In this document: positions 1-64,000 of the stretch, piece by piece
How positions within the stretch are numbered: position 1 is the stretch's first letter
Layout of the letters: each line of letters begins with the position of its first letter
Assembly: GCA_033239005.1 (NCBI GenBank)
Contig: BSQZ01000080.1
Span: forward strand, 62,001 to 126,000
Origin: Lamellibrachia satsuma
Lineage: Eukaryota; Annelida; Polychaeta; Sabellida; Siboglinidae
Direction: 5' to 3'
Length of the DNA: 64,000 bases
Made by a program: the position numbers and the translations under genes
Notes under the pieces: model-generated
What the model saw: the letters and a program-made list of their open reading frames with translations, nothing else
The model's database searches: none
Told to the model about the DNA's origin: nothing

Positions 1-511
1 AAGACATATTAAGCTTAACATCAAACCTGAAGACATATTAAGCTTGACCTCAAACCTGAAGACTTATTAGGCATGACATCAAACCTTAAAACATATTATT
101 AAGGTTGACATCAAATGTTAAGACATATTAAGCTTGACATCAAACCCTAAGACATATTAAGCTTGACATCAAACCTTAAGACATATTACTAAGCTTGACA
201 TCAAACCCTAAGACATATTAAGCTTAACATCAAACCTGAAGACAGATTAAGCTTAACATCAAATCCTAAGACATATTAAGCTTGACATAAAACCTGAAGA
301 CATATTAAGCTTGACATCAAACCTGACGACATATTAAGCTTGACATCAAACCTTAAGACTTATTAAGCTTGACATCAAACCTGAAGACATATTAAGCTTG
401 ACATCAAACCTAAAGACATATTAAGCTTGACATCAAACTTTAAGACATATTAAGCTTGACATCAAACCTTAAGACATATTAAGTTTGACATCAAATCCTA
501 AGAAGAATTGA
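1..511. repeat. Minisatellite, about 29 bp unit, about 17 copies
   Basis: Tandem units built on AGACATATTAAGCTTGACAT followed by CAAACCTGA or CAAACCTTA, with occasional 3 bp insertions. It lies in the CEBPZ intron after exon 18 and runs off the left edge. Confidence 0.95.
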
Positions 512-698
512 TAAATCATTTTAATGGAAATTATAAAACAAAATGTTATAATGAATAGGAATCATTTGTACAATTCCTAGTTGTTCCTTTTAATAACAAA
601 ATAAATGTATACACGAATGAAGACATTGCCCAACCTACTTATGGCAGGATTCCCTTTTCCTCAATTCTATAATAATGTTTGAACCATTTATGTGTTAC

Positions 699-852
699 CC
701 CCAAGGTTTCTCCGATGCACCCAAGAGGGCGCTGTCATATGTCCTTGTGCGCTGGATGCCTTATCTACCGATGTCTCAACCTCTGATACAGCCTCTTCTG
801 CATCTTCATCTTTCACGTCCACAAAACGCTCCTCTTCGTCATCATCAATATC
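699..852 (-). CDS. CEBPZ: CEBPZ exon 18 (last one in window)
   Basis: 51 codons plus one base. An acidic stretch (DIDDDEEERFVDVKDEDAEE) leads into APSWVHRRNLG; the SWVH block follows the acidic linker in family members. Acceptor CTTGCAG, donor GTAACA. The remaining exons lie left of position 1. Confidence 0.87.
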
Positions 853-3800
853 CTGCAAGCACCAAATAAGAATAAAAGACGTTGAAAGCAGTTTGTTTTA
901 TGGGTGGTCATGTGACTGAGCCTCTTGGCCTGTGACATAAGCTACTGGTACAGGGAGTCTCTTTGTTTGACACTGTCTCTCAGTGCCATGGTAACACGTC
1001 TCTCTGATCTTCCCAACAAATTTATGTGGAGCCAGAATGTGGAGAATAACACAGATGAGTGTAAATCAGGGTTCATACAAGAATTTGGACATCAAATTCA
1101 AGAACATTCAAAGGTTTTTGGGGCAAATTTTCAGGGACATTTTCAAGGAGATGCACGTCCTGGAAAAAAAATTTAATTTTTATAAAGAAGTTCACCCAAT
1201 GCATGTGAATAACTGTGATGTAACACAGACAATTATGTAACACAGACAAAGGCAAGTTCATCACTGTCCCTCTCTGTTAAAACATCTATTTACAGTCCCT
1301 TTAACACTGTGACTTTACTGTCCAAGACGTCCATGTAATTAAAAGATCGACTATCTGGTGGGTAGACTTGCGCAGAGCATTACTCTTAGTGATGAAACAA
1401 AAGTCATGTGTCTGTTCTGCTCGCAAAGAGAAGTCATTAGCACATTTGACAAGCTCATCCACATCTTCTTTCACCTGCCGCCACTTGCTTTGAGGTCTTC
1501 AATCTCATCAACGATGTCCTTATGCTTGCGAGATTCCGCAGATGTCAAATGCATTTGCTGTTTCTCTGCTAGGTAGGCAGTGTATCGTCCACATGATGTT
1601 GAACACGAAGCCAGCAACTCCTTCGAAAGGTTGACCCCCATGACGCCACCAACAGCTGTCATTTCATGCAAAGATTGCATGTTGCCACCTTGTCGATCTG
1701 TGGCAACCCAATCTTTAAACTTTGCGTCTAGTAACTATTGTTTCCGTTCTGGCGAGGCATAATCAAACGTTGTAACTATGGCGAATCAGAAATTAAATTG
1801 AAAAACGATATGGAAATTAGCAGCGTACTCGGAGATTATTGGTCAATCGCTACTTAACCAATAACAAACATTGTCCCATACCATGTTGCTATTTCACGTG
1901 ATGCCATCTACTGTCTCGAGTTACTGCAAATTTGCAACTGCTGACATGGTGGTTTATGAAATTGCAATTCGCCGATTTTGACGATGAAATTTTTTTTTAA
2001 ATGAATAAAAACGATTTAATTGAACAACTAGTCACTAATGTGCTTGAATGTTCATAAAAATCGGTTTCAAGAACATTCAGAGGTACTTGAATGGAAAAAT
2101 CAAATTCAAGAACATTCAATACTTTCGGTGACCTATGCAAACTCTGGAGTAAATTGAACATTTTTCAAAGAACCTGCCTACAACGAATATCAAAGATACA
2201 CAGGCCAATGAAAGTGTTAAACGAAGAGCTGTACAACTGTAGTGCATCTAACCAGGCATTTACTCGCAACATCGTGTGTTGATAGATATTAAGGTAGACT
2301 TACCTCTGCCTGGTGATACACCTTCAACATGTTTCTGCGCGTCTTCAGCAGCTGTAATCAAAGCAGAGGCAGGCACCTTCAGAAACTAGACTACACACTG
2401 ACATATTTATGCATCTTGAAATGATTTATGCAACTTAAAAGTCTTATGCAAGGAAGACTGAAATAAGTAGGTCTATCTAGCTGTGCAAGTACACTGAATA
2501 ACTAAATAATCCTTCTTTAAGTTTATTATGCCAGCACTATATTGCAATTCATTTTACAGTTGTCTAATTCCAGATATCAAAACTATTTCAAACAAACCAG
2601 AAATCACTTCATTATGTAAAACCTAAATAAGTTCTCCATATACCAGTTACAAAAACATCCAAACAATGCAGTGACCTGCTACTTGTAGACAGTAGAATAA
2701 AATAAACATGTTTATTTAAGCATTTCCTGGGTTCCTACATCCCCCATGATTAGGACACTGACCTCAGAAAGGAGAATAAGAGCAGCACATATGAACGGTG
2801 GTGGTTGGTAGCTGCACACTTGCAGCAGACGTTTAATGAATGCAGACACACGCCGCTCACACACGTCCTTCTTCATGCTTTTGAACAGCAGGTTGAGAAA
2901 CATCGACTGGCGTGCTGAATGCTTCAGTTCGGGATCACCGAGCTTACGGTACAGCGCCACGTAGTAGCGGTCAGAGATATTGTCACTGTAGTGGCAGAGA
3001 ACACATTGTATCTTGGAACCTCCATGGCCAAGCAATAGCAAATCTGGCATCTTGTACTTTTAATTTTGTGCCCTTTGTGTTAGAGCACTACTTGACCATA
3101 CTCTGCTGGGTTATTTCATTTAAAGATACAAAGTCTGATAATGTTTTTCATAAAATCATGTTGCATATCTAACATATTGACCGCTGAATTTTTTTTAATG
3201 AACCACAGTTTTTTTAATGTAACTTGACCTTTATCAATTTCTGAATATCAACCTTTCCATTCATTACATTCAGAAACAAGACTTTTCAATACTTGTGGAC
3301 AAAGTTTATCATGGTCAGGCGCTCACAGGATCAAGTGATGGGTGTAACATTAACAGCTGTAACAACATTTGTATACATGATGTTCACCTACGCATGCAAT
3401 GTATACATGATGTTCACCTATGCATGCAATGCATACATGATGTTCACCTACGCATGCAATGCATACATGATGTTCACCTACGCATGCAATGTATACATGA
3501 TGTTCACCTACGCTTGCAATGTATACATGATGCTCGCCCCAAAACAACCAAATTAAACAGGTAACAGTCACAGTATATTTGTGAGGTTTATTAAAACACA
3601 TTTTAGCGAGGCCATTTTACTCAATCCAAAAGTGAATATCAACACAAAATAGTTCCTATACTGGTAGTTAATTTCTACATATTCCAATAAAGTATGGTTT
3701 AAAAACCAAAAATATTTATCAAAAGAAAACTGTCTAGGCAGGGTCTGTAATTGGCAGTAGAATTTCTGAGGATCCAAAGTTCGTATATGCCTCAAAAGCA

Positions 3801-6302
3801 CACACATGGCAGAGCCACCTAGAAGCTATAATTGGGTTCAATGTAGAGTGATAACCATTAAGAGAGCAGTATACATACCTGGTGCCCATCACCTGATAGA
3901 GTAGCATTAGGGTTTGTACACTGACGTTGAAGTATACATACCTGGTACCCATCACCTGGTAGAGTAGCATTAGGGTTTGTACACTGACGTTGAAGTACAC
4001 ATACCTGGTACCCATCACCTGGTAGAGTAGCATTAGGGTTTGTACACTGACGTTGAAGTATACATACCTGGTACCCATCACCTGGTAGAGTAGCATTAGG
4101 GTTTGTACACTGACGTTGAAGTATACATACCTGGTACCCATCACCTGGTAGAGTAGCATTAGGGTTTGTACACTGACGTTGAAGTATACATACCTGGTAC
4201 CCATCACCTGGTAGAGTAGCATTAGGGTTTGTACGCTGACGTTGAAGCTGACCACGTGTACTGTCTTATAAAGAGTGTTCAGCTGATCAGAAATCTTCAC
4301 TTTCTCTGCTGCAAACAAATACAACATTCTGATACAGGACATGATCACAGAGTTTCAATGCTTTACTATAAACAATAATATTATTAATTACAATGTAGTT
4401 TTTAATATAAAATTTTTTTCAGAATACCATATTCGTCCTAATGAGCATAAAGTATGCTTAAAAAATTTAAGAATGAAAACATTTCATGAAATGTGTTCTA
4501 ACATGCGTACACCTAAGTTTGTAGACCTTTGTTGTCATTGACATTGGTCCTAAGTCAGCAACATAATTCATGTATGTTTGTCGAAACAACCGTCTAAAGC
4601 AACGACATGCCAATACCTCTCGCAACTACATGTTAATTTCAGGGTTACACACTTCCCATTAACGTCAAGTCGGCAGGAAATATAGTAACATTTCGCAGTC
4701 AACTAAAAACCTACCTGTTTAAACTCGCTTATAGTCCATAGCTCCTCAGTACTGATCCCACTGTTTACGACTGGATTTATTTTTATTGTAACAGAATTTT
4801 TTATTGTATTGTTACTGCATAGATCTACGTTGGAAGTCGGCGATCCTCATTCATATTTGTACAGCGTCATATGATGGAGGAGTGTAACAGTTTCCTGGGG
4901 ACTGGTACTTATTTTAAATGAAGAGTACAATGAGTTTCAGTGGTTAACTTACACATGGTTAGTTGGCGTTTCCGTATATATAAAATTGCTTCAATCCTCA
5001 GTGTATTTATTAGTATTTACAACACACTGGTTGGTTAAAAATAATATCCATGCAAAAAAATCATATAAATAATGTTTTTCCATCGCTCAGTTGTTCCGCT
5101 TAGCTACACCAAGACGCTTGTTGCAATGGAATAAATACTAAGTGGTCCCTTACTACACTCAGTACAGTAGACTCACTAAATGGCACTGTGATTGTCTCGC
5201 CATGCGAGCATGCTCACAGCGTACGTTGAATAAACGTTTCGCTTCAAATTTGACACATGAATATTTTGGTCAACCAGTCGTGGTTATTACGTGTCTAAAA
5301 CTACTTATGACTGTTGTCTGGAACTATCAGACATTTATACATTCACGGATACCAGAGTCACTGCTAGGTCTGATATTGGTAAATATTTCATGGGAGTGAA
5401 ACTTTTGTATGTCGTCATTGAACATCAATGAAATTATATTCAAGTTGCTCGATTTCGTGCACCTTTTGGTTCGCACATGCAATGTTAGCATAACTATCCA
5501 ATTATTATTTTAGTGAATTAATTCCTCATTTTTGTATGATGCTATAACCACAGTTATGCTGTTAGTTCAGCGCAAACACTGACCTCCAGTGATCAACTGC
5601 CAGTTGCAGAATGACAAAATACTGTTGCCACGGAATTGAGCAAGCCACAAAGTTGGGACATGCAATCAGGCAACCTGTATTCGCAACATGTCGAAAATAA
5701 ATAGGGGTGTACGCTTACTAGAGCATGTACGCTTATTAGGGCGAATATAATAAGTATCAAATCTGTAAATAATATATTATTGAAAATACAGAATCATAAA
5801 ATTTTACAGGCATGGTGCAACCGATAATTGACTACGGGTGCGCGATATAGGGCAGCTACGGTCAATCTTTGCTTATGAATGTTCATAAAATTATGAAGCA
5901 ATATGCATGTATAATTCTAAATGTAAAAGACAAATGACAGGTTTCAACAGTAACACTATACACAACCTGTCTGTAGGGCAGCGAACATTTGCATATAGAG
6001 GGAAACTGCAGGATACTATCCCAGTACATATTAGACATTCAAAATCTGTAGAATGTTTTAAAACACTGTGTTTAAAACATGTCAAGAAAGATCTACATAA
6101 TTGTGAACATTTTGTACTTGACAGGCTTGTATGAAAGTTGATTTTTTAGAAATTGTAAATTGATGGCTTTTCCTCAATGGTTTTAATTTAATTAATTTAT
6201 TTATTGATATATATTTATTGATAATTTATTGATATATGTATTTATAATTTCTTAGATTTTTTAATTGTAAATTGGTGGCTTTTATTCAATGGTTTTAACT
6301 GA

Positions 6303-6364
<62 letters not shown>

Positions 6365-9300
6365 CATTTTATTGTAAATTTATGGCTTTTAATTGAATTA
6401 ATTGATTTATTTATATAAAATATTTATTTATTGAATTTGTTATTGTAATGACACGTTTTATGTAGGTATTTATTTATGTTTTATTTTGTTTATATATTGT
6501 TTTGACATGTATATTTTTTGTTCGTTATACAACTGTGTATGTAAGAGTGGATGTGATTGATGGCCCGTTGAAAATCAAGCGATAAACGTGACATGGTCAC
6601 CATCGTGAACTAAAGCTTTTACTAGTACTACTAACACATTAACACAATTTTATGGGGATGCTCAACAAATTGTGATCTCTGCGCCCAAAGACAGGCCTAC
6701 ACACATCTTTGTGCATTCAGTTTTTGTAATATAGTAAACCCACATGGTTAGTATTATCCTACATTATAATTTATTCTACAATTTTTTTTTCTATTTCTAG
6801 AATAATGCTGTTTTTAACCCTGGGAGTGACCACTGGACTGAATTCGGCCCGTATGATCAGTGCAAAAAGCGTTCTGGCCGATTTTGGTATCATTTTATAG
6901 GAACAATTTTCATTTCTGTCACCAGTACCTCACATGGGAACAAATGGTATCATTGGAAAGCTGAATCACTCTTCGTTCTAATTCATATTTATTCATGAGC
7001 ATAGTCAATGATAGCTAATGATGATCTAGCTTACAAAACATGTCACATATTTGGCTGCTTCTACTACGCTCCGCAGAATAAATTTTTGTTTCCATTCATA
7101 GTATCTAAATATGGAAAGCTCTATGACTGGCCTATTCAAATACATGTGAATGAGGATCGTCATTACAAACACGTGTTGTCTGGGCTTGTTTATTTACGAA
7201 TCCACCATTTTGTTTTCTCACTTTGTTCTGTCAGTTCACTTTAGGCCAGATTAAGTTTCCGCATCAATATTTCAGCAAATTGAACGACAGCATTAGTGAA
7301 TCATGCTATTATACTAGTTCAGACAGTTAGAACGATGTTGCGAGCTTTTATGAGGTAAATATCAGCAAGTTGCCATCGCAAGTTGGATTCTCGATAAGCC
7401 AATGGCTTGTCCACTTGCCATCAGGGCCTTTGGCTTGAATGGCAAATCTTGTTAAAGTGCCATCGCGATATCTAATTCATTTTTGTTTTATTTTGTAGCT
7501 AATATGTATGGCTACATTTTGCCAGTTGGACATAGGGACATACAGCCACTCAGTAATTATTTGGTAGAAGGGTGAAAATAATAAAATTTTGCTTTCTTTT
7601 TTGATTAAATTCAAAAAGTAATATCCCCATGATAAGATTATGTGCTGTAGTTTTTTTTAATAATTTTATTATAATAAAGTGTCTTTTTAGCAACAAAATG
7701 ATACCTCAATCACATTTGTGCGCTAATTATAAGTGATGTTATGTTTTTAAAAGCACAAACTCTGATTTGTGTACACCGTGGAAATTTATCATTGTTCACT
7801 CCTAGGGTTAAGAGAATGAAAAATTGTTAGCACATAGGAATTAGATATACATATTTACATGAACATTGAGTGTACCTTTTGCAAAGGGGTATGCCCTGTT
7901 GACCCCACTCAGTAGGGCGCTTAACATCTTACTGTCAACCTCACCCTTCTTCACAAACACCTGCCAAAAACACACAAAACAAATAAAGTTAGCAAGCATG
8001 TCGAAGTAGGGTCCACTAAGGACTAATTCTGTTTGCCTATCCAGGAAGGCAAGATAGTTCAGACATGGGCAGATAGAATGGACACCGAAGAAGTTGAAAA
8101 TTTCTGTGTATTTCGTATAGTGGTGAGGTATTAAAACAAAATAAAACTTGCACAGCTACTGAGTACCATAGAACACACCCGATGTTCTGTCTAAACCATG
8201 TAACATGATATATATATATATATAAGTGTCATCAGTACTACCAAATCCAATATCAATGCCAAATTCTAATGCACGCTGCACCAATTGTGTATAGGACGGG
8301 TGAATTAGCTGTTGCCAAAAACTAGCTCTGATAATGAACCAAAGCATCACGAGCGCCTTGTCTAGGCAGATAACACCAGTATATAAGACATTCACAAGAA
8401 ATTACTACAATTATGATAAAGTATCCATACTTTGTCATGTTGCTATAAATGACCATATTATGTAATTGTTGTGCATATTTTGGCATATCTCACCTTGAAG
8501 AAGGAGAAGTAGATAGTGATAAGTCGAGCAGCAAGATCAGCCATCTGGTGACTCAACTGCAGTTGGTTGAGGAAGCAGATGGCATAGTACCTGCACACCA
8601 TCAGCCCTCAAGTAATTCACATTTTCTTCAACAAATGTTTTTGCATTTTTTCTTAGGTCAACTGATAAATGTTTCTGAGCAAGATGCACATTTTAAGCAG
8701 CAAGTACTATGCATTTATGGGATCAGCCTACAGTTACATTTCCCATTGGTGACCATGTTAACGTTTTGCATGATTATAAGAAAACGGGACCATCAAAAAT
8801 TCTGAAACTTCTTACCTGCCGTTGTCATCATCTCATTGACATGCTGGTCGAGTTTTGTCAAAATCACATATTTCTAACTCTTTTAAAATGGCTGAACGTG
8901 CCATACCCGTCAATGTTGACCAATTTCTGCATGAATTACTATGCATTCGTGCCTTGTGGCGAAAAAATTGCCAATTTTTTTATTAAAATCATCTAAAAAT
9001 CCACAGTTACATTGTCAACAGGTTCTACCAGCAAATATGGCAATGTCCCTGCTCAAAGGCACTTATGTCAGATGATATGAATTTTTTCCCATATCCAAAT
9101 TTACTATGCCCTACATTCGTGTGTAACACACCAGGAAGTCTAACTGAGGCATGATCTTATAACTTAAGCATCATAAATAAATTATGCAGTACCATCAATT
9201 ATTTTAGTTAGTAATCTGCAAATTATAAAGGGCCGCTTTTACGTCCATACTATTCCAGATGTTAAGATAGTCACAAATCCTTGCAACAATTGGTAAACAG

Positions 9301-12300
9301 TCAAACGTCCATGTCACATAACACCACAAACACAACAATTCGTGGAAACAATTATATTTTAGCAATGCAGTATGTAGTACTTGATACTAATGAAATACTC
9401 ACTGAGCCTTGACAGAGATGTTTGGTCGATAGAGGAGACGCTCCACTTCCAGCACAACCACTCCCTTCATGTTGGCATGTCTGTCCACTGTCACACCAAT
9501 CAATCAATTGAACGATTGATCGATCGATCAACTAACCAATCAATAATTTCCAATCAACAATGATGATGGTTTGTTATAGAAATGTTGATACAATGCATAC
9601 AATAATACAATACATACAAACAAACATTGCCACAGTTCTATAATCAGAAATAAAACACAATTTACAACACGTGAAAATTATCTTATTATTAAGCAATAAT
9701 TATATTAATTAATGCTGGCCATGATAACCAGAATACGAGTGAGCATAGCTTTACTATGATGGTTACCCATAAGCTTTTTCCTAAATTCCAGGTATTTTAG
9801 AACCCATTATCTAATAGCAGAACTCCCAAGGTTATTTGGTATGATCCTGCAGTTAAACAAATATATGCAACATTAACTAGATATTACCATTTAAAATGGT
9901 TGAAACTAAAATTGTTGTGAGTGCAATAATTTTAGTTGTAACTATTTCAGACTTGTCACCCAGTGCCAAGGGATAGATGGGACAGACCTGTCTTTCAGCC
10001 AGTGCCAATGGATAGATGGGACAGACCTGTCTTTCACCCAGTGCCAATGGATAGATGGGACAGACCTGTCTTTCACCCAGTGCCAAGGGATAGATGGGAC
10101 AGACCTGTCTTTCACCCAGTGCCAAGGGATAGATGGAACAGACCTGTCTTTCACCCAGTGCCAATGGATAGATGGGACAGACCTGTCTTTCAGCCAGTGC
10201 CAAGGGATAGATGGCACAGACCTGTCTTTCAGCCAGTGCCAAGGGATAGATGGCACAGACCTGTCTTTCAACCAGTGCCAAGGGATAGATGGAACAGACC
10301 TGTCTTTCACCCAGTGCCAAGGGATAGATGGCACAGACCTGTCTTTCACCCAGTGCCAAGGGATAGATGGCACAGACCTGTCTTTCAGCCAGTGCCAAGG
10401 GATAGATGGCACAGACCTGTCTTTCACCCAGTGCCAAGGGATAGATGGAACAGACCTGTCTTTCACCCAGTGCCAATGGATAGATGGGACAGACCTGTCT
10501 TTCAGCCAGTGCCAAGGGATAGATGGCACAGACCTGTCTTTCAGCCAGTGCCAAGGGATAGATGGAACATACCTGTATTTCAGCCAGTGCCAAGGGATAG
10601 ATGGCACATACCTGTCTTTCAGCCAGTGCCAAGGGATAGATGGAACAGACCTGTCTTTCAACCAGTGTCAAGGGATAGATGGCACAGACCTGTCTTTCAC
10701 CCAGTACCAAGGGATAGATGGAACAGACCTGTCTTTCACCCAGTGCCAAGGGATAGATGGAACAGACCTGTCTTTCACCCAGTGCCAAGGGATAGATGGA
10801 ACAGACCTGTCTTTCAACCAGTGCCAAGGGATAGATGGAACAAACCTGTCTTTCAACCAGTGTCAAGGGATAGATGGAACAGACCTGTCTTTCAACCAGT
10901 GTCAAGGGATAGATGGCACAGACCTGTCTTTCACCCAGTGCCAAGGGATAGATGGAACAGACCTGTCTTTCACCCAGTGCCAAGGGATAGATGGAACAGA
11001 CCTGTCTTTCACCCAGTGCCAAGGGATAGATGGAACAGACCTGTCTTTCACCCAGTGCCAAGGGATAGATGGAACAGACCTGTCTTTCACCCAGTGCCAA
11101 TGGATAGATGGGACAGACCTGTCTTTCAGCCAGTGCCAAGGGATAGATGGCACAGACCTGTCTTTCAGCCAGTGTCAAGGGATAGATGGAACATACCTGT
11201 ATTTCAGCCAGTGCCAAGGGATAGATGGAACAGACCTGTCTTTCAACCAGTGCCAAGGGATAGATGGGACAGACCTGTCTTTCAACCAGTGTCAAGGGAT
11301 AAATGGCACAGACCTGTCTTTCACCCAGTGCCAAGGGATAGATGGAACAGACCTGTCTTTCACCCAGTGCCAATGGATAGATGGGACAGACCTGTCTTTC
11401 AGCCAGTGCCAAGGGATAGATGGCACAGACCTGTCTTTCAGCCAGTGCCAAGGGATAGATGGAACATACCTGTATTTCAGCCAGTGCCAAGGGATAGATG
11501 GAACAGACCTGTCTTTCAACCAGTGCCAAGGGATAGATGGAACAGACCTGTCTTTCAACCAGTGTCAAGGGATAGATGGGACAGACCTGTCTTTCACCCA
11601 GTGCCAAGGGATAGATGGAACAGACCTGTCTTTCACCCAGTGCCAATGGATAGATGGCACAGACCTGTCTTTCAGCCAGTGCCAAGGGATAGATGGCACA
11701 GACCTGTCTTTCAGCCAGTGCCAAGGGATAGATGGAACATACCTGTATTTCAGCCAGTGCCAAGGGATAGATGGAACAGACCTGTCTTTCAACCAGTGCC
11801 AAGGGATAGATGGAACAGACCTGTCTTTCAACCAGTGTCAAGGGATAGATGGCACAGACCTGTCTTTCACCCAGTGCCAAGGGATAGATGGAACAGACCT
11901 GTCTTTCACCCAGTGCCAAGGGATAGATGGAACAGACCTGTCTTTCACCCAGTGCCAAGGGATAGATGGAACAGACCTGTCTTTCAACCAGTGTCAAGGG
12001 ACATATGGCACAGACCTGTCTTTCACCCAGTGCCAAGGGATAGATGGAACAGACCTGTCTTTCACCCAGTGCCAAGGGACAGATGGAACAGACCTGTCTT
12101 TCACCCAGTGCCAAGGGATAGATGGAACAGACCTGTCTTTCACCCAGTGCCAAGGGATAGATGGAACAGACTTGTCTTTCAACCAATGCCAAGGGATAGA
12201 TGGAACAGACCTGTATTTCAACCAGTGCCAATGGATAGATGGAACAGACCTGTCTTTCAACCAGTGTCAAGGGATAGATGGCACAGACCTGTCTTTCACC

Positions 12301-15300
12301 CAGTACCAAGGGATAGATGGAACAGACCTGTCTTTCACCCAGTGCCAAGGGATAGATGGAACAGACCTGTCTTTCACCCAGTGCCAAGGGATAGATGGAA
12401 CAGACCTGTCTTTCACCCAGTGCCAAGGGATAGATGGAACAGACCTGTCTTTCAACCAGTGTCAAGGGATAGATGGTACAGACCTGTCTTTCACCCAGTG
12501 CCAAGGGATAGATGGAACAGCCCCTGGAGTACAACCAACAAACTAACCCACCGAGTCTGTTGAGCTGGTGGACAGCCTTCGACGCTGTCTTGTATTCGGG
12601 ATCTCCCAATTTGTTCACCATCATTGACAGAAGAACCTGTAGGTAAAACTATTTTCTCCAATGCCAATTTCATGCAGAATTTTTTTTACATTTGCAGCCT
12701 TGAAACATATTATTCCTATGATGAGGTCATAATGGTTTTCCATTTGTTCCATCAGGGCTCCCAACCCTTTTTGATGCTTAAATAAAGAAGTGCTATTTTA
12801 GAGAAATGAGTAACTGTATCTGGAATAAAGGTATACATTGTTCTTAAGAAGCTGACCTCACCATGTCTTCTGTTATTCTATCAGACTTGCTTTATAGATA
12901 AAAGAGAAACGCATATCACATTATGGATGAGAAAATCACATATATAACAATTTATTCATAAAATTACCAAACAAATTATTAACAAAAACAGTCTTGACAA
13001 AAACATATAAATCCTCACCTTTTCCTGTTCTGGTTTGTTGGCCAACAGCTCAAATACGGTGGCTGAAACACATTTTATATCAATAGTACAGAACAGCATC
13101 ATTGAGAAACATAAATAAAAGTATATAGTCTGTATTTCTACTGTAGCACCTTAATGAGGTCATGAAAGTGCAGGAACTGACAACTACCGATAGCGGAAGG
13201 ATATATTTACTAACTACAAAATATATTGCACGTCTACAGGTGTGCAAATACATTGGTCCCTCAGTGTACTTATCATAACTGGGCTTCATGAAATTAGAAA
13301 ACTGTATTGTGCCAAATGCAAATGCCTGGTAATTTTTGGTCAAGTGACATCACATGATAACTGTCCACTCACCTAGTGCCTTCTGTTTTGAAGCAGCAAC
13401 CGTGTCATGTGATATCACCTGAGTAAAGCAGAAACCACTCATTTAGAACACACGCCCATCATTACATTATTCCAAGATCTACTGATATTGACAACACTTG
13501 TTAAACAAAGTTGATAATTTCTTACTGTCAATGGGTTCAACATTCTTTTCACACATTTTCTACGGAACCATTTTTGGACAAGACAGTGATATTTATTACT
13601 AGATTGTGCAAAGCTACTGAATACTAGGCTAGCCGAACTTGGGGATATTTGTTAGATGAAGTATCATCAATTAAAATACAATTAAGGAAAGTCGTGGTAA
13701 AACATAAAATTATTTATAAAGTGGAAAATGTTGAATTTACCTCTATAGCTTTTATGTAGCGATCGTATCTGTCCTTCAGTTCACCTTCAAAGTACCATAA
13801 GATGAGACGTTTATCACGGCTCTCCCGATTTCCACTTGCAAGCTCCGTTATATCAGCCAGTGGATGCTGAAGAGAATTAGTCAGTAATTGCAGTAACAGA
13901 ATTGTCCGTAATAGAACCCATGCCTGGTAACTTCTACAAACTGCCTACTATAAATCTCCACCCCAGTAATTTACCCTCACCCTCAGACTGTAAGTGGCTG
14001 CCTAAATGCTGCAGTCCCCCAAACTTCCTCACAGGGGAAAACAACAGAAGGTGACACAACAGGTTAGAAGCACTACTCACATGCTGAAACGTCTTTAGTT
14101 TCCTGTCAGGTATTAGCTCCGAAAGGAACAGATCTCGCAATGTATCTACAAGAAAATATAAAAATAAATTACTCATATAACATGATCGTGGTCTGTTAGT
14201 TATCCAGTTGTCAAATCTGCCACAATAACCAAAACACACACAAATAGTTGTGGTTTATAGATTGTACTAATGCTACAATAACACATTTCTTTGGAGGGTT
14301 AGATAAAAATAAATATTTATTATAACCAACATTGATGTAAGCATATTATCAACATATTCTAAACATTTTAAATGTAAAACAAATGTATGATATATTTGTA
14401 TTTATGTCCACGATATTTATTATCATTCCACCACATGAGAACAAGTTGAAAAACATCAGTGCCCTATGATTATTCACATTCTGTTGTGGTAAAACAACCA
14501 ACTAACCAACAAACGTAAAACAACCCCTAACAACACAGGAATATTTGTAATGTACTAACCAACAAACATAAAACAACCCCTAACAACACAGGAATATTTA
14601 TAATGTACTAACCAACAAAAGTAAAACAACCCCTAACAACACAAGAATATTTGTAATGTACTAACCAACAAAAGTAAAACAACCCCTAACAACACAGGAA
14701 TATTTGTAATGTACTAACCAACAAACATAAAACAACCCCTAACAACACAAGAATATTTGTAGAGTAAGAAAGAAACATTAAGGTAGAGCCATATAAACAC
14801 AACCACAACATTTGATAGACTAGACAAATGAAACATTGAAAACAACCTTAATAATCTATTTCTGATTTACCGAACCCACCTAATGCAATGAGAGCCTCAC
14901 GCCTGCCCTTGCTGCTCACCATGGCCACCAGCGTGTCGACCCCACTCAGGTTGTGGATGTGAGAGTCCTGGATCTTTAGAGTGAGGGCGGCCATCTTGTC
15001 AGAAAGAGTTCCGGAACTGAGTACGGTCTTGCGCCAGTTCAATGCTGAGTTTGAATGTTTCCCTTGCTCTGTTTGGAGAACATACTTTTATGCAATTAAC
15101 AACGCAAGCCAGATGTAAAGATATGAAAAGGCCAAATGAATGACGTTTATTTAGGGTATGCCTAATGGCATACTATTCCGATTAAGAGCATGAAATGTGG
15201 ACCCTGTAACATATGCCAAGCCTGTGGCTGAGCCTCATACAAAGCCACCTGGACACAATGCTCCCAGAGCCCACACTTCGACATAGCAATACTGTACATG

Positions 15301-18300
15301 TAGTAATATTCCTACAACACAACATTCATGGCATCGTCACCAGCACATTAAAACATTAACCCAACACCGACAATACTCGACACAATACCTATTTGCATAT
15401 ACTGCCGCACTGGACTACCCTACTTGCTAAAATTCCTACTCTATATATTTTAGTAACCTAAAAGGTGGGGCTTACAATTGAGCCGATACAAAGTCTTCCT
15501 GGATATGAGATTTCTAGAGCCCACATTTCAACATACAAAGCACTAGTAGTATATCTAAAGAGACGAGGGATACAATATAATGGAAACACCATCTCTACAA
15601 ATTTCTCAAAAGAGACGAGGGATACAATATAATGGAAACACTATCTCTACAAATTTCTCAAAAGTGACGAGGGATACAATATAATGGAAACACTATCTCT
15701 ACAAATATTTCTGAAGTGACGAGGGATACAACATAATGGAAACACTATCTCTACAAATTTCTCAAAAGAGACGAGGGATACAATATAATGGAAACACTAT
15801 CTCTACTACAAATTTCTCAAAAGAGATGAGGGATACAATATAATGGAAACACCATCTCTACAAATTTCTCAAAAGTGACGAGGGATACAATATAATGGAA
15901 ACACTATCTCTACAAATATTTCTGAAGTGACGAGGGATACAACATAATGGAAACACTATCTCTACAAATATTTCTGAAGTGACGAGGGATACTACATAAT
16001 GGAAACACTATCTCTACAAATATTTCTGAAGTGACGAGGGATACAACATAATGGAAACAATATCTCTACAAATAAAATACCCACGTTTTGTGTAAAGAGC
16101 AACCTCATCTTCATAAACTTTTGCAGCGAATGTCTTTAACTTGGAGATGATGGTCGGTGAAGGAAGCTCGTATACAGTCGGGTCATTCGCAAACTGTGCA
16201 AAAAACTGCGTGATACAGATGCTGAAATATATTGCATGCATAATGTATTTACAAACATTCGTATCAGTTGTCTCAATGGATAGACAATCAGGAAACTTAA
16301 ACATCATGAATATTACAATAAAAATTCAACTTGCCCTTGGCTAGTCTCAATGTAATCATGTAAGTGTATTTTTTCATGAAGGGTTCCCTTTTTGTTTAAC
16401 AGCAGCACAATGGAACCATTATATAAATATTACAATACTTATAGGTAATATTACAGATATGATACTCTGGTTTAAAACAATACATTAATCCCCATTATAA
16501 AGCATTTGACATGATAATTTTCTCAATAATTGCACCAGTAAAATAACAAACCTCCTGATCCATCCATTTGCCGCCTGGCTTACACAATAGATAACCTCTG
16601 CTGGTGTAGGTGGCGAGTAAGTCCTCTGGGCTGGTGGCCAGGGAAGACTTTGTTGTTGTCCCAGATTCAAGAGGTTTGTACTTGTTTCTTGTTTTCTTCA
16701 CATTCTTGTTTTGGAGTGGTTCAGATGGCGACAGCTCTGGGGTCTCATCTCCTGTCAGTGGCGCCACAGCCAGCTTCACTCGTCTCGGTGGTTCTGGCTC
16801 TCTATGGAAATTAGTATGAACCATTGGCATAGCAAAACAGTGATGCATACTTTCATTGCATAAATCTGAAAGGCCATTTCATCATATCTGGATTGTGCTA
16901 CACATGTGAAATTCCACCACTCAAAAGAACCAATGTTTATGGTTATATATTTGCTTATTTAGCATTATTTAGTTGTCAGCATGTGTTCATGTGTTCATGT
17001 GTTCATGTAGGGAGGCTTAGACATATTCTAGAATTTTGTAGAATGTAATGTGTTTTGCAAACAATTTTCAAACACCAACTTCAATCCACAGAAGACACTT
17101 TACTGTTATCTGATTTCTTGATCAAGTACTCATTTTAAACAAACAAACAAACAAACAAACAAAGTAAACAACAACTGTTGTGATACAAATAAAAGGACTG
17201 GCTTTTTATAGTCAAAAAGATTTCATACAGGACAGTGTCTGAAAGTATCTAAAAAGTTTTACTGTGTCAAAAACTAAGATGTTACTTTTGTGACCACTGC
17301 CTTTTGGTCAGAAACATTATGCTATCGCTGGTGAAAACCCACCTTTCTTCCTGGCGAATCTTTCCGAAGCCTAGCTCCTGAATGAGGGCAGCAACCTGGA
17401 ACAACAAGATGTGTTTATATACTACTCAAACACACGTTCTACTGGAATCCCCGTATTGCTATTGATTAATAAATGTTTACTTCTGTGATAGAATGGAATA
17501 GTAAACAGTTCTCCATATATTTTTTATTTTATACAATACTCAAGACGTAATACATGTACAAAATGTTTATCGTTGGATGTTTTTGGAGTGATTTCCTGAG
17601 TTAACAAAATTAAAAACACTGGAAAAACACCTGTAAATAATATTACAGGTAGCAAGAACTGCACACACGCATGCACACACACACACACCTCATCTCGTTT
17701 GACTGGTTCTGCTTCAAAGTCTTCCTTGTGATCCAGGGCCTCATCGCCGTCATCAACTTCATCAACATTCTCAAGAAGCTCAAAGTCTGCCTACAACAAG
17801 TGAAGATACAATAGTGAGAAGATCAAGGACACGATATTGTCCACCCTTTCATCAGCTAATTAATCTGGGGGTCAAGGGGCAGAGCCTTGGGAGGAAGACA
17901 AGGGGCAAAATAAGTATGTCTGTACTGGTAAGTGTTGTATGACCAGGTCCCATTGTATATGTATGTTCAGTATCAAGGATCAAGTTTTGTTCCAGTCTTA
18001 TCCAGTCATCCTCAGTGTAGATTGAGAATGAGAGTTTCACATCATATCGAGTAGGTCATTATTATTCATCTGTTGACTGAGGGGGTCTCTGAGGATTGCT
18101 TCCAATATTTTCCCCACTATGCTGGTCAGACTGACTGGTCTGTAGTTTTTTTTTGCTTCCCTTCTTGTGTATTGCAGATATGTCTGTCTTCAATATACGG
18201 GTAGTGTACCTGTTTTCAGCGATGTCTTAAATATGATGGATAGTGGAATTGTGATAGTATCTGCTAATTTATTTAGGGAACAAAGATGCCAGTCTTTGTG

Positions 18301-21300
18301 ATGTTTAGCTTGTTTAGCTTCAATGCCACCATCGATGGGTTTACAGTGTTAAAAGATATTGTTATTTCCATAGGAATGTATCCATTTAGGACATTGACAG
18401 GAATATGTTCTTCAAACTTAAAGAAGGCAGTAGAATCAGAGGACACAAAGCAACATTAGTTAAGGAGCAGTGTAGGTTGGACATGAGAAAGTACTCTTTC
18501 TCACAGAGGGTGATAAATGAATGGAACAAACTGACAAATGATTTGTTAATGCTAGTAGTGTGAATGTTTAAAAATAGCATTGACAGATATATGATAAGGG
18601 CGGGCTACACATAGATGATAAAATTGTTGGACTCTCAATAAGCCAATGGCTTTCTTGTCCACTTGCCATCTGGAACTTGTTGTTTGGGATGGCAATCTTG
18701 TTAAATTTGGTTCTCTGGCTAATACCAAACCAAGATTAATGGCTGTCACCATTTAACAGTTTTGACTAATGGACATCATCGTATCGACTAATGGATGTCA
18801 TCATCTTGCCCAGAACATGTCAATCCCTAATGTGTCGTCACTTTGACTCAACATGTTGTCGTTTTGACCATGGTTGTCACCATTTTATATCTGTAGCTGT
18901 TTTGTGCGGTACCTGTAGAAAGCTGTTAGCTTCGCCTTCGTGCCAGTCATGGCATGTGTTGCTGAAATTAATGTCAATGTCAATGAAGGAGTTTACTGAT
19001 TGTGACTATATAACTGTGATCGAGTGACCATCAATAGCTAATTTCTAGGTATGCCTGCACTTGTCTAGAATCCGGGTCCACCTCAATGTCGCTGTTATTA
19101 ACATGCATTTGTACAGTAACCATGCACAATGCATACTGAACTATTGAACATATAAATTATTAAACATGTGCATAAAAACACATTTAATCACATTTTTCTA
19201 TGATTGAATTTGTATATTTAACTCGCTTTCAGTGTCGCCATCTTGTGAATAAAAAGGGCAAGATGGTGCTCAATGCAGGTCACATATATGCAATATCAAG
19301 CTTCGTAAAAAGGTGATTAAACATGTTTTATTCACAACATGTTTAACACATGTAAATTACATGTAAATTGTAGGTGTGTATGTCAGTGACAATACCTTAG
19401 ACTTTTCATTTTGTGCAGCCATGACAAGGCTCCAGTGGCAGTCGCCATGTTTTTTAGCAATGGAATTGACATTCGCTTCGTAACTGTTATTAAATGATAG
19501 CCCAAAAGCATATAAACAATACAACGCCACATATATCTACTAATAAATGTTACTTTGATTTCTAACCAGTAATATGAAATATTTTATGTTCTTCATTAAA
19601 GTAATACACAAGGTTGCAACTTAGCCTTATGAGGAACTTGAAGCAATGTCAATACCATTTCAAACACAGGATATGACCCAATTCTAAAGTAATTGAGAGT
19701 AAAATATGTAGAAGTAAAAAACATCATATTTATTGCAAACGTAACCAGAAAATATTATCACCCGGTATGCAGTAATAAATTGTATTCTAGAAATCAAGTG
19801 AAGTAACGTTTCCTTTAGTAAAAACTAACCGTATATGTAATAATCAGAACATTATTAAGAAAATCAGCAGACTCCATGATGCATTTCAAATTGACTTAGG
19901 GATGTCAATAAAAAATTCAGATTGCAGAACTGTTTTTTAAAAATAATATACTATGTTTACAGTATGGCAGAAGCCATGAGAAACTAAAATGTGAAAACAG
20001 TTTCAAAATCAATAAAGAACTTTTTGAGATATGATTTTTGGAGGATGTAAACTTTTAATAAATTGTATAGCCAAGTCTGATTCTAGACCTACTGCATTTG
20101 ACAATGATTGGGATGTCAATAAAACTATTAAATTGTAGATCTGGTTGTTAAAATTGTTTTATGAGATGACAGTATCCATAAAAACTTAAATGTGAAAGAA
20201 GTTTCAAAATTGATGAAGTACTTATCAAGATATGATTTTTTTTATTATTTTACAAATGTTATATGCCAAGTCTGTGTTGCATCTAATATTGACTAATAGT
20301 CCAGGACTTTTATGATTTTACCTGGAACAAATTACAACTTAAGCAATTTCAACTGTTTTGATTACATTGAAGGTACCTATAAAACATACCAAAAGTATAC
20401 AGCAATGAAAATTGGTGAAGTGACTCAAAACGAGGAATCAGTATTTCCCATTTACCCCATGATAAACAGCACTGATACCTGAATTCAAAAGTGCTTATTT
20501 GTTTTATATTCGAAGTAGCGTCCATTCAGTTTCATGGTGATTTAAACTGGATATTCATATTATAAATATGAATTGATCAAAACACACGACAGAACTGACA
20601 TCTGCCGGGCCAACTTAGAGAACACACGCAAACACGCTGTAAAAGTAAGTTGGCCTGCATAATGCCACTTTCACGTTTTTCTATAGGCGCCCACGCATTG
20701 ATTAAATAATTTATGTCCAGTCAAATCGATGTTAATACATTCCCTCACATTCTCGTACTAATAAATAACAACATACTAGAATTTATACAAATTTGCAAAA
20801 ACTATGATAAAAAGTGAGCGATAACAAAGGGCTATGGGATACAGGTTCCAGGGGCAGTTTTGCACCATACGCTTGAACGTAATAGCATAACATAAACTAA
20901 AAACATATGTACAATACATATTAATAACTTCACAGACGTCGCTGCTGTGATCAGCAGAACAGATGTTTCACTTCTAAACTGATTGCTTATTCTGTGGAGA
21001 GAACAAGGAAACAACAAGGATATGTGTCTACTGTGGCTACAAGAGAAAGCAAGGAAACACTGCTAGAACAATGCTTTACAAGACGAGATATCTGGGCTGA
21101 TTGTGTTCGGACTCGGTTACTCACTGTGAATGATCTGCATGCAGCTGACACTGTATATCACCAATAATGCAGAGTCAACTTCCACACCAGAAAAGTAGTC
21201 CCTGAAATGTTTGTGTGTAATGAAGACCCCGAAAAAGCTGAAAGATGGGAGACCCAACAAATGCAGCCTGTCCAGTCAGTGATGTCAAAGCTGAAGCACT

Positions 21301-23329
21301 TCTTAAGGTCACTCAATTTCTGCAAGATAACGACGAGGAGCAAACAACTGTATCACATCTGGTTAGCAAAATGGCTGAGTACCTGACATGATCTGACACT
21401 GAGCCATATTCTACAAAATACATGAAGGCCACACTGATGGAACATTTTGGTGACCAATTGATCACACAAATCAGATGTGGTGACCATGTGGCAGACAACT
21501 GAAAGTGTACTGCTGGAGTTTCATGTTAGTCAATCTTATGATCCAACGAGGGAGAGAATCCGCATAATATTGGAAAAGGAGCATCACTGAAGAAACTTCG
21601 CTCCAGCCAGCACTTCTGGTGAAAAAAGTGTCAAGACATCAACATTTTACAGATCATGCCTTATGGTATTAACCATTGCCTTTGATAATAACTATATTAA
21701 TGCCTGTAATGTACATATTATATCTATGTTAGATTATTATGGTATTATTAATGCATATACAGTGTAATATGTATGTGCGAGTCTTCTTATAAGGATAGAT
21801 GTCGAGAAATGACAAGTTGATATTTATGATTGTGTCACAGCAAGATTTTCCATGACATAATAATCAGTAGAAAGACACACTATTTAGAAATAATTGACAT
21901 GCATGCATGCATGTATATATTACATGTTGCTTTCTGGGTCATAGCATATCCAATAAGGTAGCCTAGGCCCTAGCCCTTACTTTTGTTGCCTTTGCAGAAC
22001 AGCTATTCAGAGCTAGTCAACATTCATCATAAGAAGCCTCATACAATCTGCTGACCATACAACTTGTTTGGTGAGTAGAACACTGTTCAACTTGGTAAAC
22101 AGGGGGGTACACTGCAAACCTCAACCTAGAGACATATATTTTACATCTGTGCATATTGTGAATTATTTATAAATAGTGTGTCTTCCTAATGATTATTATG
22201 TCATGGAAAATCTTGCTGTGACACAATCATAAATATCCACTTGTCATTTTCAGACATTTATTCTTATAAGAAGTTTCGTACAATCAGTTGACCATACAAT
22301 ATAGCAAACATGGTGGTATATTGCAGACTTCAACTTAAATACATATATTTTACAACTGCATATATTTTGAATTATTTCTATACTGTATGTCTTTCTACTG
22401 ATTATTATGTCATGGAAAATCTTGCTGTGACACAATCATAAATATCCACCTGTCATTTTCATACATTTTCCTTATAAGAAGTCTCATACAATCTGCTGAC
22501 CATACAACTGGTTTGGTGAGTATAACACTGTATTACCAATGTAGTAAACATGGGGTACGTTGCAGACCTCATCATAGAGACATATTTTACAACTGTGTAT
22601 ATTGTGAATTATTTCTAAATAGTGTGTCTTTCTACTGATTATTACGCTATGAAACATCTTGCTGTGACACAATCATAAATATACACGTCATTTTCTCAAT
22701 CATCACTGTGAAATACATTAAACGGGCCTATATAATATGTGCTTTTTATGCAAAACGTATTATTATTTTATGTATATATTATGGACTTTTTGTCTTAAAT
22801 AAACATTTATTATATATTATAGAAATAAAAATGTTAAGCATGTTTTAAAATGGGACTCGCCAACAGGTAGCACCTGCATCATATTAATTTATTGTATTTT
22901 ACATGTTCCATGGCACAGTAGTTCAGACTTCAGTATGCATTGACATTGTGCCACAATTTGTGGACGCCCCTGCATTGCCGCATTCATTGTGCATGGTTAC
23001 AAATTGCACATTAATAAGAAAAAAATAGGTAGATCCAGATTCTAGACAAGTGCCGGTATGCCTATTTATAAATAACAATGTCACAATCGCACTTTCTTGT
23101 GAGTATTTCGCTACATTCGGAAGATATAAACTTCCATCACACATTATCGTCCACACGCATATTTTTGTACCTTGGCACGTAATGTTTAGGTATTCTATGT
23201 TGACGGACACTTGGGAATACTTACTTTGGTTCCACCTAAAGCAAGTACATCAGTAATTGTAAAACCTTGACTGTGGGGCTTAACGTTGTCTTTCTCCTCC
23301 CCCACGTGTTTACTTTTGGCTTTAGCCAT
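699..23329 (-). CDS. CEBPZ: CEBPZ / Noc1 (Mak21 family) gene, 18 exons, 3' end off window
   Basis: CEBPZ (yeast Noc1/Mak21) is a nucleolar HEAT-like repeat protein. With Noc2 it acts on early large-subunit ribosome precursors, and in vertebrates it was first described as a CCAAT-binding factor. The spliced product is recognised by colinear family motifs: LALGGTK near the N-terminus, KPGGKW, LSSGTLSDKMAAL, SRDKRLILWYFE, VNKLGDPEYKTASKA, YYAICFLNQ, DSKMLSALLSGVNRAYPF, and the CBF/Mak21 core SDRYYVALYRKLGDPEL followed by FLNLLFKSMK. All 17 junctions join in phase with GT-AG borders, giving 1987 nt (662 codons plus one base). Human CEBPZ is about 1050 residues, so the acidic and basic C-terminal third lies beyond the left edge. 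The gene is divergent from glycogen phosphorylase. Identification is firm; exact junctions were read by eye. Confidence 0.96.
1067..2125 (-). mobile_element. Decayed transposon with coiled-coil ORF fragment
   Basis: The intron starts with CAGGGTTCATACAAGAATTT at 1067 and carries related AATTCAAGAACATTCA motifs at both ends (1095-1111 and 2102-2118). Minus-strand reading near 1330-1690 gives LSKELLASCSTSCGRYTAYL, HKDIVDEIEDLKASGGR and NALRK segments. I recall a similar charged, coiled-coil layout from transposon-linked proteins of marine invertebrates. Stops and frame changes interrupt it. Family not established. Confidence 0.35.
2304..2351 (-). CDS. CEBPZ: CEBPZ exon 17
   Basis: 48 bp micro-exon, LLKTRRNMLKVYHQAE, phase 0 both ends, acceptor GATTACAG, donor GTAAGT. 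It continues the helix after LLSE before the acidic linker. Confidence 0.85.
2763..2985 (-). CDS. CEBPZ: CEBPZ exon 16 (CBF/Mak21 core)
   Basis: 74 codons after a split Ser codon: DNISDRYYVALYRKLGDPEL, FLNLLFKSMKKDVCERRVSA, IKRLLQVCSYQPPPFICAAL, LLSE. This is the heart of the CBF/Mak21 domain and the strongest evidence for the gene identity. Acceptor CTACAG, donor GTCAGT. Confidence 0.97.
3370..3532. repeat. Minisatellite, 30 bp unit, about 5.5 copies
   Basis: Unit TACATGATGTTCACCTACGC plus ATGCAATGTA. The period divides by three, so ORFs stay open on both strands; they are artefacts. It lies in CEBPZ intron 15. Confidence 0.93.
3870..4247. repeat. 63 bp tandem array copied from CEBPZ exon 15 end and donor
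   Basis: Six copies of a unit made of the last 53 exon bases and the first 10 intron bases (GTATGTATAC on the minus strand). Copies are nearly identical; differences include GGTACC versus GGCACC and a few single bases. The 5'-most copy is the functional exon end. Confidence 0.95.
4194..4308 (-). CDS. CEBPZ: CEBPZ exon 15, with 5 extra copies of its 3' end downstream
   Basis: 38 codons plus two bases: EKVKISDQLNTLYKTVHVVS, then FNVSVQTLMLLYQVMGT. Acceptor TTTGCAG, donor ACCAG|GTATGT. The last 53 bases of the exon plus 10 bases of intron form a 63 bp unit repeated in tandem down to 3879. Each copy keeps a GTATGT donor and the frame has no stop, so any of six donors would give an in-frame protein that differs by multiples of 21 residues. 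The first donor gives the canonical length. Confidence 0.92.
4320..5880. other. CEBPZ intron 14, left part: AT-rich, LINE tail relic
   Basis: No coding exon was recognised. Plus-strand translation at about 4636-4740 gives LPINVKSAGNIVTFRSQLKT and YLFKLAYSP, resembling the extreme C-terminus of LINE reverse transcriptases. The rest looks like unique AT-rich intron. Confidence 0.4.
5800..6180 (+). mobile_element. LINE C-terminal fragment
   Basis: Reading 5960-6130 gives VGQRTFAYRGKLQDTIPVHI, then RHSKSVECFKTLCLKHV. This is the typical LINE ending in which a conserved aromatic-rich block precedes a S-x-x-x-F-K-x-x-L segment. No upstream reverse transcriptase remains. Confidence 0.55.
6306..6360. 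repeat. (AT)n microsatellite
   Basis: About 50 bp of uninterrupted alternating AT inside a longer AT-rich tract (6180-6500). Confidence 0.97.
7371..7466 (+). mobile_element. 5'-truncated LINE tail with 9 bp target duplication
   Basis: A tail of about 78 bp (7380-7457), containing TCGATAAGCCAATGGCTTGT and ending ATCTTGTTAAA, is flanked by TGCCATCGC on both sides (7371-7379 and 7458-7466). The same tail ends the LINE at 58.4 kb and occurs at 18.6 kb. Confidence 0.75.
7876..7960 (-). CDS. CEBPZ: CEBPZ exon 14
   Basis: 28 codons plus one base, VFVKKGEVDSKMLSALLSGV, then NRAYPFAK. Acceptor TGGCAG, donor GTACAC (non-optimal). DSKMLSALLSGVNRAYP is the CBF-domain entry motif. Confidence 0.95.
8494..8590 (-). 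CDS. CEBPZ: CEBPZ exon 13
   Basis: 32 codons: YYAICFLNQLQLSHQMADLA to LITIYFSFFK. Acceptor GTGCAG, donor GTGAG. YYAICFLNQ follows KAQ of exon 12 exactly as in the family. Confidence 0.95.
9403..9480 (-). CDS. CEBPZ: CEBPZ exon 12
   Basis: 78 bp: HANMKGVVVLEVERLLYRPN, then ISVKA, with split codons at both ends. Acceptor GGACAG, donor GTGAGT. HPNMKxVV and EVERLL(F/Y)RPN are conserved CEBPZ motifs. The matching phase supports the donor chosen for exon 11. Confidence 0.93.
9952..12521. repeat. Large minisatellite, 39 bp unit, about 66 copies
   Basis: Unit CCAGTGCCAAGGGATAGATG plus GAACAGACCTGTCTTTCAC, with variants at a few positions (AAC/GGC/GAC, CACC/AACC/AGCC). It fills most of CEBPZ intron 11 and stops about 25 bp from the exon 11 donor. 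Since 39 is a multiple of three, stop-free frames of more than 2.6 kb exist on both strands. Variant units recur in blocks of several units, indicating higher-order duplication. Confidence 0.98.
12548..12636 (-). CDS. CEBPZ: CEBPZ exon 11
   Basis: 29 codons plus two bases: VLLSMMVNKLGDPEYKTASKA, then VHQLNRLG. Acceptor CTACAG. I chose the donor GTTAGT after GG because only this gives the phase needed by exon 12; an earlier GT (after CTCG) would not. The reading frame also runs open through the retained intron for about 2.7 kb because the adjacent minisatellite has a 39 bp period. Confidence 0.88.
13019..13062 (-). CDS. CEBPZ: CEBPZ exon 10
   Basis: 44 bp exon, TVFELLANKPEQEK after a split Ala codon, acceptor TTTCAG, donor GTGAGG, phase 0. 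ELLxNKPEQEK is the expected family block. Confidence 0.9.
13373..13418 (-). CDS. CEBPZ: CEBPZ exon 9
   Basis: Short exon of 15 codons plus one base, VISHDTVAASKQKAL, acceptor ACTCAG, donor GTGAGT. The SHDT...K..AL block aligns with the family. Its final G joins CC of the next exon to give Ala. Confidence 0.9.
13741..13866 (-). CDS. CEBPZ: CEBPZ exon 8
   Basis: 42 codons, phase 0 at both ends, HPLADITELASG, then SRDKRLILWYFEGELK, then YIKAIE. The RDKRLILWYFE motif is one of the most conserved in the Noc1/CEBPZ family. Acceptor CTTCAG, donor GTAAAT. Confidence 0.95.
14081..14145 (-). CDS. CEBPZ: CEBPZ exon 7
   Basis: 21 codons after a split Asp codon: TLRDLFLSELIPDRKLKTFQ and a final His. Acceptor TTGTAG, donor GTGAGT. 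Matches the family block LxxLLPDRKLxxF. Confidence 0.92.
14463..14762. repeat. Minisatellite, about 58-60 bp unit, 5 copies
   Basis: Units contain ACTAACCAACAAACATAAAA then CAACCCCTAACAACACAGGA and ATATTTGTAATGT. It lies in CEBPZ intron 6, about 110 bp past the exon 6 donor. Confidence 0.93.
14871..15068 (-). CDS. CEBPZ: CEBPZ exon 6
   Basis: 65 codons with split codons at both ends, containing LNWRKTVLSSGTLSDKMAAL and the following HEAT-like helices up to EALIALGGF. The SSGTLSDKMAAL motif is strongly conserved in CEBPZ. Donor GTAAAT, acceptor AAACAG. Confidence 0.94.
15550..16078. repeat. Minisatellite, about 53 bp unit, about 10 copies
   Basis: Units contain GACGAGGGATACAATATAAT, GGAAACACTATCTCTACAAA and either TTTCTCAAAAG or TATTTCTGAAG. 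The array reaches to within about ten bases of the exon 5 donor of CEBPZ. Confidence 0.95.
16085..16193 (-). CDS. CEBPZ: CEBPZ exon 5
   Basis: 36 codons plus one base, FANDPTVYEL to EDEVALYTK, acceptor TTGCACAG, donor GTGGGT. It continues directly from WMDQE in the family alignment. A 53 bp minisatellite begins about ten bases into the downstream intron. Confidence 0.9.
16552..16801 (-). CDS. CEBPZ: CEBPZ exon 4
   Basis: Begins with the last base of a split Arg codon and codes 83 full codons. A Pro/Ser/Lys-rich low-complexity stretch leads into LLCKPGGKWMDQE. The KPGGKW block is a diagnostic CEBPZ motif. Donor GTTTGT (weak), phase 0. A second AG two bases downstream of the chosen acceptor is possible but would break the frame. 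Confidence 0.9.
17130..17163. repeat. (AAAC)n microsatellite
   Basis: CAAACAAACAAACAAACAAA tract in CEBPZ intron 3. Confidence 0.95.
17343..17395 (-). CDS. CEBPZ: CEBPZ exon 3
   Basis: 17 codons plus two bases (VAALIQELGFGKIRQEE), acceptor TTCCAG, donor GTGGGT, ends in phase 2. The ALIQELG helix corresponds to the conserved segment before the charged linker in family members. Confidence 0.88.
17661..17688. repeat. (CA)n / (GT)n microsatellite containing a splice donor
   Basis: On the minus strand this is a GT run that begins exactly at the CEBPZ exon 2 end, so the first GT of the microsatellite is the donor. Confidence 0.9.
17689..17790 (-). CDS. CEBPZ: CEBPZ exon 2
   Basis: 34 codons (ADFELLENV to PVKRDE), phase 0 at both ends, acceptor TTGTAG. 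It is an acidic linker that follows GGTK directly, as in other CEBPZ proteins. The donor is unusual: it lies inside a (GT)n microsatellite, so the exon end GATGAG runs straight into repeated GT and the splice site position depends on the repeat edge. Confidence 0.9.
18055..18290 (-). mobile_element. LINE reverse transcriptase fragment
   Basis: Minus-strand translation gives RPVSLTSIVGKILEAILRD, the conserved N-terminal block of LINE reverse transcriptases (YRPVSLTS...KxxExI), in CEBPZ intron 1. No intact ORF. Confidence 0.65.
18385..18725 (+). mobile_element. LINE 3' tail, same family as 58.3 kb
   Basis: Contains CAATAAGCCAATGGCTTTCT and a LINE C-terminus reading with stops, and ends GGCAATCTTGTTAAAT. 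It lies next to, and in the opposite orientation to, the reverse transcriptase fragment at 18055-18290, so this is a composite of two insertions or an inverted copy. Confidence 0.65.
19045..19140 (+). repeat. Dispersed repeat, one of an inverted pair
   Basis: GCACTTGTCTAGAATC followed by AACCATGCACAATG and GCATACTGAA also occurs, in the opposite orientation and with an extra internal segment, at 22930-23075. Probably a short non-autonomous transposon. Confidence 0.55.
19890..20260. repeat. Diverged tandem duplication, about 190 bp
   Basis: Two diverged copies each start GGGATGTCAATAAAA and end with GTTTCAAAAT...GAAGTACTT or GAACTTT...AGATATGATTTTT. In CEBPZ intron 1. Confidence 0.5.
20940..21560 (+). 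pseudogene. Relic of a transposon-associated ORF
   Basis: The plus strand reads RDIWADCVRTRLLTVNDLHA, then ADTVYHQ, and in another frame DTEPYSTKYMKATLMEHFGD. Order and spacing resemble a multi-copy, uncharacterised ORF I recall from corals and molluscs (Cys-rich start, HAADxxYH, later EHFGD). Stops (after VYHQ and before SDTEP) and a frame change show it is dead. Confidence 0.5.
21784..22705. repeat. Three tandem copies of about 230 bp with an inverted first arm
   Basis: A segment of about 110 bp (21784-21893) reappears inverted at about 22150-22270, 22375-22490 and 22610-22700, each copy with ATCTTGCTGTGACACAATCA. Between the inverted arms the ACAATCTGCTGACCATACAA block also repeats. It fits a foldback or Helitron-like element with tandem amplification. 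Confidence 0.65.
22930..23075 (-). repeat. Dispersed repeat, inverted partner of 19.05 kb
   Basis: Minus-strand reading has GCACTTGTCTAGAATCTGGA, AACCATGCACAATG and GCATACTGAAG, matching 19045-19140. It lies just inside CEBPZ intron 1, about 150 bp from exon 1. Confidence 0.55.
23225..23329 (-). CDS. CEBPZ: CEBPZ exon 1 (start codon)
   Basis: Codes residues 1-35, MAKAKSKHV through LALGGTK, ending at an AAA|GTAAGT donor in phase 0. The frame stays open to an upstream ATG at 23443, but the Lys-rich MAKAKSK start is preferred: it sits in a good context (AAAATGGC) and the extension has no recognisable family similarity. The GGTK motif is the first conserved block of CEBPZ. A CACGTG E-box core lies inside the coding sequence near 23313. 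Confidence 0.93.
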
Positions 23330-23478
23330 TTTGTGGACGACGTGCCAAAGTGTCAAGGTCGTATAGAAAACTGGTGCGCATGCGCATTGTACCAAGCTGT
23401 CAAACGCTGAGGGAACGCAGGTCCTGTTTGTGAAAATCTGCAATATACATTAATTTTGCAGAGATTGTCACTTGCAGG
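23330..23478. promoter_or_regulatory. Bidirectional promoter between CEBPZ and glycogen phosphorylase
   Basis: Only 149 bp separate the two divergent start codons, so the 5' untranslated regions and core promoters of both genes must lie here or inside small upstream introns. No TATA box is obvious. The region contains the NRF1-type palindrome listed separately. CTTGCAG just before the phosphorylase ATG resembles a splice acceptor, so an upstream non-coding exon is possible. Confidence 0.75.
23375..23386. promoter_or_regulatory. NRF1-type palindrome TGCGCATGCGCA
   Basis: The 12 bp sequence TGCGCATGCGCA is its own reverse complement and matches the known NRF1 consensus (YGCGCAYGCGCR). NRF1 sites are typical of TATA-less, often bidirectional, animal promoters of metabolic and ribosome-biogenesis genes. 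Binding is inferred from sequence only. Confidence 0.75.
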
Positions 23479-23721
23479 ATGGCGAAACCACAGACTGATC
23501 ATGACCGTCGCCGTCAAATCAGTGTGAGAGGCATAGCCCAAGTTGCTGACGTTACAAACTTGAAGAAAACGTTTAACCGACACCTTCATTACACATTAGT
23601 GAAGGACAGAAATGTTGCGACTGACAGAGATTATTATTTTGCTCTCGCCAACACTGTCCGTGACCAGTTAGTTGGCCGATGGATCCGAACTCAGCAGTAC
23701 TATTATGAAAAAGATCCTAAG
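23479..23721 (+). CDS. PYG: Phosphorylase exon 1 (residues 1-81)
   Basis: Starts [18 protein letters not shown]. Ser15 in RRQIS is the phosphorylase kinase site. It continues [37 protein letters not shown] and [10 protein letters not shown] with the Arg70 and Tyr76 positions of the AMP site. ATG context is CAGGATGG. Donor AAG|GTAGGT. The last 24 exon bases plus intron are duplicated just downstream. Confidence 0.98.
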
Positions 23722-26700
23722 GTAGGTATTCATTTATGCAACACGTTTTAAAAATGGTCATAACACAACTGTTTGTACCCGCCCCTAGACGACCATGACC
23801 TTTGCTTTGGCAACGCCAAAGGCAAAGGCGTTTGATTAATTGATTTCTTTCTGTTTACTCCAAGTACTATTATGAAAAAGACCCTAAGGCGGGTGTTCAT
23901 TTATGCAACACGTTTTAAAAATGATCATAATATGACTGTTTGTTTGTACCCATCCCTTTTGGCCCTAGACGACCATGACCTTTGGCAAAGCCTGGCCAAG
24001 GCCTTTGATTAACTAATTTCTGTTTACTCCAAGTCTGCTCAAACCCACTTCAATAGACAATATGTAGCTCATAGTCGTAGTGCTACCCAGCCCCAATAAT
24101 ATGTACAAAATATGTTCTCATTATGTTTGGTAGTCTAGGCTAGCGCTGGGCCTAAAATTTGTTTAGCCAATTTGGCTAAAGTAAAGGTTCACATTTTCTT
24201 TAACCAAATGAGATTTTCTTTAGCTATTGTTTTTTAGCAGACACTAAGTCTAAGATGGCAAAACGTGACATAAATCAATAATGTGATAATGCCAAGTAAA
24301 AGAAGGAACTAGTTTCTCGTCCCACCCACTTCCTTTTTTGTCTACGCCTCCTTTTTTATTTACTATTAAAAAAAGATTATTTAAAAAAGTTTTTTTGGTT
24401 CTGTGAAGTATTCTTTGTCCAAAACTTGCTGTACAAAGTACTGTTATATTCTTTCAGTTCACTCGTTATTCGTCATACAAGGTGTAGAGATGTATGTGCA
24501 TTCTACAGAGTCTAAAACAAGATTCAAATGATGATGCCTTGCATTAAATAGTCTTTACACAGACTCACATAATTCTAGTCTCAATCAGTATAAATGCCAT
24601 TCAGTTGTATGCCTGTGATACAAACCAGGGTTGAAAAAATCATGATTTAAAAAAAAAAATAGGATTTTTAAAATTTAAATCAGATTATTTTTATTTATTT
24701 GATTTTTTTGAAATCTGGTATACACAATGTCATAAAATATTTGACTATCAGGCTATCTAGTGTCAATACAGCTACACAAGTGTGCGCACTTTGTGCTTTT
24801 GTATTAAAAAACGCACAAAACTTTTTTAATCTCGATGCTTGTAAACAATTATTTGTGTTAAATTCATATAAATCAGCGATTAAAAAAACCGGAAGTCAAA
24901 AAAAAAACCCGTAAATCAATGATTTTTTTGGAGTGATTTAAATCATGATTTAAATCAATGATTTAAATCAAATGATTTAAATCAAACAACCCTGATACAA
25001 ACTAATGAAACCGTGGCGAAACCTACACATGACATTCATAAATACATTCAACATTGTGTTTGCTTCTTGTTTGTTTCTAGTCAGTTTTCCGGTGTTAACA
25101 GGTATGTGCCATGTTACATTTATGTAAATGTTTCTATTCATAAAAAGTAAAGTACCCATGGTATTTGACAATGGAATGGCAGGCTATATATTAATGTGCA
25201 TCTCTGATACTGGCACATTCCAAATTGCATAGAAAAAACTACATTTAATCAACCACAGTGAGCATCTTAAACATGGCAGCCATCTTCAAAACTAATAACA
25301 AAAAATCATAAATAACAAGGGCCTCCTTGTTCCTTCAAAAAAAGTCCGGATGACAAATAAATTAAACTAGTTTCTTTTTTACTAGGCCTAATAATAATAT
25401 ACAACATATTATATAAAAATAATATACGTATATTAAACATATAGATAGTTACAAGAAAACATAACACCAATATAAATTAATACAACGTTTAATTATAAAT
25501 ATAAAACAAGAAAATCGATCACACACTGCAAATCTCCAACACAGAACATCACCATACAAGTATCGCCCCAAGTGTCCACCACCACTATTCTGGTCTCTGC
25601 GACAGATCCACCCGTTTCACTAAACCAGTGAATCCGCCCAGATCTTGAAGGCTTCCTCGTATGAAAGCGTTCTTAACTGTCGGGAGAGAGTGCTTCGCTT
25701 GCGTCAACACGGTCCACATTTGGGCAATAATCGCTGACTTCGTGTGATCGTTCGCAGTCACGAAGCCCATCTGGCGCTTCGGCAGCAACATCGATCTCTG
25801 GTGGTCAGCAGATATCTCGTGTTTTGTTAAGTTGTCTTTCTTCGGCTTGGCGCAGTCCTTCCCGGTGACAAACACATTCTTTGCTTTCGCATGCACGCAA
25901 ACTTTGCAGCGGAAGACGTAGCTTTTGCTATTGTGAATAAGCCACGCAAAACGTATGAACCAGTCCGCCTTGTGTAGTAGTGCAAAACAGCTATTGGTCC
26001 AGCACTTCATTTGTTCATGCGCAATGAGAACCTGCCGGTAAAAAATAGCAGCAGCTAAAGTTCCGTCACTGTCAGACAATGTATGAATCAGCTTTGCTAT
26101 TCTAGTATAGGCCCAGCACTAAAACATTGCAATACCAACTGCCGCACATCTCACGTAGATGATAATAAGGCCTATGTCTTGGTAATTGAAAGGTCGAGGC
26201 ATGTTCATTGCTATATTAGAACATCGTTGTCAATTATATATACGTTCAAACGCAGTTATATATATAAAACTGTACTCATTGTCCATAATCGAAATATGAA
26301 GATATACCTGCCTGCCTAAACTAAAGATGTCTAATACTTTTGAGATCATTGAAGAAGAGAAGAGAAGAGACCTATCCTAGATATACTTTTCAAATAATGA
26401 TGTATCATTACTTTGTCAAATTTGAGCATATCAGATAATATTCTGGTGCTAAGCACCTGGTTTATTAATGATTTGTTGACCGTTTGCATGCATACATATG
26501 CCACTGGGTATACTCGCACACACTCACTGCACATAGAAAGGGGAAAGAGTGCCAGACCAATAACTGTACGGGTCTGGAGCGCTACCACTTCGTATATTTT
26601 ATGTGCTAATTAATCTATATTTCCTTTAAAATGTTTTTATTAAAACTATATACTAATATAGGGTAGGCCATCATTGGCATAGGTGGTAGATACTATCGAG

Positions 26701-29700
26701 AAAAGCAGATAATCATGGTATGTATGTATGAGAGACGGATAACTGTATTTGTGTGTGATTTACCCCAACTTGCCTGTCATGCAATAGTTGGGTATAGCTT
26801 TACCAATCCTCCATCCTGATTCCATAGCACTGTCTTCAAGCTACTGTTCTAATGTAGTCCTAGAGCTTGTATGGTGAATACCTGTGTTTTCTAAGTTCAC
26901 AATCATGCTAGCTGGAACAGCTTACCCTCATGAACAAGTGGTGACATTAGCACCATTGGTGGATGATGGATCCACCTGAACAAACATCGACTTGAACTTT
27001 GTTTTAGTTCCTGCATCAACCAATGCATGCACCATGGTTCTTTGCTAAGATTTGTCTAACCTATATCTGGGATAGTAATTTTCTGATTTATGGATAACAG
27101 TGCTAGAAATAAGCCAAAAAGTTCACTTGTCCACCAGACAAGTCAATCTTAAAATCTATCACCAAAATTGTACTTGTCCAAGTAATGGCGAGGGGGAATC
27201 ATGTTACAAGCTTTAGGAAAAAGAAAAGACTTTATATTAGATGAAAACAAATACAGATAATAATCTTCCTGCTGTTTGGCTGCAAGAACAACAAATATAA
27301 TAAATTATGATCAGAAATAATTCCCAGATCATTAACATTGCTTTTCGTCATGAATACTGTAACTAGACATGCCAGTAGATGTGTACCATTATTTTTATGG
27401 TGCTGATGGTGGAAGTTGTTGATAACATTACGATGTCGATGATGGGAATGAGTTATTTTTCTTGCCATTTGCTTCTAAGTTCACGTGGGTTTAAACTAGT
27501 TCAAACTACAGATTTATTCCAATAAAAGGTATTGGTACCCTAATATACTGTTTCTAAAGGTCAGCAAATATAATCCATGTGTGGAAGCAAGTTGAACGTT
27601 GACAAAATTATATAGCTTTGATCACCGATTCCTAGATGTTACCATGAGAACTGCATAGCTAGAACAGGGTGCTCAGCAGATGACGCCGTTGATGGAGGCA
27701 CTAATCTGCGTGCATGTATAAGAAAACTACATACTCCTGGCAGCAAAATGATAAATGCGCAACATGCGCGATTGCTGGCGAACTATGTCTGCAGTTGAAT
27801 TTCCTCAAGTTAAAAGGTTGCTATTATACATGCGTCATTATGTATTAATTTTTATCGACTCATTCTAGTTAAGCATGGTAGTTCCTGCACTAATTTATTT
27901 ATCTTATTATGTATTAACCTATTTATATATTTATTTATTAATTATAACTTCTTGTACATTATTTCAGTTATATTTATTTACAAAGTCTTATTTGTACATA
28001 ATATTAACACTATTGAGCTCTAATTGTGATAACTTTTTTTTGTATATTTAATTACTGTACTTATCTGTATTTTATTAATTTTAATTCATGTCATTTTTAA
28101 TTAACTTATATATATATATATATATTAAATTAGTATATGATTATTATATTTTATTACACTAGACACTTCTTATTTTAACTAGTTTGTATAATGTGTTTGT
28201 AAAGAATTGCATATTTATTTTAAAATGTTATAACTATTTGTGTTGTAAAGTGCCATGAACAATTTAAAATTGGATCTGGCGCTATATCAAATAAAATATA
28301 TTACTATTCTTATCATTATTTTCACTTGTCCACCAGATAACTATAAAGGGATATTCTGCTTGTCCGAGCAGATTTATCACTTGTCTCGAAAAAATGGACA
28401 CGTTATTTTGATCGCTGGACCAGTAAGTAAGGGGGTGTGGCAGGTGTCTCACCAATTTTTAGGGCCCTCCTCCCACTTCCTTGTCGCCCCACAGTAGTTG
28501 ATATTAAAGTAATATATCTGGCAAATGTTGTATTCCATCTCCCGTTCTAAAAAATATTACAGTTATACAAAATATTTCACATTTTTATTACACAATATTT
28601 CATATATTCCTGACAATTCATACACCATGCTTGGACATTAAGCTTTTGTTTTCAGTGGCCCATGAGGCCAGTAGATTTGAAAAGTTACTGGCTGCCCCAA
28701 AAAAATTACTGGCCTAAAATTTTATGCAGGTATAAATTTATTTTAAAACGCACATAAAACACAATGCCTCACATTATAAGTTGCAATTAGTATTAACAAT
28801 TTATTGTCATACTGTTCAGAGCACTACAATGTCATCTTCAATGTTGTCATTATCACATCCATTAGAGGCTTACTGGTCCAGTCCTCCAGCCTGTTGCTTC
28901 CCATCTCCAGTGCATTCTCCTCAGTAGGTTCCTTCCCACTGCCGCAGAGGAAGTTGGCAGGCTCGTGTCATGCACAGTAGATGCTTACATGTCAAGCTCT
29001 GTCTACAAGGTAAGTTTTACGGGCTCTTGTATAACTGATGCACGCTATGAATTAATAATGTTTTGTATTGATACATGGTTATACATAGGGAAACAAACTA
29101 TCGCAGTCATCATAATTTTCAGGATCAGTGTGGTTAGTTTTCATAAGTTGAACTTGACATAAGCAAGCGAGTGTGTTTTCATAAGCAAGATCAAATTGCG
29201 AAATACTCATTAATTGTTACAGATATAAACCATACTGAAACACCAACATATTCATTGTGAAATGTAATATTTAAGTTTAAAAAGAACCAAAAAGAACTGG
29301 ATGACTAGTGTTTTAATTTGTTTATCGCATACGTGCACATTCCTCATTATTGCCCAAGTGCATTATTGCCATGTGTTGTCTTTAAAAATATTTATTTTAG
29401 GACTTTTGTCGTAAGTAATGTTTCCGGTTTTCACTTGGCTGACACTGAAATGCATACGTCTTACAAAACTTAATAACATTATGAACATATGAATTGTTGA
29501 ACAACCTATGACAAACTACTTGTTACTGTCAATGTCATTCAGTGTTTGTAAAGACGTACACAACGTCACAAGTGGCTAATTAAGTGCATTCCCATGCAAT
29601 AGTTAATTTTTTCAACATAGTTTTCACAATATTATATTGATTTCATTCAACCTTTACTTAGATATGTATGCAGTAAGCATATAATTATTATTATTGCATA

Positions 29701-32700
29701 AATTCATCTAATTAATTATAATATTGAATACTGCTTTAGGTCAAATCAAAACCAGCAAAATGTTTGAAACATACAATTTGTAAATATAAAAATATTTAAT
29801 ATGAAATTCCCATTAAACTACCAAAATAAGACTATTTGCTTATCAGCTACTACTTGTCAACCAATGTCAGTGCATAGTGACATAGTGGTTAGAACACAAG
29901 TCTTTCAATCGAGAGAACCCGAGTTCCAATGCTTATGCTGCCATTTTGAATCTTGGGCAATTTCATTCACGCCACATTGCCTCAGCTGTATAAGCGAGTA
30001 CCTGGTTATAGGCAGTGATATCTGAACGAATAGTCTGGCGAAAGGCTTTCACATAATATGAAAATTATATTTTGTATTATAAAATGTAAGAAGACTAAAC
30101 ACAACGAAACAGTTAACATGTAACAGCATTTAAATTAAAACAAATGGAAACTAAAATGTCCCATAATGGTGCACTGTTTTAAAAACCATGTTTTTCTGAT
30201 AAATAAAAACTTGTAATGTCATATTAAAGGTGGTTTTGTTTTTCCACACATCAATTCAACATATATAATTATGAATAAAAGTGCATGTTTTGATAATCTT
30301 ATGCTACAGTGCATAGGAGGATAATTATGATTAGTATTTAGAAACTATCAAGCACAGTGTTACACTACTACATTGCAGAAGGCATAAACATGTATGCGAT
30401 GAAGCATAGAGGCCATATTATAAGAACATTGACAAGCTGATAAGAATACAAACATGAGCAACTAAGCTTATCCCAGAAGTTTAATGTTTTGTCATGTATG
30501 TATCATGTCGTGTATATAACACTAATCTGGTTGAGTCATCAATTCAGACACGTCATTGCTTATGATGGTTAGCGTCAATTCAAGTCACTTGTTATCAAAG
30601 TATGGGTCAACTGCATTACCGACATAACGATTCTAATTACACACCAATTACAGCATATATCAATTCCAATTCCACCTCAAAAATACCAATTCTAATTTTC
30701 AATTCCATATCGAAATAAGATAATAATTTGAGTCAAGTCACAGGCTGACCAAATGACAGTACTAGGTGATGTTCTGTCCCTTAGAATAATATATTTACAC
30801 TTCAATGTTGACATCAGTACAGTAGTTTGATATTAAAAAAATACAAATTTGAACCTACAAGCTTTAGTGTTAGTAACAACAAAGAAGTACAAGCATTGGT
30901 GTCTCAGTTTCTTCTGTTTGGAACCATTAATGAGAAATCTGTTTAAGCATATTCTATGTTATGATAAATACAGTTATTGTTATCATCCACTTGGACACTA
31001 AGTTGTTATAATTCTTCTAACCATCATGATTGTTTTCAGACTGTCTCAAAGATATGGTGAAATCACTTGCATCATCATGGAGTTCAAGAACCATGGAGAG
31101 TGTATCACATGGATTTATGGAACCACAAACAACAGAAAGATATGGTGAAATCACTTGCATCATCATCATGGAGTTCAAGAACCGTGGAGAGTGTATCACA
31201 TGGATTTATGGAACCACAAACAACAGAAAGATATGGTGAAATCACTTGCATCATCATCATGGAGTTCAAGAACCGTGGAGAGTGTATCACATGGATTTAT
31301 GGAAACACAAACAACAGAAAGATATGGTGAAATCACTTGCATCATCATCATGGAGTTCAAGAACCATGGAGAGTGTATCACATGGATTTATGGAACCACG
31401 AACAACTGAAAGATATGGTGAAATCACTTGCATCATCATCATGGAGTTCAAGAACCATGGAGAGTGTATCACATGGATTTATGGAACCACAAACAACTGA
31501 AAGCAATTTTGAATTAATGAAGCAATGCTGAGTATTGCCTATTGGGTCAAGTAATTAATTAATAATAGACCAAAACATCCAATGCTAATACTAAGACTGA
31601 GTGATCGACATGGCCCAGTTTATGCAGCACAATAATGGACTATATTTATACTGGACTGCATTAATGAGGACGTGACTACAATCTAACATGCATTTGTAAA
31701 CAAAACATTATAATTTTATTATTCACTTGTTTACATACCTGTACCTTTAATATTATAATGCATGAATGATGTTACCATCTCGGACAAGTTATTAGTTTGA
31801 CTTTATGGAATGAAAGCGGACGCCTACGAAACCCTACCTTTCGCTGTCGCACGCTGTAAACAGACTGGCTCACAACTTCCGGTGATCACTAATATGACCC
31901 AATTTTTGCACACGTATGAAGCCTGACAACCTCCTCTGCCACTGGGATGAACTAAAAGGTGGGCAGGAAAGGGCGGAAAAGGCGGGCAAGAATTAACAAG
32001 AATTCCTATGATCTCTCCACTCCCTCTTTACATGCGTTGTTGTTGTTTCCTATTCTGCATATGTGTAGGAAACTATACACACGCAGTGATTTCATTTATG
32101 TGTGTGCGTGTGTGTGTGTGTGTGTGTGTGAGCATGGTTTTTAGTTTTTGTGTAACTGTAAAATAATCAATTATAAATCTTCAAGGTAGTAATGATAAAT
32201 TTTCTTGCATAAATGTAATTATACTTGAAGTGCCCGATCTTTATTCCTGTATCCAAATGTGAAAGGTCTGGTACTGTCCAAATCGTGATGAATTTAACTG
32301 TTTACGTTAGGATTTTATTTATATTTATGAATTGATATATAATTAATGTGTTTATGTTAAATGCAAAAGTGTGCATTTAATCATACTCATAATTTATATA
32401 CATTATAGTATTGCAGTCTTTACAGCAACATGTCATAATGTTTTTTCAGTTCCACTTTTGTTATTTTGTATTGAAAATTCTGGTTTTCAACAATCATCTG
32501 GAGAAATGAGCTAACTATCTACATTTTCATGATCACCTGTTGGAACTAGTATAGTTATACAATCTACTGGTTCATGAAGGTTAACAAGGACAGAAGATAT
32601 CAGATATGCCTCTGAGATATGGATATTTATAGTGACTTTATTACTATGCCTGAACAACTGAAGAGCAGCTTTGTGATCCAACCATTGAGGTAATAGTTGA

Positions 32701-32955
32701 AGCGTTTAAGCAGGTGAAGACTGAGCCAGCCTATGGCATGTCATATCATATGAAAATAAAATCTGCTAGGCCCCTGGAATGGGAAATCAGTTGTAAAATT
32801 GAGATCGTGAATGTTCTGGCTTTTTATCAGCTACTGTGCAGTACACATAATGTCACAGATTATTCACACAATCACGCACGCACACACACACACAAACACA
32901 CACAGACACACACACCACACACACGACACACACCACACCATACCACACATACCCA

Positions 32956-32996
<41 letters not shown>

Positions 32997-35900
32997 GCAC
33001 GCACAAAACTGGACAGCCCAACATGACTAGAAAATTTGTCAAAGCTATATATACTAGAGGCTTGGAACATGTGGACATGCATGTCACACTAAATGTTTGT
33101 GTCAAGGATGGCACAGCACGATGGTAATCACTCACTAGAGAGCTCACTGTATTGTATACATTGGGTTCATCAGGTCACAGAGAAAACACCTCAGTAACTG
33201 ATTACGGTGGTGGAATCTTTTGAGTCATGATACAGACAGAATATGTAGTGTTATCAGTTTTGTACCATGCATGGCAGAATAGGATATGACGAGGAGACTG
33301 AATAAAGACCAGGACACTTGCAGACACAGCAAGAAGAGCTGTAGCCATACAAAAAAAAACTACAAGTAACAAGATGCCACAAAGGAAGCAAAATTACAGT
33401 TTGCAAGTGGCTTGTAAATGTTAAATGTTCACATAATGAATTGCAGGAGTATAAAATAAAAAAGTAACTGGTGAAAACTGGAGAGAAGTTATGGAGCAGT
33501 TCACTGTTCAGCGATACTCTTGCCAAGTCTCACAACAGTCAACAGGTACCACTGGCTAATTCACAATAAACCACTGTGCCAAAGTGTGGTGATTCCAGTT
33601 GATTCTGGAGAAGCACGCAAAAACAGTGACCGCAATATGCTGGCCTTTGGCATGAGTGTGTAGCACACTGTACAACAGTTGTACAGAGCAGTATCAGTAA
33701 GCAATAAATATGTCCAGTTTGTCTTAATTTTGAAACATGCTTTCATTGTTTCTAAACATCACCATCACTAATAAATGTGATAGGTTGCAAACAGGTTGCA
33801 CAGATTGAATCTAAATAATTCTCATGTTGGTTTTGTGTGGGTCCCAGACAGCTGTCATTCACTTACAGTTACTAGAATAGAATTTGTGCATCCAAACCAT
33901 CAAAATGACAAGATGTTTTCTATATAAATTTTTGCCAGCTGCAGTGTATGGAGAAGATTGTTTATGATTGACTGTGGTGTGACATGTTATGTGCACAATG
34001 CACATAGGTGTGTCTATGCAGATAGGCACTGGAAAATTCCACAGGGACAGTCACAGTTTGGCAGGGAAAGCTGACAGAAATGAACAGATGGTGCAACATT
34101 ACTCTAAAACCAGTCTTTTAGAACAGTGCTGAAGACACATTAAAAAAATGCATACACCAATTAATTGTGGACGTATATCGAGAGAGAAAAACTGTTGTAA
34201 AGCAGACCAAAGGACGGAAACAGCACTATATAAATATACTTTATTTATTATTAAATGCATGATGATGAGACATGTTCACTGAGTTGTTACACAGGATGAC
34301 AGATTATTTACTAATATTTTATATGACACTGCATTTTATATATATAGGGTTCTATGCATTAAAAATAGTGTATGAAAATATATAATTATGTTGGAATTCT
34401 TCATCAAATTGTGGTGACACAGAATAAAAATAATGTTTGGGATTGCTCTTTTGTTTGATGTTATAGACAGACAGGTATTTTGAGAAAACAAAATTTATCA
34501 CAGATTATATGACTGTTTGACACAGGCATTTTATAATAAAAAAATGTACTGTGTTTCATAATAGTATTATACATCTACATCTCACTGTGTCCAGAATATC
34601 AGGATGTGTAAGTTTGTAGGGTCCCAATTATGTCACTGTCTGAGGGTGTGTATTTTGTTTGCAGAGAGTGTACTACTTGTCCCTGGAGTTCTACATGGGA
34701 AGGTCCCTCACCAACACCATGGTGAACCTGGGCATTCAGAGTGCAGTGGATGAAGCCTTGTACCAGGTGTGCGTGTGTGTGATACATGAACCACTCTACC
34801 AAGATAAACTGCTCTTGGGCATGTCCATGCTAATGTCATGTTAATTGTAACTCTTACCCTACTAGTGGCTACTGCATATCAGTTGTCAACTCTGGTGACA
34901 TGTCATTTTAGGTCACCTGTGCAAGCTGTCAATGTTTGGCAGTGGTTGACTCAAGATGGTTGCAGACAGAGTGCTATAGTTACCCAGGGACTGTCTCAAA
35001 GTGTTGTTAGTAGACCCCCAAGTACCTTTAGCCTATTTTGTCAAACATATAGTTTTGTTTTATAGACTCAGTTACTGAAATATGTAGTTGACATTAGTAG
35101 CAGTTTCTATTGAAATAGTATTGTAAAATGCTGGTATTTGGGTTGAAAATCACAGATTTTGTTATTTCAATCTTAAGGTTTACTGTCTATATGGTTCTCA
35201 TAATGTTAGTAGTTATAACTTTTCAACAGGTGTGTATATGTGGGAGTGGTGAATACCAATGTGTAAGTAAAATTTCAGAGGGACGAATCAAGGATTTAAG
35301 AACATGCCAGTTTTTGTACACAGATGATTTAACTTGAATGCTCAGCTGCAATCCTGAAAACAGTTGCTAGGAATAAAATTATTTCTACTTCTCATCTTTA
35401 TCTGGCTTTATTGGTTCACTGCATCTTGTGCAGCTTGGCCTTGACATCGAGGAGCTGGAAGATATCGAGCAGGATGCTGGCTTGGGCAACGGTGGACTTG
35501 GTCGTCTTGCTGCCTGCTTCCTGGACTCCATGGCCACCCTGGGTCTGGCAGCCTATGGCTACGGCATCAGATATGACTATGGCATCTTCACGCAGGTGAT
35601 CGAAGATGGCTGGCAGGTATGTTCCATGATAGGGTCAGTTTCTTTTGTGGGATGGTTTTTTGTCAGCTTTATTTTCTGACGCTCAGAAAGCAGGGAATAA
35701 AACCATATTTGTTTCTGTTGATTAAAAACAACACAAAATGCATCCTTCCAAAATATTTTTTCCAACATGAAGCCATTTGAATAAGGAATTCAAATGTGGT
35801 ACATTGCACAGGCATTATACCTGCTTTATACCTATAATAACAAATAAATTGGAATTTTAGCTACATAGCATTTTTGGCTGCTAAATATAGGTCATTTTAC

Positions 35901-38900
35901 TCACTGTACCGTATGTCATAAAGTGCCATTGTTGGATTAGGTGTGTATTGGTGGGGCCTGCTGCGCATTGCTAAGTTTATGTAGCAAGAGAAAACAAAAC
36001 AAATATGGTTGGTAAAATGGCAATGCCCTTTAATTACATAAAGTAAAACAGTGATATGCATGACAATGGGCATTGCCGACGACCTAACTAGATATAAAAA
36101 GCAATTCCCCTATCCTAGTAACAAAGAGTTGAACATATCGGTCGATGGGGATTGCCAAAAATTTACTAGCTAAGCGTAATAAATGTGGGGCCCAGAAACC
36201 ACCACCACTGTAGATCCAACAAAATCGGCACTTGTGAAGGAGAAGTTGGGGAAGGAGGGTGGGAAAACTTAACAAACGAGCGACGAAGTAGACACTGCTT
36301 CCGTGAGCGGCCAGTGATTGAAGTCTGCTGGCTGGGTCGCTCTAGCAGTGATGTGATGTCGCCTTGCCGCTTAGCGCTGTGACACCAAATAAGGAGATGT
36401 GTTATGTGTACCGTTAGCGTCCCGTTACCTGACACCGATCCGATGCATTCCAGACTAGCGACAAGGGTGGGCCGTCTAACCCCTGTACATAGGCAGGAAC
36501 ATTGCGTAAAAGGTATTATAATTCATGCTGTATTAAATACTGATTTTACTCACTGTACTGTATGTCATAAATGGCAATGCCCTTTAATTACATAAAGTAA
36601 AACAGTGATATGCATGACAATGGGCATTGCCGACGACCTAACTAGATATAAAAAGCAATTCCCCTATCCTAGTAACAAAGAGTTGAACATATCGGTCGAT
36701 GGGGATTGCCAAAAATTTACTAGCTAAGCGTAATAAATGTGGGGCCCAGAAACCACCCGTACAAACCCCACACAAAGCGCAGCAGACTCCAACGATAACA
36801 GTGGTTCCTGGGCATGGCAGCAGCTCACTGCCTCCTGTGAGGAGCGCGGGCCAACCTCGCATTAAAAACCTCAAACGTCATATATGGAACAAGAGAGGAC
36901 AAAAGATGAGGAAGTTGCACGACTAATGGTGTGCGCCGTTGTGCGTAGATTCAAAGATATATCCACACAAAGCCGTAAGAAAAGTATAAAATTAGACAGC
37001 TGCGGCCCAAGCGAAAATTACAAACCACAAATAAAATTCTAGCTGGTGCGAGCTAGTAGCCAGATATAAGTTGGCGGAAGAATTAGATACAATAGAGAAA
37101 CACAATTGAGAAACACAATTCGTGAACTCCCTTGAGAAATCGTGAAACCCGTTTGGAAGACCCGCGCCAGATAATGCTGGCGGAAGAAAAAGACACCGTA
37201 GAGAAAAACAATTTGTGAACTCCCTTGAAAAAACCGTGAAACCCGTTTGGAAGGCGCCGCACACCAGGTCGGATGCCGTAACCCCGTCACTGTCTCACAG
37301 GAAAGCCAAGGAAAGAAGAAACATAAGCAAAAACCATCGTGTCAACATGCAGTAGCGACGACTGGCGAGTCGGCCTACGATAAAGGAAAGTATGACAGCG
37401 TGCATGAGAGAGATCCCGCATCCGCTCCCGGCCCAAAGCCGAAAAAGCAGGACACGTGGACACGCTCTCTCTACCGCCTCAAACAAAATGAAGAAAAGCT
37501 GGAGTGCGCCCCGAGCCACCAGATGCTCACATCGCTAATAGCATAAACAGAAAGTATAGACGTACCCGCCATAGCAACTAGAATCACTGCATATATACAC
37601 GTATCACAAAATACATACATACTTATCTACATATGCAACTTACAAAAGTGACTAAAAGTATTAGTTAATACAGCGATAGTGGGAATACTAGAGTGTCTAG
37701 AAAAAAATTCCTACGAACAGTGGGTGTGCAACGTGGAGATTGTCGGAATTGTACCCCAACCCCCAGCTGAAGAGCCGGGCAAACATCAGAGCCCGCAAAT
37801 AACTTGAAACCCCCACCGAAATGGAAAGCACATGCGCTTCCCAACGCCAGGCTGAAAATTATATGGCAATGAAAGCTCACAGTGTTTTAAAAGAGGTGAT
37901 ACGAATATATTTGTTGAAAGCGGAAGATTTCCAACGGCCCATCCGCTGGATCTGTGCGTCAGAATATCCCTGAGCTGAGGCGTGAGTAGCTGCCCGATAC
38001 GGAAGCTGTGTGCCTTTATATTGAGTTGATGGAGAGAGGCCCAAGATAAGGAGCCAGACAGCCAGGAATTTAGCTGTGAAGGGGTGATGGGGATAAATCC
38101 GGTTCACAGAACAAAGGGCCTTCGCTGCGGCCCCTCCTGGCAGTGAACAGAGAGAGTGCTGCCACTGGGCAGTAGGCGTTCTGTGAGCTGGGAATGGAAA
38201 TAGAGATGTGCGAACCAAAGTGGTGTTTGGCTTGTTGGAAAACTATGGTGAGGGTGTCCGAAAGTACCGAGAGTTGTGATAATTTGATGTTATTGCGGGA
38301 AGAAGTGACTTCCCGATGCGAAGGAAAGCATGAAACATGAGTAGGTAGATAGCTCGGACTAAACAGGCATGATAGGATGTCTGAGTCACATGACCCGTGG
38401 AGTCGCACAGCGCGTGTAATATGGGTATAGTAATGGGAGCTTAGAGTCAAGCGTGGGAAAAATCCTTGTGAGCCCCAAGGAGGATGCGCCGGACGAAAGT
38501 CACCTGTCGGATCCGGGAGGTGGAATAATTTGTGAAAAAAGGCGATGGCCGACATCGTGAAGTAACAGAGGCCGGCGAGGAGCCGTTACGGAGGAGATGC
38601 GCAATAAACGTACACAATAAGGAGACGGAGGAAGGAAACCATGGCTTCCCGGGAAATAGATCACAGCAAAGTCATGTAACTGGGTTGCCCACCGCGAATA
38701 CATCGCCCGGGTAGAAGGAGCCAAAGATGCTGCAATGAAGGCGCCTGCACTGTTCACCAAGGTAGGAATTCCGGCGGCAAATGGTCTGGGTCGCGATCGA
38801 GCCAAGGAGCCCTCTGGTGCGCGGCCTCGTTCTGGAAACGAGACAGGGCATCGGCGATAACATTAGTTTTACCGGGAACATGTTTGGAAGCAAAAAGTAT

Positions 38901-41900
38901 GTTGTGTCTCATAGAAACTACAACAAGTTCTCTAATCAGGTTCATGATCGTGACGTCCTTGGACGTGTGAGAATTAATCACAGATACGACACTCATGTTG
39001 TCACACATAAACAGTAAACGCGAGTTAGCCAGACGAGTCGCCCATAAACGGACAGCTAACACTATAGGTAAAAGTTCCTTGATCGCGATATTGCTGGCAG
39101 ACCATGCACTGGGGAAGGATCCTTGGAACCACCGACTGCCTAAAATTGCAGCAAACCCAGACCCACTGGCATCCGAAAACAATCGAATACAGTTCGACGA
39201 TGTCCACGTATTGGGAAGGCAGATAGATACTCCGTTGAAAGAGTCGAGAAACAGTTTCCAGGCGGCCAAATCCTTACGAGCTTCCCGGTTTAAGCGTATA
39301 AAATGTGATTTACCCCACCCACGTGTAAGATCGATAAGCCTCCGCAAAAAGCCCTCCCGGGCACCACCACTCGACACGCGAAATTGAGTGTGCCAATAAG
39401 TGACTGTAAGGCGAGCAAAGTTGCCTTCTTCCGGCGAAAGAGAGCGTTGATCTTCAATTGTGCATCAACTAACTTATCTTGCGGCAGACGCAACTGCATG
39501 GCAGTCGTGTCTACCTCAGTACCGTGTAATGTAGCTAATGACGTAGGGAGCACGGTTTTGTTGGAGTTGACGGGAATGTGAAGAGATGTAGCTAAAGCCA
39601 TGAAGGACTGGAGGCCAACCAAGCACTGATTAGACGCAGAGTGTCCAAAAAAAATAAAATCATCCAATATATGTGACATGTGATGAACATGGAATTTAGT
39701 TATGAGAATCCACTGCAACGCCTGAGCAAAAGATTCAAAAGTTTGGCACGAAGTGCTACACCCCATGGGAAGACATTTATCAAAGTAATACTTGTGCTGC
39801 CAAGTCATGCCGAGCAGTCTATGGTCGGCGGGGTGTATAGGAATAATGCGGAAAGCGTCTTTGATATCTGCCTTAGCCATAAGACACCCTTGCCCGATAT
39901 CACGGATAATCGATACACAGTCGTCTAACAGTTCATAATGGACTTCGGAGTGTAACTTAGCTATGTGGGAATTGACACTGTTATCCTTAGGAAAGCTGAG
40001 ATCGTGGATTAATCGAAATTGTCCGGGGACTTTCTTGGGAACAACACCGAGAGGAGAAAGCACTACGCCTACTGGCGAAGGATGTGTGAACGGGCCGGCA
40101 ATACGACCCGCGGCTACTTCTTGGGCAAGTTTGGTCGTAACAAAGTGATGATGATCATTGGCGGAAAGATGGTTGACATGACCGGGAACGTGAGTGTTGC
40201 ATGTCATTGTTGAAGGGATGCGGAAACCCACTGAAAAACCACGGATCAAATGGTTCCGCTCACGCCTTGCGTAGCCTCGTAGATACGTTGCCAGCCGATG
40301 GGGAAGCACTGGTGTTGGGAGGTTTGGGACTAGTGGTCTTGGCTTTGAGCATCCAGCAGGTGGCACGGGGGTGTCCCCGTTGTCCGCAGGCGCTACATGC
40401 GTGCTGGAAGCGGCAATTTCTGAAATGGCATTGTCCGGTGCTATTCCACCGGCGGCATGGTGTGGGGCGACTGTCTGCGGATCCTGACTGTCCGCGGTAG
40501 TCCCGAAAAAGGCTGTCGCGGCTGTCTGTGTGTCGCCGACCGGTTCATGTCCCCATGAACCGCGTCCAAGGCAAGGTCCCAATTGGTGGCATGCCAGGGC
40601 AGCGTCGGCATGAGGGCGTGGATGCGGCGGAAACGTTCGTCGTACACCCGCCAAGCCATTCCTCCGTGACGCTTATGCATGTCCATGATGCGGCACAGAT
40701 AGGTGAACATGGACGGTGCCTCGGCGGGATAGCGTTCCACATACACGCTAGCGTACGTGCTGAATGCACGCAGCCATTGTCCAACGGTGGTGATGGGTGT
40801 TGCCCGTGGTTGCGTCATGGACATCTGGGGGTGCTGGCTGGACGGAAAGACGCACCCGGATCCTGTTGGTTCAGTGGGGGACCAACGACCCCAGGTCGAT
40901 GTACTGGTGGGCCCAGATGGTGGCCTTGATTTTGGGGTCCAGTGTAGCCCCAAGATCAGGAAGGGAGTCATGGGCGACTCACCTTGCGCGGTCCCGAGCT
41001 GCGTCGTTCCCGCCATCTGCTGCAGGGCGCTGGCCAGCAACGCTTGGAGATCAGTGCCCTGGAAATCGAGTGCTGACGTCCCTGGCTGTGTCGTAGGGAC
41101 AGGTGTTACGGGTGATGGCCCAGCGAGTGGCGAGTGCAAGATGGGCATCGCAGTCGCTAGTCCGGCGGGTTGCAGCGGTGATGAAGCCGTGGCCGTCGGC
41201 ACCGATGTAGACGACTGGGCGACGGGAGGACGCGGTTGAGTGCTGCTGGTTTGTGCTTCATACAACTGCCGTTGCACGTCTTGCAGTTGTTGCCGGAGTG
41301 CCTGGTTGACGGTTCCCAAGTCGTCGTTGTCAGAAGACGAGCTGTCTGAAGCCGCGTCGACTAGTCTGCGAGGCACCCGCGTAGCCCTCGAAGAACGTCT
41401 GCGGTCGGCAGGCGGGCCACCCTTTCGGCCGTTCTTAACTTTCGGCATAGCTGCAAAGAGGAAATAGCAAGGCAGTGTTCTGTGCAAGAGGATTAACCTA
41501 TGCATCGGCCACCGAGCAGCAAGTCATCACCCGCGCACTCATCGGCCCAGTGTGATTGTGTTCCGGCCGGGGTAGTCTGCAATCAACGATAGCCTAGACT
41601 ACTCTAGGTGAATACCGGGCTGTTCTGGAGACCTGCAATTTCGAGTATAGGCATATGATAGTAAGCATACAAACTGATAGACTGTATTCGGAGTGTCGAC
41701 ACATAGCGAACAGGCAAACACCAAGCCTACTCACACAGCCTGGCGCAGGCAGCAGTTCAGAAGAAAATATCAGCCAACAGTTAAGTGTCCCCAGCACGTG
41801 AAAGTCTTCGCACAGCCATGTAAAGTGTACGATGCAACCTGTAAGCACATGACACCCAGGAGAAGGTACGTAACATAAGCATATCGCCACATACATAAAA

Positions 41901-44900
41901 GATAATATATAGTTGATGCCGACGCGCAAAGGCACACCTGTGCAGTGCATCGCGTTCAAAGTGCAGTCGCACACATGTGCGGTTCATCGCGTCCAACGCG
42001 CGGTCGCACGCCTGTGCGGAAATCGCGTCCAATGTGCGGTCGCACACCTGTGCGGAACATCGCATCCAGTGCGCGGTCGCACACCTGTGCGGAACATCGC
42101 GTCCAATGCGCGGTCGCACACCTGTGCGGAACATCGCGTCCAATGCGCGGTCGCACACCTGTGCGGAACATCGCGTCCAACGCGCGGTCGCACGCCTGTG
42201 CGGAACATCGCGTCCAATGCGCGGTCGCACACCTGTGCGGAACATCGCGGACGCACACCTGTGTGCATCGTCGTGTCAAATGGGCGGTCGTACGCCTGTA
42301 CAGAAAGGTCTAATAAATACATATGGTGCTGCAACGAGACATTGTTAACAAGGCAATCTGCAAAATCGGTGATCGGCGAATGTTATGCAACGTGTACCTG
42401 AAAAAGACTCTCCGCAAACACCTATAATATTTGGGAAAACTGAGTACATTCAAATATTGGTGCCAGTGTTCCACGACGTCCTGGTAATGGTGTAACTGCA
42501 TCCGGCGTGAATGGCGAAGGTACATGCGGCCGACATCATGAGTCTGACGATCCAGGTGTGCCGTCGATGTAACGCCTTGGCGTAATGGTGATACAGTGTG
42601 GTCGTCATCAGAAAGGCCACGGGTCCCATCCTGTCCATAAACGATTGGAACCGGCGTACAAAAAATTGTGCCCCCAAGACAACATGTACAGGCGTGGGGT
42701 CACCGTCGATTGAAATGCCGACACTGAACAGACAGTAACGAGAGTGCGTAAGTGGGTGAAAAATACGAAGAGCCCTTTAGCTGAAAAAGAGGAAACGCGT
42801 GTTTAAAGGCCATACTCGAAACCCAAACAAATTAAATAACCCACAAAATATCGAACTGGGTCGCAAGAAGGTAACAGTAAGTCTCCTACGTTACTAATAG
42901 TTTATCTTGTAAAACTGGTTACCATGAACGGTGACAGAAACTACCCGACGTAAGTGATAAACGTGGGCAGAGCCAGACGGCGCTACGAGTCATAGTACTC
43001 CCACTCAATCCTCCAGATGGCGATACTGGTGGGAATAACAAATAGATAGTTATCTCATAGACGTTTGGTATAATTATACCACCAAAGCGTGATCGGGCAC
43101 AGTATTACAGAACCGCACTTACGCGCTAACACTGTACCAAAGTACACACAAACCGCCAGCGAGGTTCTAACGACACTACGGCCCGCAACCCTATATAGCA
43201 AGTTACGGGGTGTGGCCTAGCCTAGCTCCTAATACTAGGTCTAGGCTAAACGGTAAACATGATTCGCGGCCAGAACTGACACTGACAGAAAAAAAACGAA
43301 CATCATCGTCGAGGTTAGACTTCAGTGGACTCACCAGATAGCTCACGGCTTTCAGAGTAGTCGCTCGTGATCGGCAGACAATGCGTGACGAATCAGAGTG
43401 GAAAGAAAAAACTTAACAAACGAGCGACGAAGTAGACACTGCTTCCGTGAGCGGCCAGTGATTGAAGTCTGCTGGCTGGGTCGCTCTAGCAGTGATGTGA
43501 TGTCGCCTTGCCGCTTAGCGCTGTGACACCAAATAAGGAGATGTGTTATGTGTACCGTTAGCGTCCCGTTACCTGACACCGATCCGATGCATTCCAGACT
43601 AGCGACAAGGGTGGGCCGTCTAACCCCTGTACATAGGCAGGAACATTGCGTAAAAGGTATTATAATTCATGCTGTATTAAATACTGATTTTTCACTGTAC
43701 CAACTGTGGAGATCAATATCTCGTAAACAAATCAAGGTAGAAATTTCAGACTTCTCATATACCTAGATATGTAGGTGTGTTATTGATTTGATCCAAATAA
43801 AATTCATTTGTGGTATAACATGTTTTATTGGTGAAATATGGGTCTAAAATCATCATTTGGCTCAATTTCACACATAAAAATACATGGCAGATTGTGGGAG
43901 AACGAATATACAGAAATGGAACTATAGTATGCATGTTACTATCTACATATGATGGAGCAGGACAAATCTCAGAGTTCTTGCACAAATAGTTTTTTAGTTA
44001 TTGTATTTTATGTAGAACAAGAAATCTTCATGATTTAAAAAAATTGGCAAAAATAACAGATTCTGCACAAATTTAAATGGTCATAACTCAGAAGCTACTC
44101 GAGCTACAGTCGTATGGTTTGATGTGTGATTACATTGACCAGTACATTAATTGGTAAAAAAATATGAGTGCAACAAGATTTTCTTATTTTGGCTGATTTC
44201 AGACGGAATGCCCCGGCCCAGTATTCAATAATTCATTTTATATCTGTCATATGATATGTTGTTATTTTAACTCAGAAGAATCAAGTTTTTGGGTAGTGGG
44301 CTCTACAATACACATATGGTGTTTACCAGATGTATAACATTATAATTTATTGTCTTACATGACTAGAGCTATTGTTGTCTGTGATTGTCTGATTGTCTGA
44401 GTCACTTGATGAACTGTGCAGGGGCAATGAAGGTGCTTCATTATTCTGTCATTCAGTAGTGAAGCCTTGGGCCTGAATTTGAGCCTGGTTCAGGCAGCAG
44501 GTGGTAAACAGATTTTGACCCAGAAAAAAGGTCAGAATATGTCTAAACTCATGGTCCCTTGCTGTTTAGTGTGCATATTGTCTTGCTCATATATACAGCA
44601 AGGACATGTGCATACCATATGTGTTTTGTCTGTCAGCTTTAAAAAAACATTGTTCCATGTGTGGGTCATAATAGGGAACTTGCCCTCTCTGCGTTGTTCC
44701 ACCTGTACTCCTGCCCTACACTGCGGTATTTGGCTGTGGTAATTGACTTGATAGGTTGACAAACATATATTGCAACAGTTTGTGGATTTTAACTGAGTAT
44801 TAAGTAATAGAGCATTCTATGGTTCAATTTTAAACCCCATAGTAAGAACCGTAGAAGAGGCATTGTATGTTCTGTATTGTTCTTAGTCAGAATTTAATGA

Positions 44901-47900
44901 AGAGAATTATTTTTTTTCTCAACTATTTATTTCCAAGTGAAAAAATACAAACAAATTAACTACAAAGCAATATACAATAACATAATACATTTACAAATGG
45001 AAATGGGGGGAAATTGAAGTACAGTACTTGTTAATCACTTTCCCCCAACACAATCGCAACTTGTACAAATATAATAAACATTGTTAGCAATATGGAAATA
45101 AATCTTTAAAAAACAAAGTTAAATTTCATTATTATTTTCCATTACATTGATACATAATTATATACACCCTTTCCGAGTTACATGTTTGCACGGTAACCAC
45201 GGTAACCATGAAGAAATAAGTGCTTAAGTCTTTTTGAGTATCTGAACTATAGCTGCACTTGTTATATTTTTGTCGTAGAAGTTCCACAATTTAACCCCAT
45301 ATACAAATATACACATAGATTTTAATGTTGTTCGAGCATATTCATATTTAATTTGTTTACTTTGACATGTCACATGCATTGAATCATATTTAGTTGCAAA
45401 GAATTGTTGAAGGTTATGTGGCAATAACTTATTTTTAGCCTTAAACATTACAATAGAAATTCTAAATTTTATTATGTCTGGAAGTTTAAGTATTTGTAAA
45501 TCACAAAATAATCTATTAGTATGACATAAAAAAGCTGCATTGTAAATGAGCCTGATTACTTTCTTCTGTAATACAAAAACACTGTTAACAATTGTTTTAT
45601 GTGTGCTGCCCCACACTTCACAGCAGTACGATATATAAGGGAGAACTAGTGCACAGTATAATATGAACAGAGATTTTTTGTCAAGTACATATCTTGTTCT
45701 GTACGTAATGGCAATAGTTTTTTGACACTGGCTTTTATCAAGTTAACATGTTCCTTCCAATTAAGCTTATGGTCGATCAACACTCCTAAAAACTTACTGC
45801 TGTATACTCAATCAATACTCTTATTGTACATTTTTATATCGATATTTGAGTTAATGCAGCAGTTTGTGAACTGCATATAATTTGTCTTAGCTACATTAAA
45901 AGATAACCGATTTCTGAAAACCACACATGTAGTTTTTGTAACTCAATGGTTAGATCCTTGCTCAGCTGCTCAGGATCCTTTCCAGAACAAACAAACAGTA
46001 TAAATGTTAGTATTGATGAGATATTACCAATATTAATATACATTAAAAACAGTTTTGGACCCAGTATGGAGCCCTGGGGTATCCCACATGTCACTTTTAG
46101 TAACTCAGAGTTACAGTCATCAATACTAACATATTGTAGTCTATCAGGTAAGTAACTTTTTAGCTAGTGATTGGCAACACCTCTAATACCATAAGCTTCT
46201 AATTTTTCAGTAGCAGGTTATGATCAACTGTGTCAAATGCTTTTTTCAAATCAATAAAGACTCCAATAATACACTTCTTCTGGTCTAAAGCAGATGTGAT
46301 TTGTTCAGTTAATTCTACAAGAGCCATTGATGTAGACATATTGGTCCTAAATCCATACTGACTGCTAGTTAAAATATCATATTTATCAATAAATTTATCT
46401 AGTCTAATATTAAATAATTTTTCTAAGATTTTTGAGAACTGTGGAAGCAGAGATACAGGTCTGTAGTTAGTAAATACATTCTTCTCACCAGTTTTAAATA
46501 TAGGGATCACTTTGGCAATTTTCATTTTACCTGGAAATACACCACTATTGAAGGACCTATTACACAGATGTGCAAGTGGAGTCACAATGGTGGAAATTAT
46601 TTTCTTAACAATGACCAAATCTAGTTTGTCATATCCTGTAGACTTTTTGTTTTAAAAATTTCTGACAATATTTATTATCTCACTTTCTTCTGCCCCCTCC
46701 AAGAACATAGTGCTTTAGTTGGTGTTTTGTAAATAGTCAGCTACATTTATATTCTCATTTGGTAAACTAATGCCTTTTGCCAGATTAGGTCCTACATTTA
46801 CAAAGAAATTATTGAATCCATCAGCAATATCTGTCTTATTTGTAATTGATACACCATTAATAATAAATCACTTTGGGTAACTTGAATGTTGTTGTCTTTT
46901 TTAATAATTTCATTTAAAACTTTCCAAGTTCCTTTTATATTATTTTTTTCCAGCAGTTCATTATAATAAGCTTTCTCACTAAATCTTAGAATAGAGGTAA
47001 GTTTATTTTTTTATTTTTTATACCTACATTCAGCTTCTTTGATTCTAAGCTTTAGAAATTGTTTGTACAAATTATTTTTCTTTTTGCAAGCATGTTGCAG
47101 GCCTCTCGGCACCCAAGGTTTGTACTTCATCATAGTTGGGTTAGAAAATATTTTCTTAATAGGACAGTTCTTATCATACACTTGAGTGAATGTATTTACA
47201 AATATATTGTAAGCATCATCGGCATCTGTTTAATTTAATACTTTATCTCAGTTTACTAATGAAAGTTCATTTATTAGGGATTCTTTGCAGCTGTCAGTCA
47301 ATTTCCTTACATATCTAAATGTCTTAATACGAGTTGTTGTTAAATCTGTATAATGACATATACAAAATACCAGCAGATGATCACTTATGTCATTTATCAT
47401 TAACCCACTGGTGATGTCAATGTTCAATTCATTTGTAAATATGTTATCAATTATAGTTGCACTACTTTCTGTAATTTTACTTGGCTTGTCAATTAATGGA
47501 TAGATACCTAAACTGAACAACATGGCCACAAAATATTTTGTACTGTTGTTATTATTGTATTTAGGAGATCTATATTAAAATCCCCACATAAGAATATTGT
47601 TTTTTTAGTATTCTTAATGCTTTTGATCATCAATTCAGGTTGATGAGTGAACATGTCAACATTAGTTCCTAGTGTTCTATATATACAACTAACAATTATA
47701 TTGTATTTCTTGTTTATACACAATTCCACTGTGACACATTCTAAAATGTCATCAATCACCACAGATGTATCTATAATCTTAAATGAAATGGAGTCATTTA
47801 CATAGATAGCTACTCCACCACCTTTCTTATTTTTTCTAATCCTGTGTATAATTCTATATGTCCAGCCAGTAACATATTGGTACATTTGTCAGATTGTAAG

Positions 47901-50900
47901 CATGTCTCAGATATCATAATAAAAAAAAACGGTATCTTAAGCTTATATACATAATCTCTGATTTTATAAAAATTGGTGTTAAAGCTTCTGGCATTAAAAC
48001 GAATGAACGACAAACCTGTCCTTATCGTTTAATTCTTAAGAAATTTCTCTTCTGTGTAGTAGTACATTTTGTACAAATATTGGTGTAAAAATTATTGTTT
48101 GGATCAATTTCATTTTTGCAATCACAACGGTTGTATTCTGAAATGTTAAACGATTTAAAATTTAAAGCTGAACATTGTTCATATAAGTTGTACATATTTA
48201 CATCAACATCCAGTTCTGAGTGAACACATTTTAATTCATTATTGTTAATGTCATAAAAAGGAAAAACCTTGATACACCTATTACAATAGAAAGGGAAAGT
48301 GTCTTTACCTGTGTTTGATAGTTGATTTTTTTAAATGTGTTTTTCTCAAGTGTATTGGTATTTCACACAGAGAACATTTCAATTTGTTTCCAGCCATAAT
48401 GAATAGTTAACACTCATGTTCGAGTCAGTCCAGGATTGTCTAATATTCCATGTAGAGGTGTGTGTTCTTGATTCTCTCTTCTGACCAAATGAGTTTGAAG
48501 AGATCATCCGGGTTGTCGAGTGTCAACTTCTTCTCCCTGCCATTCTCCGACACTATGCAGTGGATTCTGCCATTGTGAGTGAATGTGTGTTTGACGGAGG
48601 GGTCCTTTTTCAGCTCTCATAGCAGTGCACTTCGCAGTGAAGTCAAATCTACGAATATACAGGTAGTATAGGAGCAATGGATGTTAATGATCATTGACAA
48701 TAGCATGGTTTGAGGTTTCCCTTTTGAGGAAGCAAACAGGAACTGCACTAGCCCACTGTGTCATAGGTGGAAGAACCGGATGACTGGCTGCGTTACGGCT
48801 GTCCTTGGGAGAAGGCAAGGCCAGAGTACACTATCCCTGTCAACTTCTATGGGCATGTGGACAAGAACGAAACTGGATCCCACTGGGTGAACACTCAAGT
48901 ACGATTTACTGTCTCTTGTCGTCTTCCCTAAAATTAATGTACACTTGTGAGTTCATGATTGAAAGAACTAGCAATTCTACTGTTGCAAATGTTATTACCA
49001 ACAGCTTTACCATCTCTTGTTTGAATTGAACAGTAAGGAACAGTTTTAACCATTATTGACCCCCATGAATACCCATTCACTGGCTTCTTGACAAGCCTGT
49101 AAGCATTAAGCACTATTTGGTACAACACCAGTAAGTTTCTATGACATCAAGCTGAAAGACTTCACAGAGGTAGCCAAATGTAGTCAAGTCAACAAGATTA
49201 GACAATATCTTGTCATAATAATGTTTATACTCGTTCACATTTATACTTTATTGTACTGCCCCCACCCCTCAGGTAGTTGAAAATCACTCATGAAATCCAA
49301 CACAAGTAGTGAGGGATGCTCTTACCGACAGTCACTGTTTGACCAATGCTGGTGCCCTTTCACTGCAGGAATAAAATTTTATCTTGTTTCGAATATTTTT
49401 TTTTTTTTTGAGAATGGTATAAAAGTTGATATTGAAAATAATTGCAATTGGGTTCTGTACATGGGGTGGCAGATTTGCAGAGAAATAGACCTGGAGCTGG
49501 TTTGAAGGTTTCACGAAGCATTTGTGCCGTACAAGGGAACTTATACCAATGTTTGACGAAATTTAAGTAACTCGGAACAGTCGTAGAAAACATGCGTAGT
49601 GTTGAGAACAATTATATGTATCTACAAACTACTCTTCATGCAAAGGTTCGTGAAACCAGCCCCTGGCTATTGATGTGACACAAAACTGATGACAACAGCT
49701 TATTTAACATATAAGCGATATTCTTGAAATTAAAATAAATACTGACATCATTTCTTTTAAGCATCCAACAAGTTCATAACAAATATATATAATTTAATAG
49801 TCCAGTTGCCACTTACCAAATGCACCATTAAGGTCATCTTTGATCATCTTGGCATAATATCTTGGGTGAAATTAATAGCTAAGTCCAACTGTATACATTG
49901 TTTGCATTGTGAAGATTAAATTAGATGTGGCGTTGCTAGGTGGTGCTAGCCATGCCATTTGATAACCCTGTGCCAGGGTACGGCAACAACTGCGTGAACA
50001 CGCTGAGACTGTGGTCAGCAAGGGCGCCATCTAGCTTCCATCTGCACTTCTGTAAGTGTCGCAGATGGCAGTGCTTGCTAACTTGCACTTCATTCGATGT
50101 TTCTTTATATGCGTTTCAATTACTGGTATTTTTTGTAGGATTATGTTGTACATGTGGTCAGGTCAGCTGATAGTAATTAAATATATATATGTGATACTGG
50201 TGTATTACTCTTTATTATTATTATGAAAATAGTAAACATTTTGGGCATTGTTACAATGCGAGTTGTTGACTGTTAAAATCATGTATTCATATGAAATGAA
50301 AGAAATGCAGCAAGGTGCAAAGATTTTTTTAAGTAGATTGATGGGATACAAATGGGGGTGGGGACTTAGGTTTCACCAAGTGTGACATTACTGCCTTATT
50401 TTAGACAACAGCACTGGTCAATGATCAAACTGCCAACATGTAATATGCAAGTTTGATTATTTGTTGGACCAACTATATTTGTTATATTACAAACACGTGT
50501 GCATAGTCTGGTTATAGTGTTCATGAAAGACACCTGACCATAAAAGGCCTATATATCAACAGCAGTGTGCACACTGTATCCTACACACAGGTGTTGGTGT
50601 ATGTATGAATGCGGTTGTGTTTGTCTGTTAGTCAACAGTGGGGACTACATCCAGGCTGTGTGTGACAGGAACCTGGCTGAGAACATCTCCAAGGTGCTCT
50701 ATCCAAATGACAACGTATGTACCTACATACACGCCTTCTCTCAGTGCTCTGTCCCAATGACAACGTATGTACCTACACACCCTCCTCTCAGTGCTCTGTC
50801 CCAATGACAACGTATGTACCTACACACATGCCTTCTTTCAGTGCTCTGTCCCAATGACAATGTATGTACCTACACACACGCCTTCTCTCCGTGCTCTGTC

Positions 50901-53900
50901 CCAATGACAATGTATGTACCTACACACGCCTTCTCTCGGTGCTCTGTCCCAATGACAACGTATGTACCTACACACACGCCTTCTCTCAGTGCTCTGTCCC
51001 AATGACAACGTATGTACCTACACACATGCCTTCTCTCAGTGCTCTGTCCCAGTGACAACGTATGTACCTACACACGCCTTCTCTCAGTGCTCTGTCCCAA
51101 TGACGACGTATGTACCTACACACACCTTCTCTCAGTGCTCTGTCCCAATGACGACGTATGTACCTACACACGCCTTCTCTCAGTGCTCTGTCCCAGTGAC
51201 AACGTATGTACCTACACACGCCTTCTCTCAGTGCTCTGTCCCAATGACGACGTATGTACCTACACACACGCCTTCTCTCAGTGCTCTGTCCCAATGACAA
51301 CGTATGTACCTACACACGCCTTCTCTCAGTGCTCTGTCCCAATGACGACGTATGTACCTACACACACGCCTTCTCTCAGTGCTCTGTCCCAATGACAACG
51401 TATGTACCTACACACGCCTTCTCTCAGTGCTCTGTCCCAATGACAACGTATGTACCTACACACACGCCTTCTCTCAGTGCTCTGTCCCAATGACAACGTA
51501 TGTACCTACACACACGCCTTCTCTCAGTGCTCTGTCCCAATGACGACGTATGTACCTACACACGCCTTCTCTCAGTGCTCTGTCCCAATGACAACATATG
51601 TACCTACACACGCCTTCTCTCAGTGCTCTGTCCCAATGACGACGTATGTACCTACACACACGCCTTCTCTCAGTGCTCTTCATAATACAATGATAAGAAT
51701 TATTTTTTGGGCTTGGCCTGAAAAAATTAATTATTATAATGAATGCATCTATACATCTTAATATTCATGACATGTTTGCGATTTCAAAATTGTTTGCAAG
51801 TTAACAAACGGTGCTATTACTGTAACAAGTTAACAAACGGTGCTATTACTGTAACTGAATTGAACTGTATCAGCACCAACAGTAGATATATTCAATATAT
51901 TTCTTATGTATAAAATAAGAGAGTAAAATAATGAATGTTTACTGAATAAAAAGCAAATTTTTTTCTAAGATAAAAGTTACAATCATAAAGATGTTTGGTA
52001 CATGGCTGTCATTACTGCTATGTATCTACGTTCTCACCATAAGACGAATGTTCAATTTAAATTATAACAAATTAATGATAAAATCACAGATTATGTACCA
52101 TAATTCTTTTCTCTTGCCCTTCTGTCACTGATCTGCCTCGGTAGTAATTGTGTGGTGTTTGTCAGGTGTTCATTGGCAAGGAGCTGCGACTAAAGCAGGA
52201 ATACTTCCTCGTGGCAGCCACCCTTCAGGACATCCTGCGACGCTACAAGTCATCAAAGTTTGGCAGTCGCGACCCTGTCCGCACATCATTTGATGCGTTC
52301 CCCGACAAGGTAACTATTGGGACCCGCCACTCATTTTATGCAGTGCTGTGTTTAAATAAGTTGTTTTGAACTGACGGTAGCTAGAGTTAGTCTATAATAT
52401 CTGACAAATGTCAGTCACTGGCAGGATAACTACATTTTTTATGTGAGATGTAGAAAGTAACTCCAGTGTGTTCAGTCTTATTGCAGTAATAAGTAATCTG
52501 ACCTTTATGCCATGCTTACTTACCGTAAATTCTGTATTTGTAGACGCACCCCTAATTAAAGCCGCACCCCGACTTTTGACATAAACCCCAACTTTCCTCC
52601 GCACCGTTTGTTGCAGGCAAAAACCTTATTTAAAGCCGCACCCGGACTTTGAGCCAAGACCGTTTTAACGCGCTTCATGTGACGAATTTCCGTAGCGCAC
52701 ACAATTAGGAACAATGTAGATGGGTTTTGCAAAAAAGTTATAACTTTGCTAATAATTATCATAAACGAATGAATGAGGTCTAATTTTATTGTTAAAAGAG
52801 TCTCTAATGTAATGCAATGATAATAAATACATCACATTGTATAATCATGGGAATATTACTATGTGAATTTAAAACAAAGATGAACAAATATCACCGTGCT
52901 ACCAGATAATAACTGGGTGGCTGAATGCCCATGCACCCAGTGGGAGAAATGTAGCCATACATGTTGGCTATGCAATAAAGCTCAAATTATTCAAATATGT
53001 TGAGAAGTTTTGTTTGTATGATGTTTTATGTAGAACCATGTATAATGTTGCATGTATTGCAGCAGATTAAAAAGACTACCCTAGGTCTGTCTGTTGTTGT
53101 GCCAGCTGTTTCGAAGGTGTTTGAGTGACAGCCGGTAACTATGTAATAACTGGACGTCTCGATCTACCAGCTGCAGCCTCCGAGAACGGATGTTGTGGTT
53201 TTACCTATTTCTTGGAAAGTTCCTGTTGTTGTTGTGTCTTCGTTGGCCTAATGCCCTGGTACTCACAAGCATTTGATCAAATGTTAGCGCATTCAATTCA
53301 ACAAGCCTGGTCATTGTTTATTTACTCTCGAGTTGTTTCTGGGGTTGTGCACTGCTGACTTCACACAACTTTTCAAGGATTATAAAACAGTCTGTTGTAA
53401 ATGCAATTGTCTCCAACGAATGACAATGCATGTTGATTACATAATCGGCAAGGCGTGACCGTTATTCTTAGAACTACTGATTGACAGATTGGTCTAGTTC
53501 CCAGACAGTTTACTGGCACGCGTTAACGGGGCCACTTGCATAGAATACCAGGTGCTTGGGATTATAACACCGTATCTTGTACCAGAGTAAATGTAATTAA
53601 CTCCAACGAGGCACTGGTAGCGATGTTGCTTTGACAATTGGACGTAGCCAGCAAGCTTGGAGCTTGGAACTCCTCATAAAAGTAACGCAACTTAAAACAT
53701 CAAAACCTGAAACCATGCACGACATCGATGTTGCTGTAATCCCCGGCGGTCTGACGCTGCCAGTACAGCCGTGTGACGTTAACATCAATCGCCCATTCAA
53801 GCAGCAGATGCGACACTGTGGGAGCATTGGATGATTCACAGCGCTCACTCCCGGAGGCCGCCGTCGTGCGCCGGCCAAGGAGATTCTTGTACAATGGCTC

Positions 53901-56900
53901 GTGAAGGCGTGGGGTGTGATTCCATCTGCCACGATTGAATACAGTTACAAGAAGTGCCGCATCTCCAGCAATGGAACGGACGACATCATGGTCGAAGATT
54001 TTTGCCGGTGCATGCAGCCATGGTCAGCAACGCCGATGACTCGTAATCAGACACGGACACTTGGGATGACGCCGCCATGCCGGTATACCGGCAGCGTTCT
54101 TCGACAGCGACGACTAAAGTGATTTTGAAGAATTTAAACTGTGACATGATTTGACATGTTTGATTATAGTTTTTGAACACTGCGGACACATGTTTTTATG
54201 TAATTATTTGTTATGCACCAGTGGCAATTTTAATACAAAGTTTTATTGATGCATCCGACTTCGTTTTTTTACTGATTATAAACCGCTATTTTTCGCACTA
54301 ATAGCCGTTACTACTGACAACCCAATGAGCCAACTTTTGCATTTTTTCGGCAAATTACTGTATTTAAAGCCGCACACCAACTTTGCAGTCATCATCATCA
54401 ATTCGGTTACACGCTATTGTAATTGAAGCCACGGCTACAAATAGAGAATTTATGGTACTTGTCCTCTTCGTACCTTGTTGGTGCATAAGGCCACACCTTT
54501 ATGTCATATATCCGTGTAGTGACATGTCACTGATAAATGACACACCTGCAGAATTTCAGCTGAACATAAATGTGCAAAAGTCATGTGGGATGTTTTAAGA
54601 ATCCATTATGTTATGTCAGGTTAGCTCGGTTATATTACATACAGAGTACAGTTGTGACACAGCAGTGCTGGAGGGCAACAGACTAGAATACATCAGTTTC
54701 TACTCTTTCCTTCCAGAGAAATGTCTAAGCTCTATAAAATAGTAGAGATATAAATTCCACAGTAAATGATTACAGTGCAACACCAAATGGGGAATAGACA
54801 TTTATATATGTACACACCTATTGTGTGCTCGTACGGATAGAGAGGGGGAGCTGGGGAGTGAGGGAGGGAGGGACATAAGGAGGGAAGCAAAGAGAGAGTG
54901 AGAGGGAAGGAAGGCGAGACAGAGATAGATATACTCAAACTACAGAACTCTGTGTGCATGTGTGTGGTTTAATTCTGCTAATCTATCATTCTTTTTGATT
55001 TGTTCATCAATTATGAAAAACTATGTTGTACTGTTGATATTAATATACTTAAGATATACTTCAGTTATTGATAAAAAAATTATGTAAAAAAAATTACCAA
55101 CTCTTAGGATAATAACCACAATAGAGAAATTACATTCACTAGCCAAATCTTCAGAATGTTGATATTATCCAGCTGCCACTGAAATGATGAGAGAATGTGT
55201 TGTTTCATTTTCCATGTATGTTTGGTTCGGTGCAGGTGGCCATGCAGTTGAACGATACACATCCCTCTCTTGCCATTGCCGAACTGATGCGCCTCTTAGT
55301 AGATAATGAACATATGTCCTGGGACGAGGTAGGACTGCCTGGTACAGACTGACACACGTTCCTGCACTGCATGCTTCTCCTGCACTGGTGCCCCACTTGC
55401 CTATCCCGCTGCTCTTTCTATGAATTGTTTGTGCATTGCCTGCAGGTCGCGATACAGCTTAATGACACCCATCCATCGATGGCCGTGGTGGAACTGATGC
55501 GATTTTTTATGGACATTGAAAAGATGGATTGGGATCGGGTAGGATGAAATGTGTTATTTCTGAAGTTGTTAATTTAAGGAAGTTGTGTTATGATTATTCT
55601 TGACCAATATTCATATCACCAAAATTAATCTTTTACTATAAGGTTATAACGTCATGTTCTCAGTCCAGAGAACCCGGGTTCCAATTTTCTTGTTGCTGTT
55701 TTGAAGCTTTGGTAGTTTCGTTCATCCCACATTGCCACATTTCACTCAGCTGTATAAATGAATACCTGATATGCGCAACCTTACCTAAGTGCTGGTCTTT
55801 TGAGCTGCAGTGAAACCCTCATCCTCAGTATGTGTTACATAACTTACACTACTATGTTGAATTATGCTGAGGACGGACGGACACAGACTTGGTACTCTCT
55901 GGCTTTCAGCCTAACAATATAAACACACATGTAACACATAACAATTTTCCTGCCTTTTTGCAACTTAGTCTGCATGGTTTGTGCTTTAGTAATAGTTTCC
56001 TGCTGCTTCACTAGTAGTTTCCTGCTGCTTCACTAGTAGTTTCCTGCTGCTTCACTAGTAGTTTCCTGCTGCTTCACTAGTAGTTTCCTGCAGTACAGCT
56101 AAAGTTGTTATCTGTCACCTACTAACTACCAGGTATAACACTTAATTAAATAATGTATAACAGTTTCTTTGAACAGAACAATTAAGAAATGTTTGAGTGT
56201 GTGTATATAGGCATGTGCAAGTATCCATGTACATGACTTCATGTGGTGCAAGTATCCATGTACATGACTTCATGTGGTGCAAGTATCCATGTACATGACT
56301 TCATGTGGTGCAAGTATCCATGTACATGACTTCATGTGAACTTGTACTTGCATACATTCATTCTTGTAAACAATAAAAAAATTAAATAGATATAATATTA
56401 TGTTAATTATGTTTGTAATTTGGAAATGTCTTGGAAACATTTTGAGATACTGTAATGATGTAAACAACATTATGATGCTGCTGCTGTGAATTAAGTTACG
56501 ACTTATAAGTGGTTGACCATTCTGAAACTGTTGAAATATTAGTTCTGAAACAAGTTGAAACGACTAATATTAATCGGTCACATTGTTCTGAACACCAAAC
56601 GTTGACATTGTTTATCAGTTATATTTAATTTCTGCGGCTAAATACTTGAATTGTGAAAACATGACCTATTTATAAACTGCGAGAATTAATGGAAACTTGA
56701 GTGAGGAGATGACAGGGAGTGAGGACGAACAATTTCTATTTTTAATCCAGGATAGCTTTCTTACTCAGCACGTGCTAGAACCAACCAGGGGAGAAAATGT
56801 ATTAGATATAGTTTTGTCATCACAAAAAGATTTAGTCGACAATGTAAAAACACTTGAACCATTGGGTAACAGTGACCATAATCAAATACATTTTGACATC

Positions 56901-59900
56901 AATGTAAAATCAGAAAGTAAAAATAAGAAAATGTACAAGAGAAACTTCCACAAAGGTAGAAATGAGAAAATACTTAGCAAAGCTAGATTGGAATAACATG
57001 CTGATGAATAAGACCGCAATTGAATGTTGGAACATTCTAAAATATGAAATTGAGAGTATCATCGATAAATTTGTTCCCTTCCAAAAACAAGGAAAACGGT
57101 GTAGAAAGAAACACTTGTCAAAAGAGGCTATTAGAAAAATAGTGTTAAAACAAACTATGTGGAGGGTTTATAGGCGTACCAGAATGGAAGAAGACTACAA
57201 ATTACAAAGAGGCACTTAATGCAGCTACAACTGAAATCAGACAATCTAAAAGAAGCTATGAGCAAAAACTAGCATGTAGCATAAAAATTACAGCAAGAGT
57301 TTTAATACATATGTCAAGAGTAAACAAAACGTACAAGACAAGGTTGGACCTCTAGAAGATAGTGCTGGAAATATAATATCACAGGGGTTTTTAATGGCGG
57401 AAGACCTAAATGGTTACTTCAGTTCAGTGTTTACCAAAGAAGATATTAGTTCATTACCAGTTCCTGATGCTCTTCATTATTCTTAATATATATCAATGAC
57501 TTGGACGACAGTATAACAAGTAACGTACTGAAATTTGTGGATGACACAAAACTGTTTAGAAAGGTTAATACTGATGGTGATAAAGAACATTTACAAAACG
57601 ATCTAGACAGATTAGTGAAATGGTCTGAGAAATGGCAGATATTGTTCAATTTTGGGAGATGTAAATGCCTATATACAGGACGTGGGAACTTGGATGTAAA
57701 CTATAAAATGGGAGATACTGTTCTGGGTACTACTGTAAAAGAAAAGGACTTAGGAGTTACAATAAGCGCTGATATGAAAGTTTCAGAGCAGTGTGGTATT
57801 GTACCTTCAAAGGGTAATCAAATTCTTGGATTGATTAGAAGAAACATAACATACAAGGGAAAAAAGTTAATTATACCTCTTTATAAAGCAATAGTTAGAC
57901 CTCATTTAGAATACTGTATACAAGCATGAAGACCATATCGTAAGAAGGATATAGATACGTTTGAACACATACAAAGGAGAGCAACTAAAATGATTCCAGA
58001 ACTGAGAGACCTTAGTTATGAAGAACGCCTGAAAGAATGTGGTTTAACAACTCTAGAGACAAGGAGGTTAAGAGGAGATCAGATTGAAGTTTTTAAGATA
58101 TTGAATGGGTATGAAAATATTGATAGAAATATGTTTTTCTCACTCAAGAAGGATAGCAGAACTAGAGGACATGAGGTAAAATTAGTAAAGGATCAATGTA
58201 GATTGGACATCAGGAAGCACTCGTTCTCACAGAGGACAATAAATGAATGGAACAAATTGTCTACAGATTGTGTAACTGCTAGCAGCGTGAATATGTTTAA
58301 AAACAAGGTTGACACATATCTCAGGAGGCTGGGTTATAAGTAGATGAACATTGTTGGACTTTCGATAAGCCAATGGCTTCCTTGTCCACTTGTCATCTGG
58401 GCCTTTGGCTTGGATGGCAAATCTTGTTAAATCTTGACTTGGTTGGAATGTGTCAGGCATGGGGAATCACAACGAAGGCATGTGCCTACACCAACCACAC
58501 TGTGCTCCCCGAGGCCCTGGAACGCTGGCCGTGCACCCTGCTCGGTCACCTCCTGCCCAGACACCTTGAGATCATCTACGATATAAACTCCCGCTTCCTC
58601 AAGGTACCTGGTTTACGCATCTCTTCAGTTGTTGTTTACTGCAGTTGCCTCCCTTTATGGTCGACAATCGGTCAATCAAATATTTAAGCAAAACAACACA
58701 AGGATTGGTGGGTTTCGTTAAACCACATGTATATACTTAGTAGCCCCACTGTGCACAGGTAACCAGTTCTTAATTATTTGTACACAGATAATCATACTTC
58801 ACCTATTTCAAATAACGTTCACACATCGTCCATATTATGAAATAGAATAGTTGAACTATATATGAGTTTGAATGAATTCTATTAATTTGTCGTAATTATC
58901 TGTACTGCTTTGTCAAATGTTTCACCCTCTAGGTTCAAATAACAACAGTCCCTGCCTAACATTCACAAAAAGTCACAGTCCTAGATTAACTTGTTGAGAA
59001 TTATGAACAAGACATGACAGCCGCGTCAGTGTGACTGATCATTGCCTGCCTGCAGCTTGTGACAGCCAAGTGGCCCAACGAGCCAGACCGTGTCCGTCGC
59101 ATGTCGCTCGTTGAGGAGGACCCAGAGAAAAGAATCAACATGGCACATCTTGCTATCGTCGGCAGTCACGTAGTGAATGGAGTCGCAGCCATTCATTCGC
59201 AGATCATCAAGGACACGACGTGAGTGCTATTGTCATCCTTCATGTGATGATCTTCTGGTTGGTTATGTACAGCTGTAAGCCGTGGCTGCAGATAAGTCTG
59301 TTGTTTCCTTCATTTAGTATTTACTATTATTATCTGAATGCTTCGCTTTGACCAAAGTGCTTTGAGCAGTCCCAAGTACTGGATGCCATGCTATTTAAGA
59401 ACATACCTTTTTATTGTATTCCATAAATTTTATCTGAGTCAAAATTTCTGCTTTATTCTGTACACAGCTTCAAGGATTTCTACGAACTGTGGCCGGAGAA
59501 ATTCCAGAACAAGACGAACGGCATCACCCCCCGCCGCTGGCTTCTACTGTGCAACCCCAGCCTGTCCGATGTCATTGCTGATGTAATAATCATGTGTATG
59601 ATTGACACAGCGTGGTGTTTAGGGGGTTTGCATAAGTTCTCAAAGTCCAAAACCATACAGCATTACGTATTGGTGGGTGGTGGTTTGGTTGACCACATTT
59701 CATGGGACAAACGAATGCTTTTTGATTGGCAATATGCATGTTATCTTATATCCCACAATGAGGGGTATGTGGTGGTCTGAACCACTTCTAAGCACTGTAT
59801 GGTTTTTGGACTTTGAGAACTTTTGCGACGACCTCCTAGTAAACCTGTCTTTACCTACTGCTTTTTCAGATGTTTTTTATTGACACTTGACACTCTGACA

Positions 59901-62900
59901 AGAGTAACTACTTACATCAAGACAGCCCTCTACGTTAACTTTTTTGTCTAGGAGCCAACTGGCTTCTACCTACATTTTTTTAGGAGCAAAATAAAAAATT
60001 TAGGAGCCAAATAATTGTGTGTGCATTTATACATATAATAGTGTTTTATACAAGTACAGCACCAAATTATTCCTAATCCAAATTTGTCTACAGACATCCG
60101 TTTATTAATGTAAAAGTGAAATGCAAATTAAAAACGTATGAATATGTGACCAGATACTATAGTCTGCGTTATAACACGTTACACTAACAAATTAATAACA
60201 GCCATGTGGAATCCTTGAAATTACCAATAATTAGCAATAAGCATACATTATAAATTGATGTCAACTTCTGTTTCTTGTACTGAACAGTCTGTAGCACGAT
60301 CAAACATCACTGCCAAATACAAACTTTTTTGAGACAATCCGTGATGCTGCCAGCAAACTGTGCACACTTGACGTCGTTGGCATACGCATAGGACATGATG
60401 CCATTCTTTTTTTGCATTCCCAGAAGTGGGTAAAATTTTTTGAATGCCATCCTTCACAATTGTGTAAGCCGTTTTAAATTTAACTACGAGATCGTCTTGG
60501 GTACGTTCGGATTCTTTGGCCCACTGCGTATCCAGCACCCTGAACAGCGGCCCTGTGTGATCCAAGCAGACGTCACAACACTTACCATGTCGGCTGCTAC
60601 TGGCGTGCTTTGTCAGGGTTTTTTGTTTGAAATTGCTATGTCAAAAAAACACATCATCAGTTTCTTCTAGCTATCATATTTCAACCAGTCGAAATAGCAT
60701 AACCAATCTTGCTGAAACGTTCTGACTTGTCTTTAATGGCTGACGTCGTGGCTGCAGAACTGCTGAGTTTTGGCGCTGAAGTGTCTTTGACTTCATCTTT
60801 TTGTTCAAACGGGGCAGTTTCTGCCACTTTCGTTTGCTAGACTCGCAGAAAACAGAATACACCCCATTCACACATCAAGCGATAAGAGAAACAGCGCACA
60901 CAAAAAACGAGAATGAGTTGCAGTACACACGATAATTTCCGACAAACGCCACACGATTTATGAAATGACAACACATGATCTGTTATCAACAACTTGTCGC
61001 GGTCGCTAGTGGGCAACCGTACAAAATGTGTTAGTTGCCAAACAGAAAAAACAGTCACATTTGTGACCAAATCAGTCGCAATGTAGAAGGCTGCAAGATA
61101 CTGCCTGTTTTGAGAAATTATGTTTTATTTTGGTGCTAGAAACATGTTACTTCACCTAGCATAACTAATCACTGTTTTACAGATTTTGTAAAATGTGGTA
61201 ACACTACATGGATAGGCATAAAGTTGTCTTTTAAAAACATTGTAATGCATGGTACATGAAACAACAATTTATTAGTAAGCAATTTTCAGATGCTTGTATA
61301 AATGTGTTGAGAGTACATTTTGCACGGTGGAATTATATATAAGTTTACTATGTCAGCAACAGTTTTTCTTGTTGTTATGGGGCCATTCAAACTAAAAAAA
61401 ATTTAACATTGAGCATTCAAATTCTGCCTATGACTCCACCAGGGAGCCAGACAACCAGTGAAAAATAATGTAGGGGAAGCAAAAAAACAGGTTCACAACG
61501 CCCATATAAAGCCATCAAGAAACGTTTTCCTCCAGTTGTCTAGAAAATATGTATATTAATTGAATCTCTATCGAATCAAGTTGTAGGATGTTCTATGTTC
61601 GGTCTGTCTGGTACGTTGGCATTGGTGTCAAGTGAAATTTTGTTTTGCAGAAAATTGGCAACCAGTGGATCACCCATTTGGACGATCTGCGTCAGCTCGC
61701 TCAGTTCAAGAACGACAGAAACTTGTTGGGGCAGCTGCAGAAGGTCAAACAGGTGAGGCTTAGTTTAGCAGCTCAAACTTCATGTAGACAAGGTATTTCT
61801 TCTCCATGGGTATTTGATAACACCTATTATAACGTTTGATAAGTGATACAGCAAGGTTGACAGTTTCGCTCAGTCTCACTTATCCCTTGACTGGGCTGAT
61901 TGTAGGGTTGCATGCTTGGAAGCCTAGTCAGAAACCATCCTCCATTTGGCATGGTTGTGAGCCGCATCGAACAGCTCCCGTAACTCCAGAACTATCCATT
62001 CACGAAGTTGTTGACCCAAATTTTAGGTGGTCTGCCTCTTTTTTGTCTGCCTTTGATGAAAAAGAGGCAGACCACCAAAAATGTGGATCATGGGTGTGTG
62101 TGTGTGTACCATATTTATTGCATTTAGCTGACAACAAAGCTCTGTTGAAGAGGTCCGTGACTTTCTGTATAGAGTGGTAAGTGATGGTGCATATTGATTT
62201 GCACCTGCAGGAGAACAAGCTGCGATTAGCTGCCTTCATTCAGAAGACCTACAACCTCACGGTCGACCCGACATCCATCTTTGACATGCAGGTGAAACGT
62301 ATCCACGAGTACAAACGTCAGCTGCTCAACATCCTGCACGTCATCACCATCTACAACCGGCTCAAGGCCAACCCAAACATGCCATTTGTGGCACGCACTG
62401 TCATGATTGGTGGCAAGGTAATGTGTCCCCAGGTGGCAAGGTAATGTGTCCTCAGGTGGCAAGGTAATGTGTCTTCAGGTGGCAAGGTAATGTGTCGTCA
62501 GGTGGCAAGGTAATGTGTCCTCAGGTGGCAAGGTAATGTGTTCTCAGGTGGCAAGGTAATGTGTCGTCAGGTGGCAAGGTAATGTGTCCTCAGGTGGCAA
62601 GGTAATGTGTTCTCAGGTGGCAAGGTAATGTGTCGTCAGGTGGCAAGGTAATGTGTCCTCAGGTGGCAAGGTAATGTGTTCTCAGGTGGCAAGGTAATGT
62701 GTCGTCAGGTGGCAAGGTAATGTGTCCTCAGGTGGCAAGGTAATGTGTTCTCAGGTGGCAAGGTAATGTGTCGTCAGGTGGCAAGGTAGTGTGTCCTCAG
62801 GTGGCAAGGTAGTGTGTTCTCAGGTGGCAAGGTAATGTGTCTTCAGGTGGCAAGGTAATGTGTCCTCAGGTGGCAAGGTAATGTGTCTTCAGGTGGCAAG

Positions 62901-63432
62901 GTAATGTGTCCTCGGGTGGCAAGGTAATGTGTCCTCAGGTGGCAAGGTAATGTGTCCTCAGGTGGCAAGGTGCATGGGTTCAATACAGGCGTTTTTCAGC
63001 AGTTGACATGTTAAAGTTCCCTCTTCAATTGACTTAGGCCATTGTCAATGAGGTTTGTTAATGTTTAAATCTGTAGTGTTTAAATAGTCTAAGTAATATA
63101 GATAAATATAATAAAAGAGTGCATACTTTTGTTAAAATCCGAAAGAAGTAACTTTGATTGTTAGGTCAAAGGATAAATGGTTAAAGACTAACATGTGAAC
63201 ATGGTTGCAGGCTGCTCCTGGATACCACATGGCCAAGTTAATCATCAAGCTGTTTAATTCAGTGGCCAATGTCATCAACACCGACCCAATCATTGGTAAG
63301 CGTTTGCGTATTGTGTTCCTTGAGAACTACCGCGTGTCGATGGCAGAGAAGATCATCCCAGCCGCCGATCTGAGTGAACAGATCTCGACTGCTGGCACCG
63401 AGGCCTCAGGCACTGGCAACATGAAGTTCATG
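23479..63432 (+). CDS. PYG: Glycogen phosphorylase gene, 14 exon positions, 3' end off window
   Basis: Glycogen phosphorylase (EC 2.4.1.1) releases glucose-1-phosphate from cytosolic glycogen, using pyridoxal phosphate (PLP) as cofactor. The spliced product is colinear with the vertebrate enzymes without a net gap. With initiator Met counted as 1, using one copy of exon 8 puts key residues at canonical numbers: Ser15 (regulatory phosphoserine, RRQISVRG), Tyr76 (AMP site), Leu137 (glycine-rich loop), Asn285 (280s loop), Asp340 and His342, His378, Arg570 and Lys575 (phosphate site), Lys681 (PLP Schiff base, NMKFM). The N-terminal regulatory elements indicate hormone- and AMP-type control. 683 of about 840 codons are in the window. 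All junctions are GT-AG and in phase. The introns are very large and repeat-filled. Confidence 0.98.
23698..24033. repeat. Tandem duplication of phosphorylase exon 1 end and donor (167 bp)
   Basis: The last 24 bases of exon 1 (TACTATTATGAAAAAGATCC...), its donor and about 140 bp of intron (23698-23864) are copied once immediately downstream (23865-about 24033). In the copy the donor GT has become GC (AAGGCGGGT), so it is probably not used. The copy is preceded by TTTACTCCAAG. Confidence 0.92.
24626..24994. mobile_element. hAT-type MITE with perfect 8 bp target duplication
   Basis: 369 bp AT-rich element that starts CAGGGTTG and ends with its inverse CAACCCTG, flanked by ATACAAAC on both sides (24618-24625 and 24995-25002). 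Inner ends are rich in ATTTAAATCA palindromes. No coding capacity. An 8 bp target duplication and CAGGG ends are typical of the hAT superfamily. Confidence 0.9.
25585..26079 (-). CDS. Intact 164-residue ORF with zinc-finger-like block, hAT-related N-terminus
   Basis: Reads [54 protein letters not shown]. The C-x-x-C ... H-x(5)-H spacing with G-K-D and K-D-x-L-x-K-H-E resembles the TTF/BED-like finger at the start of ZNF862-type hAT-derived proteins. No transposase core follows, and the ORF lies antisense in phosphorylase intron 1. It may be a truncated hAT copy or a short domesticated finger. No junctions or promoter can be named. Confidence 0.45.
   Translation of the reverse strand: MSDSDGTLAAAIFYRQVLIAHEQMKCWTNSCFALLHKADWFIRFAWLIHNSKSYVFRCKVCVHAKAKNVFVTGKDCAKPKKDNLTKHEISADHQRSMLLPKRQMGFVTANDHTKSAIIAQMWTVLTQAKHSLPTVKNAFIRGSLQDLGGFTGLVKRVDLSQRPE
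27100..27215. repeat. Short dispersed repeat (ACTTGTCCACCAGA)
   Basis: TTCACTTGTCCACCAGACAA here recurs as TTCACTTGTCCACCAGATAA at 28321, followed there by more TTGTCC motifs up to 28420. It may be two ends of one element or two copies; intervening sequence 27220-28240 shows no other recognised feature. Confidence 0.4.
27990..28320 (+). mobile_element. LINE/SINE 3' end (GCGCTATATCAAATAAAA tail)
   Basis: An AT-rich stretch ends AAAGTGCCATGAACAATTTA, then GGCGCTATATCAAATAAAAT and an ATT-rich run, a typical retroposon tail in invertebrates. A related tail (GCACTATATAAATA) occurs at 34222. Confidence 0.4.
29862..30056 (+). mobile_element. tRNA-derived SINE
   Basis: Box A-like CATAGTGGTTAGAACACAAG and box B-like GAGAACCCGAGTTCCAATGC are followed by a conserved body with CTCAGCTGTATAAGCGAGTA. 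The body and promoter layout match the copy at 55630-55800. Confidence 0.75.
31040..31508. repeat. Minisatellite, 91 bp unit, about 5 copies
   Basis: Units contain GATATGGTGAAATCACTTGC, ATCATCATCATGGAGTTCAA, GAACCATGGAGAGTGTATCA and CATGGATTTATGGAACCACA. Located in phosphorylase intron 1. ORFs on both strands arise from the repeat, because 91 shifts the frame by one each copy. Confidence 0.95.
32100..32130. repeat. (TG)n microsatellite
   Basis: TGTGTGCGTGTGTGTGTGTG tract in phosphorylase intron 1. Confidence 0.95.
32872..33006. repeat. (CA)n and (ACGC)n compound microsatellite
   Basis: CA-rich run followed by ACGC repeats. The histidine/threonine/arginine-rich ORFs over it are low-complexity artefacts. 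The rest of 31.5-34.6 kb is intron with no other recognised feature except a short retroposon-like tail near 34222. Confidence 0.95.
34665..34766 (+). CDS. PYG: Phosphorylase exon 2 (82-115)
   Basis: 34 codons, [20 protein letters not shown] to DEALYQ, phase 0, acceptor TTTGCAG, donor [19 protein letters not shown] follows EKDPK exactly as in all family members. It lies 11 kb after exon 1. Confidence 0.97.
35434..35616 (+). CDS. PYG: Phosphorylase exon 3 (116-176)
   Basis: 61 codons with the catalytic glycine-rich loop [20 protein letters not shown], then [14 protein letters not shown] and EDGWQ. Acceptor TTGTGCAG, donor GTATGT. Leu137 sits in the active-site pocket. Confidence 0.98.
36015..36203 (-). 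repeat. Ngaro split direct repeat B2 (3' end)
   Basis: 189 bp copy of B1. The outer border with the host is not certain, because a similar TCACTGTACCGTATGTCATA stretch also occurs at about 35900. Confidence 0.85.
36264..36547 (-). repeat. Ngaro split direct repeat A2
   Basis: 284 bp copy of A1, lying between B1 and B2 near the 3' end of the element. Confidence 0.93.
36569..36757 (-). repeat. Ngaro split direct repeat B1
   Basis: 189 bp, AAATGGCAATGCCCTTTAAT to CCCAGAAACCACC, matching 36015-36203 at an offset of 554 bp. About 20 bp separate it from A2. Confidence 0.92.
37877..38805 (-). pseudogene. Ngaro tyrosine recombinase, split in three frames
   Basis: Three overlapping ORFs (38805-38500, 38555-38070, 38218-37877) together cover a tyrosine recombinase: an N-terminal SAM-like part ([18 protein letters not shown]), a middle part, and a C-terminal part with [20 protein letters not shown], then [11 protein letters not shown], which holds the final His/Arg and the Tyr nucleophile. 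This enzyme joins element circles to the target. At least two frame breaks mean no single protein is made from the sequence as given. Confidence 0.82.
38760..40654 (-). CDS. Ngaro reverse transcriptase and RNase H, one frame break
   Basis: The reverse transcriptase part (40300-39350) has [70 protein letters not shown] and the catalytic LDDF (39657-39668). The frame shifts near 39350. RNase H follows with [48 protein letters not shown] and the ADALSR ending. The N-terminal 100 residues overlap gag in another frame. Acts in the element's replication; the break should inactivate a fused protein unless it is a sequence error. Confidence 0.88.
40345..41448 (-). CDS. Ngaro gag-like ORF, frameshifted before the zinc knuckle
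   Basis: Starts [20 protein letters not shown], followed by a coiled-coil segment ([19 protein letters not shown]), a Pro/Thr-rich linker and a helical capsid-like part ([20 protein letters not shown]). The ORF stops at 40441, but the next frame continues [20 protein letters not shown] and [14 protein letters not shown], a CCHC knuckle typical of gag C-termini in this order. So one indel near 40.5 kb separates capsid and knuckle. Binding element RNA is the known role. Confidence 0.8.
41940..42256. repeat. 37 bp tandem repeat in the Ngaro leader, about 8 copies
   Basis: GC-rich unit CATCGCGTCCAATGCGCGGT plus CGCACACCTGTGCGGAA upstream of gag on the minus strand. CGCACACCTGTGCG inside each unit is nearly self-complementary. 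ORFs here in all frames are artefacts of the repeat. Confidence 0.93.
43408..43691 (-). repeat. Ngaro split direct repeat A1 (5' end)
   Basis: 284 bp, seemingly identical to 36264-36547 (offset 7144), from AAAACTTAACAAACGAGCGA to AATACTGATTTT. Confidence 0.93.
43692..45120. other. Phosphorylase intron 3 between Ngaro element and LINE
   Basis: AT-rich intron of about 1.4 kb; no coding block, structured repeat or RNA gene was recognised. Confidence 0.5.
45130..48400 (-). mobile_element. Degenerate LINE with endonuclease and reverse transcriptase
   Basis: Minus strand in order: Cys-rich start ([20 protein letters not shown] near 48396, then CNRC and CDC), AP endonuclease pieces ([42 protein letters not shown]), reverse transcriptase ([66 protein letters not shown]) and a C-terminal part to 45224. 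Multiple stops and frame changes occur. The catalytic ADD motif is missing: ILTFILF runs directly into VCSGKD. It is an APE-type LINE of the CR1/jockey-like group; exact clade not assigned. Confidence 0.88.
48767..48898 (+). CDS. PYG: Phosphorylase exon 4 (177-220)
   Basis: 44 codons: [20 protein letters not shown], then [13 protein letters not shown], then HWVNTQ. Acceptor TCATAG, donor GTACGA (weak). It is separated from exon 3 by 13 kb that holds the Ngaro-type element and a LINE. Confidence 0.96.
48899..49939. other. Phosphorylase intron 4
   Basis: 1 kb of AT-rich intron; no recognised element. Confidence 0.5.
49940..50051 (+). CDS. PYG: Phosphorylase exon 5 (221-257)
   Basis: 37 codons plus one base: [20 protein letters not shown], then [17 protein letters not shown]. 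Acceptor TTGCTAG, donor GTAAGT. The VxAxPYDxPVPGY and NTxRLWSAxAP blocks are canonical. Confidence 0.97.
50632..50714 (+). CDS. PYG: Phosphorylase exon 6 (258-285; tower helix and 280s loop)
   Basis: 83 bp: [20 protein letters not shown], then KVLYPNDN. It codes the tower helix and ends in the 280s gate loop, with Asn285 (Asn284 in mature rabbit numbering). Acceptor CTGTTAG, donor AAC|GTATGT. The exon end and donor seed an array of about 20 units directly downstream. Confidence 0.95.
50700..51682. repeat. 48-50 bp array copied from phosphorylase exon 6 end and donor, about 20 units
   Basis: Each unit is ATGACAAC|GTATGTACCTAC, then ACACACGCC, TTCTCTCAGTGCTCTGTCCC. The ATGACAAC part copies the exon end that codes Asn-Asp-Asn of the 280s loop, and GTATGT copies the donor. 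Variants include GACGAC|GTATGT and one CAACATATGT copy that lost the GT. Units of 48 bp keep frame, units of 50 bp do not. Confidence 0.95.
52166..52309 (+). CDS. PYG: Phosphorylase exon 7 (286-333)
   Basis: 48 codons: [48 protein letters not shown]. The [10 protein letters not shown] segment holds the two arginines that contact AMP in the allosteric site. Acceptor TTGTCAG, donor GTAACT. Confidence 0.97.
52523..54455 (+). mobile_element. pogo/Tigger-like DNA transposon, decayed, with TIRs and TA duplication
   Basis: Left end TA|CCGTAAATTCTGTATTTGTA and right end, inverted, CCATAAATTCTCTATTTGTA|TA, with TA on both outer sides, define a 1.93 kb element in phosphorylase intron 7. Inside, plus-strand reading at 53700-54000 gives [31 protein letters not shown] and [18 protein letters not shown], the C-terminal part of pogo-type DDE transposases. 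The upstream catalytic region is not readable. ATTAAAGCCGCACCC-type motifs repeat near both ends. Confidence 0.8.
55236..55328 (+). CDS. PYG: Phosphorylase exon 8a (334-364), first of two alternative copies
   Basis: 31 codons, phase 0 both ends: [20 protein letters not shown], then [17 protein letters not shown] holds Asp340 and His342 near the catalytic centre. Acceptor GGTGCAG, donor GTAGGA. It has the same length and phase as exon 8b, 117 bp downstream. Both are intact, so mutually exclusive splicing is likely. Using both would insert 31 extra residues without a frameshift. Confidence 0.93.
55446..55538 (+). CDS. PYG: Phosphorylase exon 8b (334-364), second alternative copy
   Basis: 31 codons: [20 protein letters not shown], then [11 protein letters not shown]. 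The active-site NDTHPS is kept while the helix residues differ from exon 8a at about 11 positions. The MDWDR end is closer to the vertebrate muscle sequence. Acceptor CTGCAG, donor GTAGGA, identical to the 8a donor. Confidence 0.93.
55630..55805 (+). mobile_element. tRNA-derived SINE, second copy
   Basis: GAGAACCCGGGTTCCAATTT (box B-like) and a body with CTCAGCTGTATAAATGAATA CCTG parallel the copy at 29862-30056. The box A side is weaker. It lies 90 bp after exon 8b. Confidence 0.7.
56027..56092. repeat. 19-20 bp tandem repeat, about 4-5 copies
   Basis: TAGTTTCCTGCTGCTTCAC unit in phosphorylase intron 8. Confidence 0.9.
56215..56338. repeat. 31 bp tandem repeat, 4 copies
   Basis: Unit GTGCAAGTATCCATGTACAT plus GACTTCATGTG. 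In phosphorylase intron 8. Confidence 0.92.
56680..58432 (+). mobile_element. LINE with internal deletion, ends just before exon 9
   Basis: Order on plus: endonuclease end ([30 protein letters not shown]), linker ([31 protein letters not shown]), a sudden jump near 57467 that removes most of the reverse transcriptase, then the palm with FVDDTKLF and [13 protein letters not shown], thumb ([17 protein letters not shown]) and C-terminus (IHKHSF-like [38 protein letters not shown], stop at 58341). Its 3' tail ends GGCAAATCTTGTTAAA at about 58432, as in the copies at 7.4 and 18.7 kb. Dead but fairly young looking; CR1-like group is likely. Confidence 0.87.
58457..58603 (+). CDS. PYG: Phosphorylase exon 9 (365-413)
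   Basis: 49 codons: [49 protein letters not shown]. His378 in [14 protein letters not shown] is the active-site histidine. Acceptor GTGTCAG, donor GTACCT. A LINE 3' tail ends about 25 bp upstream of the acceptor. Confidence 0.97.
58604..59055. other. Phosphorylase intron 9
   Basis: 450 bp intron; nothing recognised apart from normal splice signals. Confidence 0.5.
59056..59219 (+). CDS. PYG: Phosphorylase exon 10 (414-467)
   Basis: 54 codons plus two bases: [49 protein letters not shown]. Acceptor CCTGCAG, donor GTGAGT. RMSLxEE, NMAHL and GSHxVNGVAxxHS are canonical. Confidence 0.97.
59468..59582 (+). CDS. PYG: Phosphorylase exon 11 (468-506)
   Basis: After a split Thr codon: [52 protein letters not shown] is an invariant family motif. 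Acceptor ACACAG, donor GTAATA (weak at +5). Confidence 0.96.
59923..61093 (-). mobile_element. TIR DNA transposon relic (hAT-like) with minus-strand ORF pieces
   Basis: The left end CAGCCCTCTACGTTAAC and the right end, inverted, CAGCCTTCTACATTGCG give short terminal inverted repeats 1171 bp apart. Both flanks share only CAAGA, not a clear 8 bp duplication. Minus-strand ORFs 60871-60674 and 60565-60248 read as a Lys-rich start ([18 protein letters not shown]), then [20 protein letters not shown], and a Cys/His-rich end. Probably a non-autonomous, internally deleted hAT-like copy in phosphorylase intron 11. Confidence 0.5.
61651..61752 (+). CDS. PYG: Phosphorylase exon 12 (507-540)
   Basis: 34 codons: [20 protein letters not shown], then [14 protein letters not shown]. 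Acceptor TTTTGCAG, donor GTGAGG. It corresponds to the variable helical segment before the phosphate-binding region. Confidence 0.95.
62012..62090. repeat. Hairpin: 32 bp inverted repeat with 15 nt loop
   Basis: Arms 62012-62043 and 62059-62090 are inverted copies with a few mismatches; the inner 18 bp (GGTGGTCTGCCTCTTTTT) pair perfectly. In phosphorylase intron 12. It may be a small foldback element or an RNA hairpin. Confidence 0.8.
62211..62417 (+). CDS. PYG: Phosphorylase exon 13 (541-609)
   Basis: 69 codons: [76 protein letters not shown] holds Arg570 and Lys575 that bind phosphate. Acceptor CTGCAG, donor GGCAAG|GTAATG. The last nine exon bases and the donor are repeated about 25 times downstream. 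Confidence 0.97.
62409..62972. repeat. 23 bp array copied from phosphorylase exon 13 end and donor, about 25 units
   Basis: Unit GGTGGCAAGGTAATGTGTCC plus TCA. GGTGGCAAG is the exon end (Gly-Gly-Lys) and GTAATG the donor. Between units the sequence reads TCAG|GTGGCAAG|GTAATG, so each unit looks like an 8 nt exon between an acceptor-like AG and a donor. Third bases vary (TCCTCA, TTCTCA, TCGTCA) in a repeating higher-order order. Confidence 0.96.
63211..63432 (+). CDS. PYG: Phosphorylase exon 14 (610-683), PLP lysine
   Basis: 74 codons: [62 protein letters not shown]. Lys681 in NMKFM forms the Schiff base with pyridoxal phosphate. Acceptor TTGCAG, donor GTGTGT. About 160 further residues lie beyond the right edge. 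Confidence 0.97.
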
Positions 63433-63705
63433 GTGTGTAAACAATCCTTTTCTCTTGATCATATTGTACAGATTGAATAAGAATTCATATATGTAAAAAG
63501 CAGCATTTCGTTTTTGTTCAGCTGGTCACTGTACTCTTTCAACTTGCTCTTCAAAAGGTTGTACCACAGAACCTTTGATGAACTGCGTCTCTGATCTATA
63601 CTATATATATAAATAATGTATTAAACCATAATACAAATATCTTGATGATGTTTAAAAATGTTAAAGTAATCTATGACCAACATGGTTTGAATAATTTGCA
63701 ACAAC

Positions 63706-63972
63706 AACTGTGTAGGCCCACCCTAGTGGATGAATGTGTAGGCCCACCCTAGTGGATGAATGTGTAGGTCCACCTTAGTGGATGAATGTGTAGGCCCACC
63801 CTAGTGGATGAATGTGTAGGCCCACCCTAGTGGATGAATGTGTAGGCCCACCCTAGTGGATGAATGTGTAGGCCCACCTTAGTGGATGAATGTGTAGGCC
63901 CACTCTAGTGGATGAATGTGTAGGCCCACCCTAGTGGATGAATGTGTAGGCCCACCCTAGTGGATGAATGTG
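63706..63972. repeat. Minisatellite, 26 bp unit, about 10 copies
   Basis: Unit TGTGTAGGCCCACCCTAGTG plus GATGAA. About 270 bp into phosphorylase intron 14. Confidence 0.95.
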
Positions 63973-64000
63973 AACCCCTCGTTTATGACCACCCCCTTTG

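What the first reader, a model, noticed from the sequence alone, without database searches (positions are those of the whole stretch)
55236..55538. Tandem alternative exon 8a/8b in the catalytic domain of glycogen phosphorylase
Two 93 bp exons, 117 bp apart, share phase, borders and the NDTHPS active-site motif but differ at about 11 of 31 residues. With exactly one copy, Ser15, Leu137, Asn285, His378, Arg570 and Lys681 all fall at vertebrate numbering; with both they would be shifted by 31. Both copies have good splice sites and no stops, so selection appears to keep both. Mutually exclusive splicing would give two enzyme isoforms with different helices next to Asp340/His342. I know of no such isoform pair for this enzyme family, but I could not search.
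Basis: partly seen in the sequence, partly recalled or inferred. Interest (0 to 1): 0.9.

Follow-up and report, generated by a model that had tools for sequence, protein, structure and literature searches.

The report
Tubeworm enzyme with swappable exon pair
In what looks like a tubeworm, the gene for glycogen phosphorylase, the enzyme that breaks down stored glycogen, carries two interchangeable versions of the exon that forms part of its active site, so one gene can probably make two forms of the enzyme.

Summary
Two 93-nt, phase 0-0, GT-AG exons (8a 55236-55328, 8b 55446-55538) lie 117 nt apart in the one glycogen phosphorylase gene found in a siboglinid-like annelid assembly. Each alone restores vertebrate numbering. 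They encode the same strand / NDTHP loop / helix unit and differ at 11 of 31 residues. Identity is 50/62 at codon positions 1+2 but 11/31 at position 3, so the duplication is old and both copies look constrained. The stretch has one match in the 735-Mb assembly, so it is no paralogue collapse. An annelid of another order, Paralvinella palmiformis, has a predicted protein with three head-to-tail copies of this exon in frame, as expected if a gene finder chained tandem alternative exons; Ridgeia's carries an 8a-type copy alone. Best reading: mutually exclusive exons giving two isoforms. Exclusivity may be steric: the only yTnAy branch-point consensus in 8b's 96-nt AG-free tract sits 24 nt from 8a's donor, as in OGDH exons 4a/4b; plausible, not proven. 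No transcript data were available. The open-access searches showed no such pair for this enzyme. It is a new member of a known kind, closest in spirit to coq-2.

The parts
55236..55328 (+). Alternative exon 8a (31 codons, residues 334-364), [31 protein letters not shown]
   Evidence: 28/31 identical to the same segment of the Ridgeia piscesae protein P0003
55446..55538 (+). Alternative exon 8b (31 codons, residues 334-364), [31 protein letters not shown]
   Evidence: of the three Paralvinella copies closest to copy 3 (23/31)
55329..55445 (+). Intervening intron, 117 nt, shortest of the 14 introns between successive modelled exons (the other 13 are 248-13150 nt)
55349..55353 (+). Candidate distant branch point CTGAC, A at 55352 = 24 nt from the 8a donor, 93 nt from exon 8b (inferred)
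55348..55443 (+). 96-nt AG-free stretch upstream of the 8b acceptor, the longest of the 14 acceptors (next 85)
55420..55424 (+). Weak competing local branch-point candidate ATGAA, A at 55423, 22 nt from exon 8b; if used, steric exclusion fails
55392..55396 (+). Second-best-scoring branch-point-like site CCCAC, A at 55395, 67 nt from the 8a donor and 50 nt from exon 8b; also outside the steric limit if used
52166..52309 (+). Constitutive exon 7 of glycogen phosphorylase, donor AAG|gtaact
58457..58603 (+). Constitutive exon 9, acceptor tgtcag|GCATGG
23479..23721 (+). Exon 1 (start codon, RRQIS Ser15 site)
34665..34766 (+). Exon 2
35434..35616 (+). Exon 3
48767..48898 (+). Exon 4
49940..50051 (+). 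Exon 5
50632..50714 (+). Exon 6
59056..59219 (+). Exon 10
59468..59582 (+). Exon 11
61651..61752 (+). Exon 12
62211..62417 (+). Exon 13 (Arg570)
63211..63432 (+). Exon 14 (to Lys681-Met683); matches to the rest of the Ridgeia protein, to its last residue, lie beyond the window in L009/L010

Best explanation
Exons 8a and 8b are an old tandem duplication of one coding exon in the animal's one detected glycogen phosphorylase gene, used as mutually exclusive alternatives. Each mRNA joins exon 7 to either 8a or 8b and then exon 9, giving two enzymes of equal length. They share Asp340, His342 and the rest of the NDTHP loop but differ mainly in the helix that follows (about 342-357) and the turn after it. 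Shown here: the two intact exons, sequence constraint on both, a unique locus, in-frame equivalence, and a three-copy version in another annelid order (a gene prediction). Inferred: mutually exclusive use. Inferred more weakly: exclusivity is steric. The branch point for 8b would lie 24 nt from the 8a donor, too near for 8a-8b joining, so 8b could only be joined to exon 7. Inferred weakest: the choice tunes glycogen breakdown by tissue or oxygen state.
For: Exact exon pair, phase, donors, acceptors and vertebrate register with one copy. Codon positions 1+2 50/62 versus position 3 11/31 identical, p 2.6e-5; pS 0.83, pN 0.22. One match in the assembly; all 13 phosphorylase matches on one contig. 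P0002 Paralvinella palmiformis has three tandem 31-residue copies joined exactly at exon borders, the only directly adjacent array among 335 records, which are the best 120 listed by each of three searches plus our own 8a peptide. P0003 Ridgeia piscesae has one copy, 28/31 identical to 8a, with the other 13 modelled exons 616/652. Single copies in the eight other annelid-clade proteins. The exon covers one strand-loop-helix unit (strand 336-339, helix 342-357 in the Ridgeia model). Intron 117 nt, AG-free tract 96 nt, sole yTnAy in it at +24. That motif scores best in this intron (5.62, next 2.78) and above the best local motif of each of the 13 other introns (at most 5.18). The full anatomy occurs in 148 of 10000 shuffles and 1 of 204 same-length GT..AG pieces of the window, that piece being this intron. 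Published precedent for this layout: OGDH (PMC7969005, passages).
Against: No RNA evidence. Many similar neighbouring exons are not mutually exclusive (PMC5740500, passage). Double inclusion or skipping keeps the frame, so decay of wrong mRNAs cannot enforce exclusivity. The branch-point case is modest: 864 of 10000 shuffles put the best site within 50 nt of the donor and 1112 have as long an AG-free tract; 26 of 3634 AGs in the window, this one included, have as long a tract; the weight matrix was recalled and approximate; two lower-scoring sites, CCCAC at +67 and ATGAA at +95, would both lie beyond the steric limit. Both copies lack Pro348, present in 205 of 209 single-copy proteins and in all three Paralvinella copies, and a tree holding 8a, 8b and the Ridgeia exon together scored slightly better than the free tree, which fits a separate duplication in the tubeworm line as well as shared origin. 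The 31-residue tree is unresolved. The Paralvinella array is a gene prediction with an odd N-terminus.
Confidence: 0.82

Rival explanations
1. The exons are mutually exclusive, but exclusivity is set by splicing factors and not by a distant branch point; 8b uses a nearer branch site (55395, 55423 or an unrecognised one).
For: CCCAC at +67 (2.78) and ATGAA at 22 nt from 8b (1.76) exist; the latter scores like the best sites of the exon 6 acceptor (1.84 and 1.76). Potential steric interference was found in only 57 clusters (9%) of human mutually exclusive exons (PMC5740500 passage).
Against: The +24 CTGAC scores far best and is the only yTnAy in a 96-nt AG-free tract. Full anatomy in 148 of 10000 shuffles.
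Confidence: 0.45
2. Both exons are included together, giving an enzyme with a 31-residue repeat in the catalytic core, or they are independent cassettes.
For: Frame is kept with both. The Paralvinella prediction contains all three copies.
Against: It would shift every residue after 364 by 31 and double a strand-loop-helix unit that carries catalytic residues. Of 335 records only P0002 has directly adjacent copies, and it is a gene prediction. P0122, P0236 and P0239 repeat blocks of several exons with exon-8 segments identical to each other, and P0237 repeats a long block with diverged copies 315 residues apart.
Confidence: 0.04
3. One copy is a decaying relic and only the other is used.
For: Ridgeia's annotated protein shows 8a only. 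8b carries several residues rare in relatives (V347 in 2 of 209, V348 in none, F353 in 4).
Against: Position-3 identity 11/31 against 50/62 at positions 1+2; no stop, no frameshift, intact splice sites. N339-P343, E349, R352, D356 and W362, each found in 209 of 209 relatives, are kept in both.
Confidence: 0.05
4. The pair arose separately in siboglinids and alvinellids, a repeated exon-level duplication, so the Paralvinella array is a parallel and not an orthologue.
For: Both tubeworm copies lack Pro348 while all three Paralvinella copies have it. Holding 8a, 8b and the Ridgeia exon together gave a log-likelihood 1.77 higher than the free tree; none of the four groupings put to the AU test is rejected (p 0.45-0.55).
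Against: 8a and Paralvinella copy 1, both 5'-most, share Met336; 8b and copy 3, both 3'-most, agree at 23/31, joined in the 31-residue tree with support 61.8 only. M/L336 occurs in 6 of 8 single-copy annelid-clade proteins against 2 of 202 others, as if an a-type exon were old in annelids; these rows are related, so the count is not a set of independent events.
Confidence: 0.4
5. Assembly artefact: collapsed haplotypes or two paralogous genes joined.
For: None found.
Against: One 100% match to the 403-bp stretch in 735 Mb; all 13 reported phosphorylase matches on one contig in gene order; flanks of the two exons are unlike, 18/60 and 21/60 identical without gaps.
Confidence: 0.01

Closest known systems
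coq-2 (COQ2) exons 6a/6e in nematodes, flatworms, annelids and molluscs (PMC7434440, passages; Alvinella, PMC12403961, passage)
   Same: Metabolic enzyme; two mutually exclusive exons of equal length exchange a segment near the active site; found in annelids including alvinellids
   Different: Different enzyme; the COQ-2 exons set the choice between ubiquinone and rhodoquinone and one was tested by removal. Here the NDTHP catalytic residues are identical in both copies, so a change of rate, stability or regulation is likelier than of chemistry (inference), and nothing has been tested.
OGDH exons 4a/4b (PMC7969005, passages)
   Same: Energy-metabolism enzyme; short intervening intron, long AG-free tract, branch point close to the upstream donor (25-41 nt in human, 24 nt candidate here); decayed transposon sequence in a flanking intron here (8b-E9)
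   Different: There branch points were mapped by lariat sequencing; here one is only predicted
Vertebrate glycogen phosphorylases PYGM, PYGL, PYGB
   Same: Same family; all landmark residues at the same numbers
   Different: Isoforms come from three genes (recalled). In this assembly one gene was found, with the variation inside one exon. Pig PYGM has a reported skipping of exon 12 (PMC10888101, passages), which is a cassette and not a duplicated pair.
Tandem-duplicated mutually exclusive exons in general (e.g. Dscam, muscle myosin heavy chain; PMC5740500 passages; PMC3912159 listing only)
   Same: Adjacent, homologous, equal length, same phase, one at a time expected
   Different: The open-access searches showed no case in glycogen phosphorylase. 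No docking RNA structure stood out here.

Membership tests
Glycogen phosphorylase (PF00343, animal type) | Phosphorylase domain with catalytic and regulatory landmarks (Ser15, N285, D340/H342, H378, R570, K681) | tested here: met
   Exon matches over the PF00343 cut-off; landmarks; 1-683 aligned without length change to muscle form 1z8d_A, 1192 bits
Tandem mutually exclusive exons (criteria of PMC5740500) | Neighbouring internal exons of equal length and reading frame, no stops, GT-AG | tested here: met
   93 and 93 nt, phase 0-0, GT-AG
Tandem mutually exclusive exons (criteria of PMC5740500) | Sequence homology between the exons | tested here: met
   20/31 residues, 61/93 nt; tblastn E 1e-11
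Tandem mutually exclusive exons (criteria of PMC5740500) | Transcripts contain exactly one of the two | not testable with these tools
   No RNA data for this animal; single copies in other annelid-clade proteins are indirect
Steric exclusion by distant branch point (OGDH type) | Branch point under about 50 nt from the upstream donor | tested here: inconclusive
   Best candidate at +24, but predicted only; lower-scoring sites at +67 and +95; 864 of 10000 shuffles place the best site within 50 nt
Steric exclusion by distant branch point (OGDH type) | Long AG-exclusion zone and short intervening intron | tested here: met
   96 nt, longest of 14 acceptors; 26 of 3634 AGs in the window, this one included, have as long a tract; 1112 of 10000 shuffles of this intron do; intron 117 nt
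Exclusion by U2/U12 splice-site incompatibility | One intron of the cluster with U12-type sites | tested here: not met
   Donors gtaact, gtagga, gtagga do not look U12-type; read by eye, consensus recalled
Exclusion by frameshift and mRNA decay | Double inclusion breaks the frame | tested here: not met
   Double inclusion gives +31 residues, no stop
Exclusion by competing RNA structures (Dscam type) | Pairing between intron elements beyond chance | tested here: inconclusive
   Duplex with up/down introns no better than shuffles (23 and 11 of 40 as good or better); 193 of 200 shuffles fold as stably as or more stably than the intron; only the nearest 800 nt of each flanking intron was tried

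The most novel reading that the evidence does not exclude
Annelids inherited an ancient a-type/b-type exon array in their glycogen phosphorylase gene (two copies in tubeworms, three in Paralvinella). One exon is chosen by steric branch-point exclusion, so a single gene yields enzymes with different helices beside the active site, possibly a glycogen-use switch between tissues or oxygen states parallel to the coq-2 switch. Protein databases record only one exon per species, a-type in some and b-type in others, which hides it.
Probability: 0.35. Interest if true: 0.78.

Novelty: new member of a known kind. Interest (0 to 1): 0.57.

Why it matters
Glycogen phosphorylase is a textbook allosteric enzyme, and its animal isoforms are usually explained by gene duplication (recalled). 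An exon-level isoform pair in what appears to be a single-copy gene, with the NDTHP catalytic residues kept and mainly the following helix exchanged, is a natural experiment on how that helix affects rate, stability or regulation. In annelids of low-oxygen habitats it could be a control point of glycogen use (inference, untested). The array also offers a test of steric branch-point exclusion outside vertebrates, and it warns that database proteins for annelid enzymes may record one isoform or wrongly chain several.

Tried and rejected
Multi-copy proteins other than P0002: P0122 (Paragonimus), P0236 (zebrafish) and P0239 (Chaetura pelagica, a bird by its recalled name) have two exon-8 segments each, but these lie in repeated multi-exon blocks, 102, 314 and 122 residues apart, and are identical to each other; treated as assembly or prediction artefacts. 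P0238 and P0125 are longer chimeras with one exon-8 segment.

Orthology of 8a with Paralvinella copy 1 and of 8b with copy 3: suggestive by residues and order, but the 31-residue tree is unresolved. Of five groupings, four were put to the AU test (p 0.451, 0.468, 0.48, 0.551); 8b + copy 3 was already joined, support 61.8; the grouping of both tubeworm exons with Ridgeia's scored above the free tree.

RNA docking structure: no signal over shuffles in the stretch tried. Third exon copy in the window: none found. Rfam: no match in the window at gathering score.

Structure model of the Ridgeia protein: mean pLDDT 67, poor in the N-terminal half, 67-92 in the four ten-residue blocks covering residues 331-370; used only for the order of strand and helix. 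No fold search was run since the family is certain.

Literature: nine searches in open-access PMC. Searches listed nothing. The six papers that hold both 'glycogen phosphorylase' and 'mutually exclusive exons' were checked by passages: none of the passages reports such exons in this enzyme; one reports skipping of PYGM exon 12 in pig muscle, one a differentially used first exon of glycogen phosphorylase B in trout. The two papers and most papers were seen as listings only. Subscription papers are not covered, and a recalled older survey of exon duplication (Letunic 2002) could not be read here.

Full report
WHAT IS THERE. The window carries a glycogen phosphorylase gene on the + strand, from exon 1 at 23479 to exon 14 ending at 63432; matches to the rest of the Ridgeia protein lie beyond the window on the same contig. 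Between exon 7 and exon 9 are two candidates for one exon: 8a at 55236-55328 and 8b at 55446-55538. Each is 93 nt, phase 0-0, with AG before and GT after. They are separated by 117 nt. Their translations agree at 20 of 31 residues. With either one, the protein is 683 residues long to the end of exon 14 and Ser15 to Lys681 fall at vertebrate numbering; the 8a form aligns with no length change to residues 1-683 of muscle glycogen phosphorylase.

WHOSE GENOME. The closest protein found is from the tubeworm Ridgeia piscesae (P0003): 616 of 652 residues identical over the 13 other modelled exons and 28 of 31 in exon 8a. A tree of the flanks puts the window with Ridgeia (100/100) inside a ten-row clade (100/99) with Paralvinella and Capitella. 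So the animal is a siboglinid or close to it (Annelida, Sabellida). The assembly is 735 Mb in 279 contigs.

NOT AN ARTEFACT. The 403-bp stretch holding both exons has one match in the whole assembly, and all 13 reported matches to the phosphorylase family lie on this contig in gene order. Intron flanks of the two exons are unlike, 18/60 and 21/60 identical without gaps, so this is not a recent tandem copy or a misassembly.

BOTH COPIES ARE CONSTRAINED. Codon positions 1+2 are identical at 50 of 62 sites, position 3 at 11 of 31 (Fisher p 2.6e-5). pS is 0.83 (dS saturated) and pN 0.22. With synonymous sites saturated, a freely drifting copy would have lost its protein sequence. Residues N339-P343, E349, R352, D356 and W362, each present in 209 of 209 single-copy relatives, are kept in both (the 209 are those of the 335 records with one motif and over 60% flank identity, Ridgeia set apart). 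The differences fall at 336, 345, 347, 348, 353-355, 357, 359, 361 and 364. Both lack Pro348, which 205 of the 209 have. In a model of the Ridgeia protein the exon spans one strand (336-339), the catalytic loop and one helix (342-357) (mean pLDDT 67 overall, 67-92 in the blocks covering 331-370). So the exon is a compact unit.

INDEPENDENT COMPARISON. I had 335 protein records: the best 120 listed by each of three searches, overlaps removed, plus our own 8a peptide. Five hold more than one exon-8 segment. Three (P0122, P0236, P0239) repeat blocks of several exons with identical exon-8 segments and look like artefacts; P0237 has two diverged segments 315 residues apart inside a long repeated block. 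The fifth, P0002 from Paralvinella palmiformis (Terebellida, Alvinellidae), has three different 31-residue copies directly head to tail, joined exactly at the exon borders, between exon-7 and exon-9 sequence. That is what a gene finder yields when it chains three tandem alternative exons. Copy 1 matches 8a better than 8b (21 against 16 of 31) and copy 3 matches 8b better than 8a (23 against 19); copy 2 fits 8a and 8b at 23 and 21. Met336 is shared by 8a and copy 1. M or L at 336 is found in 6 of 8 single-copy annelid-clade proteins but 2 of 202 others, hinting at an old a-type exon. Against this, the tubeworm copies share loss of Pro348, and in the 31-residue tree, which is unresolved, a grouping of both tubeworm exons with Ridgeia's scored slightly above the free tree. 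Shared or separate origin of the two arrays is therefore open.

HOW IT PROBABLY WORKS. Double inclusion and double skipping both keep the frame, so decay of wrong mRNAs cannot enforce one-of-two. Donors do not look U12-like, and RNA pairing is no better than shuffles in the stretch tried. The intervening intron is the shortest of the 14 between successive modelled exons (117 nt against 248-13150) and its acceptor has the longest AG-free tract (96 nt; next 85). Only one yTnAy lies in that tract: CTGAC, with its A 24 nt from the 8a donor. It is also the best-scoring site by an approximate, recalled weight matrix, 5.62 against 2.78 for the next. In human OGDH 4a/4b, mapped branch points lie 25-41 nt from the upstream donor, under a proposed limit of about 50 nt, and enforce exclusivity (PMC7969005, passages). 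If the same holds here, 8b can be joined only to exon 7, never to 8a. Limits: 864 of 10000 shuffles put the best site within 50 nt of the donor, 1112 have as long an AG-free tract, and 148 show the full anatomy; lower-scoring sites beyond the limit exist (CCCAC at +67, ATGAA at +95). I put about even odds on the steric mechanism and a higher probability on mutual exclusion itself.

WHAT IT RESEMBLES. The nearest functional parallel is coq-2, where helminths, annelids and molluscs exchange one exon near the active site to switch quinone synthesis (PMC7434440, passages); both exon forms were reported adjacent in Alvinella with transcript evidence of exclusive splicing in other alvinellids (PMC12403961, passage). 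That paper has no occurrence of 'glycogen' or 'phosphorylase' in its main text. Nine open-access literature searches gave no report of mutually exclusive exons in glycogen phosphorylase; the six papers that hold both terms were checked by passages, the rest mostly seen as listings. Other alternative splicing of this enzyme is on record, such as skipping of PYGM exon 12 in pig (PMC10888101, passages). The isoform roles are unknown; with identical catalytic residues a change in rate, stability or regulation is likelier than new chemistry (inference).

VERDICT. A real, old, constrained tandem exon pair, very probably mutually exclusive, in a gene where the open literature searched shows no such pair. 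It is a new member of a known kind; transcript evidence is the missing decisive piece.

Noticed in passing
window 50694-51679: A 48-bp minisatellite (about 20 copies) whose unit is the last 21 nt of exon 6 plus the first 27 nt of its intron, so the true donor is followed by many decoy donors (11 exact ACAACGTATGT in the array) and 17 acceptor-like TCTCAG.
   Followed up: partly
window 62409-62971: A second minisatellite on a donor of the same gene: 23-bp unit (about 24 copies) made of the last 9 nt of exon 13 plus 14 nt of intron, with 22 exact GGCAAGGTAATG. Of four arrays with score 300 or more inside the modelled gene span, two begin on a 5' splice site.
   Followed up: partly
window 56676-58340: Decayed non-LTR retroelement in the intron between 8b and exon 9, ending about 120 bp before exon 9; weak matches to endonuclease (E 8e-4) and reverse transcriptase (E 0.0045), both below the Pfam cut-offs.
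   Followed up: partly
window 55278-55280 and 55488-55490 (codon 348): Both 8a (Ala) and 8b (Val) lack Pro348, present in 205 of 209 single-copy relatives.
   Followed up: partly
window 53835-54119: Open reading frame in the intron before 8a that looks by eye like the tail of a pogo/Tigger-type transposase (recalled resemblance); Pfam gave no match.
   Followed up: partly
window 9956-12520: Large 39-bp tandem array, about 66 copies.
   Followed up: no
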